A stretch of DNA of 64,000 nucleotides, from the NCBI RefSeq assembly GCF_001424025.1, contig NZ_LMPZ01000001.1, positions 125,074 to 189,073 of the forward strand. The letters run 5' to 3'. Positions 1 through 64,000 of this stretch are shown piece by piece. Below the pieces are notes generated by a model. It was not told where the DNA came from, ran no database searches, and saw only the letters and a list, made by a program, of their open reading frames with translations. Within the stretch, counting starts at the first letter, position 1. Each line of letters opens with the position of its first letter. Source of the stretch: Brevundimonas sp. Leaf363 (GTDB taxonomy: Bacteria; Pseudomonadota; Alphaproteobacteria; Caulobacterales; Caulobacteraceae). The translations under genes and the position numbers were made by a program.

Positions 1-510
1 GCCGCCCCGCAGCTCCAGATAGACTTCGGCCAGCAGGCGGGCGTCGATCAGGGCGCCGTGCAGGGTGCGCTCGACCAGCGAGATCTTGAACCGCTTGCAC
101 AGGGCGTCCAGCGAGTTGGCCATGCCCGGAAACTTCTTCTGGGCCAGCTGCAGCGTATCGATCCAGCGCCGCTCGTCGGTGATCGGCGCCCCGCAGCGGT
201 TCAGCTCGAAATCGACGAAGTTCCGGTCGAAGTTGGCGTTGTGCGCAATCAGCGGGGCGTCGCCGATGAATTCCATCAGATCGGGCACGATCTCGGCGAA
301 CTTCGGTGCATTCGCCACCTTGTCGTCGGTGATGCCGTGGACCCGGATGGCGTCCGCCGGGATCGACCGCTCCGGATTGACCAGACGGTGGAACATCCGA
401 CCCGTGGGCAACAGATCCTCGATCTCGATGCAGCCGACCTCGATCAGACGGTCGCCCGTCTTGGGGTCGAAGCCGGTGGTTTCCGTGTCCAGAACGATCT
501 CGCGCGCCAT
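1..510 (-). CDS. dnaQ: DNA polymerase III epsilon subunit (3'-5' proofreading exonuclease), C-terminus cut by window edge
   Basis: This is the proofreading subunit of the replicative polymerase. It removes mispaired 3' ends while bound to the alpha subunit. The start ATG is read from 510-508 and the protein opens with MAREIVLDTETTGFDP, which carries the Exo I Asp and Glu of the DEDDh family. Exo II follows as AHNANFDRNF and Exo III as HGALIDARLL. About 170 residues are visible. The usual C-terminal clamp- and alpha-binding tail would lie beyond base 1. It is the last visible gene of the leftward run ppsR-maf-aroE-coaE-dnaQ, with 6 bases between it and coaE. Confidence 0.93.
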   Translation of the reverse strand, partial: MAREIVLDTETTGFDPKTGDRLIEVGCIEIEDLLPTGRMFHRLVNPERSIPADAIRVHGITDDKVANAPKFAEIVPDLMEFIGDAPLIAHNANFDRNFVDFELNRCGAPITDERRWIDTLQLAQKKFPGMANSLDALCKRFKISLVERTLHGALIDARLLAEVYLELRGG

Positions 511-516
511 GACGCC

Positions 517-1149
517 TTAATGGATCGGTTCGCCGCCGTCCGAAAGACCGCGGGACCATCCCGGCGTCAGAACTCTGTCCATGATGGCCCGGACCTGTTG
601 ACGAGCGGCCTCGAGGCCCCGGCCGGTGTCGATGATGAAGTCCGCGCGGCGCCGCTTTTCCGCGTCCGGGACCTGGCGGGCCAGGATGGCCTCGAACCGC
701 TCGGCCGTCATGCCGGGGCGAGCCAGAACGCGCGCGCGCTGGACCTCGGCCGGCGCCGTTACCACCACCACGGCGTCCACCATGGCCGCGCCGCCGGTCT
801 CGTAGAGCAGGGGGATGTCCAGCACGACCAGGCGGACGCCCTGCGCCTTCGTTGCGGCCAGGTCAGCCAGCCGGCCTGCGGCGACCAGCGGGTGGACGAC
901 GGCCTCCAGTCGTTTGAACGCCTGATCGTCGCGGCCCAGCGCCTCGGCCAGCCGGGCGCGGTCCACGGCCCCGTCCACAACGACGCCGGGGAAGGCGTCG
1001 CCCACCGGCCCGACCGCCGCGCCGCCGGGCGCGTAGAGCCGGTGCACGGCCTCGTCCGCATTCCAGACCAGGGCGCCGGCCTCGGCGAACATCTCGGCCG
1101 TCGTCGACTTGCCCATGCCGATGGAGCCGGTCAGGCCCAGAATAATCAT
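517..1149 (-). CDS. coaE: Dephospho-CoA kinase
   Basis: The enzyme phosphorylates the 3'-OH of dephospho-CoA, the last step of coenzyme A synthesis. The protein is 210 residues, normal for the family, and starts [16 protein letters not shown] with the Walker A loop at residues 8-16. The reading frame is open 17 codons further upstream, but that would run into aroE and put a non-family extension in front of the P-loop, so I use the ATG at 1149. It lies 7 bases after aroE in the same leftward operon. Confidence 0.93.
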
Positions 1150-1156
1150 TGGACGA

Positions 1157-1951
1157 TCATCCGGCCTCTCCCAAATGCGCGAGCGCCTTCGCCCGCACAT
1201 CGACCAGGGGCGGCGCCATGCCGAACAGCGCCTGAAACGACGGCCGCGCCTGACCGATCAGCATGGCCAGACCATCCACGCCGATCAGACCGCGCTCACG
1301 GGCGGCGGCCAGTAAGGGGGTCTCCAGCGGGCGATAGGTCATGTCCATGACCGCTGCGTCGTCCGGCAGCAGGCTCAGATCCACGTCGGGCCGCACGCTC
1401 AGCGCATTGACCACCAACGCCGCGCCCTGAAGCGCCTCATAGGCCTCCATCACCACGCCGCCGAGCTCGGCGACCAGGGCCTCGGCGCGGTCCCGGCTGC
1501 GGTTGACGATGCGGACCTGCGCGCCTGCGTCGATCAGGGCGACCACCGCCGCCCGCGACGCGCCGCCTGCCCCCAGCACCACCGCCGGGCGGCCCGTCAG
1601 ATCGAGAGCCGGCGCCTGTTCCGCCAGGGCGCCCACCAGACCCAGCCCGTCGGTGCTGTCGCCGACGGCGTGGCCGTCCTCGAAGACCAGCAGATTGACC
1701 GACCCGGCCCTACGCGCTGTGTCGCTGACCGTGTCGGCGGCGGCCAAGGCGCGCTCCTTCCACGGCGCGGTGATGTTGAAGCCGCGCAGACCCCCGGACC
1801 GGCCGCGCGCGACCAGGGTGTCGAAGTCGGCCTCGGTCTCGGCCGGCAGCGCGTCGTAGGTCGCGTCCAGCCCCGCCGCCTCCAGCCAGGCGGTGTGCAA
1901 CAGGGGGCTGAGCGAGTGGGCGATCGGCCAGCCTGTGACGCCCGCTTTCAT
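1157..1951 (-). CDS. aroE: Shikimate dehydrogenase
   Basis: Reduces 3-dehydroshikimate to shikimate with NADPH in aromatic amino acid synthesis. The 264-residue protein begins [16 protein letters not shown], the conserved substrate-binding N-terminus. NITAPWKE carries the catalytic Lys, and the Rossmann glycine motif [10 protein letters not shown] is near residue 130. The start at 1951 overlaps the maf stop by four bases (ATGA), which suggests translational coupling. A longer frame with 15 extra codons exists but does not fit the family N-terminus. Confidence 0.92.
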
Positions 1952-2550
1952 GTGCCGATGATCCCGATGCGGCGCAGTTCGGCCAGCAGGGGCCACAGCG
2001 GCAAGCCTAGGATGGTGAAATAGTCGCCCTCGACCCGCTCGAACAACTGCGCGCCCGGCCCCTCCAGCCGATAGACGCCCACGCTGGACAGGGCCTGCGG
2101 GCCCTCGTCGGCCATATAGGCGTCGAGGAAGGCGTCCGAGAGCGGCCGCATGGTCAGGTCGGCGCGGCCCAGATGGGTCCAGATCACCTGGCCGCCCTTC
2201 GCCAGGGCCAGGCCGGCGTGCAGGCTATGGGTCCGGCCGGCCATCGCCGCCAGTCGCGCGCGGCCCTCGGCGAGGTCTTCGGCCTTGTCCATCGAGCCGC
2301 CTTCCAGCTCCAGCGTCTGGTCGGCGCCCAGGACCCAGGCGTCGGGTTCCGCGCGCGAAACGTCCAGCGCCTTGGCCTCGGCCAGGGCCAAGGCCAGATC
2401 GGCGGGTGACAGATGCGCCAGGGTCGGCTTCAGCGCCGCCTCGTCGACCGATGACGGCCGGGCGGTGAAGGGCACGCCGGCGCCGTCCAGCACCGCGCGC
2501 CGGGCGCTGCTGCCCGAGGCGAGGATCAGTCGGTCGTTCTGGCGGCTCAC
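1948..2550 (-). CDS. maf: Maf-like nucleotide pyrophosphatase
   Basis: Maf proteins hydrolyse non-canonical or pyrimidine nucleoside triphosphates to monophosphates and have been linked to septum control. The 200-residue protein opens with LILASGSSARRAVLDGAG, the family P-loop-like motif. It keeps the SVDE element near residue 34 and GADQTLELEG near residue 94. It overlaps ppsR upstream and aroE downstream by four bases each, so the run appears to be one translationally coupled operon. Confidence 0.9.
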   Translation of the reverse strand: MSRQNDRLILASGSSARRAVLDGAGVPFTARPSSVDEAALKPTLAHLSPADLALALAEAKALDVSRAEPDAWVLGADQTLELEGGSMDKAEDLAEGRARLAAMAGRTHSLHAGLALAKGGQVIWTHLGRADLTMRPLSDAFLDAYMADEGPQALSSVGVYRLEGPGAQLFERVEGDYFTILGLPLWPLLAELRRIGIIGT

Positions 2551-3407
2551 CAGCTGGTCCCCACGCGATGCGACCGACGCTCGCTCAACAGGTTGATGAT
2601 GGCCGCCGCCGTCTCTTCGACCGAGCGGCGCGTGACGTCGATGGTCGGCCAGCCGCGCCGTTCGAAGGCGCGCCGCGCCTTGACCGTCTCGTCGCGCACC
2701 GCGTCGTGGTCGACGTAGGACGACGTGCCCCCCGCACCCAGGCCTTCCAGCCGGTTCTTGCGGATCGCCACCAGCCGCTCGGGCGACACGGTCAGGCCGA
2801 TGACCAGCGGGTTGCGCAAGGTGGTCAGCCGCTCGCCGTCCTCCTGGCCGGGCACCAGCGGCACATTGGCCGCCCGCACGCCCCGATGCGCCAGATAGAT
2901 GCAGGTCGGGGTCTTGGACGTGCGCGACACGCCGCAGAGAACGACGTCGGCCCCTTCCAGCTGATCGGCCGTGCCCTGGCCGTCGTCATGGGCCATGGCG
3001 AAGTCCAGCGCCGCGATCCGATTGAAATAGTCGTGGTCCAGCGCGTGCTGGGCGCCGACTCGCGTGCTGAGCGCGGCCCCCAGATAGCGGCTGAGCGCCC
3101 CTTCCAGCGGGTCCAGCGCCCCGATCTGGGGCATGTCCAGCCGGCGACAGCCGTCTTCAAGCTGGGTTCGAAGGCTGCGGTCGACCAGGGTGTGCAGCAC
3201 GACGCCGGGCGCGGCGGAGATTTCCTCCAGCACCCGTTCCATCTGCCGGTCCGAGCGGACCAGGGCGTAGATATGCTCGATCGGGATGACGCCCTCGAAG
3301 CGGGCGGCGACGGCCTTGGCCATGGCGTTCAGCGTCTCGCCGGTGGAATCGGACACCAGGTGGACGTGAAAATAGGTCGCCAGGCGGGCGGAACGGGCTG
3401 GGCTCAT
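2547..3407 (-). CDS. ppsR: PEP synthase regulatory protein (DUF299 bifunctional kinase/pyrophosphorylase)
   Basis: Members of this family inactivate and reactivate phosphoenolpyruvate synthase or pyruvate phosphate dikinase by ADP-dependent phosphorylation and Pi-dependent dephosphorylation. The 286-residue protein has FHVHLVSDSTGET at its N-terminus and the P-loop-like GVSRTSKTPTCIYLA near residues 160-175, both typical. It is the first leftward gene from the origin region. In Caulobacter the equivalent gene (RP001/DUF299) borders Cori, which supports the origin call next door. Confidence 0.9.
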   Translation of the reverse strand: MSPARSARLATYFHVHLVSDSTGETLNAMAKAVAARFEGVIPIEHIYALVRSDRQMERVLEEISAAPGVVLHTLVDRSLRTQLEDGCRRLDMPQIGALDPLEGALSRYLGAALSTRVGAQHALDHDYFNRIAALDFAMAHDDGQGTADQLEGADVVLCGVSRTSKTPTCIYLAHRGVRAANVPLVPGQEDGERLTTLRNPLVIGLTVSPERLVAIRKNRLEGLGAGGTSSYVDHDAVRDETVKARRAFERRGWPTIDVTRRSVEETAAAIINLLSERRSHRVGTSW

Positions 3408-3454
3408 CGAACGGGGCTCATGATCGCGGCGTGACCGACATCGGGGGATGACCC

Positions 3455-3463
3455 TGTGGATCG
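3455..3463 (-). promoter_or_regulatory. DnaA box-like site
   Basis: TGTGGATCG on the + strand is CGATCCACA on the - strand. It is one base away from the Caulobacter G-box TGATCCACA and two from TTATCCACA. The same nine bases recur at 3760-3768 in the same orientation. Confidence 0.55.
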
Positions 3464-3623
3464 AACGGCCCTCGAGGCGAGGACGGATCGGTCCGGCCTG
3501 GGCGCCGAACCCTATAGCCCGACCCGGCGCCGGTCGCGAGCGGGGACGACGCGGGAGGAAACGGCCGATCGGGCGACCGACTGTCCACGGGGCGCCGGCC
3601 GTCGACGGGAGACTTGGGGACGG

Positions 3624-3638
3624 TTAACAAAGTCCTAA
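3624..3638 (+). promoter_or_regulatory. CtrA box-like site (TTAA-N7-CTAA)
   Basis: TTAACAAAGTCCTAA matches the CtrA consensus TTAA-N7-TTAA in seven of eight fixed positions. In Caulobacter, CtrA bound at such sites in Cori blocks initiation in swarmer cells. Confidence 0.6.
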
Positions 3639-3687
3639 CGCCGGGCTGCGCGATCCCCAGGGGACGTCAGCCCCTCAGGCCCGCGTG

Positions 3688-3702
3688 TTAAGGTTCTGTT
3701 AA
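3688..3702 (+). promoter_or_regulatory. CtrA box (perfect TTAA-N7-TTAA)
   Basis: TTAAGGTTCTGTTAA matches all eight fixed positions of the CtrA consensus. Three bases further is TTATCCCCG, a weak DnaA-like site, so CtrA and DnaA could compete here. The centre is 64 bases from the first CtrA box, about six helical turns. Confidence 0.7.
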
Positions 3703-3759
3703 GGGTTATCCCCGGGGCTCACAGGGCGCTGCGTGGCCGCCATGCGGGTCGCCTCCGTC

Positions 3760-3768
3760 TGTGGATCG
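3760..3768 (-). promoter_or_regulatory. DnaA box-like site (second copy)
   Basis: A second TGTGGATCG, identical to the one at 3455-3463. The two copies lie on either side of the CtrA boxes. Confidence 0.55.
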
Positions 3769-3953
3769 GGGCCGGATTCGCGCCGTGAGCGAACGAACGA
3801 TCCCCGTCGTCCCGCCCCCTTCTGCCTTCCTCCATTCTTCTCAATTCAAGTTTGAACAGGAGAAGGGTGGGACCGTCCAGCCCCGGAGATTTCCGATCGA
3901 AGACGGCGTCCAGACGGTCGCTTCCGGCGCGATTTGGCTCTAAACGCCAGCCG

Positions 3954-4991
3954 ATGAGCGATCCCGTCTTCCTGAGAGCCCTGCGCGGCGAGACCCTGGA
4001 GCGTCCGCCGGTCTGGTTCATGCGCCAGGCGGGGCGTTACCTGCCCGAGTACCGGGCTCTCCGCGCCGAGGCGCCCGACTTCATCGCCTTCTGCCTGAAC
4101 CCCGAGATGGCGGCCGAGGCGACCCTGCAGCCGCTGCGCCGGTTCGGCTTCGACGCGGCCATCATCTTCGCCGACATCCTGCTGATCCCCCAGGCCCTGG
4201 GCCAGGAGGTCTGGTTCGAGGCGGGGGAGGGGCCGCGCCTTGGGGCCATGCCGTCGCCGGGTCACATGGCCGAGCTGGCGGCCGGCGCGGGCGATCATCT
4301 CGGCGCCGTCGGCCGGTCGCTCAGCCTGGTTCGCGAGCAGTTGACGCCCGAGAAGGCCCTGATCGGTTTCTGCGGCGCCCCCTGGACGGTCGCCACATAC
4401 ATGCTGGACGGCGAGCACCGGACCATCGGCAAGGGCGAGCGGGCCCAGGCGCGAACCTACGCCTATGCCGATCCCAAGCGGGTCGATGCGACGCTGGATG
4501 TGCTGGTCGAGGCCAGCGCCCGGTATCTGAAGATGCAGGCCGACGCGGGGGCCCAGGCGCTGCAGATCTTCGAAAGCTGGGCCGAGGGCATGCCCGACGA
4601 CCTGTTCGAGCGCCTGGTGCTGGCGCCGCACAAGGCGCTGGTCGCCCGGACACGGGAGCTGGGCGTCACCGTGCCGCTGATCGGTTTCCCCAGAGGCTCG
4701 GCTGCCTTGGCCGAGCGCTATGCGGCCGAGGTGCCGATTGACGCGGTCGGGCTGGACACGGCCTGTCCGCTGGAAGTCGGCAAGCGCGTCCAGGCGATCA
4801 AGCCGATCCAGGGCGCGCTCGATCCGCTGCTGCTGCGCGCGGGCGGCGCGGCGCTGGACCGCCGGGTCGATCAGCTAATGGAGGCCTGGGGGCAGGGGCC
4901 GTGGGTGTTCAACCTGGGTCACGGCATCCTGCCGGACGTGCCGATCAGCCACGTCGAGCAGGTGCTGCGGCGCATCGGGGCGCAGGACTAG
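3954..4991 (+). CDS. hemE: Uroporphyrinogen decarboxylase
   Basis: Removes four carboxyl groups from uroporphyrinogen III to give coproporphyrinogen III. The 345-residue protein has RPPVWFMRQAGRYLPEYR near residues 16-33, the family signature with the substrate-binding Arg residues, and GFCGAPWTVATYM near residue 140. I start at MSDPVFL because the open frame further upstream (from 3852) lies in the origin region and shows no family similarity. It is the first rightward gene from the origin and is followed after 3 bases by hemH. Its promoter probably overlaps the origin, as in Caulobacter. Confidence 0.94.
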   Translation: MSDPVFLRALRGETLERPPVWFMRQAGRYLPEYRALRAEAPDFIAFCLNPEMAAEATLQPLRRFGFDAAIIFADILLIPQALGQEVWFEAGEGPRLGAMPSPGHMAELAAGAGDHLGAVGRSLSLVREQLTPEKALIGFCGAPWTVATYMLDGEHRTIGKGERAQARTYAYADPKRVDATLDVLVEASARYLKMQADAGAQALQIFESWAEGMPDDLFERLVLAPHKALVARTRELGVTVPLIGFPRGSAALAERYAAEVPIDAVGLDTACPLEVGKRVQAIKPIQGALDPLLLRAGGAALDRRVDQLMEAWGQGPWVFNLGHGILPDVPISHVEQVLRRIGAQD

Positions 4992-4994
4992 ACG

Positions 4995-6050
4995 ATGTCG
5001 AGACGGATCGCGGTCGTTCTGTTCAACCTCGGCGGGCCGGATACGGCGGCCGATGTGAAGCCGTTCCTGTTCAACCTTTTCAACGACCAGGCGATCATCG
5101 GCCTGCCCGGCTGGGCGCGGACGCCGCTGGCCAGGCTGATCTCCAGCCGCCGGGAAAAGAGCGCCCAGGCCAACTACGCCATGATGGACGCGGGCGGCGG
5201 ATCCCCCCTGCTGCCGGAAACGAAGGTCCAGGCCGAGGCGCTGCGGACGGCGCTGGCGGCGCGCCTGCCGGGCGACGAGGTCCAGACCTTCATCGCCATG
5301 CGCTACTGGTCGCCGCTGACCGAGGAGACCGCGACAGACGTCGCCGCCTTCGGACCGGACGAGGTGGTGCTGCTGCCGCTCTATCCCCAGTTCTCGACCA
5401 CCACGACCCAGTCGTCGCTCAAGGCCTGGAACGAGACCTACGCCGGGTCGGGCGTCAGCCGAACGGTCTGCTGCTATCCGGAAGGCGCGGGCTGGATCGA
5501 GGCCCAGGCCCAGGCCATCCGCGCCACCCTAAAGTCGGCTGGCGATCAGCCGGTTCGCCTGCTGTTCTCGGCCCACGGCATCCCGGAGAAGCTGGTCGAG
5601 AGCAAGGGCGATCCTTATCAGGCCCAGGTCGAGGCCACGGTCGCGGCCGTCACGGCCCGGCTGGCGGCGATGGGCGTCAGCGTCGATCACGCCCTCTGCT
5701 ACCAGAGCCGCGTCGGGCCGATGAAATGGCTGGGTCCCTCGACGCCCGAGGCGATCGAGGCCGCCGGCAAGGACGGCCTGGGCGTGGTCATCACCCCGAT
5801 CGCCTTCGTCTCCGAGCATATCGAGACCCTGGTCGAACTGGACATCGAATACGGCCACCTGGCGCGCGATCTGGGCGCCCAGCCCTATCTGCGGGTCCCG
5901 GCGGTGGGACCGACGGCGGTCTTCATCGACGATCTGGCGCAGGCCGTCGTCGAGGCCCTGCCGCGCACCGGCGCCGCGCCGCATGGCCCGGGCTGCCGCA
6001 AGGCCTGGAAGGCCTGTCCCCATCTGTGTCAGCAAGGCGTGGCCGCATGA
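4995..6050 (+). CDS. hemH: Ferrochelatase
   Basis: Inserts Fe2+ into protoporphyrin IX, the last step of heme synthesis. The 351-residue protein starts with IAVVLFNLGGPDT, the family signature. LFSAHGIPEKLV carries the catalytic His near residue 195, and the distal Glu segment is PIAFVSEHIETLVELDIEY near 265-280. It follows hemE after 3 bases and overlaps hemJ by four bases (ATGA), so hemE-hemH-hemJ reads as one heme operon. Confidence 0.94.
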   Translation: MSRRIAVVLFNLGGPDTAADVKPFLFNLFNDQAIIGLPGWARTPLARLISSRREKSAQANYAMMDAGGGSPLLPETKVQAEALRTALAARLPGDEVQTFIAMRYWSPLTEETATDVAAFGPDEVVLLPLYPQFSTTTTQSSLKAWNETYAGSGVSRTVCCYPEGAGWIEAQAQAIRATLKSAGDQPVRLLFSAHGIPEKLVESKGDPYQAQVEATVAAVTARLAAMGVSVDHALCYQSRVGPMKWLGPSTPEAIEAAGKDGLGVVITPIAFVSEHIETLVELDIEYGHLARDLGAQPYLRVPAVGPTAVFIDDLAQAVVEALPRTGAAPHGPGCRKAWKACPHLCQQGVAA

Positions 6051-6511
6051 GCGCCTATGACGTCGCGCGGGGCCTGCACATCCTGGCCGTGATCGCCTGG
6101 ATGGCGGGCCTGCTCTTCCTGCCGCGCCTCTATGCCTACGACGCCGAACAGGCCGCCAAGCCCGAGCCCCTGCGCACCGAGATGCGGACCCTGCTGCGGA
6201 CCTGGCAGGGGCGGCTGCTGAAGATCATCCTCAACCCGGCCATGGGGATGGCGTGGATCTTCGGCCTGTGGCTGATCCACATCGACGTCTCGGCGCGCGG
6301 CTGGAGCTTTCTGGCCGAGCCCTGGATGCTGACCAAGCTGCTGGGGGTTTTCCTGCTCAGCGGCTGGCACGGTTATCTGACGGCGGAGGGCAAGCGCATC
6401 GTCGCCGGGACCTCGGTTCGCACCAGCAAGTTTTGGCGCATGACCAACGAGGCGCCCTTCCTGCTGGCTATCGTCATGGTGCTGTCGGTCACGACGGAGT
6501 GGCGGTTCTAG
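6047..6511 (+). CDS. hemJ: Protoporphyrinogen IX oxidase HemJ (membrane)
   Basis: HemJ oxidises protoporphyrinogen IX to protoporphyrin IX in the inner membrane and replaces HemG or HemY in most alphaproteobacteria. The 154-residue protein has four hydrophobic segments. The conserved His sits in LHILAVIAWMAGLLFLPRLY near residue 11, and the loop LKIILNPAMGMAWIFG is typical. It overlaps hemH by four bases and supplies the substrate for HemH, which fits the operon. Confidence 0.9.
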   Translation: MSAYDVARGLHILAVIAWMAGLLFLPRLYAYDAEQAAKPEPLRTEMRTLLRTWQGRLLKIILNPAMGMAWIFGLWLIHIDVSARGWSFLAEPWMLTKLLGVFLLSGWHGYLTAEGKRIVAGTSVRTSKFWRMTNEAPFLLAIVMVLSVTTEWRF

Positions 6512-6648
6512 TCTCCCTCCCCTTCATGGGGAGGGTGGCTGGCGCGCAGCGCCAGACGGGTGGGGAGCCTCAGAGCGCCGACTGGATGCCCTCTCGAACC
6601 CCACCCTGCGGCTTCGCCGCTGTCCCTCCCCATGAAGGGGAGGGAGAC
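6511..6648. repeat. Dispersed intergenic inverted repeat, family R, copy 1
   Basis: The arms 6511-6535 and 6624-6648 are perfect 25-base reverse complements built around CTCCCTCCCCTTCATGGGG. Each arm is itself a small hairpin (CCTCCCC...GGGGAGG). The inner part reads GGTGGCTGGCGCGCAGCGCCAGACGG on one side with a loosely matching inner stem on the other. Related copies lie at 9656-9797, 11109-11243 and 15705-15825. Bases 6649-6854, the rest of this 343-base gap, should hold the rho promoter and leader. I see no gene there. Confidence 0.85.
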
Positions 6649-6854
6649 CTTGACCTGAACCCCCGCTCCGTGGTCTGCCTCCTCGCGAACCGTCCCTGGC
6701 CTCGCCGGGCGGTCCCTCTCTCCTGACGACGCCGGCTGATTTCGTCCGCCGGAGCCCGCCGTCCCTCCTGACCCGGCCGCAAGGCCAGACATCGCCAGCC
6801 GAACCGCCCGCCTTTCGGCGCGCGACCCGCTGTGACCACAGAAGATCCAAGAGC

Positions 6855-8312
6855 ATGACCGACGTCCGCGACACCGATCCCGACAGCCCCGAGGCCGAAG
6901 CCCTGCCCGACGTCCAGGACGTCCAGGAAGACGCCGGCCACGAGGACGCTGGCCATGACGACGCCGGCCATGACGACGCCGGCCCGATCGACACCTCCAT
7001 CGTCGATCAGGAGGCCGAGGAGGACGAGGGCGAGCCCGTCGTTCCGTCCGGCCGCATCACCCTGGCCGAGCTGAACGAGAAGACGCCGGCCGATCTGGTC
7101 GCCTTCGCCGAGCAGCTGGAGATTGAGAACGCCTCCAACCTGCGTCGTCAGGACCTGCTGTTCGCTATCCTCAAGGCCCTGGCCGACGAGGAGGTGGAGA
7201 TCATCGCCTCGGGCGTGTTGGAGATTCTGCCCGACGGCTTCGCCTTCCTGCGTAGCCCCGACGCCAATTATCTTCCGGGCCCGGACGATATCTATGTGTC
7301 GCCGTCGCAGATCCGCCGCTTCGGCCTGCGCTCGGGCGACACCGTCCACGGCGCCGTGCGCGGCCCACGCGAGGGCGAGCGCTACTTCGCCTTGCTGAAG
7401 GTCGACACGATCAATCTGGAAGACCCCGAAGAGGTCAAGACCAAGGTCCTGTTCGACAATCTGACGCCCCTCTATCCCGAGGAGCGGCTGCACATGGAAA
7501 TCCAGGATCCGACGCTGAAGGACCGTTCGGGCCGGGTCATCGACATCGTCGCGCCGCTCGGCAAGGGCCAGCGCTGCCTGATCGTCGCCCCGCCGCGCGT
7601 CGGCAAGACGGTGATGCTGCAGAACATCGCCAAGTCGATCGAGGCCAATCACCCCGAGGTCTTCCTGATCGTCCTGCTGATCGACGAACGCCCGGAAGAA
7701 GTGACGGACATGCAGCGCACCGTGAAGGGCGAGGTCGTGGCCTCCACCTTCGACGAGCCCGCCACCCGCCACGTGGCCGTGGCCGAGATGGTGATCGAAA
7801 AGGCCAAGCGCCTGGTCGAGCACAAGAAGGACGTGGTGATCCTGCTGGACTCCATCACCCGCCTGGGCCGCGCCTACAACGCCACAGTGCCGTCGTCGGG
7901 CAAGGTGCTGACCGGCGGCGTCGACGCCAACGCCCTGCAGCGGCCCAAGCGCTTCTTCGGCGCCGCGCGCAACGTGGAACAGGGTGGTTCGCTTACCATC
8001 ATCGCCACCGCCCTGATCGACACCGGCAGCCGGATGGACGAGGTCATCTTCGAAGAGTTCAAGGGCACCGGTAACTCGGAAATCGTGCTGGACCGCAAGG
8101 TGGCCGACAAGCGCATCTTCCCCGCCATCGACGTGCTGAAGTCCGGCACCCGCAAGGAAGACCTGATCACGCCGAAGGACCAGCTGGCCAAGACCTATGT
8201 CCTGCGCCGCATCCTGAACCCGATGGGCCCGCAGGACGCGATCGAGTTCCTGCTCGACAAGCTGCGCCAGTCCAAGAACAACTCGGACTTCTTCCAGTCC
8301 ATGAACACCTGA
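6855..8312 (+). CDS. rho: Transcription termination factor Rho
   Basis: Hexameric RNA-dependent ATPase that releases transcripts at rut sites. The order is an acidic N-terminal extension (residues 1-60), the Rho N-terminal domain from about residue 65, the RNA-binding cold-shock-like domain with DGFAFLR, then the RecA-type core with Walker A PPRVGKT near residue 245 and [13 protein letters not shown] near 330. The extension contains three near-identical AGHDDAG-type repeats, absent from E. coli Rho, and makes the protein 485 residues against about 420. A hairpin terminator follows the stop. Confidence 0.95.
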
Positions 8313-8337
8313 GCAGGCAGCCGCCTGCAGGGATTAG

Positions 8338-8369
8338 AAAGGGGCGGGCCGTCGGGTCCGCCCCTTTTT
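8338..8369 (+). terminator. Rho-independent terminator after rho
   Basis: The stem GGGGCGG (8341-8347) pairs with CCGCCCC (8358-8364) and is followed by five T. The AAA before the stem can pair with the T run. It lies between the rho stop and the convergent quinone oxidoreductase stop at 8375. Confidence 0.85.
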
Positions 8370-8374
8370 CTTGG

Positions 8375-9361
8375 TCAGGGGATCAGCAGGGTCGAGCCGG
8401 TGGTGCCGCGGCCTTCTAGCGCGTGGTGGGCGTCCTGCACCTGATCCAGGGGGAAGGTCTGGCCGATCTCGACCTTGATCTGGCCGCTCTCGATCATCTC
8501 GAACAGGGCGGCGGCCGAGGCGTCCAGCTCTTCGGTGGTCGCGACATAGTCGAACAGGGTCGGCCGCGTCAGGAACAGCGAGCCGCCGCGCGACAGGCGC
8601 AGGGGATCGACCGGCGGCACGGGCCCCGACGCGTTTCCGAACACCGCGACAGTCCCGCGCCGCCGCACGCTGGCCAGCGATGCGTCGAACGTGGCCTTGC
8701 CGACCGAGTCATAGGCCACCGCCACGCCGCGGCCGTCGGTCAGCGCCTTCACTCGTTCGGCCACGTCCTCGCGGTCGTAGAGGATGACGTCGTCGCAGCC
8801 GTGGGTCCGCGCCAGCTCCGCCTTGGCCTCCGAGCCGACCGAGCCGATGACCCGCGCGCCGATGGCCTTGGCCCACTGGCATAGGATCAGGCCGACGCCG
8901 CCGGCGGCCGCGTGGACCAGAATGTCGTCGCCCTGTTTCACGTGGAACACGCGTCGGACCAGCATCTCTGCGGTCATACCCTTCAGCATGGCGGCCGCGG
9001 CGATTTCCAGCGAGACGCCGTCCGGCACATGGACCGCCCGCCCGGCGTCCACGACATGCGCCTCGGAGTACGCGCCGGCGGGCCCGCTCGCGTAGCCGAC
9101 GCGGTCGCCGATCTCGAAGCGGTCTACGCCTTCACCGATGGCTTCGACCGTGCCGGCGGCCTCCAGGCCCAGTCCGGCGGGCAGGGGCAGAGGGTAGAGG
9201 CCCGTACGGTGATAGACGTCGATGAAGTTCAGACCGATCGCCACATGACGCACCCGGATCTGACCCGGGCCCGGCTCGGGCGTCGGGACCTGGGTCAGGG
9301 CCATCACCTCGGCGCCTCCGGTCTTCTCGATGCGGACGGCGCGGATGGAGGAGGCGGGCAT
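8375..9361 (-). CDS. NADPH:quinone oxidoreductase-like, zinc-free MDR family
   Basis: Medium-chain dehydrogenase of the zeta-crystallin/QOR branch, expected to reduce quinones or enones with NADPH. The 328-residue protein has LNFIDVYHRTGLYPLPLP near residue 44, diagnostic of QOR. The nucleotide fold carries VHAAAGGVGLILCQWAKA near 145. It lacks the catalytic-zinc Cys/His set of alcohol dehydrogenases. I start at MPASSIRAV, since the 42 codons open upstream do not match the family. The gene is convergent with rho and hosts a parS site within VFHVKQGD. Confidence 0.85.
   Translation of the reverse strand: MPASSIRAVRIEKTGGAEVMALTQVPTPEPGPGQIRVRHVAIGLNFIDVYHRTGLYPLPLPAGLGLEAAGTVEAIGEGVDRFEIGDRVGYASGPAGAYSEAHVVDAGRAVHVPDGVSLEIAAAAMLKGMTAEMLVRRVFHVKQGDDILVHAAAGGVGLILCQWAKAIGARVIGSVGSEAKAELARTHGCDDVILYDREDVAERVKALTDGRGVAVAYDSVGKATFDASLASVRRRGTVAVFGNASGPVPPVDPLRLSRGGSLFLTRPTLFDYVATTEELDASAAALFEMIESGQIKVEIGQTFPLDQVQDAHHALEGRGTTGSTLLIP
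8934..8949. promoter_or_regulatory. parS-like site 1, inside the quinone oxidoreductase gene
   Basis: TGTTTCACGTGGAACA. Its reverse complement TGTTCCACGTGAAACA fits the bacterial parS consensus TGTTNCACGTGAAACA in every fixed position. It encodes part of VFHVKQ on the - strand. It is the parS copy closest to the origin, about 5.2 kb away. Confidence 0.85.
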
Positions 9362-9422
9362 GCGTATTCCTTTCGTCGGCCGGATCGGCCTATGACGGTC
9401 ATCCCAAGGTTGGAGCGCGGCC

Positions 9423-9650
9423 ATGAAAGTCAACATCACCATCGACTGCGAACCGGCCGAGGCGCGCGCCTTCATGGGCCTGCCCAATGTCGAGCCGCTG
9501 AACGATCACCTGGTGGCCGAGATGAAGCGGCGCATGGACAAGAACATCACCGCCATGCAGCCCGACGAACTGATGAAGACATGGACCAGCTTCGGCCTTC
9601 AGGCGCAGGACCAGTTCCGCAAGCTGATGGAGGCGGCGGTCAAGCCGTGA
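9423..9650 (+). CDS. Small DUF6489-type protein
   Basis: A 75-residue protein with no signal peptide or membrane segment. It starts MKVNITIDCEPAEARAFMGLP and ends with an amphipathic helix around QDQFRKLMEAAVK. I recognise the pattern as the alphaproteobacterial family DUF6489, whose function is unknown. It is divergent from the quinone oxidoreductase 61 bases away and precedes mnmE, with repeat copy 2 between them. The family name rests on memory of the N-terminal pattern. Confidence 0.75.
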   Translation: MKVNITIDCEPAEARAFMGLPNVEPLNDHLVAEMKRRMDKNITAMQPDELMKTWTSFGLQAQDQFRKLMEAAVKP

Positions 9651-9655
9651 CGCCA

Positions 9656-9797
9656 AGATCCTCCCCCATAGGGGGAGGGGGACCCCGGAGGGGTGGAGGG
9701 GGCTCGCCTCAGCCGCACCGTCTGAAGATGACCCGCCGCGCCTGGCGTCTTCCCCCTCCACCGCAAGCGGTCCCCCTCCCCCTATGGGGGAGGATCT
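9656..9797. repeat. Dispersed intergenic inverted repeat, family R, copy 2
   Basis: The arms 9656-9684 and 9769-9797 are perfect 29-base reverse complements around CCTCCCCCATAGGGGGAGG. The right arm ends three bases before the mnmE start codon, so its GGGGGAGG serves as the mnmE ribosome binding site. Confidence 0.85.
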
Positions 9798-9799
9798 AG

Positions 9800-11107
9800 A
9801 TGTCTGACACCATCTTCGCCCTGGCCACGCCGCCGGGGCGCGGCGCCATCGCGGTGATCCGCCTGTCCGGGCCGGGGGTGGATGCGGCGCTGGTCGGCAT
9901 GGGCGCCGGGACGCCCAAGGCGCGGCGGGCCAGTCTGCGTACGCTGAGCCATGAGGGCGCGACGCTGGATCAGGCGCTCGTCTTGCGGTTCTCCGCGCCC
10001 AACAGCTTCACCGGCGACGACAGCGCGGAACTGCATCTTCACGGCGGTCGGGCGGTAGTCGAGGCAGTGTCGGCCGCGCTGATGGCGCTGGGCATGCGCC
10101 CAGCCGAGCCGGGCGAGTTCACCCGCCGAGCCTTCGAGAACGGCCGGATGGACCTGGCCCAGGCCGAGGCGGTGGCCGATCTGGTCGATGCCGAGACGAC
10201 GGCTCAGGCAACCCAAGCGCTGGGTCAGCTGGACGGCGCTCTCAGCCGGACCTACGCCGGTTTCCGCCGCCGTTTGCTGGAGGCCATGGCCCTGGTCGAG
10301 GCCGAGATCGACTTCCCCGATGAGGAGGTGCCGGACGGTCTGGCCGCCTCGGCCGGGCCGGCGCTGGATTTCCTTATCAACGATCTGGAGCGGGCGCTGG
10401 CCGACGGCGAGCGCGGTGAGCGGGTGCGTGATGGCTATCGCATTGTCCTGATCGGCGAGACCAACGCCGGCAAGTCTTCGCTGTTCAACGCCCTGGTCGC
10501 GCGCGAGGCGGCCATCGTCACGCCCATTCCCGGCACCACCCGCGACGTGCTGGACGCCCAGCTGGTGATCGGCGGCTACGCCGTGACCTTGTCGGACACC
10601 GCCGGCCTGCGCGAGAGCGAGGACGTCATCGAGGCCGAAGGCGTCCGCCGCGCCCAGGCCTGCGCCGAGGCGGCTGATCTGCGCATCTGGGTCCGCGCGC
10701 CGGGCGATCCCGAGGGCGTGGCGGCGGCCTTCGCGCGGCCGAACGATCTGTTGGTCTGGTCCAAGGCCGATCTGGCGACAGAGCGTCTTGAGGGGCCGGG
10801 CGAAGGCCTGTCGGTCAGCACCACGACGGGGCAGGGGATGGCGGCGCTGTACGACATCCTCGCCGCGCGGCTGGCCGAAGACCTGTCCGGCGCCGACTTC
10901 CCCGCCGTGACCCGCGAGCGACACCGACGCCGCCTGGCCGAGGCGCTGGAGGCGGTTCAGGCCGCGCGCCGGGCGCTGACGATCGCGCCCGAGATGGCGG
11001 GCGACGACCTCCGCCGGGCCGCCGATGCGCTCGGCCGCGTCACCGGGGCCATCGGTGTCGAAGAGGTGCTGGGCGAGGTGTTCGCCAGTTTCTGCATCGG
11101 GAAGTAA
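9800..11107 (+). CDS. mnmE: tRNA modification GTPase MnmE (TrmE)
   Basis: With MnmG it forms cmnm5/nm5-uridine at wobble position 34 of certain tRNAs. The 435-residue protein has the formyl-THF-binding N-terminal domain (IFALATPPGRGAIAVIRLSGP). The G domain follows near residues 215-370, with GETNAGKSSLFN, DTAGLRES and a degenerate NKxD-like WSKAD. The C-terminus is the FCIGK tail, whose Cys is conserved. The ATG is placed by the strong GGGGGAGG that belongs to repeat copy 2. mnmG follows about 210 bases downstream. Confidence 0.94.
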   Translation: MSDTIFALATPPGRGAIAVIRLSGPGVDAALVGMGAGTPKARRASLRTLSHEGATLDQALVLRFSAPNSFTGDDSAELHLHGGRAVVEAVSAALMALGMRPAEPGEFTRRAFENGRMDLAQAEAVADLVDAETTAQATQALGQLDGALSRTYAGFRRRLLEAMALVEAEIDFPDEEVPDGLAASAGPALDFLINDLERALADGERGERVRDGYRIVLIGETNAGKSSLFNALVAREAAIVTPIPGTTRDVLDAQLVIGGYAVTLSDTAGLRESEDVIEAEGVRRAQACAEAADLRIWVRAPGDPEGVAAAFARPNDLLVWSKADLATERLEGPGEGLSVSTTTGQGMAALYDILAARLAEDLSGADFPAVTRERHRRRLAEALEAVQAARRALTIAPEMAGDDLRRAADALGRVTGAIGVEEVLGEVFASFCIGK

Positions 11108-11108
11108 C

Positions 11109-11243
11109 TCTCCCTCCCCTTTATGGGGAGGGTGGCTGGTGCGAAGCGGGAGACGGGTGGGGTGTGTGAGCGCATCGCAGCCCGGACTTCCCCACCCGGG
11201 CTTCGCTGCGCTCCGCCATCCCTCCCCATAAAGGGGAGGGAGA
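11109..11243. repeat. Dispersed intergenic inverted repeat, family R, copy 3
   Basis: The arms 11109-11132 and 11220-11243 are perfect 24-base reverse complements around TCCCTCCCCTTTATGGGG. Inner segments resemble copy 1 (GGTGGCTGGTGCGAAGCGGGAGACGG). The copy fills most of the mnmE-mnmG gap and ends 5 bases before a parS site. Confidence 0.85.
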
Positions 11244-11248
11244 TTTAT

Positions 11249-11264
11249 TGTTTCACGTGAAACA
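11249..11264. promoter_or_regulatory. parS site 2, upstream of mnmG
   Basis: TGTTTCACGTGAAACA is a perfect 16-base palindrome and an exact match to the parS consensus. It is the only one of the four copies that lies between genes. Confidence 0.93.
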
Positions 11265-11315
11265 CCGCCCCGGCCGCGCTGGCGGGAAGGGCCGTTTTCC
11301 CTTACATGCCCGCCC

Positions 11316-13172
11316 ATGAAGTTCGATGTCATCGTTATCGGGGGCGGGCACGCCGGCTGCGAGGCCGCGGCGGCTTCCGCGCGGCTTGGCGCGGCCACCC
11401 TGCTGCTGACCCAGAAGCTCGAGACCATCGGCGAGATGAGCTGCAATCCGGCCATCGGCGGCCTGGGCAAGGGCCATCTGGTGCGCGAGATCGACGCCAT
11501 GGACGGCTTGATGGGCCGGCTCGGCGACAAGGCCGGCATCCAGTATCGCCTGCTGAACCGCTCCAAGGGCGCAGCGGTGCAGGGCCCGCGCAGCCAGATC
11601 GACCGCCGCCTCTATCGCGAGGCGATGCAGGCCGACCTGGCCCAGACGCCGAACCTGACCCGGATGCGGGGCACGGCCGAACGCCTGATGCTGGACGGAG
11701 ACCGCGTGGTGGGTGTCGTCACCGGCGCCGGAGAAGAGATCCGCGCCGCCGCGGTCGTGCTGACGACCGGCACCTTCCTGAACGGCGTCATCATCAAGGG
11801 AGAGGATCGCATCCCGGCTGGCCGGCATGGGGAGGCGCCATCGACGGGCCTGGCCGCCGATCTGCACGCCGCCGGACTGGCCTTGGGGCGCCTGAAGACC
11901 GGCACCCCGGCCCGCCTCGATGGCCGGACGATCGGCTGGGACCGGCTGGAGATGCAGGCGGCGGACGCCGAGCCGGCGCCCTTCAGCTTCCTGACCGAGC
12001 GGATCGACGTCCCCCAGATCGCCTGCGGGGTCACCCACACGACCGAGGAAACCCATCGCATCATCGCCGACAAGATCGTTGAAAGCGCCGTCTATGGCGG
12101 CCGCCTGTCCGGCCGGGGCCCGCGCTATTGCCCCTCGATCGAGGACAAGGTGGTGCGGTTCGCCGACAAGACCTCGCACCAGATCTTCCTGGAGCCCGAG
12201 GGACTGGACGATCCGACGGTCTATCCGAACGGTATCTCGACATCGGTATCCGACGCGACCCAGATGGCCTTCCTGCGGACCATCCCGGGGCTGGAGGCGG
12301 TTCAGGTGTTCCGCTTCGGCTATGCCATCGAATACGACTACGTCGACCCGCGCGAGCTGACGCCCGACCTGCAGGTCAAGGCGCGGCCGGGCCTCTATCT
12401 AGCCGGCCAGATCAACGGCACGACCGGCTATGAGGAGGCGGGGGCGCAGGGGCTGATGGCCGGGCTGAACGCCGCGCGCGCGGCCGCCGGCTCGGACGCC
12501 GTCATCCTGGGCCGCGATCAGGCCTATGTCGGCGTGATGATCGACGACCTCGTCACGCGGGGCGTCACCGAGCCCTATCGGATGTTCACCAGCCGCGCCG
12601 AGTATCGGCTAAGCCTGCGCGCCGACAACGCCGATCAACGATTGACGCCGCTGGCCGTTAACCTTGGTATGGCCAGCCCGGAGCGGCGCAAAGCCTTTGC
12701 CGACAAGGCCGCAGGCCTGACCGAGGCTTACCGTGTTTCACGTGAAACGCTGTTCACGCCGGGCGAGGCCAACGCCTTAGGCATCGCGGTCAACGCCGAT
12801 GGACGACGTCGATCCATGCGCGATCTGCTCGCCTTTCCCGGTGTCGACCTGTCCGCCTTTGAGAGGTCGCGGCCCGAGATCGCACGCTGGGCGCCCGCCG
12901 TTCGAGAGCAGATCGAAATCGACGCGAGCTATGCCGCCTATCTTGATCGACAGACCCTTGAAGCGACGGCCCTGCGGCGGGATGAGGATTTGATCCTGCC
13001 GGCTGATATCGACTATGCGACGATCGGTGGCCTGTCGAACGAGGCTCGTGAGAAGCTGGCGCGCGTCCGGCCGGTCACGCTAGGGCAGGCGGGACGGATC
13101 GAGGGCATGACGCCGGGCGCGCTGACCGCCCTGTTGTCCCATGTGCGTCGTCGAACCCCCGAGGCGGCGTGA
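11316..13172 (+). CDS. mnmG: tRNA uridine-5-carboxymethylaminomethyl synthesis enzyme MnmG (GidA)
   Basis: FAD-dependent partner of MnmE in wobble-uridine modification. The 618-residue protein opens with [18 protein letters not shown], the FAD-binding fold. It carries [17 protein letters not shown], the second signature [19 protein letters not shown] near residue 370, and [16 protein letters not shown] near 430. Codons for RVSRET near residue 475 contain a parS site. The stop overlaps the rsmG start by four bases (GTGA). Confidence 0.95.
12734..12749. promoter_or_regulatory. parS-like site 3, inside mnmG
   Basis: TGTTTCACGTGAAACG matches the parS consensus in 15 of 16 positions. The last base is G, as at site 4. 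It encodes V-S-R-E-T of MnmG. Confidence 0.85.
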
Positions 13173-13795
13173 GCGCCCCCGACGCGGCCGCCTTTCAGAC
13201 CCTGACCGGCGCTACGCCTCATCAGATGGCCGACCTGGAGGTCTTTCGGCAGCGGCTGACGGACACCAACGCCGTGATGAACCTGGTTGGACCTGACACC
13301 TTGCCGGACTTTTGGAACCGTCACGCCTGGGACTCCGCGCAGTTGCTGAACCACGCGCCGGAGGCTTCGCGTTGGGCGGATCTGGGGGCCGGCGCCGGTC
13401 TTCCAGGTGTTGTTCTGGCCATTCTGCTGAAGGGTCGCCCGGGCGCACACATCTGGCTGATCGACAGCCTGGCCAAGCGGTGCCGGTTCCTGGAGGCGCT
13501 GGTGCGCGAACTGGACCTGCCGGCGACCGTCATCAATGGCCGCGCCGAAGACAACAAGGTCGCGGTCGACGTGGTCACGGCCCGCGCCGTCGCGCCGCTG
13601 GACCGCCTGCTGGGCTATGCACAGCCTTATCTACAGTCCGGCGCCCTCGGCCTGTTCCTGAAGGGGGAAAAGGCAGAAGGCGAGTTGATCGAGGCCCGCC
13701 GGCAATGGCATTTCGACGCTGAGCTGATCCCGTCGCAAAGCGATGCGCGAGGTCGCATCCTGAGCGTTCGGAGGCTACGCCGTGTCCGCCCCTAA
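13169..13795 (+). CDS. rsmG: 16S rRNA (guanine527-N7)-methyltransferase RsmG (GidB)
   Basis: Methylates N7 of G527 in 16S rRNA with SAM, and its loss gives low-level streptomycin resistance. The 208-residue protein has the SAM motif [17 protein letters not shown] near residue 70 and [17 protein letters not shown] near 130, both typical. It starts with GTG, overlapping the mnmG stop by four bases, and its end overlaps parA by 14 bases. The order mnmG-rsmG-parA-parB is conserved near the origin in many bacteria. Confidence 0.93.
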
Positions 13796-14576
13796 GACCC
13801 GCGTCCTCGCCGTCTCGAACCAGAAGGGCGGCGTCGGCAAGACCACGACCGCGATCAACCTGGGCACGGCCCTGGCCGCCATAGGCGAGCGCGTGCTGAT
13901 CGTCGACATGGACCCGCAGGGCAATGCGTCCACCGGGCTGGGTGTTCCACGTGAAACGCGGCGGGTGACGATCTACGACGTGGTCGTGGACGGGCGCGCG
14001 GTCGTCGAGGCGGCGGTTCCCACGGCCGTACCGGGTCTGTCCATCATCCCGGCCGACGCGGACATGTCCGGTGTGGAGATCGAGCTGAGCCAAGCGGACC
14101 GGCGCTCTTATCGCCTTCGCGACGCCCTGCAGGCCTGTCAGACCGAGTATGACTACGTCCTGATCGACTGCCCGCCATCATTGAACCTGCTGACGCTGAA
14201 CGCCATGGCCGCCGCGGACGCCGTGCTTGTGCCGCTACAGTGCGAGTTCTTCGCGCTGGAAGGCCTGACCCAGCTGATGCGCACGGTCGACATGGTGCGC
14301 CAGAGCCTCAACCCGCGTCTGGAGATACAGGGTCTGGTGCTGACCATGTACGACCGGCGCAACAGCCTCTCCAGTCAGGTCGCGAACGATGTACGCGCCC
14401 ACTTCGGCGACAAGGTCTACGAAGCGGTCATCCCCCGGAACGTGCGGGTGTCGGAGGCGCCGTCTTTCGGCAAGCCCGTGCTGATCTACGACCTGAAATC
14501 CTCTGGCAGCCAGGCCTATCTAAAGCTGGCGCGCGAAGTCGTCGCGCGCGAGAAGCAGCGCCGCCTAGCCGCCTGA
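13782..14576 (+). CDS. parA: Chromosome partitioning ATPase ParA
   Basis: Walker-type ATPase that drives segregation of the ParB-parS complex away from the old pole. The 264-residue protein has the deviant Walker A KGGVGKTT near residues 15-22, the switch segment DMDPQGNASTGLG and LIDCPPSLNLLTLNA. The GTG start overlaps rsmG by 14 bases. A downstream ATG would delete the Walker region, so the GTG is needed. A parS copy lies within the codons for GVPRETR near residue 57. Confidence 0.95.
   Translation: MSAPKTRVLAVSNQKGGVGKTTTAINLGTALAAIGERVLIVDMDPQGNASTGLGVPRETRRVTIYDVVVDGRAVVEAAVPTAVPGLSIIPADADMSGVEIELSQADRRSYRLRDALQACQTEYDYVLIDCPPSLNLLTLNAMAAADAVLVPLQCEFFALEGLTQLMRTVDMVRQSLNPRLEIQGLVLTMYDRRNSLSSQVANDVRAHFGDKVYEAVIPRNVRVSEAPSFGKPVLIYDLKSSGSQAYLKLAREVVAREKQRRLAA
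13943..13958. promoter_or_regulatory. parS-like site 4, inside parA
   Basis: TGTTCCACGTGAAACG matches TGTTNCACGTGAAACA in all fixed positions except the last base. It encodes V-P-R-E-T of ParA. Confidence 0.8.
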
Positions 14577-14598
14577 TTATACGAACGGAAACAAACAG

Positions 14599-15492
14599 TT
14601 GTCGGAACGTCAAAGAGGATTGGGCCGCGGCCTTTCGGCCCTGATGGGCGAGGATGCGGCCGTCCCGGTGGCGCCGCCTGCCGGCGGGCCCGCGCCGTCC
14701 CCCGAGGGCCTGCGCCATGCGCCGATCGAGCTGCTGAAACCCAATCCCGACCAGCCGCGCAAGACCTTCCCACAGGCCGAGCTGGACGAACTGGCCGCCT
14801 CCATTCGCGACAAGGGCGTGCTGCAGCCCATCCTGGTGCGGCCCGATCCGTCTGGCGAGGGCTTCCAGATCGTCGCCGGAGAACGCCGCTGGCGCGCCGC
14901 CCAGCTGGCCCGCCTGACCGAGGCCCCCATCGTCGTGCGCGAGATGGACGACGTCGAGGTGCTGGAAGTCGGCGTCATCGAGAACGTCCAGCGCCAGGAC
15001 CTGAATCCGCTGGACGAAGCCCAGGCCTATGCGGTGCTGATTTCGAAGTTCGGCCGCACCCAGGACGCGGTCGCCGCCGTAGTCGGCAAGAGCCGCAGTC
15101 ATGTGGCCAACAGCCTGCGCCTGCTGGCGCTGCCGGACGCGGTTCTGTCGCTGTTGCTGGACGGGGCCCTGACGGCGGGCCACGCCCGCGCCCTGATCAC
15201 CGCGCCGGATCCGGCCGGCCTGGCGGACAAGATCGTGCGCGAGGGACTGAACGTGCGTCAGGCCGAGGCGCTGGCGCGCCAGGCCCAGGCTGGGCCCAGG
15301 CCGGACCGATCCCGGTCGTCATCCGCCGCCGGCGGCGGATCGGCGGACATCGCGGCGCTGGAGCAGGACTTGTCGGACGCCCTGGGCCTGAAGGCCTCGC
15401 TCGCCGATCGCAACGGCAAGGGGGAGCTGACGCTTCGCTACGCCAGCCTCGAGCAGCTGGACGACCTGTGCCGACGGCTGATGCGGGGTTGA
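14599..15492 (+). CDS. parB: Chromosome partitioning protein ParB (CTPase, parS-binding)
   Basis: Loads at parS and spreads as a CTP-dependent sliding clamp. The 297-residue protein starts at a TTG with the ParA-stimulating motif RGLGRGLSALMG. The CTP-binding motifs are NPDQPRKTF near residue 49 and GERRWRAAQLA near 93. ENVQRQDLNPLDEA follows near 131, and the helix-turn-helix is GKSRSHVANSLRLLALP near 160. It follows parA after 22 bases. Four parS-like sites lie in the 6 kb before it. Confidence 0.95.
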   Translation: MSERQRGLGRGLSALMGEDAAVPVAPPAGGPAPSPEGLRHAPIELLKPNPDQPRKTFPQAELDELAASIRDKGVLQPILVRPDPSGEGFQIVAGERRWRAAQLARLTEAPIVVREMDDVEVLEVGVIENVQRQDLNPLDEAQAYAVLISKFGRTQDAVAAVVGKSRSHVANSLRLLALPDAVLSLLLDGALTAGHARALITAPDPAGLADKIVREGLNVRQAEALARQAQAGPRPDRSRSSSAAGGGSADIAALEQDLSDALGLKASLADRNGKGELTLRYASLEQLDDLCRRLMRG

Positions 15493-15518
15493 TCGACGGT
15501 TCGTGCTAGGGTGCCCGC

Positions 15519-15698
15519 ATGACCGATACCCCAGAGACCGCCGCCGAAGCCCTGAAACGCGTCCTCGCGGCCAAGAAGGCGTCCAGCGCGCCCGGCGGCC
15601 CCGCCTTCAAGCCCGGCCAGCACCCCGAAAAGTCCGTCAGCGCCAAGAACACGGCGATGGCCAAGCCCGCCTTCCGCAAGGCGTCGAAGCGGGGCTGA
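15519..15698 (+). CDS. Small basic hypothetical protein, 59 residues
   Basis: The frame ATG 15519 to TGA 15696-15698 encodes a 59-residue protein that is Ala/Lys/Pro-rich. It begins MTDTPETAAEALKRVLAAKK and ends in a basic tail FRKASKRG. There is no signal peptide or membrane segment. It sits 26 bases after parB in the same direction and may be read from the parB transcript. The codon pattern with G/C third positions supports a real gene. I do not recognise a family. Confidence 0.65.
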   Translation: MTDTPETAAEALKRVLAAKKASSAPGGPAFKPGQHPEKSVSAKNTAMAKPAFRKASKRG

Positions 15699-15704
15699 TA
15701 CACT

Positions 15705-15825
15705 TTCCTCCCCATGAAATGGGGAGGGGGACCCGGAGGGTGGAGGGGCCGTTCAAGCGCCGCCGTGTGATCGCCCCTCCGTCGCGCTTCGCGCGCCACC
15801 TCCCCATCATTGATGGGGAGGAGAT
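15705..15825. repeat. Dispersed intergenic inverted repeat, family R, copy 4 (degenerate)
   Basis: Ends CCTCCCCATGAAATGGGGAGG (15706-15726) and ACCTCCCCATCATTGATGGGGAGG (15798-15821) each fold on themselves, and pair with each other only imperfectly. The inner GGGGACCCGGAGGGTGGAGGGG resembles copy 2. The copy fills the gap between the 59-residue gene and the holA stop and could act as a bidirectional transcription end. Confidence 0.7.
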
Positions 15826-15826
15826 T

Positions 15827-16879
15827 CTACAGCCCGATCCGTCTCGCCCGCGCCGCGATCTCCAGCAGCAGCCGCTCGGCGATCAACTGGTCGGGCGCGC
15901 CCGTGGTCTTGGTGGCGGTGTCGGCGGTGTTGATGGCGTCCTGCACCTCGTCCAGCAGCTCCAGCCGCCAGCCGCGCGCCTGACGCAGCATTTCGGCCTC
16001 CTGCTTCCAGAAGACGCCGGCGGCCTTGGCCGCCTCCTTGGCGCCCGCGCCGGCGTCCTGCAAGATATTGATCCGACGGAGTTTTCCGAGCTGGATCGAG
16101 GCCTGCCGCACCGCCATGACGGCGCTCTCTCCCTCGGCGAAGGCGCGCCGGAGCCCTGACTGGGCCGGGCCGGGGCGACCGCCGAACGCCTGCAGCGCCG
16201 CGTCCTGCAGGCTGGCGTCCGGCTCGACGCCCAGGGCGGCCTCCAGCCCCTCGGCGTCCAGCGTCCGGCCCGATCCGGGGCCGATGTAGAGGGCCAGCCG
16301 CTCGATCTCCTGGCGCATCAGGCCGCGTTCGCGGGGCAGGCGGCCGACGAACCGCTCCAGCGCGTCCGAGGTCAGGCTGACCTTGTCGGCGGCCAGGGCC
16401 TCGCGGACCATGCGGGCCACGTCGCCGGCCTCATCCTCGTAGCAGACGATGCCGACCGAGCCCTTGCCGGCCTCGGCCGCCTTGCGCAGCGCCGAGTCGC
16501 GGCCCAGGGCGCCCGCCTCGATCACCAGCATGGCGTCGGGATTATAGCCGCCGTCGGCATGGGTCTTCAGCGCGGCGGCCAGAACCTTGTCCAGCGACGG
16601 CTTGTCGCCGCCGAAACGCACGCGCACCAGACGCCGCCCGCCGATCATCGACAGGGCGGTCAGCGCCTCCTCCAGCGCAACGCCGTCGCCGTCGATGTCC
16701 GCGTCGCCCAGGACGCTGACGTTGAAAGGGTCGTTCAGGTCGGGCGTGACCGTCTTGCACAGGATCAGCGCTCGCTCGGCCACGCCGGAGCGGTCCTTGC
16801 CGTGGATGACGGCGGCGCGGATCGCCGGATCCGGCCGGGCCAGGAAGCGGTCGATCTCGGGACGTTTGGAGAGGATCAC
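15827..16879 (-). CDS. holA: DNA polymerase III delta subunit
   Basis: Delta opens the beta sliding clamp inside the clamp-loader complex. The 350-residue protein starts [32 protein letters not shown], with the clamp-contacting N-terminal domain. VLGDADIDGDGVALEEALTALSMIGGRRLVRVR near residues 56-88 is typical of the family, as is the C-terminal helical domain. It is the last gene of the leftward leuS-lptE-holA operon and overlaps lptE by four bases. Confidence 0.92.
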   Translation of the reverse strand: MILSKRPEIDRFLARPDPAIRAAVIHGKDRSGVAERALILCKTVTPDLNDPFNVSVLGDADIDGDGVALEEALTALSMIGGRRLVRVRFGGDKPSLDKVLAAALKTHADGGYNPDAMLVIEAGALGRDSALRKAAEAGKGSVGIVCYEDEAGDVARMVREALAADKVSLTSDALERFVGRLPRERGLMRQEIERLALYIGPGSGRTLDAEGLEAALGVEPDASLQDAALQAFGGRPGPAQSGLRRAFAEGESAVMAVRQASIQLGKLRRINILQDAGAGAKEAAKAAGVFWKQEAEMLRQARGWRLELLDEVQDAINTADTATKTTGAPDQLIAERLLLEIAARARRIGL

Positions 16880-17355
16880 TCCGCCAGCGCGGTCAGGATG
16901 GCCAGGCGCAGGCGGCGGGACAGTTCGGCGACGGCGCGGTCTTCGCCGTCCTGCTGGGCCGCGATGCCGGCGTAGGGCTGGTCAGCGGCGGCATAGGTGA
17001 CGATGGCGGTCTCGACGCCGCTCAGGGCGGGGGCGCCGGACACAGGCGTCAGGGTCCAGGCCGCGCTGACGGTCAGCTGATAGCGCACGGCCGTGTCGTC
17101 GATCCGCCGGCCCAGCGGGATGCGCTCCTGATCGACCTCGAGGGCCAGTCGGTGCAGCGGCGGCGTGGCGCCCCGGTTCCAGCCGAGGGCGTCCTCGACC
17201 TGCTCGCGCAGTTCGAAGCCCAACCGGCTGTCGGGCGCCGAGACGGCGATGCGTGACAGCGTCCCGCCGGCGGCGTTCTGGGCGTACATGGGCGTGAAGC
17301 CGCAGCCCGAAAGCGCAACGGCGACGAGAAGCAAGACGGCCGCGCGCCGGATCAT
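16876..17355 (-). CDS. lptE: LPS-assembly lipoprotein LptE
   Basis: Outer-membrane lipoprotein that plugs LptD and helps insert lipopolysaccharide. The 159-residue protein has a lipoprotein signal peptide ending in the lipobox ALSGCGF (Cys18), followed by FTPMYA, typical of alphaproteobacterial LptE. Its place between leuS and holA is conserved across proteobacteria. It overlaps both neighbours by four bases. Confidence 0.9.
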
Positions 17356-19916
17356 CCGGCCACCAGATTGACGATACGGTCGGTCACGACGATCACCTTG
17401 CGGATCGATTGCGAGTTGGCCTCAAGGTAGGCCTGGACCTGCGGATTGGCCAGCGCCGCGGCCTCGACGTCCGCCTGGGGGGCGCCGCGCGGCATCTCGA
17501 TCTCGCCGCGCCGTTTGCCATTGATCTGGATCGGCAGGATCACGGCCTCGTCGGCGGCCAGGGCCGGGTCGTGCTCGGGCCAAGGGGCGTCCAGGACCAT
17601 TCCCTTTTCACCCAGACGCGTCCAGCATTCCTCGGCCAGGTGAGGCGTGAACGGCGCGACCAGCCGGGCCAGGGCCGACAGGGCTTCGCGCCTTGCCACG
17701 CCACCCGCCGCAGCATGGTCGCGCACCACGCCGACGAAGGCGTAAAGGCGCGCGATGGCCGAGTTGAAACGGAAGGCGGCGACGCCCTCGGTCACGGCCT
17801 TGATGGCCTTGTGGGTCTCGCGGATCAGCTTGGCGTCCGCCCCCGGATCGCCCGCGGCGGCCGGATCGAAGCCGTCGAACTCGGCCCAGACGCGCTGGAC
17901 GAAGCGGCTGGCGCCCTCGACGCCGCCGGTGGTCCACTGCACGTCCCGCTCGGGCGGGCTGTCCGATAGGACGAACAGGCGACCGGCGTCGACGCCGTGG
18001 CTCTCCACGATCTCGTGCGGGGCGACGACGTTCTTCTTGGACTTGGACATCTTCTCGATGTCGCCGATGGTCACGGCCTCGCCGGTCGAGAGCTGGCGGG
18101 CGGTGCGCTTGGTCCCTTCGGTCGTGATCTCGACGTCGGTCGGCTCGACCCAGGCGCCGTCGGCCCGGCGATAGGTCTCGTGGACCACCATCCCTTGCGT
18201 GAACAGGCCGGCGAAGGGCTCGGGCGCGTCCATCAGGCCGGCGTCACTGAGCGCGCGGCTGATGAAGCGGGCGTAGAGCAGGTGCAGGACCGCGTGCTCG
18301 ACGCCGCCGATATACTGATCGACCGGCAGCCAGCGCCTGGCCGCCTCGGCTTGGATCGGCTCGGCCGCCTTCGGATCGGTGAAGCGGGCGAAATACCAGG
18401 AGCTGTCCACGAAGGTGTCCAGGGTGTCGGTCTCGCGCGTCGCATCCGCCCCGCACGACGGGCATGTGACGTGCTTCCACGTCGGATGCCGGTCCAGCGG
18501 GTTGCCGGGCTTGTCGAAGGTGACGTCCTTGGGCAGTTCGACCGGCAGCTGAGCCGCCGGCACCGCGCCGCAGGACGGGCAATGGACGATGGGGATGGGG
18601 CAGCCCCAGTAGCGTTGCCGCGACACGCCCCAGTCGCGCAGGCGATACAGGGTCGTGCCCTCGCCCTGGCCCGCCGCCTCGATCCGGCGGATCGCTTCGG
18701 CCTTGGCCTCCACGACCGGCAGGCCGTTCAGGAAGTCGGAAGCGAACAGGGCGCCCGGGCCCGTATAGGCCTCGGTCCCGACCGCGAAGTCGTCGCCGGC
18801 GCCGTCCGGGCGGACCACCGGCGTGACCGGCAGGTCGTATTTGCGGGCGAAGTCCAGGTCGCGCTGGTCATGCGCCGGGCAGCCGAAGATGGCGCCCGAG
18901 CCATAGGTGGACAGGACGAAATTGGCCGACCACACCGGCACGGTGCGCTCAGGGTCGAACGGGTGGCGAACGCGCACGCCCAGATCGACGCCCAGCTTCT
19001 CGGCCTTTTCGATCTCGGCTTCGCTGGTGCCCAGGCTGGCGCAGGCGTCGACGAAGGCCTGGACGTCCGGCCGCTGTGCGGCGATCGCCTTGGTCAGGGC
19101 GTGGTCGGGGGCCAGGGCCAGGAAGCTGGCCCCGAACAGGGTGTCGGGCCGGGTGGTGTAGACCTCGATGGGGTCGGAGACGGCGACATCCGCCGGCGCC
19201 TCGACAATCTCCCAGCGCAGGTTGGCGCCCTGACTCTTGCCGATCCAGTTCTCCTGCATCAGCCGGACCTTGTCGGGCCAGCGGCCTTCCAGCGTCTTCA
19301 GCCCCTCGATCAGGTCGTCGGCATAGTCGGTGATGCGCAGGAACCACTGGTTCAGCTTGCGCTTCTCGACGATCGCGCCCGAACGCCAGCCGCGCCCGTC
19401 CACCACCTGCTCATTGGCCAGGACGGTGTTGTCGACCGGATCCCAGTTGACGACTGAATCCTTGCGGTAGACCAGGCCGCGCCTGAACAGCTCCAGGAAC
19501 CAGGCCTGCTGTTTGCCGTAATAGGCCGGGTCGCAGGTGGCGAACTCGCGGCTCCAGTCCAGCGACAGGCCCAGCAGCTTCAGCTGGTCGCGCATGGCGG
19601 CGATGTTGGACCAGGTCCAGTCGCCGGGATGGACGCCCCGCTCGATGGCGGCGTTCTCGGCCGGCAGACCGAAGGCGTCCCAGCCCATGGGGTGCAGGAC
19701 GTCGAAGCCCTGGGCGCGCTTCGACCGCGCCACCACATCGCCCATGACGTAGTTGCGGGCGTGGCCCATGTGGATGTTCCCAGACGGATAGGGGAACATC
19801 TCCAGCACATAGTATTTCGGCCGCCCGGTATCGCCCTCGGGTGTGACGAAGGCGTTCGCCTCGGCCCAGCGGGCCTGCTGGCGGGGTTCGGCGGTCCGGG
19901 GCTCGTAGCGGGCCAA
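17352..19916 (-). CDS. leuS: Leucyl-tRNA synthetase
   Basis: Charges tRNA-Leu. The 854-residue class I synthetase has the HIGH-type motif [14 protein letters not shown] near residue 45. The editing insertion CP1 carries [19 protein letters not shown] near residue 253. It also has the zinc-like CPSCG pairs in the middle (residues about 465-495) and the KMSKS motif EKMSKSKKN near 625. It starts the leftward operon with lptE and holA. Confidence 0.96.
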
Positions 19917-19982
19917 GTCTTCAGTCCTGCAGGGTCGTTACGCCTGGGGCGTGACCCGGCAGGCTTGAAAATGCAACCGGGT

Positions 19983-20432
19983 TCAGCCGCCGTTGGCGAG
20001 GTTCAGCTGGCGCGCCTTGGTCAGGATGGCGTTTTCCAGGTCGGTCTCGGTCTGGGCGGCCACCGGGGCGGCGGTCCAGCCGCCGGACGCGTCCTTGACC
20101 TCCTTGGTGATGGAGACGTTCAGGGCGTCGGCGCGCAGGCGCTGGTCCAGGATGAAAACGGTCGCCTTGAAGCGTTCATTCGGCGTCTGCGGATTGACGT
20201 ACCAGTCATAGTTGACCACGCCGCCCCACGGATCGGCGTTCAGCAGGGGCATGAAGCTGAGGGTGTCCAGCGTGGCGCGCCACAGATAGGCGTTGACGCC
20301 GATGCCGGCCTGCTGGGCGTTCGCGGCGGGGCGGCTGTCGCCGCTCTTGCCGATGAAAGGCACGCTGGAGCAGGCGGACAGCATAAGTCCCGACGCGATC
20401 AGGGCGACCGCAGCGCCGCGAACAAAAGCCAT
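19983..20432 (-). CDS. DUF3576 lipoprotein-like protein
   Basis: The 149-residue protein starts MAFVRGAAVALIASGLMLSACSS, a lipoprotein signal peptide with lipobox LSAC. The mature part contains GVNAYLWRATLDTLSFMPL and VVNYDWYVNPQTPNERFK, the pattern of family DUF3576, whose function is unknown. It is expected in the outer membrane or periplasm. I use the ATG at 20432, because 18 further codons upstream would bury the signal peptide. It precedes leuS by 66 bases and may share its transcript. Confidence 0.82.
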   Translation of the reverse strand: MAFVRGAAVALIASGLMLSACSSVPFIGKSGDSRPAANAQQAGIGVNAYLWRATLDTLSFMPLLNADPWGGVVNYDWYVNPQTPNERFKATVFILDQRLRADALNVSITKEVKDASGGWTAAPVAAQTETDLENAILTKARQLNLANGG

Positions 20433-20775
20433 CTGGGAATCTCCTTGGGTCGGATGCACCAGCATGCGCCGTTTCCTCGTGCGCACACGCCGTCCGACAC
20501 ACCCGGACAGGGCGCGCGGCGGTGGCTCTATAACACGGTCAAAAGGGGCGATGACAAGGCGAAGCCTGCGCCTGTTTGATGCGGCGCTGCAGCAATCGTT
20601 TCGCTCGCGCGAAAGGCGAACGCTCCGGCGTTAACTTCCCGTGACGCTTGAGACACATGAATCACGCGATCGGCGCGGAACTGCGTTCGTCAGGGCTCGT
20701 TGCGTTGACCGGCAGGGGCCGGGGTGTCTAATCGCCCGGTTCGTGTGCGGTCAGAAGGCCGCAAGGGTTTGTCGA
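20433..20775. other. Intergenic region between divergent DUF3576 and NtrZ-like genes
   Basis: A 343-base gap without a convincing gene. It should carry the two divergent promoters. I see no repeat, tRNA or strong hairpin in it. Confidence 0.5.
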
Positions 20776-21174
20776 ATGCGTCTTGCCGCCGCCATCGCCG
20801 TCGCCGTCTGCGCTCTCAGCGCCGGCCTGGCCGTGGCTGACGCGGCGGAGGCGCAGACCGCCGCCCGCCGTGCGCCGAGCGTCAATCTGACGGAGGCCGC
20901 CGCCGCCCAGGACGCCGGCCAGCAGACCCAGCGTCGCGGCATGCGCCTGAACCCGAGCGGCCGCTGGGGTCTGGACTTCAACCTGAACCAGCCGGTCGGA
21001 CGCGAATCCAACTGGGGTGATGTCGAGGCCGGCGCCTATTACCGCCTCAGCCCGCGCCTGCGCGTCGGCGCCGCCGCGGCCGTCGGCTCGCCCGAGACCG
21101 ATCCGGCCCGCGCGCCCGAAACCGACCGCCGCGCGCAGTCGCGCTTCCGTCTGGAAACCATCTTCAAGTTCTAG
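20776..21174 (+). CDS. Exported NtrZ-like periplasmic protein
   Basis: The 132-residue protein has a signal peptide MRLAAAIAVAVCALSAGLAVADAAEAQ. A short mature part follows with RWGLDFNLNQPVGR and AGAYYRLSPRLRVGAAAAVG. The pattern resembles the Caulobacterales periplasmic family NtrZ, which modulates the NtrY sensor kinase, but I name it from memory of the pattern only. A small porin-like beta protein is the alternative. I start at the ATG that begins the signal peptide. The frame is open 45 codons upstream, but without similarity to anything I know. Confidence 0.6.
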   Translation: MRLAAAIAVAVCALSAGLAVADAAEAQTAARRAPSVNLTEAAAAQDAGQQTQRRGMRLNPSGRWGLDFNLNQPVGRESNWGDVEAGAYYRLSPRLRVGAAAAVGSPETDPARAPETDRRAQSRFRLETIFKF

Positions 21175-21194
21175 GGGGCCGACCCCACCGGCGA

Positions 21195-21225
21195 CGTCAT
21201 CCTCTGACTTGATCCGAGGATGACG
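21195..21225. repeat. Perfect 10-base inverted repeat (hairpin) between convergent genes
   Basis: CGTCATCCTC (21195-21204) pairs with GAGGATGACG (21216-21225). It lies between the NtrZ-like stop and the GH16 stop, so it may end transcription from both sides. It has no T run. The motif looks like a short dispersed palindrome. Confidence 0.6.
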
Positions 21226-21278
21226 ATCCAGGGGGTGGCGGGACGGGCGGTGCGCACCACCCGTCCCCGCCCGCCGCC

Positions 21279-22130
21279 TCACTCCCCCGTCTGGTAGACC
21301 CGCACGTAATCGATCTCCATCGCCTGCGGGAAGACGCTCGGATCCACGCCCTCGGCGCCGCCCCAGGTGCCGCCGACCGCGACGTTCAGGATCAGATAGA
21401 AGGGCGTGTTGAACGGCCAGTGCTCGCGCAGGCCGGAGTTGTCGTTGTCCACGCCGTAGAAGGGCGTCCCGTCGACCAGGAAGTCGATACGCTGGGGCGT
21501 CCAGTGGATCTGATAATCGTGGAAGGCCCCGCAGGCGGTGGCGATGTCCGTCGATCCGGTCTGGCCGGTGCCGATGGAGTGGTTGAAGGCCTGGCTATGC
21601 AGGCTGCCGTAGATCTTGGTCGGCTCCTGGGCGACGTGCTCCATGATGTCGATCTCGCCGCCGATCGGCCAGCCGCCGCCCTGCGACAGCATCCAGATCG
21701 CCGGCCAGGACCCAAGGCCGCACGGCAGCTTGGCGCGGGTGCTGATGAAGCCGTAGGTCCAGCTGTGCAGGTCGCGCGTCACCAGGCGGGCCGAGGTGTA
21801 GTCCTGCCCGCCGAAGTCCGAGGCGCTCTCCAGCCGTTCGCGCCGGGCGGTGATGACCAGCTTGCCGTCGCGAACCTCGGCGTTCTCCAGCCGGTTCGCC
21901 GAATAGTACTGCAGCTCCTCATTGTACCAGCCGGTGCGGTTGGCGACGGTGTCGTAACCCCACTTGGCCGGGTCCGGCGCGCCTGCGGTCTCGAACTCGT
22001 CGGCCCAGACCAGACGATACCCCTCGGGCAGACCCGCCACCGCGGGATCCGCCGTCGCCACACTCGTCGTCGCCGTACTGCCCGTGGCCGGCGTTGTCGC
22101 CAGCGCGGCCGCCATCATCAGTCCCAGCAT
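21279..22130 (-). CDS. Glycoside hydrolase family 16 (beta-glucanase/laminarinase-like)
   Basis: Secreted endo-beta-glucanase expected to cut beta-1,3(4)-glucans. The 283-residue protein has a signal-like N-terminus MLGLMMAAALATTPATG. The GH16 fold starts at YRLVWADEFETAG, and the catalytic motif GGEIDIMEHV has E159 (nucleophile), D161 and E164 (acid/base). NVAVGGTWGG and the closing MEIDYVRVYQ are also typical. It is a single-domain enzyme without a carbohydrate-binding module. It stands alone between the NtrZ-like gene and the sulfotransferase-like gene. Confidence 0.92.
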   Translation of the reverse strand: MLGLMMAAALATTPATGSTATTSVATADPAVAGLPEGYRLVWADEFETAGAPDPAKWGYDTVANRTGWYNEELQYYSANRLENAEVRDGKLVITARRERLESASDFGGQDYTSARLVTRDLHSWTYGFISTRAKLPCGLGSWPAIWMLSQGGGWPIGGEIDIMEHVAQEPTKIYGSLHSQAFNHSIGTGQTGSTDIATACGAFHDYQIHWTPQRIDFLVDGTPFYGVDNDNSGLREHWPFNTPFYLILNVAVGGTWGGAEGVDPSVFPQAMEIDYVRVYQTGE

Positions 22131-22261
22131 GTCCCGTCCTCCCGTTTTATCGTTCCCACCAGACTAGCGGACCGGCGGCGGGGCGAAAGGGCGAATGCAC
22201 CGCTGACGCCGGCGGTCGGCTCCGCACGACGACCCGCGCGGCGGGGGCGGGGGCCGCGCGC

Positions 22262-23230
22262 CTAAGCCAGTCCCAGGGTCTCGCGGACCGTCCCGATCTC
22301 GTCCGGGCGCATCTGCTCGATCGACGGCAGGACGGACCGCGCGGAGGGGGCCGGCGCCGCCAGGGCCTGGGCAGGGACGACCTCGCGCCCCTTGGCCTGA
22401 TGGAGCCGGTGCGCCTGGGCGACGAAGACGCTGGTCAGCTCATCGATCTGCGCCGCCGACAGATAGAGCCCCTTCTCGCCCAGCGCGGCGACCTTGTCCG
22501 GCGCCAGCCGGATGACCCGTTTGCGAAGGGCGAGGATCGCATCTTCGTCGCGCGCCGCCCCCAGGATGGCGAAGGCGTCCCGCAGGACCTCGATCCCGCG
22601 CCACCCCAGCGTGAGGTTGGCGCGCACCCGGGCGGGCGGGCCCAGCGCAAGGTCGCCGCCGGGCGCGGCGATCAGATCCGCCATCACGTCGCGGACAATG
22701 TCCGGCGACCCCGCGCCCATGAAATGCACGCTGACGGCGTCCCACCCAAAGGCTTCGGCCCACGGTTCCAGGATGTCGAAGAAGCGGCCGCGCATCGGGT
22801 CCCGCCGCTGAAGCTGCGCATAGAACTGGTCGAAGTCGCGGACGTTGGCGCCGCGCTGGGTTCTGAATCCGTAGATGGACGGGATCAGCGCGCGCGGGTC
22901 CCGGATCACCGCCACGACCCGCGAGACCGATGGCAGGACCGCCTTCAGGCGCGCGATCGAGGGTGGGGCCAGCCCCTCGAACATCTCGTTCGAGACGATC
23001 GGCGTCAGGCCGCGCGCCAGGGCCTGGTCGACCCGGCCGATGAAGCGGAGGGACGCCGCCGAGAGCTGTTGCGCCGCCAGATCGTCCTGAAACTGGATGC
23101 GCCCGGCCCGTTTCTCGAACGGCAGATAGGCCAGGCTATGGCGCGCTTCCATCTCCGCGGCGGTGTCCAGCAGACGCCTCTGGATCGCCGTCGAGGCGCA
23201 CTTCCTGAAGCCGATGTGCAGGATCGTCAC
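22262..23230 (-). CDS. Sulfotransferase-like protein
   Basis: The 322-residue protein starts MTILHIGFRKCASTAIQRRLLD, which resembles the 5'-phosphosulfate-binding loop of PAPS sulfotransferases. VVAVIRDPRALIPSIYGFR near residue 105 matches the 3'-phosphate-binding segment. No signal peptide is present. The acceptor cannot be told from the sequence. Polysaccharide or holdfast/capsule modification would be a guess. It is the last gene before the genomic island. Confidence 0.75.
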   Translation of the reverse strand: MTILHIGFRKCASTAIQRRLLDTAAEMEARHSLAYLPFEKRAGRIQFQDDLAAQQLSAASLRFIGRVDQALARGLTPIVSNEMFEGLAPPSIARLKAVLPSVSRVVAVIRDPRALIPSIYGFRTQRGANVRDFDQFYAQLQRRDPMRGRFFDILEPWAEAFGWDAVSVHFMGAGSPDIVRDVMADLIAAPGGDLALGPPARVRANLTLGWRGIEVLRDAFAILGAARDEDAILALRKRVIRLAPDKVAALGEKGLYLSAAQIDELTSVFVAQAHRLHQAKGREVVPAQALAAPAPSARSVLPSIEQMRPDEIGTVRETLGLA

Positions 23231-23876
23231 GTCGACGCCCGCCCCATCCGACCGGACGCCTTAGCGAGCGGCCCGCATTCCGCGGCGAAGCGCGCGGCAC
23301 CTGGGGTCGGCAGGTCGGTGCAGGCGCGGGCCGCGAAACGACGCGGGTCCTGGGCAAAGGTTCGCGCCCGGTCCCGCCAGGGAAACAGCCGGCGATTCAT
23401 GTGCGCCCTCCTTCAGCCCGTGAAAAGGACGCCAGGCTTCGGATCGTTCTGAACCCCTGCCCCCAAACTGCCAAGCGGTCAGCCGGCGCGACCGCCGACA
23501 CGCCGACGCTCGCTCAATCTCATTGTCCGGAAGGGATGGTGCCGCTTAGGTGACTCGAACACCTGACCCCCGCATTACGAAATCAAGGGAAGCGCGCCGA
23601 TCAAACTCAGGCAGGGTGTGGCTTTGAAGGTCTATCGCAACCTCTGTAATGAGCAACACCTAGGTCATTCCCAGCCTAACCTGGCAGCGAAGTACCAACC
23701 CGTCTGACTTAACGCTCGATGGCTCAGAGCCAAGCACTGTTTCAACCTGCGCGATACCTGCAGAAGCCCAAGTTGCTACGTGCCACTCAAAGACCGCGTG
23801 ATTTGCAAATTGTCATGGTGTGAGTTGGGTCTAAGGGGCACTTTCGTCGGCGGCTCACACGCGCTATCTTCGAACA
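23231..23876. other. Gene-poor junction region at the left edge of the island
   Basis: 646 bases without a convincing gene. The left 300 bases are chromosome-like, the att remnant lies at 23537-23582, and the rest is island sequence with visibly more A/T. It should contain the promoter of the gene at 23877. Confidence 0.5.
23537..23582 (-). repeat. Displaced 3' half of a tRNA-Thr gene (island attachment-site remnant)
   Basis: Reading the - strand, it gives the anticodon loop TTCGTAA, the descending anticodon stem TGCGG, variable loop, T arm, acceptor AAGCGGCA and CCA. It has no 5' half. It is a direct repeat of 45848-45892: identical blocks are 23537-23547, 23550-23562 and 23565-23581. It differs only in the two outer T-stem pairs (AGGTG/CACCT here, GCGTG/CACGC in the intact gene). 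Confidence 0.88.
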
Positions 23877-24083
23877 ATGGCTAGCCCCGCTCCCCGGAAA
23901 GAAGCCCCGACTAAAGGGCGGCGCAAGTCGGCTGCCGGACGGGTCGCGCTGAAACGCTCCCAAGAAAAGCCGGACCTTATCGAACGACTCGCGATCGCGG
24001 CTGACAAGGCTGAAGCGTCGGTGCGCATTGACCTGTCGGGCATGTCCCGCGCCGAGCGCAGCAAGTTCCTATTTGATAGATGA
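23877..24083 (+). CDS. Small basic hypothetical protein, first gene of a two-gene module
   Basis: The 68-residue protein has a Lys/Arg-rich N-terminal half (KGRRKSAAGRVALKRS). It ends RIDLSGMSRAERSKFLFDR. There is no membrane segment. Its stop overlaps the next start by four bases (ATGA). The size and coupling to a larger partner resemble an antitoxin position, but I recognise no antitoxin fold. Confidence 0.65.
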   Translation: MASPAPRKEAPTKGRRKSAAGRVALKRSQEKPDLIERLAIAADKAEASVRIDLSGMSRAERSKFLFDR

Positions 24084-24619
24084 GCGAGAGGCTCAGCGCG
24101 CGTCTAACTAAACCAAGGATTCAGCTCAAGCCGAAGCCGGTCACGACTTGGGCGGGCTGGTTCGACACCGCGGGTGTGAGTGCCGATCCCAAACTTCGGA
24201 ATGACCTTCTCGATCTCATTGACCTGATCACCGAAGGCAAGCCGATCCCCAACCGTTACTACCGCAGCAGCGCGGGGCGAGACCGCCTGCTTGAGGAGGA
24301 GGGGATTATGCATCTACATCTGGGTCACGCGGGATCGAATGTCATAATCTATCTGCTGCAGTTTGAAGACGAAGTCTTGCTGCTGGCGGCAGGCACGCAC
24401 GCCGAGCTGCAACAAGCCTACCAGGTCACTTGGCGCAAGCAGGTAGGCTCTACACCGGCGGACCAGCGCGCGAAGGGCGCGGCGGCGCTGCGAGCGAAGC
24501 AGGCTGCAAAGGCTGCTGAAATTAAGAATAAGGCTCGTACTCTGGCAATAGAAAAGCTGAAGAAAAGTTCGTCGCCAACTAAATCGACACCGGTTAAGGC
24601 TCCACCGGATTCCGATTAG
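24080..24619 (+). CDS. Hypothetical protein, possible toxin-like partner of the preceding gene
   Basis: The 179-residue protein has an N-terminal helical part with DLLDLIDLITEGKPIPNRYYR. A beta-rich centre follows (IMHLHLGHAGSNVIIYLLQFEDEVLLLAAGTH) and a long Lys/Ala-rich tail to residue 179. The alternating hydrophobic centre recalls RelE-superfamily toxins, where one strand carries the L-x-L pattern, but catalytic residues cannot be assigned. A two-gene toxin-antitoxin module is therefore only a hypothesis. It is coupled to the 68-residue gene by ATGA. Confidence 0.65.
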   Translation: MSERLSARLTKPRIQLKPKPVTTWAGWFDTAGVSADPKLRNDLLDLIDLITEGKPIPNRYYRSSAGRDRLLEEEGIMHLHLGHAGSNVIIYLLQFEDEVLLLAAGTHAELQQAYQVTWRKQVGSTPADQRAKGAAALRAKQAAKAAEIKNKARTLAIEKLKKSSSPTKSTPVKAPPDSD

Positions 24620-24700
24620 GCGCGGCAGTCGATCTGCTGCCCAGCCGCTGTGTGGGAGTTTCTTCTCCGGGATTAGGTACCGGTTCCGCAAAATACGGCA

Positions 24701-25087
24701 TCACTCCTCCTCGTCTTCGATAGTCGGATCAAGCTGAGATCGCAGATCTGAAATCTCCAGTGTCCGCCATTCAGACACAATGTCACCGATTTTGAGAGGA
24801 GCAACACCCTCTAGGCTTTCTTGGGAAATCACTACATATCCCCCCCGATTGAGAGGCAAAATGACTGCGACGTCCTCCATCCATTCCGAAATATTCCTTA
24901 TCAAAGCTGACTTAATGACGTCGCGACCTGAGATCAGCTGAAGAGATTTACGGCTTAGTCGAAAACGGGCTTTGGCCGATTTCTTCAGCATCAGCATCAG
25001 CAGGTAAGCAATATGTTCGTATGAGCGCACGACCCTCTCCTCGACTATCCCAAAACGGGGTAAAGCATAGCCCGTTTCGGGGGTCAA
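24701..25087 (-). CDS. Hypothetical protein, 128 residues
   Basis: Not recognised. The sequence has a helical N-terminal half with SYEHIAYLLMLMLKKSAKARFRLSRKSL. A strand-rich middle follows (VAVILPLNRGGYVVISQESLEG) and an acidic end (TIEDEEE). No signal peptide is present. The frame begins at a TTG (25087). A later GTG start near 25030 is possible. It is transcribed leftward, away from the hsd operon. The 252 bases between it and hsdM hold the divergent promoters and a G tract. Confidence 0.55.
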   Translation of the reverse strand: MTPETGYALPRFGIVEERVVRSYEHIAYLLMLMLKKSAKARFRLSRKSLQLISGRDVIKSALIRNISEWMEDVAVILPLNRGGYVVISQESLEGVAPLKIGDIVSEWRTLEISDLRSQLDPTIEDEEE

Positions 25088-25321
25088 GGGGGCTGCCCTC
25101 TACGATCCGAAACGGCTGTATGCTCGTCAGGAAGACAGCCTTTTAGGATGCGGCAGGAGCTGAGTGGGGCGGAGGACCCTCCCGGCACGGTCTAAGATAG
25201 AGCGACCCATGCAGGCGCATTCTCAAAAGCTAGCAGACGGGAGGAGCCCTCAAGCTGATAGCTGTGCCGCCAATTCGCGCTGGCGGCCTTGGGTGGTGGC
25301 GGCTAAGCCAGCACAACCACC

Positions 25322-25332
25322 GGGGGGGGGGG
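25322..25332 (+). repeat. Run of 11 G just upstream of hsdM
   Basis: Eleven consecutive G end 7 bases before the hsdM start codon, so the tract itself supplies the ribosome-binding purines (GGGGAAG). There is no upstream start in frame, because a TAA lies at 25304, so slippage would change spacing or translation rate, not the reading frame. Confidence 0.8.
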
Positions 25333-25339
25333 AAGTTCG

Positions 25340-26946
<1,607 letters not shown>

Positions 26947-26950
<4 letters not shown>

Positions 26951-28206
26951 TCGGTTGGAGCTATCGCCCCCTTGGAGACCTAATTGAAAGTCTCGATGCA
27001 CGAAGAAAGCCTGTAAAAGGGTCGGATCGCCGCCCCGGACCATATCCATACTACGGGGCCTCGGGGGTGGTCGATCATGTCGATGATTACCTCTTCGAGG
27101 GGTTACACCTGTTGGTGGCCGAAGATGGGGAGAACCTCCGAACCAGAAAGCTGCCAATCGCCTTCCTCGCGCGTGGTCGGTTTTGGGTAAATAATCATGC
27201 TCACGTTGTGCGGGGCAACGCCCACGCCGATACGCGCTTTCTTTCATATGCGCTGATGGTGGCCGACGTTTCTAGCTACCTCAGTGGCTCGACCATGCCG
27301 AAACTGACCCAAGGCAATCTGCACAAGGTGCCGATTTATGCTCCGGAGCTCGGCGAACAGATCGCAATCGCTGACGCTCTTGCGTCAATGGACCACAAGA
27401 TCGATCTGAATCGGCGGATGAACGAGGTGCTGGGGGCGATGTCGCAAGCGATCTTCCGCGACTGGTTCGTCTACTTCGGCCCAGTACGCCGCAAGCTGGC
27501 TGGCGAGACCGACCCGGTGGCTATCATGGGGGGGGTCACCGCCGACCTCGTCCGCGCAGCTGAACTTGCTGCGCTATTTCCGGCAGAGCTCGATGGCGTT
27601 GGTCTTCCTCAAGGATGGATCGAAAGCCCGCTCGATCAGATCGCCGAGTTTCTCAACGGGCTGGCGTTGCAGAAATTTCCTGCCGTCGACGGTGAACCCA
27701 GCCTGCCTGTTATCAAGATCGCGGAGCTGCGAAACGGTCTGTCCGAAGACAGCAATCGGGCATCTCCCCAGTTGCCGGAGAAGTACATCGTGCGCGATGG
27801 CGACTACATCTTCTCATGGTCTGGCAGCCTCATGGCCAAGGTCTGGACAGAGGGTGACGGCGCGCTAAATCAGCACCTATTCAAGGTCTCCTCGAGTTCT
27901 TATCCGCAGTGGTTCTTCGCCGCGTGGGTGGAGCACCACCTCCCCGAGTTCCAACGGATCGCCGCATCGAAGGCGACCACCATGGGCCATATTCAGCGCG
28001 GGCACCTGGCCTCAGCCACGACCGTCTGCCCACCGCAGCCGACCTTGGACGTGATGGCGTCCGTGCTCGCGCCCCTCTGGGAGCGACGCATCCACAACGA
28101 CCTCGAGATTCGCACCCTCGCCGAAACCCGCGACTACCTGCTCCCTCGCTTAATGTCGGGCGAGGTGCGGGTGGGCGGCGCTGACACAGAGGAAGCGGCC
28201 GCGTGA
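26947..28206 (+). CDS. hsdS: Type I restriction-modification specificity subunit (system 1)
   Basis: Recognises the bipartite DNA target through two target-recognition domains. The 419-residue protein has TRD1 at about residues 5-135. The first conserved helix is [40 protein letters not shown] near 136-175, TRD2 is at about 210-360, and the closing repeat is [18 protein letters not shown]-like near 392-410. A run of eight G (27528-27535) lies in the linker just before TRD2, near residue 195. It overlaps hsdM and the following gene by four bases each. Confidence 0.9.
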
Positions 28207-29048
28207 AAACCGCTCTCTGCGAGACTTTTCAAGAACTGGCTCACTTCACTTGGAAGCGGCTTGGCGCAGCGAGTGCGACCGGCCTGCCTTGGAGTGAAGA
28301 GACGAACACAGAAACGCTGCTGGCGACCTTGGCGGAACGGCATTCGCGTCATGTTGGGCTACGGGCCTTTACGCGTCGCGAAGAGGCTTTGAACGGTTCT
28401 GATTGGGAGTGGTGGATCGGATCCCCCGGGGCCTGGTTTGGAATGCGGGTTCAGGCAAAGCGTATCCATCGAACGAACGGTCGCTTTGTAGGCATTCATC
28501 GCCAAAAGCCGCGCGGTCACACCTCAACCCAAATGAACACATTGATCACTCGGGCGGCGAAGGACGGGCTCGCGCCCGTCTATTGTTTCTACGTTCATTC
28601 AGCGACCTGGCCGAACAATGCAATCTGGCTGGCCCAAGGCAATAAATCGCCGCGTCGTGAACTCGCCGGATGCTTGATCGCACACGCGTCGGCCGTTTGG
28701 GCGACCCGGTCTGAAACCTTGGCGAAGGTCGGCGAAGTGTGCGTGCCCTGGCACTATCTGGTTTGCGACGACAGCTGTGACGACGGACCAGCAGCGGATA
28801 GGATTCGAGGGCTTCTGCACGGATCTGCTCTCGCGGGTGATCGCGCGAGAGGGCTTTTGGCTGACCCCTACAACGAGGACTTTCCTCTACCATTGGTTCG
28901 TCAGTATTTGCCTGACCACGTCACGACTGCGCTTTCTGATCCGGACGGGGCAGTCGACGACGGAACCGAAAGCCCGAGGCAGTATGTGCAATCGCGCGGC
29001 CTGAACGGATTTGTCGTCATAAACACATCTGCAGACGGGGTCTGGTAG
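28203..29048 (+). CDS. DUF6615-type protein embedded in the type I operon, possible nuclease
   Basis: The 281-residue protein starts at GTG, overlapping hsdS by four bases, and begins with CETFQELAHFTWKRL. GLPWSEETNTETLLATLAERH near residues 28-48 matches the family I recall as DUF6615. DWEWWIGSPGAWFGMRVQAKR near residues 67-87 has the spacing of a PD-(D/E)xK core: acidic residues, then Q-x-K at the end of a strand. A restriction-like nuclease fold is therefore possible. The gene sits between hsdS and a GmrSD-like gene, with two bases before the latter. Confidence 0.7.
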   Translation: MKTALCETFQELAHFTWKRLGAASATGLPWSEETNTETLLATLAERHSRHVGLRAFTRREEALNGSDWEWWIGSPGAWFGMRVQAKRIHRTNGRFVGIHRQKPRGHTSTQMNTLITRAAKDGLAPVYCFYVHSATWPNNAIWLAQGNKSPRRELAGCLIAHASAVWATRSETLAKVGEVCVPWHYLVCDDSCDDGPAADRIRGLLHGSALAGDRARGLLADPYNEDFPLPLVRQYLPDHVTTALSDPDGAVDDGTESPRQYVQSRGLNGFVVINTSADGVW

Positions 29049-29050
29049 CC

Positions 29051-30876
29051 ATGATCAACAAGAAAATCGACCCGCAGGACAAGAGCCTGAAGACCCTGTT
29101 TCAGGACTTCTATCGGGTGCCCGATTATCAGCGCGAATACGTCTGGGGCGAGAGCGACCCCAAGGGCGAGGGCGGCGAGGAGGTCGATCAGTTCCTGAAC
29201 GACATCCACATCGAGTTCCAGAACGCCACCAAGGATGACGCGCCGGAGTATTTCATCGGCACCATCGTCGTCTGCCGCGACAGGGACGAGGTGTATGACC
29301 TGATCGACGGCCAGCAGCGGACAACTACGGCCTACGTCACGCTGTGCGCTATCCGCGACACTCTCAAAGCGCTCGAAGCCGCCGTTCCGGACGAGTTGCC
29401 CGGCCAGATCGCCGCCAGCTCGACCGACTGGCAGGGCAACACCCAGCACCGCCTTCGCTTGGATCTGCAGTATGAAGACGCCGGCGGCATTCTGGAACGC
29501 TACGCCAACGGCGAGGCGGCCGAGGCACCGCGCGACGGCACGCGCTCGATTCGCAATCTCGGCAACGCCTACGACACGGTGCGCGAGTTCTTGCGGACGA
29601 CCTTCGCCGACGACCCGGCTGAGATCCGGCGATTCTACGGCTACCTGACCAACAAGGTGAAGGTGATCCGGATCGAGACGCCAACTGTCACCATGGCCTT
29701 GAAAATCTTCGAGACCATCAATGATCGCGGCGTCGGCCTAGACGCCATGGACCTGCTGAAGAACCTGCTCTTCATGCACGCCAAGGGGGACGAGTTCGGC
29801 AAGCTAAAGGCTGTCTGGAAGAACCTGACTGACGCCATTTACAAGGCGCGGGAGAAGCCGCTTCGGTTCCTGCGATACTACCTGTTGGCGACCTACGACC
29901 TCGACGGAAAGCTGCGCGAGGACGCGATCTACGACTGGTTCCAGAAGAACGCCGACATCACCGGGCACGCCACCAAACCACTGGCATTCGCCAACCAGCT
30001 GCTGGAAGCGGCGCAGGCTTATGCCAATTTCGCGCGCGGCATGAACGTAATTGGTCAGCCCGAACCGGGCATCGAGAACACCCGCCTGCTGGGCGGCCAG
30101 TCGATCAAGCAGCACTTCATGTTGCTTCTGTCTGGACGACGCCTGTCTACGACGAACTTCAGCCGCTTGGCCGATGAGATCGAGAAGACGATGTTCGTCT
30201 GGCTCATCACCGGCACCCCGGCCAAGGAATACGAGCGCCGTATCATTGAAGCAGCCCACCGGCTGCGGGGCACCGCGGATGATCAGCTCGACGCGTTTAT
30301 CCGTGATGTGTTCGTCAAAGAGCGGGCGGCGCTAGATCGCGAATTCGAGCACGCCTTGCTGACCTTGAGCACGCGGAACGTCCGTCAATTCCGGCTGCGC
30401 TATCTGCTCGCCAAAATGACCCAGTACGTCGATCTGCAGGCTTACGGCCCAAGCGAGTCGCGCAACCGGCTTGCCGACTACACTGCCGGCGGCAATGACA
30501 TTGAGCACATCTTGCCGGACAGCGGCCATCCTGACGCCCTTGCTGAGTTCGGTGAGGGGGGCGACGATCAGGCCATCATTCAGAGCATCGGCAACCTGTT
30601 GCTGATCGAGAAGTCGATCAACCGATCGATCTCGAACGGCCGTTACTCGGGCAAGGTCGGCGCCTACGCTCAATCCAAGTTTCTGCTCACGCGGTGCCAG
30701 GCGAGCACAGAGGCTCAGGAGGTTGGCTCCGCCGATAAGATCACTAAGGCGGTCCAGGGTCTGGAATGCTGGCCGGAATGGCATGCGGAGGCCGTCGCGC
30801 AGCGTCAGCGGTTGCTGAGCAGACTGTCGCGGCGCGTTTGGGATGTGCCCTCGGCCAGCGTGGCGGAAGCCGCGTG

Positions 30877-30877
<1 letters not shown>
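29051..30877 (+). CDS. GmrSD-like DUF262/DUF1524 protein embedded in the type I operon
   Basis: The 608-residue protein joins an N-terminal DUF262 domain and a C-terminal DUF1524 (HNH-like) domain. DUF262 is shown by [13 protein letters not shown] near residue 25, [25 protein letters not shown] near 70-97 and [27 protein letters not shown] near 215-240. DUF1524 is shown by [11 protein letters not shown] near 480 and [17 protein letters not shown] near 515. GmrSD enzymes use the first domain as an NTP-driven sensor and the second as a nuclease against modified DNA. The gene is coupled to hsdR by a one-base overlap. Confidence 0.85.
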
Positions 30878-34020
<3,143 letters not shown>

Positions 34021-34147
34021 CAGACCTCGAGTTCGAAAGCCGATGATGCACGGCAGGTGTTTCCCAGAAACCATTGGCCGCCCTTAAATTCGGCGAACAG
34101 TGGTCAGCTCGCGCCGTGCTGCCTGATCGCGCCGAGTCTGCAGGCGA

Positions 34148-34495
34148 CTATCTGAACTGCGCGCTTTGTTTAAGCCGCTCTTCCACTAAGTGCTCCCGCG
34201 CGCGTTGCGCGGCACTATCGCGCGCAGAGTCGCGCATCTGTCTCGCAGTCGAAGCAGCATCTCTTTCAGGCAAGTGATTTTGCAACGTCTGAACCATCAC
34301 TGTCTCGAATGAGGCGAGATCGGGTGCGCAGTAATCAGTCGCCCTGCTAACCGTCACTTCAACCGGTTCCGGCCTTTCGGCTGCGAGCTCCGTAGACTTG
34401 CTCAGCATGCACTGCCGATAGGCTGCCACATAAGAATCTGTCGGCGCCAGGTCCATGGGAGACTGACTGAGGCCGGCTATCAAAGCGATCAACAT
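34148..34495 (-). CDS. Hypothetical exported or membrane-anchored protein
   Basis: Not recognised. From ATG 34495 the protein is 115 residues, with a hydrophobic start MLIALIAGLSQSPMDLAP that may be a signal peptide. A soluble part follows with two Cys (AYRQCMLSKS and DYCAPDLASFE) that could form a disulfide, and an Arg/Glu-rich C-terminus. The frame is open to 34612, so a longer form with a basic stretch before the hydrophobic segment is possible. Neither start has a strong ribosome binding site. Confidence 0.5.
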   Translation of the reverse strand: MLIALIAGLSQSPMDLAPTDSYVAAYRQCMLSKSTELAAERPEPVEVTVSRATDYCAPDLASFETVMVQTLQNHLPERDAASTARQMRDSARDSAAQRAREHLVEERLKQSAQFR

Positions 34496-34651
34496 AGCTG
34501 ACCATAGACCACTTACCCTGAAACCGAAGAACCGTTTGCGCTGCGCCCGGTGGTCATTTTCATACGGCCCCACTACCGCGCGGATGGTAAGTGACCCTGC
34601 CGGCGGGATCACCGTCAGGCAGGGTTTTGGCGTTACGCAGCGGGATGAGTG

Positions 34652-35167
34652 TCAGCCACTTAGCGGCTGAATGTCGGACAGCTTGAGGTCGGGAACGACG
34701 CCTAGGTAGGGGCGGGTCGGCTTCCTCGGCTTCGCCCGCACCTTCACTCTCGCCTTCACCTTTTGGGCGCGCAGGCTCGGGATTGTCCACTCGGGCCGAT
34801 GGTGGTGCACCATAGGCTTCTTAAGCGCCCGCGCGATCTCGCGGGCTTCCTTGTCCGACCCGACGATCAGGACCTCGACGGTCAGCCTGTGGCGGTTCTC
34901 ATAGATCAGGCGACCGACGTAGTGGTTCCGGCCGCTCCAGCTGGCCCGGATGAAATCGGACAGACGCTTGGCCAGCCCGCCGCCCTTATCGGTCCCGGTG
35001 CCGATCGCCATGACCACACCGTTCAGCAATACGCGATAGAGCCCGACCTTGTACCGCAGGTCCGGCTGATACGCCTCCAGACCGCCCGCAATGCGGACCC
35101 AGAAGCGGTCCCACTCGGCACGGGTCTTGTCACCATACAGCTGCAATTCGTTCGTCTTCATGTTCAT
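34652..35167 (-). CDS. Hypothetical protein with a possible GIY-YIG-like core
   Basis: The 171-residue protein has YKVGLYRVLLNGVVMAIGTG near residues 39-58, GLAKRLSDFIRAS near 64-76 and NHYVGRLIYENRHRLTVEVLIVGS near 81-104. The spacing Y-x-V...G...IG...L..RL, then a polar strand, recalls the GIY-YIG nuclease fold, though the key Arg and Glu are not certain. The C-terminal third is very basic (KVKARVKVRAKPRKPTRP), which suits nucleic acid binding. It lies just downstream of the integrase remnant on the same strand. Confidence 0.55.
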   Translation of the reverse strand: MNMKTNELQLYGDKTRAEWDRFWVRIAGGLEAYQPDLRYKVGLYRVLLNGVVMAIGTGTDKGGGLAKRLSDFIRASWSGRNHYVGRLIYENRHRLTVEVLIVGSDKEAREIARALKKPMVHHHRPEWTIPSLRAQKVKARVKVRAKPRKPTRPYLGVVPDLKLSDIQPLSG

Positions 35168-35239
35168 GTCCTTTCCAAAAAATATGGGGAGTTGGTGCCC
35201 CGCACGCCGACCGAAGTCAGCGCACGAGGCGGGGAGGGG

Positions 35240-35414
35240 TCAGCCGGCCTGTTTCGCCGCGCCGGCCTCGACAGCCTTCAGCAGGGTGTCGTTGGCCAGG
35301 TGGGCGTAGCGCTGGGTCGACTGGTAGTTGGCGTGGCCCAGCACCTTGCTTAGCCTTGCCCGGCGGACAGACAGCCGTCGACAGCAAGGCGTGGGTGATC
35401 AAAGCCTTCGGCAT
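35240..35414 (-). pseudogene. Tyrosine-recombinase (integrase) remnant with the middle deleted
   Basis: A good ribosome binding site (AGAAGGAG) precedes ATG 35414 and the typical integrase N-terminus MPKALITHALLSTAV..PPGK. After 22 codons the frame breaks. The next frame then reads LSKVLGHANYQSTQRYAHLANDTLLKAVE to a TGA at 35242-35240. This is the recombinase C-terminus with the conserved HxxY and nucleophile region (Q-R-Y-A-H-L). About 300 codons are missing and the junction changes frame, so the protein cannot be active. It may be the lost integrase of this island or of an older element. Confidence 0.8.
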
Positions 35415-35749
35415 AAGGCGGACTCCTTCTGTGGTTGGAAATCGGCGCAGGGGCGCCGTGACCGCCGCGCGGGCGGGCGCGGCGGCGGGGGGTGGATGGG
35501 GAAGCCTGGAGCAGGGCCGGAGGCCCGCAGTCGCCCCAGAGTTGGCCGAGTAGGCCACGCGTCGGGGCGGCGGATGGTGGGGCCATGGTCGGCCCCCGGC
35601 GGCCGTCAGCGGGCCGCGATTTGGGCGCCGTCGGAAGGAGCGGCGACCGAGTCAGATTTTCAGATTTTCAGTTCAGCAGATCGTTGGGCTCTGACGGGTC
35701 CGGACGCCGCCGAGACGCTGAAAAGCTGCGAAACTGATTTTCTGCGGCG
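35415..35749. other. Intergenic region left of the integrase remnant start
   Basis: 335 bases, GC-rich on the left and with a short A/T-rich direct repeat CAGATTTTCAGATTTTCAG near 35654-35672. It must hold the former integrase promoter. I see no convincing gene. Confidence 0.4.
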
Positions 35750-36163
35750 CTACTCCTCCTCCGCCTCGTCGATATGCTTGGGGATGAGGACGTAACGCTG
35801 AACGCCGCGCGGGCCCTTGGCGAAGGTCCAGTAGTGCTGACCGATCGTCGTTCCGGTGTAGCGTTCAAGGACACCCAGGGCGACGCGGTGAGAGACGCCG
35901 CACTCCGCTGCAGTGGCCTTTGCGAGCGCCATCTTGCCGCCTGCGAAGTCGCCATCGATCAGCTGATCGATCGTGATCGCCACACGGTGTTCTGCGACCT
36001 CCGCCTCGGTGACGCAGAACTCGTCCAGGTCGTCAGGATCGACCCTTTGGACCGAGGCCAGCTTCTGGTCGTAGCTGACCCCTTCTTCGTTGGCGTAACT
36101 GAACGCAACCCGGTCAGGGCTATCGGCGCGCTTCTTCTCCATCGTGAACAGGACGATGGTCAT
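35750..36163 (-). CDS. C-terminal part of a RecA-like (RepA/AAA_25-type) ATPase, separately started
   Basis: The 137-residue protein begins MTIVLFTMEKKRADSPDRVAFSY and has EEGVSYDQKLASVQRVDPDDLDEF, which resembles the segment after the ATPase core in AAA_25 helicase-like proteins. A later HTH-like part is ATAAECGVSHRVALGVLERYTG. It overlaps the previous gene by ATGA and has its own strong site (GGAGGTGAGGCATG), so it is probably translated on its own. It is the third piece of what looks like a single ancestral gene. Confidence 0.55.
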   Translation of the reverse strand: MTIVLFTMEKKRADSPDRVAFSYANEEGVSYDQKLASVQRVDPDDLDEFCVTEAEVAEHRVAITIDQLIDGDFAGGKMALAKATAAECGVSHRVALGVLERYTGTTIGQHYWTFAKGPRGVQRYVLIPKHIDEAEEE

Positions 36164-36477
36164 GCCTCACCTCCAGCCTTCGGCTTCATGACCTGGGCGA
36201 TGTAGACGGCATCGAAGTCCTCCAGGATGTCGGTGGTGCCTTGGTACTGAGGCGTCCCATCAGCCTTCGGGTTCTTCCGAGTGTGTCCCAAGCCGACGAC
36301 GGTGCCGCCGGCCAAGACGTACTGACGACACACGTCACCCAGGGTGCTGGAGCTGTTCTTGTCCATGAGGTTGGCAAACTTCTTGACCGTGTCGATGATG
36401 ACCACGGTCCCTCTTGCGGTGTCGTTCGCCACGGCCTGCAGCATGAGGTCGAGAAATTGATTGGCTCTCATTCTCAT
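36160..36477 (-). CDS. Middle part of the split RecA-like ATPase (Walker B region)
   Basis: The 105-residue piece carries RGTVVIIDTVKKFANLMDK (Walker B strand and Asp) and AGGTVVGLGHTRKNPKADG, then GTTDILEDFDAVYI. These follow the Walker A part in one chain in AAA_25 proteins. It begins ATG at 36477, overlapping the upstream stop by four bases, and no good ribosome binding site precedes it. A single-base frameshift or -1 ribosomal frameshifting would join it to the upstream piece. Confidence 0.6.
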   Translation of the reverse strand: MRMRANQFLDLMLQAVANDTARGTVVIIDTVKKFANLMDKNSSSTLGDVCRQYVLAGGTVVGLGHTRKNPKADGTPQYQGTTDILEDFDAVYIAQVMKPKAGGEA

Positions 36478-36917
36478 AGGCCCGGCACCACCATGTGGGC
36501 GCCAACATCCTTCAGAAGACGCGCCTTCGCCGCCACGCCTTTGCTGGTGTCATCGGCGTTGACGTAGAAGACGCGATCAGGGTCGATGCGACCTTGTTCG
36601 ATCGCATCGAGCAGCAGGTTCAACACAATCAGCGTTTTGCCGGTGTTGGGCGCGGCGTAGATCATGGTGGCTTGGCCGCTCATGATGAAGTCGCCAAGCA
36701 GCGGCTTGGTGTCGGCGGCTTTGGCCTCGAGCTCTTCCGCCCGGCCGAGGAGGCTAAAGGGGAGGAGCGGGTTTTTCCTCTCAGGTCCAACAATCGAAAT
36801 ATCGACGGTCGGAAGAGCTGCGGTGGCGACGCTAACGTCAGCGTTTCGCTCGGGTCCCTTGGCAACGCCGTGGGAAGTGCCTCTTCCCGCTTGGTCGGCA
36901 GGATCTTGGTCGCTCAA
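36474..36917 (-). CDS. N-terminal part of the split RecA-like ATPase (Walker A region)
   Basis: Carries MIYAAPNTGKTLIVLNLLLDAIE (Walker A) and RVFYVNADDTSKGVAAKARLL, and ends VGAHMVVPGL just where family members continue. I place the start at TTG 36917 (LSDQDPADQAG), because CGGAG lies 7 bases before it. An ATG at 36944 in the same frame has no such site. In family members this part and the next two pieces are one protein used in plasmid or island replication. Here it cannot hydrolyse ATP without the Walker B piece. Confidence 0.6.
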   Translation of the reverse strand: MSDQDPADQAGRGTSHGVAKGPERNADVSVATAALPTVDISIVGPERKNPLLPFSLLGRAEELEAKAADTKPLLGDFIMSGQATMIYAAPNTGKTLIVLNLLLDAIEQGRIDPDRVFYVNADDTSKGVAAKARLLKDVGAHMVVPGL

Positions 36918-37167
36918 AATGTATCTCCGTTGATTTGCGAACATGGACTGGACGAGCCCCGAACCGATCAGAGTCGAGTTCAGTGGGCGCGACCGAGGCA
37001 AACATGCGTGCTGAATCAGCGGTTTGATAGGTGCCCAGCTCTAGTACCGCTCGCATAAACAGTCGGGTCTAAGCGAATGCATCGTCCCGCAGGACCTTGC
37101 ATAAATTGCAAGTGGACTTCGTGCTGGTACGACGTCAGATCGCAGGCGAAAATTGAGGATAGCCGCA

Positions 37168-37518
37168 TTGAAGCGCCCGAAAAGCGATAAGTTTGGTGAT
37201 CTGCGAGTTGGCTCGCTCGAGGCCTTTGTGGAGGTCTATGAGAGCCGGGTCCGAGAGGCGACCGCAGCGGACCTGGGGAAGGTGCACCCCACCACAATCA
37301 CGCGACGCATTGAGCGGCTGGAAAAGTGGCTGGGACACGGAGCGCAGATGCTCGTGTTCGACGGAAACTTGCCCACCGCTAAAGGAGCCGAGATTTATCC
37401 TGTGGCCAAGGAAATCCTGGCTCGCCTTGAAGAGATACGAAGGCAGCCTCCCCAACTGGAAGATGAACCGACAGCTCCAATCGATATTTCCACTATCAGC
37501 GCCCCTGGCAGTGAATGA
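37168..37518 (+). CDS. Small LysR-type HTH protein without an effector domain
   Basis: About 116 residues. FGDLRVGSLEAFVEVYESRVREATAADLGKVHPTTITRRIERLEKWLG is a LysR-like winged helix, and GNLPTAKGAEIYPVAKEILARLEEI matches the end of that domain and the linker helix. No ligand-binding domain follows. I choose TTG 37168, eight bases after GAGGA. TTG 37153 is five codons upstream. It is divergent from the split ATPase, about 250 bases away, and may regulate it. Confidence 0.65.
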   Translation: MKRPKSDKFGDLRVGSLEAFVEVYESRVREATAADLGKVHPTTITRRIERLEKWLGHGAQMLVFDGNLPTAKGAEIYPVAKEILARLEEIRRQPPQLEDEPTAPIDISTISAPGSE

Positions 37519-37600
37519 GCTTGCTGCACCAAGATGGAGCGGCCCCGAGAAGCCGCTCCATATCGTGTCACTTTACGCGTAGACCCGCGGCCTGTTCAGT

Positions 37601-37729
37601 TGGCGGCAGTCTAGCGTCCCACTCGTGGACGTGCTGGAATTCGTAGCCCTCGCGAGGGCCATGAGGGTCGATCCGTCGGAGCTGTTCGAGCGGGTCTTGA
37701 AGCGCCTACCGAAGCAGGTCGTCATCTGA
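37601..37729 (+). pseudogene. Fragment of an XRE-type HTH gene (C-terminal end)
   Basis: The frame reads W-R-Q-S then VDVLEFVALARAMRVDPSELFERVLKRLPKQVV and a TGA at 37727. It matches the end of the intact XRE protein at 39486-39737 (RRVDVVEFCEIAEALGKDPARLLQGF). The HTH itself and a start are missing. It runs antisense to the end of the membrane-protein gene at 37706-38014. Confidence 0.55.
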
Positions 37730-38014
37730 AGCCGCGATTCGGGCCACATTGGTCCGGCGTCTGGCGGGCTGTCCTACCGCCCAGACCAGCCAGACGAGCC
37801 CGATCGTGATCGCTAGGGCGACAACGAAGGCGACCGGATGGGCGTGGGCCATGCTGAAGAGGCCGATGGTGATGATGAGCGCGAGGGTCTCCCTAGGGCG
37901 GGTGACGAAGGAGACGACTAGCGCCAACCCGATCGCCACCACGATCACCGACAAGGCGGCCTTCAGAACCGCCAGGACGATGATCAGTGTGAGGAAGCCA
38001 AGGCCGCCCCTCAC
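37706..38014 (-). CDS. Small multi-spanning membrane protein
   Basis: The 102-residue protein starts at GTG 38014, overlapping the stop of the preceding gene by four bases (GTGA). Three to four hydrophobic segments are visible: LGFLTLIIVLAVLKAALSVIVVAIGLALVVSFV, ETLALIITIGLFSM and VAFVVALAITIGLVWLVWAVG. The tail is short and charged. The function is unknown. The same reading frame is open to 38428, but there it is a shadow of the neighbouring gene. Confidence 0.6.
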   Translation of the reverse strand: MRGGLGFLTLIIVLAVLKAALSVIVVAIGLALVVSFVTRPRETLALIITIGLFSMAHAHPVAFVVALAITIGLVWLVWAVGQPARRRTNVARIAASDDDLLR

Positions 38015-38403
38015 TGCATCTCCCCGGCGTCGTCGAACCAGAAGTGCGACATGCAGAGGCTGTGGACGCCCAGCTCGGTCGCGGGGCTGTTCTCGACGAA
38101 GATGAAGGTGCGCCGGCCGCGACGGCGGTAGGCGACCTCGAACCACAGGCCGTAGTCCTCGATCCAGTCGTAGTCCGGCTCCTCGGCCCGGTCCCCGGTC
38201 ATGGGGAAGCCGACGGCTCGGTTGATGACGTCGGGCGTGTCGCCGCCTTCTACGACGACGAAGCGGGTCCGGCAGCTCAGCCGGCGTCCGCTGTCGGCTT
38301 CCAGCTGCAGGGCCCGAAGCTCCATGAGGGCGCGCAGGTCGGGGTCCAGGCGCGGGTTGTTGATCGCTCGCGCCAGGGCGCAGCGGCTGTTCAGTGCAAG
38401 CAC
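38011..38403 (-). CDS. Hypothetical protein, paralogue B of a tandem pair
   Basis: The 130-residue protein shares LDPDLRALMELRALQLEAD, RFVVVEGGDTPDVINRAVGFPMT and WIEDYGLWFEVAYR with its neighbour at 38484-38867, so the two arose by duplication. No signal peptide or membrane segment is present. I do not recognise the family. A terminator-like hairpin ends about 23 bases before its start. It is coupled to a small membrane protein downstream. Confidence 0.65.
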   Translation of the reverse strand: MLALNSRCALARAINNPRLDPDLRALMELRALQLEADSGRRLSCRTRFVVVEGGDTPDVINRAVGFPMTGDRAEEPDYDWIEDYGLWFEVAYRRRGRRTFIFVENSPATELGVHSLCMSHFWFDDAGEMQ

Positions 38404-38425
38404 GGTGGTGGGTCCTTTCGGGCAA

Positions 38426-38459
38426 CAAAAAAAGCCCCTGCGACGGTGTCGAGGGGCTC
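38426..38459 (-). terminator. Terminator-like hairpin just before the paralogue B start codon
   Basis: On the - strand AGCCCCT...AGGGGCT is followed by seven T (38427-38433 read as A on the + strand). It lies between the two paralogues, and only about 23 bases separate it from the ATG at 38403. There is little room for a promoter after it, so it could act in attenuation. Confidence 0.7.
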
Positions 38460-38483
38460 GGGCGGTGATGGTTTGGTAGGTGC

Positions 38484-38867
38484 TCAGACGGCCGGTCGGT
38501 CCGACACGCCGAGGCAGATGAAGCGCAGGGTGTGGTTGGTGTCAGGATGGTCGGCCACGAAGACCAGCATCCCGAAGTCGTCGGTCAGGACGTAGGCCAG
38601 CTCGAACCAGGTCCCATGGTCCTGCACCCACTCAAAGCCAGGCTGGTCGGCCTGCTCCCAAGTGACGGGGAAGCCGACCGCCTCGTGGATGGCCTCAGGC
38701 GTGTCGCCGGGCTGGACGACGACGAACTGGACCATCTCACCGAGGGGGCGGGATCGTTCTGTGTCGAGCTGCCAGACCCGGAGTCCCAGAAGGGCGCGTA
38801 GATCGGGGTCTAGGGATCGGTTGGAGATGGCCGCCGCGACGGCGTCGCGGTCGGTGAGGGAGAGCAT
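38484..38867 (-). CDS. Hypothetical protein, paralogue A of a tandem pair
   Basis: The 127-residue protein has LDPDLRALLGLRVWQLDTE, QFVVVQPGDTPEAIHEAVGFPVT and WVQDHGTWFELAY, clearly related to the gene at 38011-38403. There are no Cys clusters, no nuclease motif and no membrane segment. The family is not recognised. The ribosome binding site AAAGGAGCC precedes the ATG and is matched by AAAGGACCC before paralogue B. A terminator-like hairpin ends about 25 bases before its start. Confidence 0.65.
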   Translation of the reverse strand: MLSLTDRDAVAAAISNRSLDPDLRALLGLRVWQLDTERSRPLGEMVQFVVVQPGDTPEAIHEAVGFPVTWEQADQPGFEWVQDHGTWFELAYVLTDDFGMLVFVADHPDTNHTLRFICLGVSDRPAV

Positions 38868-38890
38868 AAGCGGGCTCCTTTCAGGTCAAA

Positions 38891-38922
38891 GAAAAAGCCC
38901 CGCGACGGATGTCACGGGGCGG
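38891..38922 (-). terminator. Terminator-like hairpin just before the paralogue A start codon
   Basis: On the - strand GCCCCG (38920-38915 read down) pairs with CGGGGC (38902-38897) and is followed by TTTTTC. It may end transcription of the membrane-protein gene at 38969-39331. It also sits in the leader of paralogue A in the same relative place as the hairpin before paralogue B. Confidence 0.75.
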
Positions 38923-38968
38923 CTTGTGTGATCGCCTAAGGATCAGGCGAATGGTGCGTTAGAGCCGG

Positions 38969-39331
38969 TCAATCTCCGGAGGCAGTCGCAGTCCTAGGTG
39001 TCTTCCTGCGGCGCGTAAGGAACATGACGCCGGCAGCGACCACTATGCCAAGGGTGCCCCATAGAAGGAGGCTCTCGTACAGAGTGATCCTACGCTCCGT
39101 AATCAGCACGCTCGGATGCGAGAGGCTGTACTCAACCTGACGCCGATTTTCGGCCTGATACTCCTCGGACTCGTAGAACGCAGTACTCGCGTCCCCGACC
39201 ACCTCGCTACTCCGAGCGATGCTGGCCTCGAAATTTCTTAGTGGAAAATAGTTGGTTGCCCAAAGTCCGCCTACGATGACGTAGAAGGTAACCACGGCCG
39301 CTAGAGCTATTCTGAAAGTGCTATTGTTCAT
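38969..39331 (-). CDS. Hypothetical protein with two membrane segments
   Basis: The 120-residue protein has an N-terminal hydrophobic helix IALAAVVTFYVIVGGLWA and a second one LLLWGTLGIVVAAGVMFL near residue 90. About 65 residues of polar, probably periplasmic sequence lie between them, and the tail is basic (TRRRKTPRT). This hairpin-in-membrane layout is common in small island-borne proteins. No family is recognised. Confidence 0.55.
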   Translation of the reverse strand: MNNSTFRIALAAVVTFYVIVGGLWATNYFPLRNFEASIARSSEVVGDASTAFYESEEYQAENRRQVEYSLSHPSVLITERRITLYESLLLWGTLGIVVAAGVMFLTRRRKTPRTATASGD

Positions 39332-39440
39332 TCGTGTTCTCCATCTTGGTTAGACGGCACTTCCTGTGCTCATCATATAAGATGCCGAGTTTCCCGCATG
39401 CCTCGGGACCGGCCACCCCGCCTCGACGATAACCGATTCT

Positions 39441-39484
39441 GGGATATCCCGGTTTGGGATTTAGCGAAAGCGCCTCACGTGAGG
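39441..39484. promoter_or_regulatory. Two palindromes just upstream of the XRE regulator gene
   Basis: GGGATATCCC (39441-39450) and CCTCACGTGAGG (39473-39484) are perfect palindromes, and the second overlaps the ribosome-binding position of the gene that starts at 39486. They are candidate operators for autoregulation. CCTCACGTGAGG contains CACGTG but is not a parS site. Confidence 0.4.
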
Positions 39485-39485
39485 G

Positions 39486-39737
39486 GTGCGCTCGTTGCCG
39501 TCATCGATCTTCACGCAGCGGCACCAGGCGCTGATCGCCTTCCTGGGCACCGCTCGCCGCGACGCGGGGCTGACGCAGGTCGAGCTAGCGGGTCGTCTTG
39601 GCCGTCCTCAGAGCTTCGTCTCCAAGGTCGAGCGTGGCGAGCGTCGGGTGGATGTCGTGGAGTTCTGCGAGATCGCCGAGGCCCTGGGTAAGGACCCGGC
39701 GAGGCTGCTCCAGGGCTTCATCGACCCGGCCGGCTGA
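39486..39737 (+). CDS. XRE-family HTH regulator
   Basis: The 83-residue protein is essentially a Cro/C1-type domain: TARRDAGLTQVELAGRLGRPQSFVSKVERGERRVDVVEFCEIAEALGKDP. It starts at GTG. No effector domain follows. Such proteins often repress the neighbouring operon in restriction islands. The divergent hypothetical operon and the second hsd operon are both close enough to be targets. A broken copy of the same kind lies at 37601-37729. Confidence 0.8.
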   Translation: MRSLPSSIFTQRHQALIAFLGTARRDAGLTQVELAGRLGRPQSFVSKVERGERRVDVVEFCEIAEALGKDPARLLQGFIDPAG

Positions 39738-39974
39738 CGGCGCGCGGTGAACCGCCCGGCGGGCGTTGTTTCGGATCGGCTTTCGGGCGACCCGGTCTTG
39801 TCACGCAAAAGCTTGGCGCCGCGCAAGCATCGTCCGGTCAGAAGTGGGAGCGTTTGATCAGCGCCACGAGCGACATTCTGACCCTCGATGAACGCGAGAT
39901 ACAGCAAACAAGTCCGCAATGCGTCGACGGTAGCTCTCGAGACAAGCCGTCGAATAAAGACTCACCTTGGACCC

Positions 39975-41072
39975 TCAGGCTGCGACAGCGTCGTCCGGAA
40001 AAGCTGCGGCACCTGTCTCAGGGCTAAGCAGTCCGATAAGCCAAGCGGTGACACGATCCGACGCCGCGCCGTTTTCACAGTGATGCACAAGCATCTCGAA
40101 GGTCGCGATCTTTAGGAAGTCGGCGAAACCGTCCCCGATCACGGCCTGCCGATAGCGGTTCAGCAAGGCGATCAGTTCGCCTTGGGTGGTTGGCGGTTCC
40201 GCCTCCTTGACCGCCCAGTTCGCAAGATGGTCGAGCCAGTGCCGGAACTCGGCGTCGAGAATATTGAGCCGATAGCGGGTCCGGATTTTGTAGACGTCAT
40301 CCCATGTCGCGATCAGGTCCAGATCTCCGAGAAGGTCAATCTGCCAAGCCGGAAGCACCGTCATTTTCTCGACCGAGCCTTCCAGCGGGCTGCTGTTTAT
40401 CAGGGACACGCCGGCGACCAACTGGCCAAAGGGATCGAAACAACGCCGCCTCACGCCCCCTGCGTCGCGCAGCATGTCGACAGCCAGCTTGTGCGAGCTG
40501 TTACACCGGTTGCCCGCCGGTGCCAGGTTGCGCAGGTTCGCGGCCGCGAAAGGATACTGCGACGACGACAGATAGTGGTCGAGACTTTCGCGGGGGATCC
40601 GTGGGTCAGGCGACGACATCGGCTCGATCCCGCAGAAGGGGCAGATATGCGCCGGCATGGCGGCATAGACCTGGGCATACTGGCGGTCCCGTACTCCCAG
40701 TGATGCGAGGGCTTTAAACGCGACATCGAACAGGTTCGCCACAGCCCTTGAGAATGCGGCCGGCCCATCCGGCGTATCGGACAGCGCCTCGGCCGGCTCG
40801 AAGATCGCAGGAAGCTGATTTTGACTTTGCATGCAGGCGAGATAGGCCGCACGCCGCTTAGCGCTCAGTCTTGCGCCTCGCGCCGCCACGGCTTCAAGGG
40901 CGGTCAGGATCGATCGCTTGCGCGCAATCTCTGCGCGTTTGTCTAGTGGGAAGACCGCCAGCCAGTTGGCGAGGGGGTCTGCGTCTCCCGCGAACACGCG
41001 GGTCAGAAGTGTCATTAGGCCATCGTGCAGCCAGTTCTCGGACGCTGCTTCAATCGGGTAGCAGAACAGCAT
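39975..41072 (-). CDS. HNH-type nuclease-like protein, last gene of the hsdR-less type I operon (system 2)
   Basis: The 365-residue protein has an N-terminal helical region of about 140 residues. A zinc-ribbon HNH-like core follows: ICPFCG near residues 142-147, ESLDHYL near 162, FAAANLRNLAPAGNRCNSSHK near 173-195. This is C-x2-C, D-H, N, then C-x3-HK, the layout of HNH nucleases such as the PtuB partner of Septu ATPases. It lies 3 bases after the ATPase gene. It is longer than typical PtuB. The nuclease role is inferred from the motif. Confidence 0.75.
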   Translation of the reverse strand: MLFCYPIEAASENWLHDGLMTLLTRVFAGDADPLANWLAVFPLDKRAEIARKRSILTALEAVAARGARLSAKRRAAYLACMQSQNQLPAIFEPAEALSDTPDGPAAFSRAVANLFDVAFKALASLGVRDRQYAQVYAAMPAHICPFCGIEPMSSPDPRIPRESLDHYLSSSQYPFAAANLRNLAPAGNRCNSSHKLAVDMLRDAGGVRRRCFDPFGQLVAGVSLINSSPLEGSVEKMTVLPAWQIDLLGDLDLIATWDDVYKIRTRYRLNILDAEFRHWLDHLANWAVKEAEPPTTQGELIALLNRYRQAVIGDGFADFLKIATFEMLVHHCENGAASDRVTAWLIGLLSPETGAAAFPDDAVAA

Positions 41073-41075
41073 CGG

Positions 41076-42650
41076 TCAGGACGGCTGCTTAAGCTGGCGA
41101 AGCCGGTCCGCTAGGAAGGACCGCTCCACCGATGGCCCTAGTTGCGTGAGAGCCAGTTCAATCTCCGCAGCATCGCCCTCTTTGAGAAGGCCCTGCATTT
41201 TGTCATGTGCCACTTGGGAAATCGGGGGGCTCACGCGGAAGCAGGCATCCAGGATACGATCGAAGGATGCACCGAAAGTCTCGATCGAAGGCGGTCCGAC
41301 CGTCAACCGGCCTTCTTCGCGTTTGAAAATGAGGACCTGCTCCCGAGGAAGATCGCAAGGGACGAAGGGTGCATGGGTCGTCAGCAGAACTTCCTGGCGG
41401 CCACGCGCTCCGTTGGGCAACCCGAGCAGCGATTTGGTGAACTGCACGCGCCATTGCGGATTGAAGTGAGACTCCGGCTCGTCGAGGATGAACAGGGCGT
41501 CCGGGTCCTCCATCATTGAAAAAATGCCGAGTATCTGGGCGAACTGGTGCTCGCCGTCGGACAGGGACACATAGTCCAATGTCGCGGCGCGGCCGTTGAC
41601 ACGACGTCGGAAGGCAACCTGTTCAAACCGGAAGACCTTGTCCTCGTCCTGAGGCTCGGGAAGCCGAGACGCGAAACGGCGCGTGTCGATATCCTTCTGC
41701 AGGCGCAAGCGGGCTTCGCGGGGAATGGCGAGATCGTTCAGCAGTGCGATCTTATGGAAGGCTCGGTAGAGATCGGCGGCTGTGTTGAAATGCGCGGCAA
41801 ATCCCGCCCGTGTGGCCTCATTGACGAAGAAATCCAGGGTATAGGCGTCCAACTTTGGGTCGTGATGCCAGCAGGTCGCCAAGGCTTTAAAGGTCTCGAC
41901 GTAGCCGCGCAGTTCGGGGGTCAGCTGGACGCCGTCCGCCGGGGCGGCCGCGTGCTTCAGCTGGATCACGCAGCGGAATGACGCCAAGTCTTCCAATCCG
42001 GCGTGGTCGATGATGCCCGTGCGAGTTTTAGCCTTGGCCAGCAACAAGTTAGCGACCAGAACTTCAAGATGGGTGCTGTAGTCGATCAGCAGAAGGCGGT
42101 TGTCAGGCACGACGTCCGGCATCGGCTTGTCTGACTTCGGCCTTGCCGCCTCGCGCACATCTCTGGCGTAGCCGCTCCGGCTCACGAAAAAGGGCAGGCT
42201 GAGGGTCTCATTGTCCCCAGATGTATATCCGACAACGAGGGACGGCAGATTCCGCGTGAAATCTCGCGCCTTCGCGGTAACGGCGACCCATTCGCCCTCC
42301 TCAGACTGAACCGCCATCTCGACCGGTCCGACCGTGCGCCCCGTCCGTGACCGTGATAGCCTGACGACGCGTTCAGCATCCCCCTTTGGCGCAATGCTAT
42401 AGCGGACCTCGAACGTGGACTCCGTGTTGGAGCTCGTGCGTTCCTGTTCTTTGGCGCCCGTGTGCCACGCTGTCTGGAAGATTTCGGCGATCAACTGCAA
42501 CAGCTGGGACTTGCCAGCGCCGTTGGGACCGATCAGGCAAAGCGGCGCCAGGCTGGCATCGTCAGAGGGCCTCGACACCGAGAGTTCAAGACCATCGAGG
42601 AGGCCGCCGCAGCTGACGGCGCTGTCCACGCGAAGATAGAACAGTCTCAT
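41076..42650 (-). CDS. Restriction-associated AAA/ABC-type ATPase (system 2)
   Basis: The 524-residue SMC/ABC-like ATPase has Walker A IGPNGAGKSQLLQL at residues 40-53 and the signature-like VSLSDGEHQFAQILGIF near 355-371. Walker B is ALFILDEPESHFNP near 380-393, and the H-loop is LLTTHAPFV near 415. I recall a family named restriction system-associated AAA family ATPase, found beside type I methylases. PtuA of Septu is built similarly. It overlaps hsdS by four bases and is followed by the HNH gene, so it belongs to this operon. Confidence 0.85.
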   Translation of the reverse strand: MRLFYLRVDSAVSCGGLLDGLELSVSRPSDDASLAPLCLIGPNGAGKSQLLQLIAEIFQTAWHTGAKEQERTSSNTESTFEVRYSIAPKGDAERVVRLSRSRTGRTVGPVEMAVQSEEGEWVAVTAKARDFTRNLPSLVVGYTSGDNETLSLPFFVSRSGYARDVREAARPKSDKPMPDVVPDNRLLLIDYSTHLEVLVANLLLAKAKTRTGIIDHAGLEDLASFRCVIQLKHAAAPADGVQLTPELRGYVETFKALATCWHHDPKLDAYTLDFFVNEATRAGFAAHFNTAADLYRAFHKIALLNDLAIPREARLRLQKDIDTRRFASRLPEPQDEDKVFRFEQVAFRRRVNGRAATLDYVSLSDGEHQFAQILGIFSMMEDPDALFILDEPESHFNPQWRVQFTKSLLGLPNGARGRQEVLLTTHAPFVPCDLPREQVLIFKREEGRLTVGPPSIETFGASFDRILDACFRVSPPISQVAHDKMQGLLKEGDAAEIELALTQLGPSVERSFLADRLRQLKQPS

Positions 42651-44203
42651 GTCGTCGGCACCTTCAATCGGATGGCCGCTGACGCCGCGTCGTAAGTCTG
42701 CAACAGACCGGGCGGGTCCTCTTGAAGAAGGGCGAAGATCGCCGACTTCATCTCTTCATAGTCCATCGCCACGCGCGACATGGCGTCATCGAACGCCACG
42801 CCGCTCGCGCCGGTGCCCTGAAGGGCGGCCAGAACGATCTCGCGTGGAGGTGAGGGTTTGGGCATGGCGCGTCGTCCCTGTTTGATGCGCTTGTCTGTCT
42901 CCGCCTGAGCGTCCGACACCGCCTTCAGCAGCGCGTCGACTTCCGCGTCCGGCTTGTCCTCGTCCGGATCAGGCCTGAACGCCGATGTCAGAATTTGGCG
43001 GCGAAGGTTGCTGATATCCCTCACGACCCCCTCAAGTAGACGGCGAACGGACTCGATCGATAGACTTATCCGATCAAGGCGCATCGCTATCTCTAGCTGT
43101 TCGGCGAGAGGCGGAAGGGCGAACTCGAATTCCTCAAGCTTACGGGCGTTGATGTTCGACTGGCTGACGCCGTCGGATTTAACGGACCAGCAGTATGCAC
43201 GTCCCGCCGGGCTGTTCAGAAAATGTGCCAGAACGTCGGGAAGGACGTCCGGGCCGCAGCGGACAACTATCAAATATCCAGCCGCGATCGCCGGCTGTTC
43301 GCCGTGGTAGACGGCGGTCTTGCCGACAAGTTCGGGGCTGTTCGTGCGGTTGAAGAGCACACAGCCGTCCTCGAGACGATGCTTTTCGATTTCGGCGGGA
43401 TCTGAGGTGTAGACGAGGTTGGCCCAGTCCAAGCGGCCCGCCTGGATGTTGCCCATGCGGAGGACCGCGACGTCGCCGATGGGTCGGGACTTCTGCGCCG
43501 AGCCATACTTCAGGCTTTTTACGACGTCCTGCAGTCGGACGGGTTTCCAGGCGACCTCGCCGTCCTGACGTGCGCGCCAGCCCGCAGTCAGCGCGCCCGT
43601 AAAGGCGCTTTTGAGAGCCGCTGCGTGAACCGCGTCCAGCTGGTCGAGACTGGCCTGCGCGGCCGCGCGGCTCCGCTCCAGCCTGGCTAGCACGTCGGTG
43701 ATCTCGCCCGCGACACGGTCCTGCTCGGTCTTGGTTGTGAGAAGCACGGGAAACCGCCGTAAGGCATCGAACTCCACGCTCTCGACCGTGGTCCCCGATT
43801 TGACAGCGGCCTCCAACAGCTGATCCGTGAGGGCCTCGATCTGAAGCTGCACGAAGACGGGATTGATCCCGGGCCCCGGCAGCAGGGCTTTGACATCTTG
43901 GTTGATGGTCACTGGCACGAGAGTCAACGCGGTGGGAAGCGAGTGGCTAAGGATGCCGCTGCGCGTGACGATGAGCAGGGTTCCGCTCGGCAGAAGGTTC
44001 GCCCTGCCATCCGCGAGTGCGAGTTCAGTGACCTTGTCCTGCGACGTTGCGAGGCTCTTGGGGCCGAAATCCTTGGGCGAGACCCAAGGCACGTCGCCAT
44101 TCTTCCAGTAAGCGGCGATTCGCTTGCTCGGCGTGGAGCCGCCCTGCCAGCGGCCGAGTGCATCCAGTGTCGTTCGCCGCCACGGCGCACGCCGCGAGAT
44201 CAT
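42647..44203 (-). CDS. hsdS: Type I specificity subunit with a C-terminal extension (system 2)
   Basis: The 518-residue protein has TRD1 (LDALGRWQGGSTPSKRIAAYWKNGDVPWVSPKDF) and a central helix with TKTEQDRVAGEITDVLARLERSRAAAQASLDQLDAVHAAALKSAFTG near 158-203. TRD2 starts near WKPVRLQDVVKSL, and the second helix ends LRRQILTSAFRPD near 412. About 100 more residues follow, with a charged linker and a winged-helix-like end (SPPREIVLAALQGTGASGVAFDDAMSRVAMDYEEMKSAIFALL). Ordinary HsdS stops near 400-450. It overlaps hsdM and the ATPase gene by four bases each. Confidence 0.9.
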   Translation of the reverse strand: MISRRAPWRRTTLDALGRWQGGSTPSKRIAAYWKNGDVPWVSPKDFGPKSLATSQDKVTELALADGRANLLPSGTLLIVTRSGILSHSLPTALTLVPVTINQDVKALLPGPGINPVFVQLQIEALTDQLLEAAVKSGTTVESVEFDALRRFPVLLTTKTEQDRVAGEITDVLARLERSRAAAQASLDQLDAVHAAALKSAFTGALTAGWRARQDGEVAWKPVRLQDVVKSLKYGSAQKSRPIGDVAVLRMGNIQAGRLDWANLVYTSDPAEIEKHRLEDGCVLFNRTNSPELVGKTAVYHGEQPAIAAGYLIVVRCGPDVLPDVLAHFLNSPAGRAYCWSVKSDGVSQSNINARKLEEFEFALPPLAEQLEIAMRLDRISLSIESVRRLLEGVVRDISNLRRQILTSAFRPDPDEDKPDAEVDALLKAVSDAQAETDKRIKQGRRAMPKPSPPREIVLAALQGTGASGVAFDDAMSRVAMDYEEMKSAIFALLQEDPPGLLQTYDAASAAIRLKVPTT

Positions 44204-45582
44204 CCGAGGATCTCGCGGTCGAGCTCCTCGATCTGTCGGAGCGCCGTATGAAGGTCTTCCGATATTCTGCCGATGAGCCGGTCCATGTCCTCAATGTCCG
44301 ACCCGGAACGGCTTCGGGTCAACCAAGTATAATCCAGGTTGTCTTCACGTTCCGCGATCTCGGCGCGGGTCAGCCTGCTTAGACGCTCATCGGCCGTCGA
44401 CGCGGCCCCTCCTGCCCCCCGAACGATCATGCTGCAGCTTTCTTCAAACGCCTTGAACGCCGCCTCCGACAAGGGATTGCGCTTGTTGAAGCGACGTACG
44501 TTGGTCCGCATGTCGTAGAACCAGACCTCTTTCGTCGGACGCCCCGACTGGAAGAACAGGACGTTGGTGTTGACGCCCTGGGCGTAGAAGATGCCCTGCG
44601 GAAGCCGCAGGATGAGCCGCAGGTCGCACGAAGAGAGAAGATCGCTCCGGACTCGGCGCCCGACGCCGGGTTCAAATAGGACATTGTCTGGCAAGATGAC
44701 GGCTGCCCGACCGCCTGACCGCAGCGAACGGTAGATATGCTGCAGGAACATCAACTGCTTGTTCGTCGTCTGGAACGGCAGGTCCAAACGTTTAGGTCGA
44801 ACGCCGCCGGCCGCCATTCCGAAGGGCGGATTGGCCAGGATCAGATCCGGTGCGCTGAGTTTGTCGACGTCCTCTGTCAGTGCATCGCCGTGAACCATCA
44901 CGCTGTCCATCTGATGCAGGACCAGATTCATCAGACAGAGCCGGTAAGTGTCGCGCTCGATTTCCACGCCTTCGAACCGCGCCGGCCGCGCCGGTTTTTC
45001 GTTCCGTCCGAGAATGAAGTCGTGCGCCGAGGTCAGGAAACCACCTGTTCCCGCCGCCGGGTCTTGGATGGTCTCTCCGCCCTGAGGCGCCATAATGCGG
45101 ACGATGCAATCCACCAGCGGCCGTGGCGTGAAATACTGTCCCGCCCCAGCCCGTGCTTCGGTGGCGTTCCGTTCCAGCAGGCTTTCATAGATCAGGCCGA
45201 AGGCGTCATTCGACACGCCCGCCCAGTCTAGTCGGTCTATCTCCTGGACGACCTTGTGCAGGTTCTCGTCGTGGCTGAACACTGTGGTAGGGAACCCGAA
45301 GATTTCCCGCACCACTTGACTATCGGAGTCCTCGCCGAGCTGGGTCAGCATCTTGCGATAGACGCCGACCAGCCCCAGCGAAGGTTGCTCGGTAAGATCC
45401 TTCCAGCGGCACCCGGGTGGGAGTTGCTCGTTCTGGCGGGTCTGGTCCGCGATCTTCAGGAACAAGAGGTAGGTGAGCTCGGACATGTATTTGTGAAACA
45501 CGATGCCGTCGTCGCGTAACACATTGGATAGTGACCAGATTTTTCTGGAAAGCTCATCGCACCGGATGTCTTCGACGCCCAC
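44200..45582 (-). CDS. hsdM: Type I methyltransferase subunit (system 2)
   Basis: N6-adenine methyltransferase of the second system. The 460-residue protein starts at GTG and has the HsdM N-terminal domain (LSNVLRDDGIVFHKYMSELTYLLFLKI). SAM motif I is IQDPAAGTGGFLTSA near 168-182 and motif IV is LILANPPFGMA near 247-257. AGQYFTPRPLVDCIV is the usual lead-in. It opens the operon hsdM-hsdS-ATPase-HNH, which ends without hsdR. The only hsdR in the window is in system 1, about 10 kb away on the other strand. Confidence 0.92.
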   Translation of the reverse strand: MGVEDIRCDELSRKIWSLSNVLRDDGIVFHKYMSELTYLLFLKIADQTRQNEQLPPGCRWKDLTEQPSLGLVGVYRKMLTQLGEDSDSQVVREIFGFPTTVFSHDENLHKVVQEIDRLDWAGVSNDAFGLIYESLLERNATEARAGAGQYFTPRPLVDCIVRIMAPQGGETIQDPAAGTGGFLTSAHDFILGRNEKPARPARFEGVEIERDTYRLCLMNLVLHQMDSVMVHGDALTEDVDKLSAPDLILANPPFGMAAGGVRPKRLDLPFQTTNKQLMFLQHIYRSLRSGGRAAVILPDNVLFEPGVGRRVRSDLLSSCDLRLILRLPQGIFYAQGVNTNVLFFQSGRPTKEVWFYDMRTNVRRFNKRNPLSEAAFKAFEESCSMIVRGAGGAASTADERLSRLTRAEIAEREDNLDYTWLTRSRSGSDIEDMDRLIGRISEDLHTALRQIEELDREILG

Positions 45583-45847
45583 TTCAGCCCCTCGAGAAAG
45601 TCCAGTGTGTTTGCTGTTTCTGGCCGAAGCCGCGTCCCATGCGCGTCGCCGACGATCCTTAGACCATCTGACTCTACGCGCCTACCCAAGCTAGCAGCAG
45701 ACACTGTGAGTGGCAGCTATGAGCCCCAAGCGGACAGCGTTGAGTTCGCGTCCCCCTAAGCGGAAACGCCACCCAGCAGGCACCCACGACAATCCTGAGC
45801 GGACGATGCGTCCCCCCAGTGCGAAGTCGATTGCCTATCGGGAATGG

Positions 45848-45923
45848 TGGTGCCGCTTGCGTGACTCGAACACGCGACCCCCGCATTACGAATGCGATGC
45901 TCTACCAGCTGAGCTAAAGCGGC
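45848..45923 (-). tRNA. tRNA-Thr (anticodon CGT)
   Basis: 76 bases including an encoded CCA. The acceptor stem is GCCGCTT/AAGCGGC with discriminator A. The D stem is GCTC/GAGC, and the anticodon stem TCGCA/TGCGG holds loop TTCGTAA, anticodon C-G-T. The T arm is GCGTG-TTCGAGT-CACGC. All stems pair, with one G-T pair at the top of the anticodon stem. It is the integration target of the island, and its 3' half was supplied or restored by the element. Confidence 0.96.
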
Positions 45924-45942
45924 CTTGTTGGGAGACGGCTCT

Positions 45943-46635
45943 TTATACGCGCGCTCGCGGCTTGCCAAGCAGGTGCAGCAGGGCGGCTTCGGTCGGGGCG
46001 GCCGCGATGCGGATTTCGGCAAAGGGGAGCGCGGTCAGGGGGGCGGCGGCGGCCTCCGAAATGGCGAGGGCGAGGCGGCCGGCGGCGGCCGGGCCCAGAG
46101 CTGCGGCCGGTCCCAGGGCGGCGACGGCGCGGGCGGCGCGGGGGGAGTGGATCAGGACGGTGCCGAAGTCCGGGGCGGCGACGCCGGTCTCCATGGCCTC
46201 ATAGACGGCGAGCGGCAGGACGCGGACGCCGGGGCCTGTCAGCGCCTGGAGATCGGCGGCGGGCCGGGCCGCGCCGGGGGCCAGGACAGGACCGGTGGGG
46301 GCGGCGTCGGCCAGCAGGCGGGCGAGGGCCTGGGCGTCGCCTTCGGCGGACCCGACCTGGGTGAAGCCGACGGTGCGGGCGGCTTCGGCTGTTGCGGCGC
46401 CGACGGTGAAGACCGGGTGGTCACGGAAGGCCGCCGCGAAGCCCGCGAAGGCGGCGACGCCGTTGGCGCTGGTGAAGGCGAGGGCGGCGATGGTCGCGGG
46501 CGCGGGGGGCTCGAACGACAGGGGTTGGAGCGTCAGGATCGGGGCGACCACGGGTTCGTAGCCGAGATCGGCCAGTCGCCGCGCGGTGCGGGCGGCGCCG
46601 GGCTGGGCGCGGGTGACCCAGATGCGCTCAGCCAT
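45943..46635 (-). CDS. hemD: Uroporphyrinogen-III synthase
   Basis: Cyclises hydroxymethylbilane to uroporphyrinogen III with ring D inversion. The 230-residue protein starts [17 protein letters not shown] and keeps the two-domain pattern with [15 protein letters not shown] near residue 55 and [17 protein letters not shown] near 75. The family is poorly conserved, so the operon with hemC is important support. It overlaps the hemC end by 8 bases. hemC-hemD feed the hemE step at the other end of the window. Confidence 0.88.
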
Positions 46636-47596
46636 CGAGCGTCCCATCAAGGGTTCTTGGATCGACTTCCTGGTCGCCCGCGGCGGCGTGGACCTGGCCG
46701 CCGAGTTCGAGCCCCAGGGCGCGGGCGGCGGCGGGACCGGCCGCCAGATCGACCTCGCCCACGCGGCGCCAGCGGGCCGAGCCGTCGGGGCTGAGCATTT
46801 CGGTCGTCAGGCGCAGATGACCTTCCCCAACGAAGGCGTGGGCGCCGACGGCGGTGCGGCACGAGCCCTCCAGCGCCGTCATGGCCCCGCGCTCGGCGGC
46901 GACGGCCAGCGCCGTCAACGGATGATTCAGCGCCGTCGCCCAGTCGGTCCCCACATCCGCCTCGCGCGACTGAATGGCCAGGGCGCCCTGGCCCGGCGCG
47001 GGCAGGAAGGCGTCCAGCGACAGCCGCTCGCGGATCGCCTCGGTCCGGTCCAGCCGGTTCAGGCCGGCGGTCGCCAGCAGGATGCCGTCGAACTCGCCCT
47101 CGGCGGCTCGGCGCAGGCGCGTGTCGACGTTGCCCCTCAGCATCTCGATGTGCAGATCGGGGCGCAGCGCCAGAGCCTGGGCCTGACGTCGCAGGCTGGC
47201 GGTGCCCAGGCGCGCGCCGACCGGCAGGGCGTCGAAGCTTTCGGCGTGGGCGCTGATGAAGGCGTCGGAGGGGTCCTGGCGCTCCGGGATGGCGGCGATG
47301 GCCAGGCCCGGCGGCTGGTCGGCCGGGACGTCCTTCATCGAGTGGATGGCCAGATCGATGCGGCCGTCCAGCAGCGCCTCCTCGATCTCCTTGGTGAAGA
47401 GGGCCTTGCCGCCGATCTCCAGCAGGCGGCGGTCCTGCACCCGGTCGCCGGTGGTGGTGATGACGACGATGGGCAGGGCCTGGTCGATCTCGGCGTCCGG
47501 CACGCCGAGCGCACGGGCCAGGGCCAGGCGGGTCTGGCCGGTCTGGGCCAGGGACAGGGCCGAGCCCCGCGCGCCGATGCGGATCGGAAAGGTCAT
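46628..47596 (-). CDS. hemC: Porphobilinogen deaminase (hydroxymethylbilane synthase)
   Basis: Condenses four porphobilinogens. The 322-residue protein begins [19 protein letters not shown] and has [28 protein letters not shown] near residues 65-92. The dipyrromethane-cofactor Cys lies in [14 protein letters not shown] near 245. I take ATG 47596. A very long frame continues upstream on this strand but is antisense to tsaD. It is divergent from tsaD across 60 bases. Confidence 0.95.
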
Positions 47597-47656
47597 GAGG
47601 CTCCGCCTTCGTCGCCGTTTGTTGCGTGGAGGGTCCGGGGTCGCTACCTCGCCCGG

Positions 47657-48787
47657 ATGGCGACGACGGCGGACTATACGAGCGCGGGGGCGGGAGCAAA
47701 CGCCGCGCTGATCGTGCTCGGGCTGGAAACCAGCTGTGACGAGACCGCCGCCTCGGTGGTTCGGCTGTCCGATGGCCGCGCCGAGGTGCTGAGTTCGGTG
47801 GTGCACAGCCAGATCGACGACCATGCGGCCTTCGGCGGCGTGGTGCCGGAAATCGCGGCGCGCAGCCATGTGGAGATGATCGACGGCGTGGCGCGCCGGG
47901 CCATGGCCGAGGCCGGGCTGGACTACGCGGACCTGTCGGGCGTGGCGGCGACGGCGGGGCCGGGGCTGGTCGGCGGGGTCATGGTGGGGCTTAGCTTCGG
48001 CAAGGCGGTGGCCCTGGCGCGCGGCCTGCCGCTGGTGGCGGTGAACCATCTGGAGGGGCATGCCGTCTCGGCCCGCCTGACCGAGAGCGGCGATCCGGCG
48101 GCCTATCCCTTCCTGCTGCTGCTGGTCTCGGGCGGGCACTGCCAGCTGCTGGAGGTGCGCGGGATCGGCGACATGAGCCGTCTGGGCACCACGATCGACG
48201 ATGCGGCCGGCGAGGCCTTCGACAAGACGGCCAAGGCGCTGGACCTCGGCTATCCGGGCGGGCCGGCGCTGGAGAAGTTGGCCGCGAGCGGCGATGCGGA
48301 CCGCTACGATCTGCCGCGCGCCTTGCTGGGGCGGGCTGGATACGACTTCTCGTTCTCGGGACTGAAGACGGCGGCGGCGCGGCTGGCCATGACGGTTAAG
48401 ACGGATCAGGACCGGGCCGATGTGGCGGCCGGGGTGCAGGCGGCGATCGCGCGGCAACTGACCGAGCGCACCGAACGGGCCATGGCGGACTTCGCCCAGC
48501 GGCATGAGACGCGGCGCTTCGTGGTCGCCGGCGGGGTGGCGGCCAACAGGACGGTGCGGACCCGGCTCGAGGCGGCGGCGACGCGCCACGGCTTCAGCTT
48601 CCTGGCCCCGCCGCTGGCCTATTGCACCGACAACGCCGCCATGATCGCCCTGGCGGGGGCCGAAAGGCTGGCTCTGGGGCTGACCTCGCCGATGGATGTC
48701 GCCGCCCGCCCGCGCTGGCCGCTGGACGAGGCGCGCGCACTGGCCGATCCTGCACACAAGCCGGGACGCAAGGGCGCCAAGGCCTGA
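47657..48787 (+). CDS. tsaD: tRNA N6-threonylcarbamoyladenosine transferase TsaD
   Basis: Forms t6A at position 37 of ANN-decoding tRNAs with TsaB and TsaE. The 376-residue protein has [16 protein letters not shown] near residue 19, the iron-ligand segment [11 protein letters not shown] near 130-140 and [12 protein letters not shown] near 157. [17 protein letters not shown] and FSFSGLKTA complete the signature. I start at MATTADY, 60 bases from hemC. The frame is open far upstream but lies antisense to hemC. Confidence 0.95.
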
Positions 48788-48861
48788 CGCTCGAGTGGAC
48801 CGAAATCTGAGCCCGGACGAAACCGGGTCATCCGGACCGAGTTCGGTCTGCAGGAGGACGC

Positions 48862-49860
48862 ATGGACTATCGCACGGCGGGGGTGATCGGCGGCGGCGCC
48901 TGGGGCACGGCCCTGGCCCAGGTCGCGGCGCGGGCGGGGCTGCAGGTCACGCTGCAGGCGCGCGAGACCGAGGTGGTCGAGAGCATCCGCGCGCGGCGCG
49001 TCAACGAGGCCTTTTTGCCGGACGTCGAGCTGGACCCGGCCGTGTCGGTGACGGACGACCTGGCCGATCTGGCCGAGTGCGACCTGATCCTGGCGGTGCC
49101 GCCGGCCCAGCATCTGCGATCCGTGCTGACGGCGTTCGCGCCCCATGCGCGGGCGGGCCTGCCCATTCTGCTGTGCTCCAAGGGGGTGGAGCGCGGCTCG
49201 CTGAAGCTGATGACCCAGGTGCTGGCCGAGACGGTCCCGCAGGCGGCGCAGGCGGTGCTGTCGGGGCCCAGCTTCGCCGGCGAGGTGGCGCGGGGTCTGC
49301 CGACGGCGGTGACCCTGGCCTGCGCCGACGAGGCGCTGGGGCAGGCTTTGCTTCAGACCCTGTCGTCGCCCGGCTTCCGGCCCTATCTGGCGACCGACCT
49401 GATCGGCGCCGAGGCCGGCGGGGCGGTGAAGAACGTCCTGGCCATCGCCTGCGGCATCGCCGAGGGGCGGGGCCTGGGCCGCAGCGCCCACGCCGCCCTG
49501 ATCACGCGCGGCTTCGCGGAGCTGACCCGGCTGGCCGTGGCGCTGGGCGGGAAGCCTGAGACGGTCGCCGGCCTGTGCGGTCTGGGCGATCTGGTCCTGA
49601 CCTGCTCCAGCCCGCAGTCGCGCAACATGAGTCTGGGTTTGGCGCTGGGTCAGGGCCAGACGGTCGAACAGGCGCTGGCCGGCAAGCGCTCGGTGGCCGA
49701 GGGTTATGAGAGCGCGCCCGCCGTGCGCGATCTGGCGGCTTCACTGGGCGTCGAGACCCCCATCTGCAACGGCGTCGCGGCGGTCCTGGCCGGCGAGGCG
49801 GGGGTGGAAGAGGTGATCATCGGCCTGCTGTCCCGTCCGCTGAAGGCCGAGGACGCTTGA
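48862..49860 (+). CDS. gpsA: NAD(P)-dependent glycerol-3-phosphate dehydrogenase
   Basis: Makes sn-glycerol-3-phosphate for phospholipids from dihydroxyacetone phosphate. The 332-residue protein has [19 protein letters not shown] at residues 8-26 and [22 protein letters not shown] near 132. [20 protein letters not shown] carries the catalytic Lys near 187, and [11 protein letters not shown] lies near 242. It follows tsaD by 74 bases and overlaps the Rieske gene by four. Confidence 0.95.
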
Positions 49861-50231
49861 GCGAGACGCCCCAACCCCGGGCGCGCGTCTGGAAGACCCC
49901 GCCGGGCGTCGCCCTGTGCGCGATCGACGACATCGCCGAACCGGGCAGCCGTGGCTTCGTGCTCCAGATCGGCGAGGCCTACTTCCACGGCTTCGTGGTG
50001 CGCAAGGACGGCGCGGTCGTCGGCTATATCGACCGCTGCCCGCACGCGGGCTTTCCGCTCGCCATCGAACTGGACCGCTATCTGACGCCTGACGGCGGCC
50101 TGATCCTGTGCGGGTGGCACGGGGCGGTGTTCGACCCGCTGTCGGGACAGTGCCTGGGCGGACCGGGCGCGGGGGGTCGGCTGAGCCCCTGGCCGGTTCA
50201 GGTCACGGGCGGGATCCTGCGGACGGCCTGA
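49857..50231 (+). CDS. Rieske [2Fe-2S] protein
   Basis: Small soluble ferredoxin-like Rieske protein of 124 residues. The cluster ligands are visible as C61-P-H63 (RCPHAGFPL) and C85-G-W-H88 ([11 protein letters not shown]). It starts at TTG, overlapping the gpsA stop by four bases. No transmembrane helix is present, so it is cytoplasmic. It could pass electrons to a dioxygenase or stand alone. The partner is not visible here. Confidence 0.88.
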
Positions 50232-50250
50232 TCGTCGGCCTGAGGCGGGC

Positions 50251-50754
50251 CTACTTGCGCAGGCGTTTCGCGTTCGCCGTGGCCGCCCTGTGCAGGGGTT
50301 TCATGGCGTCCGCCTGGGCGTTCAGCAGGGCGCTGCCGAGGGCCCAGCCCTGTTCGGCGCTGCGGGTCCACCAGCCCATCATATAGCTGGCCTGAGCCTG
50401 AGCGGCGGCGGCGGGGGTGGCGGCGCGTGCCATGGCCTGCGCCGCCTCGACGGCCAAGCCGCTCTCGCGGGCGCCGGCGGCGACCAAGGCCTCGGACGCC
50501 GCGCTGAGGCCGCGCTGGGCCCGGCCGGCGGAGGCGGTGAAGGCGGCGACCTTCTCGGAGCTCATCAGCGCCATCTCCTTCAGGTCGGCGCGGCGCGGGT
50601 CGGCCAGGCCGGCGGCCATGATCTCCAGACGCGCGGCGACGACCTCTGCGGTGGCGGCCATCAGTTCGCCGCCGGCCTTGGCGGCGCCCAGGGCGACGCT
50701 CGTGTCGGCCGACAGATGGGCCAGGTTCGTGGCGGGGGTGGATTGAGATGTCAT
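50251..50754 (-). CDS. Phasin-like protein
   Basis: The 167-residue, Ala-rich helical protein has repeated amphipathic helices (VALGAAKAGGELMAATAEVVAARLEIMAAGL, then SSEKVAAFTASAGRAQRGLSAA). The family pattern YMMGWWTRSAEQGWALGSALLNAQADAM near residue 120 fits phasins that coat polyhydroxyalkanoate granules. I use ATG 50754. An unrelated overlapping frame to 51102 is a shadow of the tetR gene. It lies 4 bases after tetR on the same strand. Confidence 0.7.
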   Translation of the reverse strand: MTSQSTPATNLAHLSADTSVALGAAKAGGELMAATAEVVAARLEIMAAGLADPRRADLKEMALMSSEKVAAFTASAGRAQRGLSAASEALVAAGARESGLAVEAAQAMARAATPAAAAQAQASYMMGWWTRSAEQGWALGSALLNAQADAMKPLHRAATANAKRLRK

Positions 50755-50758
50755 GGGG

Positions 50759-51358
50759 TCAGCGCTCCAGCGCATAGGCGCGCATGAAGCGCCGCACGGT
50801 ATCGGCCGCGCGCGCGGGAATGTCACGCGCCGGTTGTTCGACCGCCAGCATGTGACGCAGGTGGGCGTGGCCCAGCACCATGCCGACGAAGGTTTCCGCC
50901 GCGCCCTCGGGATCGTCGACGGCCAGGCCGGCCTCGGCGGCGTGGGCGTCCAGCCAGGCCGCCAGCCGGCGCAGGCTCTCGCCCGGGCCGGCGTCATAGA
51001 TGGCGCGCGCCATTTCCGGCTCCTGGCCCGAGAACAGGGCGACGCCGCGCAGGGACGCCGCCTTGTCGGCGTGACAGACCTTTTCCAGCAAGGCGGCGGC
51101 ATAGGCCGTCAGCACCGCGCCGGCCTCGCCGCCCTGACGCAAAGGCTCGGTCATGGCGTCGGAACGGCCGGCGGCCAGGGCGCGGCCGATCTCGATCTTG
51201 GACGAGAAGCGGTTGTATAGCGTCTGTTTCGACACGCCCGCCCGGCGCGCGATCTCGTCCATCGAGGCGGCGGGGCCCTTCTCCGCGAACAACTCGGAGG
51301 CGGCGGCCAGAATGGCCTCGCGCTTGCGTTCGTCGATCTGACCGGCTGCGCGCGGCAT
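50759..51358 (-). CDS. TetR-family repressor of the emrAB operon
   Basis: The 199-residue protein has the TetR N-terminal HTH AILAAASELFAEKGPAASMDEIARRAGVSKQTLYNRFSSK at residues 14-54. A C-terminal ligand domain with AETFVGMVLGHAHLRHML follows. It shares one base with the emrB stop, so it is the third gene of the operon and probably represses it. A candidate operator lies in front of emrA at 54140-54155. Confidence 0.9.
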   Translation of the reverse strand: MPRAAGQIDERKREAILAAASELFAEKGPAASMDEIARRAGVSKQTLYNRFSSKIEIGRALAAGRSDAMTEPLRQGGEAGAVLTAYAAALLEKVCHADKAASLRGVALFSGQEPEMARAIYDAGPGESLRRLAAWLDAHAAEAGLAVDDPEGAAETFVGMVLGHAHLRHMLAVEQPARDIPARAADTVRRFMRAYALER

Positions 51359-52983
51359 CAGTGCGCGTCCCCGCCGGCGGCGACCGATCCGGGCCTCACC
51401 GGCCGGGCGAACAGCGTGACGGAGGCGGCGACGGCCGTCGCCACCGCCAGCATGGCGAAGGCGTCGCCGAAGGCCAGCGTCGTCGCCTGCTGATGCAGGA
51501 TGCCGTACATGGCCTTCATCGCCGCGCCCTCCGGATCGATGGAGTTGGCGAAGAAGCCGCTCATGCCGCCCATCATCTCCTGAACCGCCGTATCGGACTG
51601 GCTGATCCGGCTGGTCAGCTCGCCCATGTGCAGGGCGGTGTTGGTGGTGAGGGAGGTGTTCAGCAGCGCCAGACCGAAGGCGCCGCCGATATTGCGGCCC
51701 AGGTTCACCAGGCCGGAGGCGTTCTTCACCATGTGCGGCGGCAGGGTCGACATGGTCACCTGCTGCGACGCGATCATGGCCAGCATGACCCCGACGCCGC
51801 GCAGGGCCTGGACGCCCGCGAACTGCCAGAAGCCCCAGTCGTCGGTGACGGCGTGGGCGTCCCACATGCCCCAGGCGACCATGATGAAGCCACCGAACAT
51901 CAGGAAGCGGGGGTCGACCGCGCGGACCAGCCGCCCCGCGAAGGGGCCGGTGGCGAACATGGCCAGGCCCGACACCACCATGGTCGTGCCGACCTCGGCC
52001 GAGGAATAGTGGCGCACCCGGCCCAGGAACAGGGGCAGCAGGAAGGTGCCCCCGAACAGGGCCGCGCCGACGGTGAAGGTCATCATCCAGCCGACCGCGA
52101 AGTTGCGGTTCAGGAAGGCGCGGAACTCCACGATCGGATTGTAGTAGCTGAGCGAGCGCCAGACGAAGGCCGGGCCGGTGACGGCGGCGGCGACGGCCAG
52201 CAGCAGGATCGAGGTGTCGGCGAACCAGTCGTTCTTGGAGCCCTCCTCCAGCACGAACTGCATGCTCATCAAAAAGACGGCCATCAGGCCCAGGCCGAAC
52301 CAGTCGAAGCCCTTGGACAGCGACGGGTCGCCCTTGTCGAAATTGGCGTAGCGGCCGACCAGGAACAGCACCAGCATGCCCGGCACGACGTTGATGAAGA
52401 ACAGCCATCGCCAGGACAGCCACTCGGTCAGGTGACCGCCCAGGGTCGGGCCGACCGTGGGGGCCAGGGTGACGATCAGGCCCATGACCACGCTGGCGGT
52501 CACCCGCTTGTCCGGCGGGAAGGCGGTGAAGGCCACGGCGAAGACGGTCGGGATCATCGCTCCGCCGACGAAGCCCTGGATGGCCCGGAACAAGATCATG
52601 GTGTCGATCGACGACGACAGCCCCGTCGCGACACTCATCAGGATGAAGCCGGTGCAGGAGATCATGAAGACCTTCTGCGTGCCCCACAGGCGCGACAGAT
52701 ATCCCGACAGGGGGATCATCACGACCTCGGGGATCAGATAGGCCGTCTGGACCCAGCTGATCTCGTCGGCCGAGGCGCCCACCCCTGCCTGGATCTGCGG
52801 CAGGGAGGCGGCGACGATCTGGATGTCGAGGATGGCCATGAACTGGCCGATGACCATGCCGGCGAAGCCGAGCAGCAGCATGGTCCAGTTGATCTCAGGC
52901 TGGGCGACCGGGGCTCCCGGGGCGCTGGAGGGCGCGGCGGGGGTCATCGGCGCGCCCGAGGGGGCGGCCGCGGCGTCTGTCAC
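51358..52983 (-). CDS. emrB: Multidrug efflux MFS transporter, DHA2 (EmrB/QacA) family
   Basis: Inner-membrane H+ antiporter of about 541 residues with 14 predicted hydrophobic segments. Motifs visible are MAILDIQIVAASLPQIQ near residue 49, SWVQTAYLIPEVVMIPLSGYLSRLWG near 72-98 and the antiporter motif C region GLIVTLAPTVGPTLGGHLTEWLSWRWLFFIN near 165-195. I choose GTG 52983, which overlaps the emrA stop by four bases. An ATG 12 codons later is possible. It works with EmrA and an outer-membrane channel, which is not in the window. Confidence 0.92.
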   Translation of the reverse strand: MTDAAAAPSGAPMTPAAPSSAPGAPVAQPEINWTMLLLGFAGMVIGQFMAILDIQIVAASLPQIQAGVGASADEISWVQTAYLIPEVVMIPLSGYLSRLWGTQKVFMISCTGFILMSVATGLSSSIDTMILFRAIQGFVGGAMIPTVFAVAFTAFPPDKRVTASVVMGLIVTLAPTVGPTLGGHLTEWLSWRWLFFINVVPGMLVLFLVGRYANFDKGDPSLSKGFDWFGLGLMAVFLMSMQFVLEEGSKNDWFADTSILLLAVAAAVTGPAFVWRSLSYYNPIVEFRAFLNRNFAVGWMMTFTVGAALFGGTFLLPLFLGRVRHYSSAEVGTTMVVSGLAMFATGPFAGRLVRAVDPRFLMFGGFIMVAWGMWDAHAVTDDWGFWQFAGVQALRGVGVMLAMIASQQVTMSTLPPHMVKNASGLVNLGRNIGGAFGLALLNTSLTTNTALHMGELTSRISQSDTAVQEMMGGMSGFFANSIDPEGAAMKAMYGILHQQATTLAFGDAFAMLAVATAVAASVTLFARPVRPGSVAAGGDAH

Positions 52984-54086
52984 TGGCTTGAACTCGCGCC
53001 GCTGTCGGCCAACTGCACCTGACCGGCCTCGGCGAAGCTCTGGCCGCCGTGGCTCTTCAGATCGACCTTGACCTCGACCGACAGGCCGGGACGCAGGGCC
53101 GGGGCGCCGGCGCCGTGGTCCACCACGATGCGGACCGGCAGGCGCTGGGTGATCTTGGTGAAGTTGCCGGTGGCGTTCTCGACCGGGATCAGGGCGAACT
53201 CGGAGCCGGTGGCCGGCGAGAAGCTGTCGATGCGGCCGTGCAGGCGCTGCCCGGGGAAGGCGTCGGCGGTGATCTCGACCTCCTGGCCCAGGCGCAGGCG
53301 GCCGACCTGGGTCTCCTTGAAGTTGGCCACGACATAGGTCTGGGTCAGGGGCACGACGCTCATCAGCTGGCGGCCCTGGGCGACATATTGGCCGGGGCGG
53401 ACGGCGCGGGCGCCGACCACGCCGGCGACCGGCGCGCGGATGACGGTGCGGTCCAGGGCGGTGCGGGCCTCGTCCACGGCGGCGCGGGCCTGTTCGACGG
53501 CGGCCAGCTGCTGGTCGCGGGTCGTGCCCAACACGCCGGCGGTGCGCTGTTGCGCGGCCAGGGCGGCGCGAGCCTCGGCGACGCTGGCCTGGGCGGTCTG
53601 GGCCGTGGCCTGTTCGGTCTGGATGCGTTGCTGCGAGACCCAGCCCTGCTCGGCCAGGCGGCCGTAGCGCTGGACCTGCTCGCGGGCCAGGGTGGCCTGG
53701 GCCTCGGCCTGAGCCACGCCGGCGGCACGGGCGCCCGTGGTGGCCTGGGCCTGGGCGGCCTGGGCGTCGACGTTCTGGACCGCCGCGATGGCGGCTTGCA
53801 GCGTCGCCTCGGCCTGGGCCAGATGCGCGCGCTGATCCGCGTCGTCCAGGCGGACGAGGACCTGCCCGGCCTGGACGCGGGCGTTGTCGCCCACCAGCAC
53901 CTCGGCCACATAGCCGGCGATCTGGGGGCTGACGGCGGTGGTGTCGGCCTGGACGAAGGCGTTGTCGGTCGTCTCCCAGCGCTGCTTGCCCTGCCACCAG
54001 ACGAAGCCGCCGATGATCAGGACGACAACGACCAGACCAGCGACCACGAGGGGCAGGCGCTTCTTGAGTGCGGGTGATACAGACAT
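52980..54086 (-). CDS. emrA: HlyD/EmrA-type membrane fusion protein
   Basis: Periplasmic adaptor of the EmrB pump. The 368-residue protein has one N-terminal membrane anchor LPLVVAGLVVVVLIIGGFVWW and a barrel/lipoyl part with VSPQIAGYVAEVLVGDNARVQAGQVLVRLDD. A long Ala/Gln-rich coiled coil spans residues about 85-195, and the second lipoyl half is TVIRAPVAGVVGARAVRPGQYV. It is the first gene of emrA-emrB-tetR. Confidence 0.92.
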   Translation of the reverse strand: MSVSPALKKRLPLVVAGLVVVVLIIGGFVWWQGKQRWETTDNAFVQADTTAVSPQIAGYVAEVLVGDNARVQAGQVLVRLDDADQRAHLAQAEATLQAAIAAVQNVDAQAAQAQATTGARAAGVAQAEAQATLAREQVQRYGRLAEQGWVSQQRIQTEQATAQTAQASVAEARAALAAQQRTAGVLGTTRDQQLAAVEQARAAVDEARTALDRTVIRAPVAGVVGARAVRPGQYVAQGRQLMSVVPLTQTYVVANFKETQVGRLRLGQEVEITADAFPGQRLHGRIDSFSPATGSEFALIPVENATGNFTKITQRLPVRIVVDHGAGAPALRPGLSVEVKVDLKSHGGQSFAEAGQVQLADSGASSSQ

Positions 54087-54139
54087 GGCTTTCCGGGGAG
54101 TCTGGGCCGGGGAGGGCTCGGGGAGAGGCGGCGCTAAAA

Positions 54140-54155
54140 TGGACTTGATCGTCCA
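54140..54155. promoter_or_regulatory. Candidate TetR operator in front of emrA
   Basis: TGGAC-TTGATC-GTCCA is a perfect 5-base inverted repeat around six bases, 54 bases upstream of the emrA start. It lies in the only A/T-richer part of the divergent emrA/amine-oxidase gap. A second half-like TGTCCA follows at 54166-54171. Confidence 0.45.
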
Positions 54156-54216
54156 AAAATCAACTGTCCATGTTGCGATGCGATGAACACATCGAGTTTC
54201 CGATCATTCACCGCCT

Positions 54217-55506
54217 ATGAGTCCATCGATGACTGACGCCCTGCCCGCCGTTCTGGACGTCGCCGTGATCGGGGCCGGGGCCGCCGGGATCGCCGCCGCG
54301 CGGCGCTTGCTGGGCGAGGCGTTGTCGGTCGCCGTGTTCGAAGCGCGGGCGCGCGTCGGCGGGCGGGCGCTGACCCTGCCGTATCAGGGCCACGGCCTCG
54401 ACATGGGCTGCGGCTGGCTGCACTCGGCGGACGAGAATGTGCTGGCGCGGATGGTCCCGGACTTCGGCTTCACGGTCGACAAAACCCCGCCGCCCTGGGA
54501 GGGGCAGTCGTTCAATCTGGAGGTCACGCCCGCCGAACAGGCCGAGTTCGGCCGCGCCTTTGGCGAGTTCGAGGAGCGGGTGGCCGAGGCGGCGGCGCGG
54601 GGCGAGGACGGACCGGCGTCGGACCTGTTCGATCCGGCCTGTCGCTGGAACGGGCGGATGGACGCCGTCTCCGGCGCCCTGAACGGCGCGCGGTTCTCGC
54701 AGGTGTCAATCATTGACTACGACGCCTATCGCGACACCGGCGTCAACTGGCGGGTGGCCGAAGGCTATGGGCAGTTCATCGCCGGGCTGGCCCATCACGA
54801 ACTGGCTGGCGTGACCGTCCGTCTGGACTGCCCGGTCAGCCGCATCGATCGCTCGGGGCCGATCCTCAGACTGGAGACGGCGCATGGAACGGTGGAGGCG
54901 CGGTCGGTCATCATCACCGTTCCGACCGCCATCCTGACGTCGGGCGCGCTGCGGATCGACCCAGCGCCCGAGGCGTGGCTGGAGGCGGCGAGCGGCGTGC
55001 CGCTGGGGTTGGCGTCCAAGGTGCATATGGCGGTCGAGGGCTGGGAGGACTTCCCCAAGGACGGCCTGCTGTGGGGCCGCAGCGACACGGCCGACACCGG
55101 CGGCTATCACCTGCGCCCGTTCGGTCGGCCGATGATCGAGGGCTATTACGGCGGCGACCTGGCCTGGGGTCTGGAGGGCGAAGGCGAGGCGGCCTTCTTC
55201 GCCTTCGCGCAGGACGAGCTGGTCTCGCTGCTGGGCTCGAACATGAGGAAGCGGCTGAGCGCGGTGGCCACCACCATGTGGGGCGTCGAGCCCTGGTCGC
55301 TGGGGGCCTATTCCCACGCCCTGCCGGGTCACGGCCACGACCGGGCCCTCCTGCGCGCCCCACTGGAGGACCGGCTGTTCCTGGCGGGTGAGGCGACGGC
55401 CCCGGCCTTCTACGGCACCGCCCACGGCGCCTGGATGGAGGGCGAACGCGCGGCCGAGGCGGCGCTGACGGCGCTGGGCCACGCCCTGCCGGTCGTCGAG
55501 GCCTGA
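54217..55506 (+). CDS. FAD-dependent amine oxidase family protein
   Basis: The 429-residue flavoprotein has the dinucleotide-binding motif VAVIGAGAAGIAAARRLL near residue 15 and VFEARARVGGRALTL near 40. The C-terminal FAD signature is RLFLAGEATAPAFYGTAHGAWMEGERAAEAAL near 387-418. This is the monoamine oxidase/spermidine oxidase superfamily. The substrate is not clear. It is divergent from emrA and shares one base with the next gene, nth. Confidence 0.85.
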   Translation: MSPSMTDALPAVLDVAVIGAGAAGIAAARRLLGEALSVAVFEARARVGGRALTLPYQGHGLDMGCGWLHSADENVLARMVPDFGFTVDKTPPPWEGQSFNLEVTPAEQAEFGRAFGEFEERVAEAAARGEDGPASDLFDPACRWNGRMDAVSGALNGARFSQVSIIDYDAYRDTGVNWRVAEGYGQFIAGLAHHELAGVTVRLDCPVSRIDRSGPILRLETAHGTVEARSVIITVPTAILTSGALRIDPAPEAWLEAASGVPLGLASKVHMAVEGWEDFPKDGLLWGRSDTADTGGYHLRPFGRPMIEGYYGGDLAWGLEGEGEAAFFAFAQDELVSLLGSNMRKRLSAVATTMWGVEPWSLGAYSHALPGHGHDRALLRAPLEDRLFLAGEATAPAFYGTAHGAWMEGERAAEAALTALGHALPVVEA

Positions 55507-56231
55507 TGGCGCGGCCGGCCCCGAAGCTGAAGCCCGTCGCCAAACGCCCGGCCGTGATGACCGGCGCGCCCATGCCAGTGCTGGGCTGGCCGCCCGACGA
55601 GGATCGGGTCGAGAGCATCTTCAAGCGACTGTCCGCCGTGATGCCGGATCCGAAGACCGAGCTGACCTGGTCCAGCCCCTATACGCTGGTGGTCGCGGTC
55701 GCCCTGTCGGCCCAGGCGACCGACGTCTCGGTCAACAAGGCGACCGACAAGCTGTTCAATGTCGCCGATACGCCCCAGGCCATGCTGGCGCTGGGCGAGG
55801 CGGGCCTGACGCCCTTCATCGCCTCGATCGGCCTCTATCGCGGCAAGGCCAGGAACGTCATCGCCCTCAGCCGCATGGTGATGGAGCAGCACGGCGGCGA
55901 GGTTCCCCTGAACCGCGAGGGCCTTCAGGCTCTACCCGGCGTCGGGCGCAAGACCGCCAGCGTGGTGCTGAACGAACTGGGGATCGAGCCGGCCATCGCC
56001 GTCGACACCCACGTCTTCCGCGTCTCGCACCGCCTGGGCCTGGCCAACGAGGGCACGCCCGACAAGGTCGAGGCCCAGCTGATGCGGATCGTGCCCGAAG
56101 CCTATCTGCCCAAGGCCCACCACTGGCTGATCCTGCACGGCCGCTACACCTGCACGGCGCGCAAGCCCAACTGCCGCGGGTGCGTGATCAGCGACCTTTG
56201 CCCCTCGCGGGCGGTGTTCGCGGCGGCCTAG
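55506..56231 (+). CDS. nth: Endonuclease III
   Basis: DNA glycosylase/AP lyase for oxidised pyrimidines. The 241-residue protein has the helix-hairpin-helix LPGVGRKTASVVLNEL with the catalytic Lys near residue 145 and the Asp in AIAVDTHVFRVSHRLGL near 165. The 4Fe-4S cluster is C-x6-C-x2-C-x5-C at CTARKPNCRGCVISDLC near 212. The N-terminus carries about 25 basic residues beyond the E. coli enzyme. It starts within the stop of the amine-oxidase gene. Confidence 0.94.
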   Translation: MARPAPKLKPVAKRPAVMTGAPMPVLGWPPDEDRVESIFKRLSAVMPDPKTELTWSSPYTLVVAVALSAQATDVSVNKATDKLFNVADTPQAMLALGEAGLTPFIASIGLYRGKARNVIALSRMVMEQHGGEVPLNREGLQALPGVGRKTASVVLNELGIEPAIAVDTHVFRVSHRLGLANEGTPDKVEAQLMRIVPEAYLPKAHHWLILHGRYTCTARKPNCRGCVISDLCPSRAVFAAA

Positions 56232-56240
56232 CCCCATAGC

Positions 56241-56346
56241 CCGCTCATCCCGGCGGAAGCCGGGATCCAGGTCTTTGGCCCGGCCAGAAGGGGCGGCGGC
56301 TTGCGCGCCGTTCTCACTGGGTCCCGGCTTCCGCCGGGATGAGCGG
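56241..56346. repeat. Dispersed inverted repeat, family S, copy 1
   Basis: The arms 56241-56270 and 56317-56346 are reverse complements in 29 of 30 positions around CGCTCATCCCGGCGGAAGCC. The copy fills the gap between the nth stop and the convergent ATP-grasp gene. A second, diverged copy is at 58291-58397. Confidence 0.85.
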
Positions 56347-56347
56347 T

Positions 56348-57214
56348 TCAGATGACAGCGCGAACGGCCTCGGCGAACAGCGCCCCGCTCTTGGGGTCGT
56401 GACCGAGGTAGAAGTCGGGCTCGATCAGTTCCAGCTCCATCAGGCGCCAGGCGCCGTCAGCGCCCGGCGCCAGGTCGACGCGGGCGTAGAGGAGGGGCTC
56501 GTCAATCATTGACAGGATGCGTTCGGCGACGGCCAGGGTCTCGGGCGCCGGGTCTATGCGGCGGTAGTCGCCGCCGTACTGGACCTGGATGCGGAAGTCG
56601 CCGGGGACCGGGCGCTTGTTCACGGCATGGCTGAAGCGGCCGCCGAAGAAGAGGAGGGAGGTTTCGCCCTCGCTCTCGATGGCGTCGAGATAGGGCTGGA
56701 TCATCGTCAGGCCGGTCGGCAGGTCGGCGACAGGCTCGCCACGCGACAGCCGCTGGGTCCGCCAGGCGCCGCCTGAGACGGCAGGTTTGACGACGATGGC
56801 TTCGGCCCCCAGCGTGTCGAAAGCGGCGACGACGTCCGCCTCGGTCGCGCTCTCGATCCAGAGGGTTTCGGGGACCGGCGCGCCGCGTTCGGCCAGGCGC
56901 TGCAGGTACCGCTTGTCGGAATTCCAGCCCAGCACCGAGGCTGGATTGGCGATCCGCACCCCGGCCGTCTGCCAGGTCGCGCAGGCCTTCAGCCACTGGG
57001 CGTGGTTGCGGTGATAGCCCCAGACGATGGTGGCCAGCACCAGCGGATAGGCGGCCAGCCCGGAGGCGTCGTCCACATGATCGGTCCAGGCGGTCGGGAC
57101 CACCTCGGCCCCCGCCAGCGCCAGTGCCTGGGTCAGCCGCGCCAGCACGCCGGGCCACTGGCTGGCGTAGGACGGATCGGCGGGATCGGGGGTCAGGACG
57201 GCGATCTGGGTCAC
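56348..57214 (-). CDS. ATP-grasp domain protein (RimK/glutathione synthetase-like)
   Basis: The 288-residue protein has an N-terminal preATP-grasp part (MTQIAVLTPDPADPSYASQWPG). ATP-grasp features follow: NPASVLGWNSDKRYLQRLAERGAPVPET near residue 90-118, VVKPAVSGGAWRT near 142, and the metal-binding end WRLMELELIEPDFYL near 258-272. This branch includes uncharacterised ligases and DcsG-like enzymes. The substrates cannot be told. It is divergent from the PfkB kinase gene 77 bases away. Confidence 0.82.
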   Translation of the reverse strand: MTQIAVLTPDPADPSYASQWPGVLARLTQALALAGAEVVPTAWTDHVDDASGLAAYPLVLATIVWGYHRNHAQWLKACATWQTAGVRIANPASVLGWNSDKRYLQRLAERGAPVPETLWIESATEADVVAAFDTLGAEAIVVKPAVSGGAWRTQRLSRGEPVADLPTGLTMIQPYLDAIESEGETSLLFFGGRFSHAVNKRPVPGDFRIQVQYGGDYRRIDPAPETLAVAERILSMIDEPLLYARVDLAPGADGAWRLMELELIEPDFYLGHDPKSGALFAEAVRAVI

Positions 57215-57290
57215 GGCGCCTGCTTAAGGCGCGCCGCCCCAGAACGCCAACCGACTGGCCAGAACGCCCCGCCCCGGCTAAGGCCGCGCC

Positions 57291-58289
57291 ATGACCCAAC
57301 CTACTTATGACGTCTGCGCCGTCGGCAACGCCATCGTCGATGTGCTGAGCCCCGCCGAACCCGCCTTCCTGACCGCCCAAGGGCTGACGCCCGGATCGAT
57401 GCAGCTGGTCGATCAGGACCAGAGCGCGGCGCTGTATGACGCCATGGCGGCGGGGGTCGAGGCGTCGGGCGGTTCGGCCGGCAATACGGTGGCGGGCGTC
57501 GGATCGTTCGGCGGCAAGGCGGCCTATATCGGCAAGGTGGCGGACGATGTGCTGGGCAGGGTCTTCAGCCACGACATCCGCGCGGCGGGCGTTTCGTTCG
57601 ACACGCCGGTGCTGACGGACGGCGCCGGGACCGGCCGCTGCCTGATCAACGTCACGCCGGACGCCCAGCGAACCATGTGCACCTATCTGGGCGCCGCCAA
57701 CCAGCTGACCGCCGCTGACATCGACGCGGGCCTGATCGGCGACAGCGCCATCGTCTATCTGGAAGGCTATCTGTTCGACCCGGCCCCGGCCCGCGCCGCC
57801 TTCGAGCGCGCCGCCGAACTGGCCCACGCCGCCGGGCGCAAGGTGGCGATCACCCTGTCGGACACCTTCGTGGTCGCCCGCTGGCGCGCCGAACTTCTCA
57901 GCTTCATCGAAGCCTCGGCCGACATCGTCCTGGCCAATGAAGGCGAGCTGGGCGCCCTGTTCGAGACCGACGACTTCGACGCGGCGGCAGCCAGACTGGC
58001 CGCGATGGTCGAGGTGGCGGCGGTGACGCGCGGGGCCGAGGGCTCTGTGGTCATTCGCGGCGACGAGCGGGTGGCGGTGGCCGCCTATCCGGTGGAGACG
58101 CTGACCGACACCACGGGCGCCGGCGACCAGTATGCGGCGGGCTTCCTGCTGGGCCTGGCGCGCGGTCTGGATCTGGAGATCAGCGGCAAGCTGGGCTCGC
58201 TGGCCGCCTCCGAAGTCATCGCCCACTGGGGCCCGCGCCCGATGACGTCGCTCAAGGCGCTGGCCGAGCAGAACGGGCTTTCCGTCTAA
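57291..58289 (+). CDS. PfkB-family sugar/nucleoside kinase (adenosine kinase-like)
   Basis: The 332-residue kinase has the PfkB signature 1 region GGSAGNTVAGVGSFGGKAAYIGKVADDVLG near residues 61-90. Signature 2, TDTTGAGDQYAAGFLLGLARG near 266-286, has the catalytic Asp in DTTGAGD. The DVLSPAEPAFL N-terminus is common in alphaproteobacterial proteins annotated as adenosine kinase. Ribokinase-like substrates are equally possible. Confidence 0.88.
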   Translation: MTQPTYDVCAVGNAIVDVLSPAEPAFLTAQGLTPGSMQLVDQDQSAALYDAMAAGVEASGGSAGNTVAGVGSFGGKAAYIGKVADDVLGRVFSHDIRAAGVSFDTPVLTDGAGTGRCLINVTPDAQRTMCTYLGAANQLTAADIDAGLIGDSAIVYLEGYLFDPAPARAAFERAAELAHAAGRKVAITLSDTFVVARWRAELLSFIEASADIVLANEGELGALFETDDFDAAAARLAAMVEVAAVTRGAEGSVVIRGDERVAVAAYPVETLTDTTGAGDQYAAGFLLGLARGLDLEISGKLGSLAASEVIAHWGPRPMTSLKALAEQNGLSV

Positions 58290-58290
58290 C

Positions 58291-58397
58291 CCGCTCATCC
58301 CGACGGAAGTCGGGATCCAGTTCTTTGGCGGCGTGCAAAGCGGCCGACCATATGAGCGCCGCTCTCACTGGGCCCCGGCTTCCGCCGGGGTGCTCGG
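58291..58397. repeat. Dispersed inverted repeat, family S, copy 2
   Basis: The arms 58291-58320 (CCGCTCATCCCGACGGAAGT...) and 58368-58397 are imperfect reverse complements and closely match copy 1, including the core TCCAG-TTCTTTGGC at the inner edge. The copy sits between the convergent PfkB and Smr genes. Confidence 0.8.
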
Positions 58398-58409
58398 GTG
58401 TGGGTGAGG

Positions 58410-58952
58410 CTATCGCCGTCTCAGCGTCACATAGAACGCCCCGTCACCCCCATGCCGCCTGTGAGCGGTGGACCAGCCGGCGACGACGGGGCGCAGGCGG
58501 GGGCCTTGCAGCCATTCGGTGATGGAGGCGCGGATCACGCCGCCGCCGCGTCGGCCCTGGCCGGTGATGACCAGGACGGCGCGCAGGCCGCGCGCCTGGC
58601 TGATCGACAGGAACTGAACCAGCTGATCCTCGGCCTCGAACCGGCCATAGCCGTGCAGGTCGAAGCGGGCCTCGATCGGATCACGCTCGCGAGCCAGGCG
58701 ACGCTGGCGGCGCGGCTCCAGCGGATCGGGCGACGGGATGGCGCGCGGCGGGCTGGGCTTGGCGGGCGTCGCAGCGACGGGGGCGGACACAGGCTTCGGC
58801 GGCGCTTTCGCCGGTTTGCCGGACGGCGCGGGCATCGCCGGAATGGCCTGGTCGGAATGCAGGGGCGCGGCGCGCGTGCGGGGCTTCACCGAGCCGGCGA
58901 CGCGGGCCCAGATCCGGCGATCCTCCGGGCTCAGGTCGCCCCTCCTGCTCAT
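58410..58952 (-). CDS. Smr/MutS2-domain protein
   Basis: The 180-residue protein has a disordered Pro/Ala/Lys-rich N-terminal half. A C-terminal Smr domain follows: ARFDLHGYGRFEAEDQLVQFLSISQARGLRAVLVITGQGRRGGGVIRASITEWL near residues 97-150. The conserved DLHG and TGxG motifs are present. Smr domains often act as nicking or ribosome-associated nucleases. I use ATG 58952, which overlaps the HTH gene stop by four bases. Confidence 0.88.
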   Translation of the reverse strand: MSRRGDLSPEDRRIWARVAGSVKPRTRAAPLHSDQAIPAMPAPSGKPAKAPPKPVSAPVAATPAKPSPPRAIPSPDPLEPRRQRRLARERDPIEARFDLHGYGRFEAEDQLVQFLSISQARGLRAVLVITGQGRRGGGVIRASITEWLQGPRLRPVVAGWSTAHRRHGGDGAFYVTLRRR

Positions 58953-59188
58953 TCGGGCGTGTCGTCCTCGAACACGTCGCCTGGGCCGGGTTCGTAGGCC
59001 AGCAGGTCGCCGGGCTGGCAGTCCAGCTCGCGGCACAGGGCGTCCAGGGTCGAGAAGCGGACGGCGCGTGCCTTGCCGGTCTTCAGGATCGACAGATTGG
59101 CCAGGGTCACACCCACGCGGTCGGCCAGCTCGGTCAACGACATGCGTCGCTGCGCCAGCATCTTGTCCAGTTGCACGCGGATGGCCAT
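58949..59188 (-). CDS. Small XRE/YozG-type HTH regulator
   Basis: The 79-residue protein is a Cro/C1-type domain: KMLAQRRMSLTELADRVGVTLANLSILKTGKARAVRFSTLDALCRELDCQPGDLLAYEP. This short form is the usual partner of DUF2975 membrane proteins, and here the DUF2975 gene lies 37 bases upstream on the same strand. It is coupled to the Smr gene by a four-base overlap. Confidence 0.88.
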   Translation of the reverse strand: MAIRVQLDKMLAQRRMSLTELADRVGVTLANLSILKTGKARAVRFSTLDALCRELDCQPGDLLAYEPGPGDVFEDDTPE

Positions 59189-59225
59189 GGCCGGTCCTAA
59201 CCCGCCCCGGGGCGGGCCTCCAAGG

Positions 59226-59813
59226 CTAGATGGTCAATTCGGATTCACGGCGCAGGCGCGCGCCCTCGCGGAACACCTCCGCCAGGACGAAGACGACCAG
59301 GACGGAAAAGGCGGGGGTCAGCAGCTCGCCTGGACCCTGGCGGTCCAGGATGCCGGGCGCCAGCCGCGCCGCCGCCATGCCCTGGAAGAACCAGACGCCG
59401 CCGGTGACCACGGCCAGGATCACGCCCACCTGGCGCAGGCGCCGGACGTTCTGGGGGTGGAAGGGGTCGCCCTGGGTCAGGGTGCGGAAGATCAGACGCA
59501 GGCTGCGCAGGATCAGGGTGAAGGCGCCGACATAGGCGGCGGCCGAACCAATGGCGAACAGCATCAGCGGCTTGGTCAACGGCAGCTGGCGGCCGCCGGA
59601 ATCATCGCTGATGGTCAGGTTCAGGTTTTCGGTCGGAATGAACATCGAAGCGACCAGGGCCAGCAGACAGACGGCGGTCGCAAGCAGCAGGACCCAGAAG
59701 GCGACATCCAGCGCGATCTTCAGGACCGTCGACAGCGAGCCATGGCCGAGGGCGCGGAACAGCGGGATGCGCGGCAGGCCGTTCAGGCGGGCTTTCAGGC
59801 TCTGCAGGGGCAT
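59226..59813 (-). CDS. DUF2975 membrane protein
   Basis: The 195-residue protein has four hydrophobic segments (VLKIALDVAFWVLLLATAVCLLALVASMF, KPLMLFAIGSAAAYVGAFTLI, VGVILAVVTGGVWFFQGMAAA, FSVLVVFVLAEVF). GDPFHPQNVRRLRQVG near residue 115 is the hallmark loop of DUF2975. It probably controls or senses through the adjacent HTH protein. The mechanism is unknown. Confidence 0.85.
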   Translation of the reverse strand: MPLQSLKARLNGLPRIPLFRALGHGSLSTVLKIALDVAFWVLLLATAVCLLALVASMFIPTENLNLTISDDSGGRQLPLTKPLMLFAIGSAAAYVGAFTLILRSLRLIFRTLTQGDPFHPQNVRRLRQVGVILAVVTGGVWFFQGMAAARLAPGILDRQGPGELLTPAFSVLVVFVLAEVFREGARLRRESELTI

Positions 59814-59936
59814 GAAGGGCGGCTCTCAAGTCGGACGAAGGGCGAAGTCGCCGCGCCGGGCCGGTCGATCATGTCGGCGGTCCCGGGCGCGGTCCTATAC
59901 TTCGTGGTCTTCATCGGATCGTCAAAGCCTCCGAGG

Positions 59937-59984
59937 GCGGATACTGGCTCCATCGGCATCGATGGAGCGATTTCGCGTATCCGC
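59937..59984 (-). terminator. Nested hairpin downstream of the 39-residue gene
   Basis: Outer stem GCGGATAC (59937-59944) with GTATCCGC (59977-59984), and inner stem GCTCCATCG (59947-59955) with CGATGGAGC (59960-59968). It begins four bases after the small gene's stop on the - strand. No strong T run follows, so it may act with Rho or protect the RNA end. Confidence 0.55.
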
Positions 59985-59987
59985 CGA

Positions 59988-60107
59988 TCAGAAGGCCTGG
60001 GCCAGAATGGCGACCAGGGCGGTCGGCAGGGCGGCCAGCAGGATGGCGTTGATGACGCCGTGGCCGACCTTGTCGAGCCAAGCCGAAGCGCTCATGGTGT
60101 TGTTCAT
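59988..60107 (-). CDS. Small membrane peptide, 39 residues
   Basis: The frame ATG 60107 to TGA 59990-59988 encodes MNNTMSASAWLDKVGHGVIN followed by a hydrophobic helix AILLAALPTALVAILAQAF. A good ribosome binding site (CGGAG, 6 bases before the ATG) precedes it and a hairpin follows it, so it looks like a complete small transcription unit. The function is unknown. Single-span peptides of this kind can regulate membrane enzymes or act as type I toxins. Confidence 0.6.
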   Translation of the reverse strand: MNNTMSASAWLDKVGHGVINAILLAALPTALVAILAQAF

Positions 60108-60252
60108 CGTCGTTCTCCGTCAGAGGGGAAGGTTGTGCCCTTCCCGAGGTTGTTCGCCGCACTGGTTTGCCTCGGTTTGTCCGAAGCGGGAACGTTGCGG
60201 CCCCCGTTCTTGAGATAATAGGTAGGCGCTCCCTCGGGAGAAATCACGTTAC

Positions 60253-60269
60253 ATATCGTTTAACGATAT
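60253..60269. promoter_or_regulatory. Perfect 17-base palindrome upstream of rdgB
   Basis: ATATCGTTTAACGATAT has 8-base arms around one T. It lies 30 bases before the rdgB start and 146 bases before the divergent 39-residue gene, in a locally A/T-rich stretch. It looks like an operator. The cognate regulator is not known. Confidence 0.6.
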
Positions 60270-60299
60270 TACGGTTTTGCAAGGAAGCGCGGGCGCGCC

Positions 60300-60902
60300 A
60301 TGACTCTGAAGCTTTTCAAGGGGATGCGGATCGTCGCGGCGACCCACAACCCCGGCAAGATCCCCGAGATCGCCGCGCTTCTGGGCGGACATTACGACGT
60401 GGTTAGCGCCGGAGCGCTGGGACTGGCCGAACCGGACGAGACGGAGACCACCTTCGTCGGCAATGCGCTGTTGAAGGCGCGCGCGGCGGCCGAGGCGTCG
60501 GGCGAGGTCGCCATCGCCGACGACAGCGGCCTGTCGGTGCGGGCGCTGGACGGGGCGCCGGGCATCTTCTCGGCCCGCTGGGCCGGGCCGGGAAAGGATT
60601 TCGCCCTGGCGATGCGCAAGGTCGAGGAACGGCTGGAGGAAATCCACGCCGATGATCGCGCCGCCTGGTTCACCTCGGCCCTGGCCGTGGCCTGGCCGGG
60701 CGGGCCGGCGGTGGTGGTCGAGGGCCGGATCGACGGCGACCTGGTCTTTCCCCCGCGCGGCGATCGCGGCTTCGGCTACGACCCGATCTTCCAGCCGACC
60801 GGCTCGGCCGTGACGTTCGGCGAGATGGATCCGGCCGTAAAGGCCGCCGACAACCACCGGGCCCGCGCCTTCGCCCAGCTGAAGGCCGCCCTGATTGACT
60901 GA
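60300..60902 (+). CDS. rdgB: XTP/dITP diphosphatase (RdgB/HAM1)
   Basis: House-cleaning enzyme that hydrolyses ITP, XTP and their deoxy forms. The 200-residue protein has [18 protein letters not shown] at residues 10-27 and [26 protein letters not shown] near 72-97. The C-terminal signature is [13 protein letters not shown] near 152. It overlaps hemW by 8 bases. An operator-like palindrome precedes it. Confidence 0.94.
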
Positions 60903-62046
60903 CTTGGCGGACGGGCGACCGCAGGGCGTCGCCCTCTACGTCCACTGGCCCTACTGCGCGCGCATCTGCCCCTATTGCGACTTCAACGTCGTGCGAGAAC
61001 GGGGACAGACGGAGCAGCCGGCGCTTGCGGACGCCATGCTGACCGATCTGGAACGGCAGGCGGCCATGGTGGCGGGCCGTCCCCTGGCGTCGATCTTCTT
61101 CGGCGGCGGCACACCCTCGCTGATGAGGCCGGAGTGGGTGGGGCGTATCGTCGAAGCGGCGCACCGGCTGCTGCCGACGACGGCGCCGGTCGAGATCACC
61201 CTGGAGGCCAATCCGACCGACGCCGAGGCGGATCGCTTCGCCGGCTTCGCGGCGGCGGGGGTGCAGCGGCTGTCGATCGGGGTGCAGGCGTTCGATGACG
61301 CGGATCTGCGCTTCCTGGGCCGCAACCACGACGCCGCCGAGGCGATGCGGGCCGTCGATCTGGCCGGGCGGCTGTTCCCGCGCCTGTCCATCGACCTGAT
61401 CTACGCCCTGCCGGGCCAGACCGTGGCCGCTTGGATCGAGGCCCTGGAGCGCGCCATGACCCTAGGCTTTGAACACGTCTCGCCCTACCAGCTGACGGTG
61501 GAGGCCGCGACCGCCTTCGGCCGCGCGGCCCGGCGTGGCGACTGGACCCCGCCGGACGGCGACACGGCGGCCGATCTCTATGAGGCGACGCAAGGCGTGC
61601 TCGAGGCCGCCGGCTTCGAGGCCTATGAGGTCTCGAACCACGCGCAGGGCGCGGCCGCCCGATCCGCCCACAATCTGCACGTCTGGCGCGGCGGCGACTA
61701 CATTGGGGTCGGGCCCGGCGCGCACGGGCGCCTGACCCTGGGCGGCGCGCGCACCGCCACGGTCGCCCACCGCCGCATCGCCGACTATCTGGCGGGCGTG
61801 GCCGCCGGGACGCCGTGGGCCGAGGTCGACGCCCTGTCCCCCGCCGACGCTGCCGAGGAGCGCCTTCTGCTGGGCCTACGCACCCTTGAGGGCGTGCCGG
61901 AAGCCCTGGTCGGACAGGTCGGAGCGGTCGCCGCGGCCGAGGACCTGGTCGCCGACGGCTACCTTGCACGCACCGCCGGGCGCATCGCCGCGACCGCCAG
62001 GGGCCGACCGGTGCTGGACGCGGTGCTGAAGGCGCTGCTCACGTAA
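60895..62046 (+). CDS. hemW: Radical SAM heme chaperone HemW
   Basis: Formerly called oxygen-independent coproporphyrinogen oxidase-like. It transfers heme to target proteins and is not itself a decarboxylase. The 383-residue protein starts at TTG and has [18 protein letters not shown] with C-x3-C-x2-C for the 4Fe-4S cluster. [10 protein letters not shown] lies near residue 64, [11 protein letters not shown] near 124 and YEVSNHAQ near 244. It follows rdgB with an 8-base overlap, a pairing common in proteobacteria. Confidence 0.93.
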
Positions 62047-62103
62047 ACCGCCGGTCGGTAATCTCTCGTAAGCGTCTTCCTCAGCGTCCCTTAAACTTTA
62101 TGG

Positions 62104-63018
62104 GTGCAATGCTGGGGTGTGACGGTTTTCACTTCATCTTCGCCGGGCTCGCGGCTGGCGCTCGCGGTCGTGACCGCGCCCGAGCGGACCCATAACCCGG
62201 CCGTGGCGGCGACCGGCGCGCGTGAGGAGGCGATCCGGCATCTGCTTCAGACGGCGGCGGACGCGGGCATCGGCCTGGTGGCGACGCGGCCGGAGGGTGA
62301 CGGCGAGCGGCTGCTGGGCCAGGCCTGGCCCTTCCCCTCGCCCTTCCAGGTGTCGGTGCGGACCCTGCCCCTCAGCGAAGGGCTGGACCGCGTCGAGGCG
62401 CGCGCGCGCCGCTCCCTCGAGAGATTGGGCCTGCCGCGCGGCGACGTGCTGCTGGTGTCGAACGCGGCCGAGCTGGCCGGGGCCGACGGCCGGGCGCTGT
62501 GGGACCGCCTGCAGGGTCTGAAGGCCAAGGGCCTGTATCGCCGCATCGGCGTCTGCGCGACGCTGGAGGACGGGCCGGCCCTGCTGGCGCGGCGGCTTCA
62601 ACCCGACGTGGTCCAGATCGGCTGCAACCTGCTGGATCAGCGGGCGGACCGTGACGGGACGCTGGCGGCCATCGCCGGGACCGGCGCCGAAATCCATCTG
62701 TCCAGCGTCTTCGCCGGCGGCCTGCTGTTCGCGGGCGGCGACAGCCTGCCGGCCGCCTGGGCGGGTCAGGCCATGGCCCTGTCGCGCACGCGGCGGCGGC
62801 TGGCCGAACAGCGCTGCGATCCCATGCAGGGGGCGCTGGCCTACGCCTTCCAGCTGCCGGGCGTGACGCGGGTCATCACCTCCATCGCCTCGTCCGCAGA
62901 GCTGCGGGCGGTGCTGGCCGCCGCCCATGCGCCGTGTCCGAAGCTCGACTGGTCGACCATGGCGGTCGAGGCCCCGGCGGTCGCCGAGGCCTCTGCCGCC
63001 GTCAGTAGCGCAGCCTGA
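62104..63018 (+). CDS. Degenerate aldo/keto reductase-like protein
   Basis: The 304-residue protein follows the AKR barrel pattern: IRHLLQTAADAGIGLVATRPEGDGERLLGQAWP near residue 44, then RVEARARRSLERLGLPRGDVLLVSNAAEL and YRRIGVCATLEDGPALLARRLQPDVVQIGCNLLDQR. The end is MQGALAYAFQLPGVTRVITSIAS. The usual catalytic Asp and Tyr of D-T-A-x-x-Y-G are replaced (A and E here), and the Lys and His positions are also not kept. It may bind a nucleotide without reducing. It starts at GTG 62104, or possibly GTG 62119. Its end overlaps the convergent TonB receptor gene by 17 bases. Confidence 0.72.
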   Translation: MQCWGVTVFTSSSPGSRLALAVVTAPERTHNPAVAATGAREEAIRHLLQTAADAGIGLVATRPEGDGERLLGQAWPFPSPFQVSVRTLPLSEGLDRVEARARRSLERLGLPRGDVLLVSNAAELAGADGRALWDRLQGLKAKGLYRRIGVCATLEDGPALLARRLQPDVVQIGCNLLDQRADRDGTLAAIAGTGAEIHLSSVFAGGLLFAGGDSLPAAWAGQAMALSRTRRRLAEQRCDPMQGALAYAFQLPGVTRVITSIASSAELRAVLAAAHAPCPKLDWSTMAVEAPAVAEASAAVSSAA

Positions 63019-64000
63019 TCCCGACGTAGGCCGAGCGACCCGGCTCGCCGTACCCCAGCACCTGCTGATACCGTTCGTCCGCCAGGTTCTCGACCCGCGC
63101 GGTCAGCGACACCCGCTCGGTCAGCGCGAAGGCGGCGCTCAGACTGGCGGTGACGAAGCCGTCACGCACCCCGCCGGCATCGTCCTGATCGCTCTCGGCG
63201 CGGACGGTCAGGGCGCCGGACAGGCGATCCCCCGCCCAGGCCAGGGTCGCCGAGCCCGCGTGTTCCGGTACGCGCAACAGGCGGCTGTCGTTCGACCGGT
63301 CCACCGCGTCGGTCCAGGCGTAGGCCAGCGACAGGTCGAAGCCGCCGCCGAGGATGGCGTCGGCCTCCAGCTCCACCCCGTCGGTCCGGGTGCGGGCGAC
63401 GTTGACGTAATAGCTGTCGAAGGTGGCCGGATCGGTGACGTAGGTGATCTGATCCTCGACGTTCAGCCGGTACAGGGTCGCCCGGCCGGTGAAGCGGTCG
63501 TCGGCGGACGTCCAGCCCAGGGCCAGTTCGACGCTGTCGGCCGTCTCCGGCGTCAGGGCCGGGACCGGGACGGACGAGAAGCAGTAGTCGCAGACCGACT
63601 GGCTGATCGACGGCGCCTTGAAGCCCGTGCCGTAGGCGCCCGACAGGATGAAGCCGGCCGGCAGGGCGTAGGCGGCCGAGATCCGGCCCGTGGTCTCCGA
63701 CCCGAAATCGTCGGTGTCGTCCCAGCGCAGGCCGCCGGTCAGGCTGAGCGCGCCCAGATCATAACGCGCGACGCCGAACAGAGCGGTGGTTCCCAGATCG
63801 GCCACGGCCCCGGTGGACAGGCTGCCCTTCGTCTCCTCGCGCTCGGCGCCGAAGGCGTAGGTGAGGGCGGCCGTCTCGCCGTTGGCCTGCCAGCGATAGA
63901 CCTGACGGTCAGCCTCGAAATGGGTCGGGAAGTCGCTGACCGTGTCGCGGACGATGTCGCTGGCCGAGACGCTGAACTGATGGGTCAATCCGAGGGCGCC
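63002..64000 (-). CDS. TonB-dependent outer-membrane receptor (BtuB-like), N-terminal part beyond the window
   Basis: The frame is open to the right edge, and 332 residues of the beta-barrel C-terminal part are visible. Strands alternate in the usual pattern (SLTGGLRWDDTDDFGSETTGRISAAYALPAGFILSGAYGTGFKAPSISQ). The protein ends GRSAYVGIRLRY, with the terminal aromatic residue required for outer-membrane assembly. SQSVCDYCFSS resembles the extracellular Cys pair of BtuB-type receptors. The plug and TonB box lie beyond base 64000. The ligand is unknown, with cobalamin or a siderophore likely. Confidence 0.88.
   Translation of the reverse strand, partial: GALGLTHQFSVSASDIVRDTVSDFPTHFEADRQVYRWQANGETAALTYAFGAEREETKGSLSTGAVADLGTTALFGVARYDLGALSLTGGLRWDDTDDFGSETTGRISAAYALPAGFILSGAYGTGFKAPSISQSVCDYCFSSVPVPALTPETADSVELALGWTSADDRFTGRATLYRLNVEDQITYVTDPATFDSYYVNVARTRTDGVELEADAILGGGFDLSLAYAWTDAVDRSNDSRLLRVPEHAGSATLAWAGDRLSGALTVRAESDQDDAGGVRDGFVTASLSAAFALTERVSLTARVENLADERYQQVLGYGEPGRSAYVGIRLRY

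What the first reader, a model, noticed from the sequence alone, without database searches (positions are those of the whole stretch)
39975..45582. Type I-like methylase operon without hsdR but with an ATPase-HNH pair
hsdM, an unusual hsdS, an SMC/ABC-like ATPase and an HNH-type protein are joined by four-base overlaps or a 3-base gap, and no restriction subunit is present. The ATPase-HNH pair resembles the Septu (PtuA/PtuB) layout. The operon could be a defence system in which methylation marks self and the ATPase plus HNH replace the translocating HsdR, or in which the pair guards against phage anti-restriction. I know of an ATPase family named for association with restriction systems, but not of a described mechanism for this four-gene unit.
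Basis: partly seen in the sequence, partly recalled or inferred. Interest (0 to 1): 0.87.

Follow-up and report, generated by a model that had tools for sequence, protein, structure and literature searches.

The report
Methylase-linked Septu-like ATPase–nuclease operon
A four-gene bacterial operon joins a DNA methylase to a two-protein "kill switch" of the kind found in phage-defence systems called Septu and retrons, in place of the usual DNA-cutting motor, which suggests that bacteria reuse one weapon behind quite different alarm sensors.

Summary
In detail: hsdM, hsdS, an ATPase and an HNH gene lie head to tail (overlaps of 4 and 4 bases, then a 3-base gap), all open, with no hsdR in the operon. 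The ATPase belongs to NCBI family TIGR04435 and resembles PtuA; the HNH model's only solved match above Z 5 is the HNH nuclease of a type I-A retron. The pair is most likely a PtuAB (Septu/retron) effector module wired to a Type I methylase.
Of 31 intact loci found through the ATPase, all keep hsdM, hsdS, ATPase and HNH; 23 have hsdR in front, one an hsdR without its motor, seven none. The tree needs at least five changes of hsdR state, and an R-less pair still shows purifying selection: hsdR is usual but dispensable.
The "unusual" HsdS carries a C-terminal winged helix, detected in 25 of the 31 loci and in none of 81 control HsdS: a candidate dock.
Best reading (inferred): the methylase gates the effector, as reverse transcriptase plus msDNA does in retrons and EcoprrI does for PrrC. 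Trigger and substrate are unknown; no experiment was done. New variant of a known kind.

The parts
44200..45582 (-). hsdM: Type I N6-adenine DNA methyltransferase subunit, 460 aa, motifs DPAAGTGGFL and NPPF present
   Evidence: PF02384 2.4e-64, HsdM_N 6.5e-7; PADLOC MTase_I 1.9e-158; motifs; NPPF in 32 of 32 aligned homologues
42647..44203 (-). hsdS: specificity subunit, 518 aa; residues 1-415 model as a normal two-TRD HsdS
   Evidence: PF01420; model against solved HsdS-type chains Z 18.6-25.2 over residues ~2-415
42650..42862 (-). C-terminal winged-helix extension of HsdS (residues ~448-518), candidate docking domain for the ATPase-HNH pair
   Evidence: helix-helix-helix-hairpin, block pLDDT 78-91 from residue 451 on; Z 9.5-10.1 to winged helices, rmsd 1.9-3.8 over 62-72 residues; profile matches 25 of 31 loci and 0 of 81 control HsdS at E<0.1
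41076..42650 (-). PtuA-like ABC/SMC-type ATPase, TIGR04435 'restriction system-associated AAA family ATPase', 524 aa
   Evidence: TIGR04435 388.8 bits, cut-off 300; PADLOC PtuA 1.5e-41; family profile finds retron Ec78 and Septu PtuA structures
42507..42530 (-). Walker A of the ATPase (residues 41-48, GPNGAGKS)
   Evidence: G41, G44, G46, K47, S48 in 33 of 33 rows that reach it
39975..41072 (-). PtuB-like HNH protein, 365 aa
   Evidence: AlphaFold model pLDDT 89.4; only match above Z 5 is 9n69_F, HNH nuclease of a retron I-A complex, Z 9.2, rmsd 5.2, 202 of 225 residues
40488..40643 (-). HNH core: CxxC (C144, C147), DH (D165, H166), N182, C190-N191, K195; the fourth zinc cysteine is Gly187 here
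   Evidence: conservation in 35 homologues; Gly at 187 in 5 of 35
45848..45923 (-). tRNA-Thr(CGT), likely insertion site of the island
   Evidence: ARAGORN
23528..45892 (.). about 22-kb genomic island bounded by a 54-nt direct repeat of the tRNA-Thr 3' part; carries both the companion Type I R-M system and this operon
   Evidence: repeat D2, 85% identity, 23528-23581 and 45839-45892
25340..34020 (+). companion Type I R-M operon: hsdM, hsdS, DUF6615, GmrSD-like Type IV enzyme, hsdR (not part of the unit; context)
   Evidence: Pfam; its HsdR has no blastp hit (1e-5) to HsdR of the surveyed loci and its HsdM is 24-28% identical to their HsdM

Best explanation
A PtuAB-type ATPase-HNH effector, the module that also forms Septu and the effector of type I-A retrons, has been put under the control of a Type I methylase. 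HsdM2-HsdS methylates the host's sites and reads the methylation state of DNA; the added winged helix of HsdS holds or signals to the PtuA-like ATPase. While host DNA is methylated and the methylase is undisturbed the pair stays quiet. When the methylase meets foreign unmodified DNA, or is blocked by a phage anti-restriction protein, the ATPase releases or switches on the HNH nuclease, which cuts nucleic acid (tRNA as in retron-Eco7 and Septu EcB88, or DNA) and stops the infection. HsdR, present in most relatives, is a second and dispensable arm and is absent here. Shown by computation: gene content, effector family and probable fold, conserved active sites, repeated absence of hsdR with the rest maintained, and the HsdS extension. 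Inferred: physical docking, gating, trigger and substrate.
For: M, S, ATPase and HNH in 31 of 31 intact loci found through the ATPase, in Pseudomonadota, Bacteroidota, Bacillota and Cyanobacteriota; hsdR in 23, motor-less in 1, absent in 7. At least 5 changes of hsdR state on the ATPase tree (31 rows scored; direction not determined). R-less clade L039/L104/L105 supported 100/99; between L104 and L105 dN/dS (NG86) is 0.034 for M, 0.045 for the ATPase, 0.12 for HNH, and their HsdS target domains have diverged (8-56% identity per 25 residues outside one 88% central block) while residues 376-475 keep 72-80%, so recognition still seems to matter without R. NPPF kept in all seven R-less HsdM and L052. 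HsdS winged helix: with the window's clade held out the profile finds 5 of 6 of its members at E<0.01, and 3 of 3 held-out R-less Bacteroidota; 0 of 81 controls at E<0.1. PtuA homology, PtuB-like fold. Precedents: retron-Eco7 PtuAB is toxic and needs both RT and msDNA for neutralisation (PMC11555353, passages); PrrC is sequestered in a Type I enzyme complex and released on T4 infection (PMC3874165, passages; PMC12707154, passages).
Against: No interaction or activity was tested. Six of 31 loci gave no match to the winged-helix profile (L030, L038, L079, L080, L024, L098), yet keep the pair, so docking cannot depend on this domain everywhere; held out, L033, L098 and L024 were missed and L025 was weak (E 0.037), and L023 of the window's clade was missed. 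The window HNH lacks one of four zinc cysteines. The HNH match (Z 9.2, rmsd 5.2, mostly helical model) is moderate, and Foldseek gave none. [quoted passage not shown] The dS values of L104/L105 (0.9-2.8) are near or beyond saturation, so the ratios are rough. An HsdR in trans is not excluded for some R-less loci: the genome of L032 has one 44% identical to L023's HsdR, and for L024 and L025 only the plasmid was searched.
Confidence: 0.5

Rival explanations
1. The pair is a true restriction enzyme of the methylase: M2S finds unmodified target sites and the ATPase-HNH pair cuts that DNA, doing HsdR's job without translocation.
For: Methylase motif NPPF and target-domain diversification persist in R-less loci, as expected if unmodified sites are the trigger. 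Septu of E. coli ATCC 25922 was reported to target nicked phage DNA (quoted in PMC11555353, passages).
Against: 23 of 31 intact loci keep a long hsdR (905-1175 aa) with the pair, so the pair is not mainly R's substitute. Two relatives with a mapped target deplete or cleave tRNA-Tyr in cells (PMC13096335, passages; PMC11555353, passages).
Confidence: 0.25
2. A free-standing Septu-like pair travels in Type I operons as cargo; M and S here are an orphan methylase left by loss of hsdR, with no mechanistic link.
For: hsdR state changed at least five times and one hsdR has lost its motor; the locus lies in an island; one homologue (L031) is an ATPase-HNH piece at a contig start, and no M or S was seen in the last 12.4 kb of the contig that ends in an ATPase fragment (L067). 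Six of 31 loci lack the HsdS extension by profile.
Against: M and S are present in 31 of 31 intact loci; the S-ATPase junction is overlapping or within 10 bases in 29 of 31 and the ATPase-HNH junction in 31 of 31 (longest-frame starts); HsdS carries a domain tied to this ATPase; M, ATPase and HNH show purifying selection in an R-less pair.
Confidence: 0.17
3. HsdR is supplied in trans by the companion Type I operon 6 kb away, so the unit is an ordinary Type I system with an accessory pair.
For: One complete hsdR lies in the same island. In another R-less case (L032) the genome holds an HsdR 44% identical to L023's on another contig, beside an hsdS without the ATPase.
Against: The companion HsdR has no blastp hit (1e-5) to any HsdR of the surveyed loci, and the companion HsdM is only 24-28% identical to their HsdM; the whole genome gave no match to the HsdR of L023. 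R-less genomes G1464 and G864 gave no match to the HsdR of L103, G1436 only weak ones (best 9.5e-12, 26%); G864 has one weak HSDR_N match (1e-7).
Confidence: 0.05

Closest known systems
Septu (PtuA-PtuB)
   Same: ATPase with PtuA-profile match in 34 of 34 members followed by a PtuB-like HNH protein; H-to-N spacing of 16 residues (H166/N182) equals that of H75/N91 of Septu EcB88 (PMC13096335, passages)
   Different: with hsdM and hsdS in 31 of 31 intact loci; about 90 more residues before the HNH histidine; the window HNH matches no PADLOC PtuB profile at 0.001
Type I-A retron effector (retron-Eco7/Ec78)
   Same: same kind of effector pair; there a nucleic-acid-bound partner complex holds a toxin pair in check (that role of the methylase is inferred here)
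   Different: partner is a methylase, not a reverse transcriptase with msDNA
EcoprrI-PrrC
   Same: ABC-ATPase toxin gene embedded in a Type I operon; gating by the R-M complex (inferred here)
   Different: PrrC is one protein with its own anticodon nuclease; here ATPase and HNH are two proteins, and hsdR can be missing
TIGR04435 restriction-system-associated ATPase (NCBIfam)
   Same: the window ATPase is a member (388.8 bits, cut-off 300)
   Different: the family's name tells only the association; I saw no text on the HNH partner, the HsdS extension or R-less loci
MADS (methylation-associated defence system)
   Same: HsdM-like and HsdS-like proteins beside an ATPase; MAD2 and mad5 profiles match weakly
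   Different: MAD2 score 95.6 against a cut-off of 720, MAD3 19.2 against 420; MADS is larger (recalled), this unit has four genes

Membership tests
TIGR04435 ATPase family | score over the curated cut-off of 300 bits | tested here: met
   388.8 bits, residues 1-521 against 1-567 of 568
Septu | PtuA-type ATPase | tested here: met
   PADLOC PtuA 1.5e-41; PtuA structures found by family profile
Septu | PtuB-type HNH nuclease | tested here: inconclusive
   PtuB-like by structure (9n69_F, Z 9.2), none by Foldseek; a PtuB profile matches 29 of 35 family members but not the window protein
Septu | two-gene system, no further subunits | tested here: not met
   M and S in 31 of 31 intact loci
Retron type I-A | reverse transcriptase with msr-msd RNA | tested here: not met
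   none of the four operon proteins is a reverse transcriptase; the RNA was not searched for
Type I restriction-modification | HsdM and HsdS | tested here: met
Type I restriction-modification | HsdR | tested here: not met
   none in the operon; no HsdR of the kind found with relatives in the genome
PrrC system | PrrC anticodon nuclease between hsd genes | tested here: inconclusive
   PrrC not among the best 25 of 74 PADLOC families shown for the ATPase, nor among the 15 for the HNH protein; the rest of the ATPase list was not shown
PARIS | AriA ATPase with AriB Toprim nuclease | tested here: not met
   AriA profile matches (1.3e-17, below PtuA), partner is an HNH-type protein
MADS | MAD2 methylase over cut-off | tested here: not met
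   95.6 bits, cut-off 720
Anti-phage defence system | protects against phage | not testable with these tools
   no experiment

The most novel reading that the evidence does not exclude
A methylation-gated PtuAB system: HsdM2-HsdS serves as the self/non-self sensor and as the antitoxin of a PtuAB effector through a dedicated HsdS winged helix, so that unmethylated DNA or an anti-restriction protein triggers tRNA or DNA cleavage with no restriction subunit at all. It would make the methylase the third kind of control over the same effector, after none known (Septu) and reverse transcriptase plus msDNA (retrons).
Probability: 0.4. Interest if true: 0.85.

Novelty: new variant of a known kind. Interest (0 to 1): 0.66.

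Why it matters
If right, 'orphan' Type I methylases lacking hsdR are, at least here, not relics but sensors of abortive-infection systems, and one effector (PtuAB) is shared as a plug-in among Septu, retrons and R-M systems. It turns an open question, what TIGR04435 ATPases do, into a simple test: is the pair toxic without its methylase, and what does it cut? It would also extend the PrrC principle (a toxin that guards R-M against phage anti-restriction) to a two-protein HNH effector found in at least four phyla.

Tried and rejected
Close-relative scan of viral contigs with the single ATPase gave nothing; the alignment found 15 loci. No match in the phage collection at 1e-10. Profile search of solved structures with the HNH alignment gave no PtuB, and Foldseek on the HNH model gave nothing at E 0.001 (best 1.4); the second look by VIA-align gave the retron HNH match. 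I looked for a remnant of hsdR in the window by tblastn with the relatives' HsdR: none (E 0.01) outside the companion hsdR region, which the filter left out; only 265 bases lie between hsdM and the tRNA gene. Homologue G125 (L031, L067): its contigs end inside the ATPase, so its gene content could not be settled. One label error: the three outgroup rows were labelled R-plus (L027 lacks R in its stretch); one search repeats the count without them. The pattern for motif I missed L024, L032, L039 and L052; NPPF was found in all eight proteins printed. Rows dropped before the 31-locus count (of 36): L034, L101, L031 (contig edges), L037 (decayed), L029 (ATPase and HsdM each split between frames, no hsdR seen). 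The 31 were chosen by my own ATPase profile (over 350 bits), not by NCBI's cut-off: L030, L079 and L080 lie below it. Other ATPase clades next to Type I genes (e.g. L027, L040-L050, L056-L064, L068-L070) were not counted. The 81 control HsdS include duplicate records of some contigs (e.g. L056/L139). A paper on PtuAB structure was not held.
Full report
What is there. The four reading frames are as described: hsdM 44200-45582, hsdS 42647-44203, an ATPase 41076-42650 and an HNH protein 39975-41072, all on the minus strand, overlapping by 4 and 4 bases and then spaced by 3. Profile searches confirm HsdM and HsdS; the ATPase is over the cut-off of TIGR04435, which NCBI calls 'restriction system-associated AAA family ATPase'. 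The HNH protein matches nothing in Pfam or NCBIfam at 0.001 and, in PADLOC, only candidate families PDC-M62B and PDC-M01B. A Bacillus cereus survey found calls of those two candidates to coincide with Septu calls (PMC11811056, passages).

Surroundings. A 54-nt direct repeat (85% identity) at 23528 and 45839 covers the 3' part of the tRNA-Thr gene at 45848-45923. The two copies bound a 22-kb island. It holds this operon and, on the other strand, a complete Type I system (hsdM, hsdS, a DUF6615 gene, a GmrSD-type Type IV enzyme, hsdR). HSDR_N has one match in the genome, in that hsdR; N6_Mtase has two matches, the two hsdM. The companion HsdR has no blastp hit at 1e-5 to any HsdR of the surveyed loci, and the companion HsdM is 24-28% identical to their HsdM. 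A search of the whole genome with the HsdR of L023, a close relative that has one, gave no match. So the operon has no HsdR of its relatives' kind in cis or in trans.

Effector identity. A profile of 34 family ATPases finds, best first, solved ATPases of type I-A retrons and Septu, then AriA. An AlphaFold model of the HNH protein (mean pLDDT 89.4) has one match above Z 5 among 416 aligned chains: 9n69_F, the HNH nuclease of a retron I-A complex, Z 9.2, rmsd 5.2, 202 residues; the next is 4.7. The model is mostly helical, for which the tool warns that middling Z can be chance, and Foldseek itself gave no significant match. The assignment therefore rests also on a PADLOC PtuB profile matching 29 of 35 family members (not the window's), on the HNH motif and on gene order. 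Residues C144, C147, D165, H166, C190, N191 and K195 are the same in 35 of 35, N182 in 34; the fourth zinc cysteine is Gly in the window and four relatives. The H-to-N spacing equals that of H75 and N91 of Septu EcB88, each needed for defence (PMC13096335, passages).

Survey. Over the family cut-off it is rare: 1 of 131 in the genus, 2 of 398 in the phylum sample, 2 of 394 and 5 of 397 in two orders, 7 of 395 in the phylum of Niabella (G865), 1 of 230 in the class; the samples overlap and several include the window's own genome. Of 36 loci, chosen by my own ATPase profile (three lie under NCBI's cut-off), five were set aside (contig edges or broken genes). Of the other 31, all have HsdM, HsdS, ATPase and HNH (HsdS of L026 is split). 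A long hsdR (905-1175 aa) precedes them in 23, in some after a gap of up to 1.5 kb. In L052 the hsdR reading frames align only with residues 3-81 and 830-1117 of L023's HsdR: the motor is gone while the other four genes are open. In seven (window, L024, L025, L032, L039, L104, L105) my HsdR profile found none and the reading frames upstream do not look like hsdR; those put to Pfam are an integrase piece, MrcB_N, Schlafen-type helicases, IS66 or without family (L105's was not searched). The ATPase tree needs at least five changes of hsdR state (labels of three outgroup rows were wrong and were left out); which changes are losses is not determined. L039, L104 and L105 form a supported R-less clade (100/99).

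HsdR in trans elsewhere. The L103 HsdR found no match in G1464 or G864, weak ones in G1436. G864 has one weak HSDR_N match. The genome of L032 has an HsdR 44% identical to L023's, followed by an hsdS with no TIGR04435 ATPase. For L024 and L025 only the plasmid could be searched, with no match.

Is the R-less form alive? Between L104 and L105 the Nei-Gojobori dN/dS is 0.034 for HsdM, 0.045 for the ATPase and 0.12 for HNH, with dS 1.0-2.8, so the ratios are rough but far from neutral; the R-bearing pair L095/L036 gives 0.10, 0.19 and 0.13. Their HsdS target domains have diverged (8-56% identity per 25 residues outside one 88% central block) while residues 376-475, which hold the last coil and part of the extension, keep 72-80%. 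NPPF stays in all seven R-less HsdM. Thus recognition and methylation seem to matter where no R exists, which argues against a mere relic. Window against its truncated homologue L031: 0.067 (ATPase) and 0.104 (HNH).

The unusual HsdS. Residues 448-518 form a winged helix, Z 9.5-10.1 to winged-helix proteins, rmsd 1.9-3.8; the rest is ordinary HsdS. A profile of this extension, built from 26 HsdS, matches 28 reading frames, two of them (L026, L029) not used to build it; that is 25 of the 31 loci. L030, L038, L079, L080, L024 and L098 gave no match. With the window's clade held out the profile still finds five of six members at E<0.01 (L023 missed), and with the R-less Bacteroidota held out three of three; of four held out on the Priestia/Pedobacter side only L025 appears, weakly (0.037). 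None of 81 control HsdS (duplicates included) scores under E 0.1. In a set of 79 viral HsdM loci, 3 of 3 HsdS (over 350 aa) beside this ATPase have it, against 0 of 55 with no ATPase and 0 of 4 with another ATPase; those three are also in the training set.

How it most likely works. In retron-Eco7 PtuA and PtuB together arrest growth, reverse transcriptase and msDNA are both needed to neutralise them, and tRNA-Tyr is depleted (PMC11555353, passages). Septu EcB88 cleaves the variable loop of tRNA-Tyr upon T6 infection (PMC13096335, passages). PrrC is kept within a Type I enzyme complex and acts when T4 infects and inhibits that enzyme (PMC3874165 and PMC12707154, passages). The simplest synthesis is that HsdM2-HsdS, through the HsdS extension, plays the holding part here. 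Because Ocr acts on the methylase core (recalled; solved Ocr-methylase complexes appear), a guard does not need HsdR, which fits its repeated absence. Direct restriction by the pair remains possible and is the main rival.

Limits. No activity, interaction or phage test exists. Trigger and substrate are inferred from relatives whose own substrates differ. The 31 loci come from capped samples. Literature was searched in an open-access library only, mostly as listings, so a description elsewhere is not excluded.

Noticed in passing
window 23528-45892: A 22-kb island in tRNA-Thr(CGT) bounded by a 54-nt repeat holds two unrelated Type I-type loci; no integrase was recognised among the island genes that were put to Pfam, which were not all of them.
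   Followed up: partly
window 28203-30877: The companion Type I operon carries a DUF6615 gene and a GmrSD-type (Type IV) enzyme between hsdS and hsdR: a nested two-layer defence operon.
   Followed up: no
L028 vs L095; L099 vs L101: Operons with nearly identical HsdM (93-94%) and similar ATPase (81-84%) have HNH proteins only 37-39% identical, with a short variable patch in the ATPase (residues ~100-150): the effector seems to be exchanged like a cassette.
   Followed up: partly
L123 6813-7986 (same contig as L052): An hsdR reduced to its two ends, in two overlapping frames without the helicase part, beside open M, S, ATPase and HNH genes in a viral contig.
   Followed up: partly
L027, L040-L051, L056-L066, L068-L070: Further PtuA-like ATPases also sit in Type I operons, some with no hsdR in the fetched stretch and some in the order S-ATPase-small gene-M; the next gene is HNH-like by pattern in 7 of 24 loci examined. 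Their HsdS are often long (up to 736 aa, or 843 in the cut L046) but do not match the winged-helix profile.
   Followed up: partly
L025 5991-7874; L039 5119-6888: Schlafen group 3 helicase genes lie next to two of the seven R-less loci.
   Followed up: no
window 38128-38262 and 38592-38726: A 135-nt imperfect duplication (73%) lies in two small genes that look like paralogues, between the two systems.
   Followed up: no
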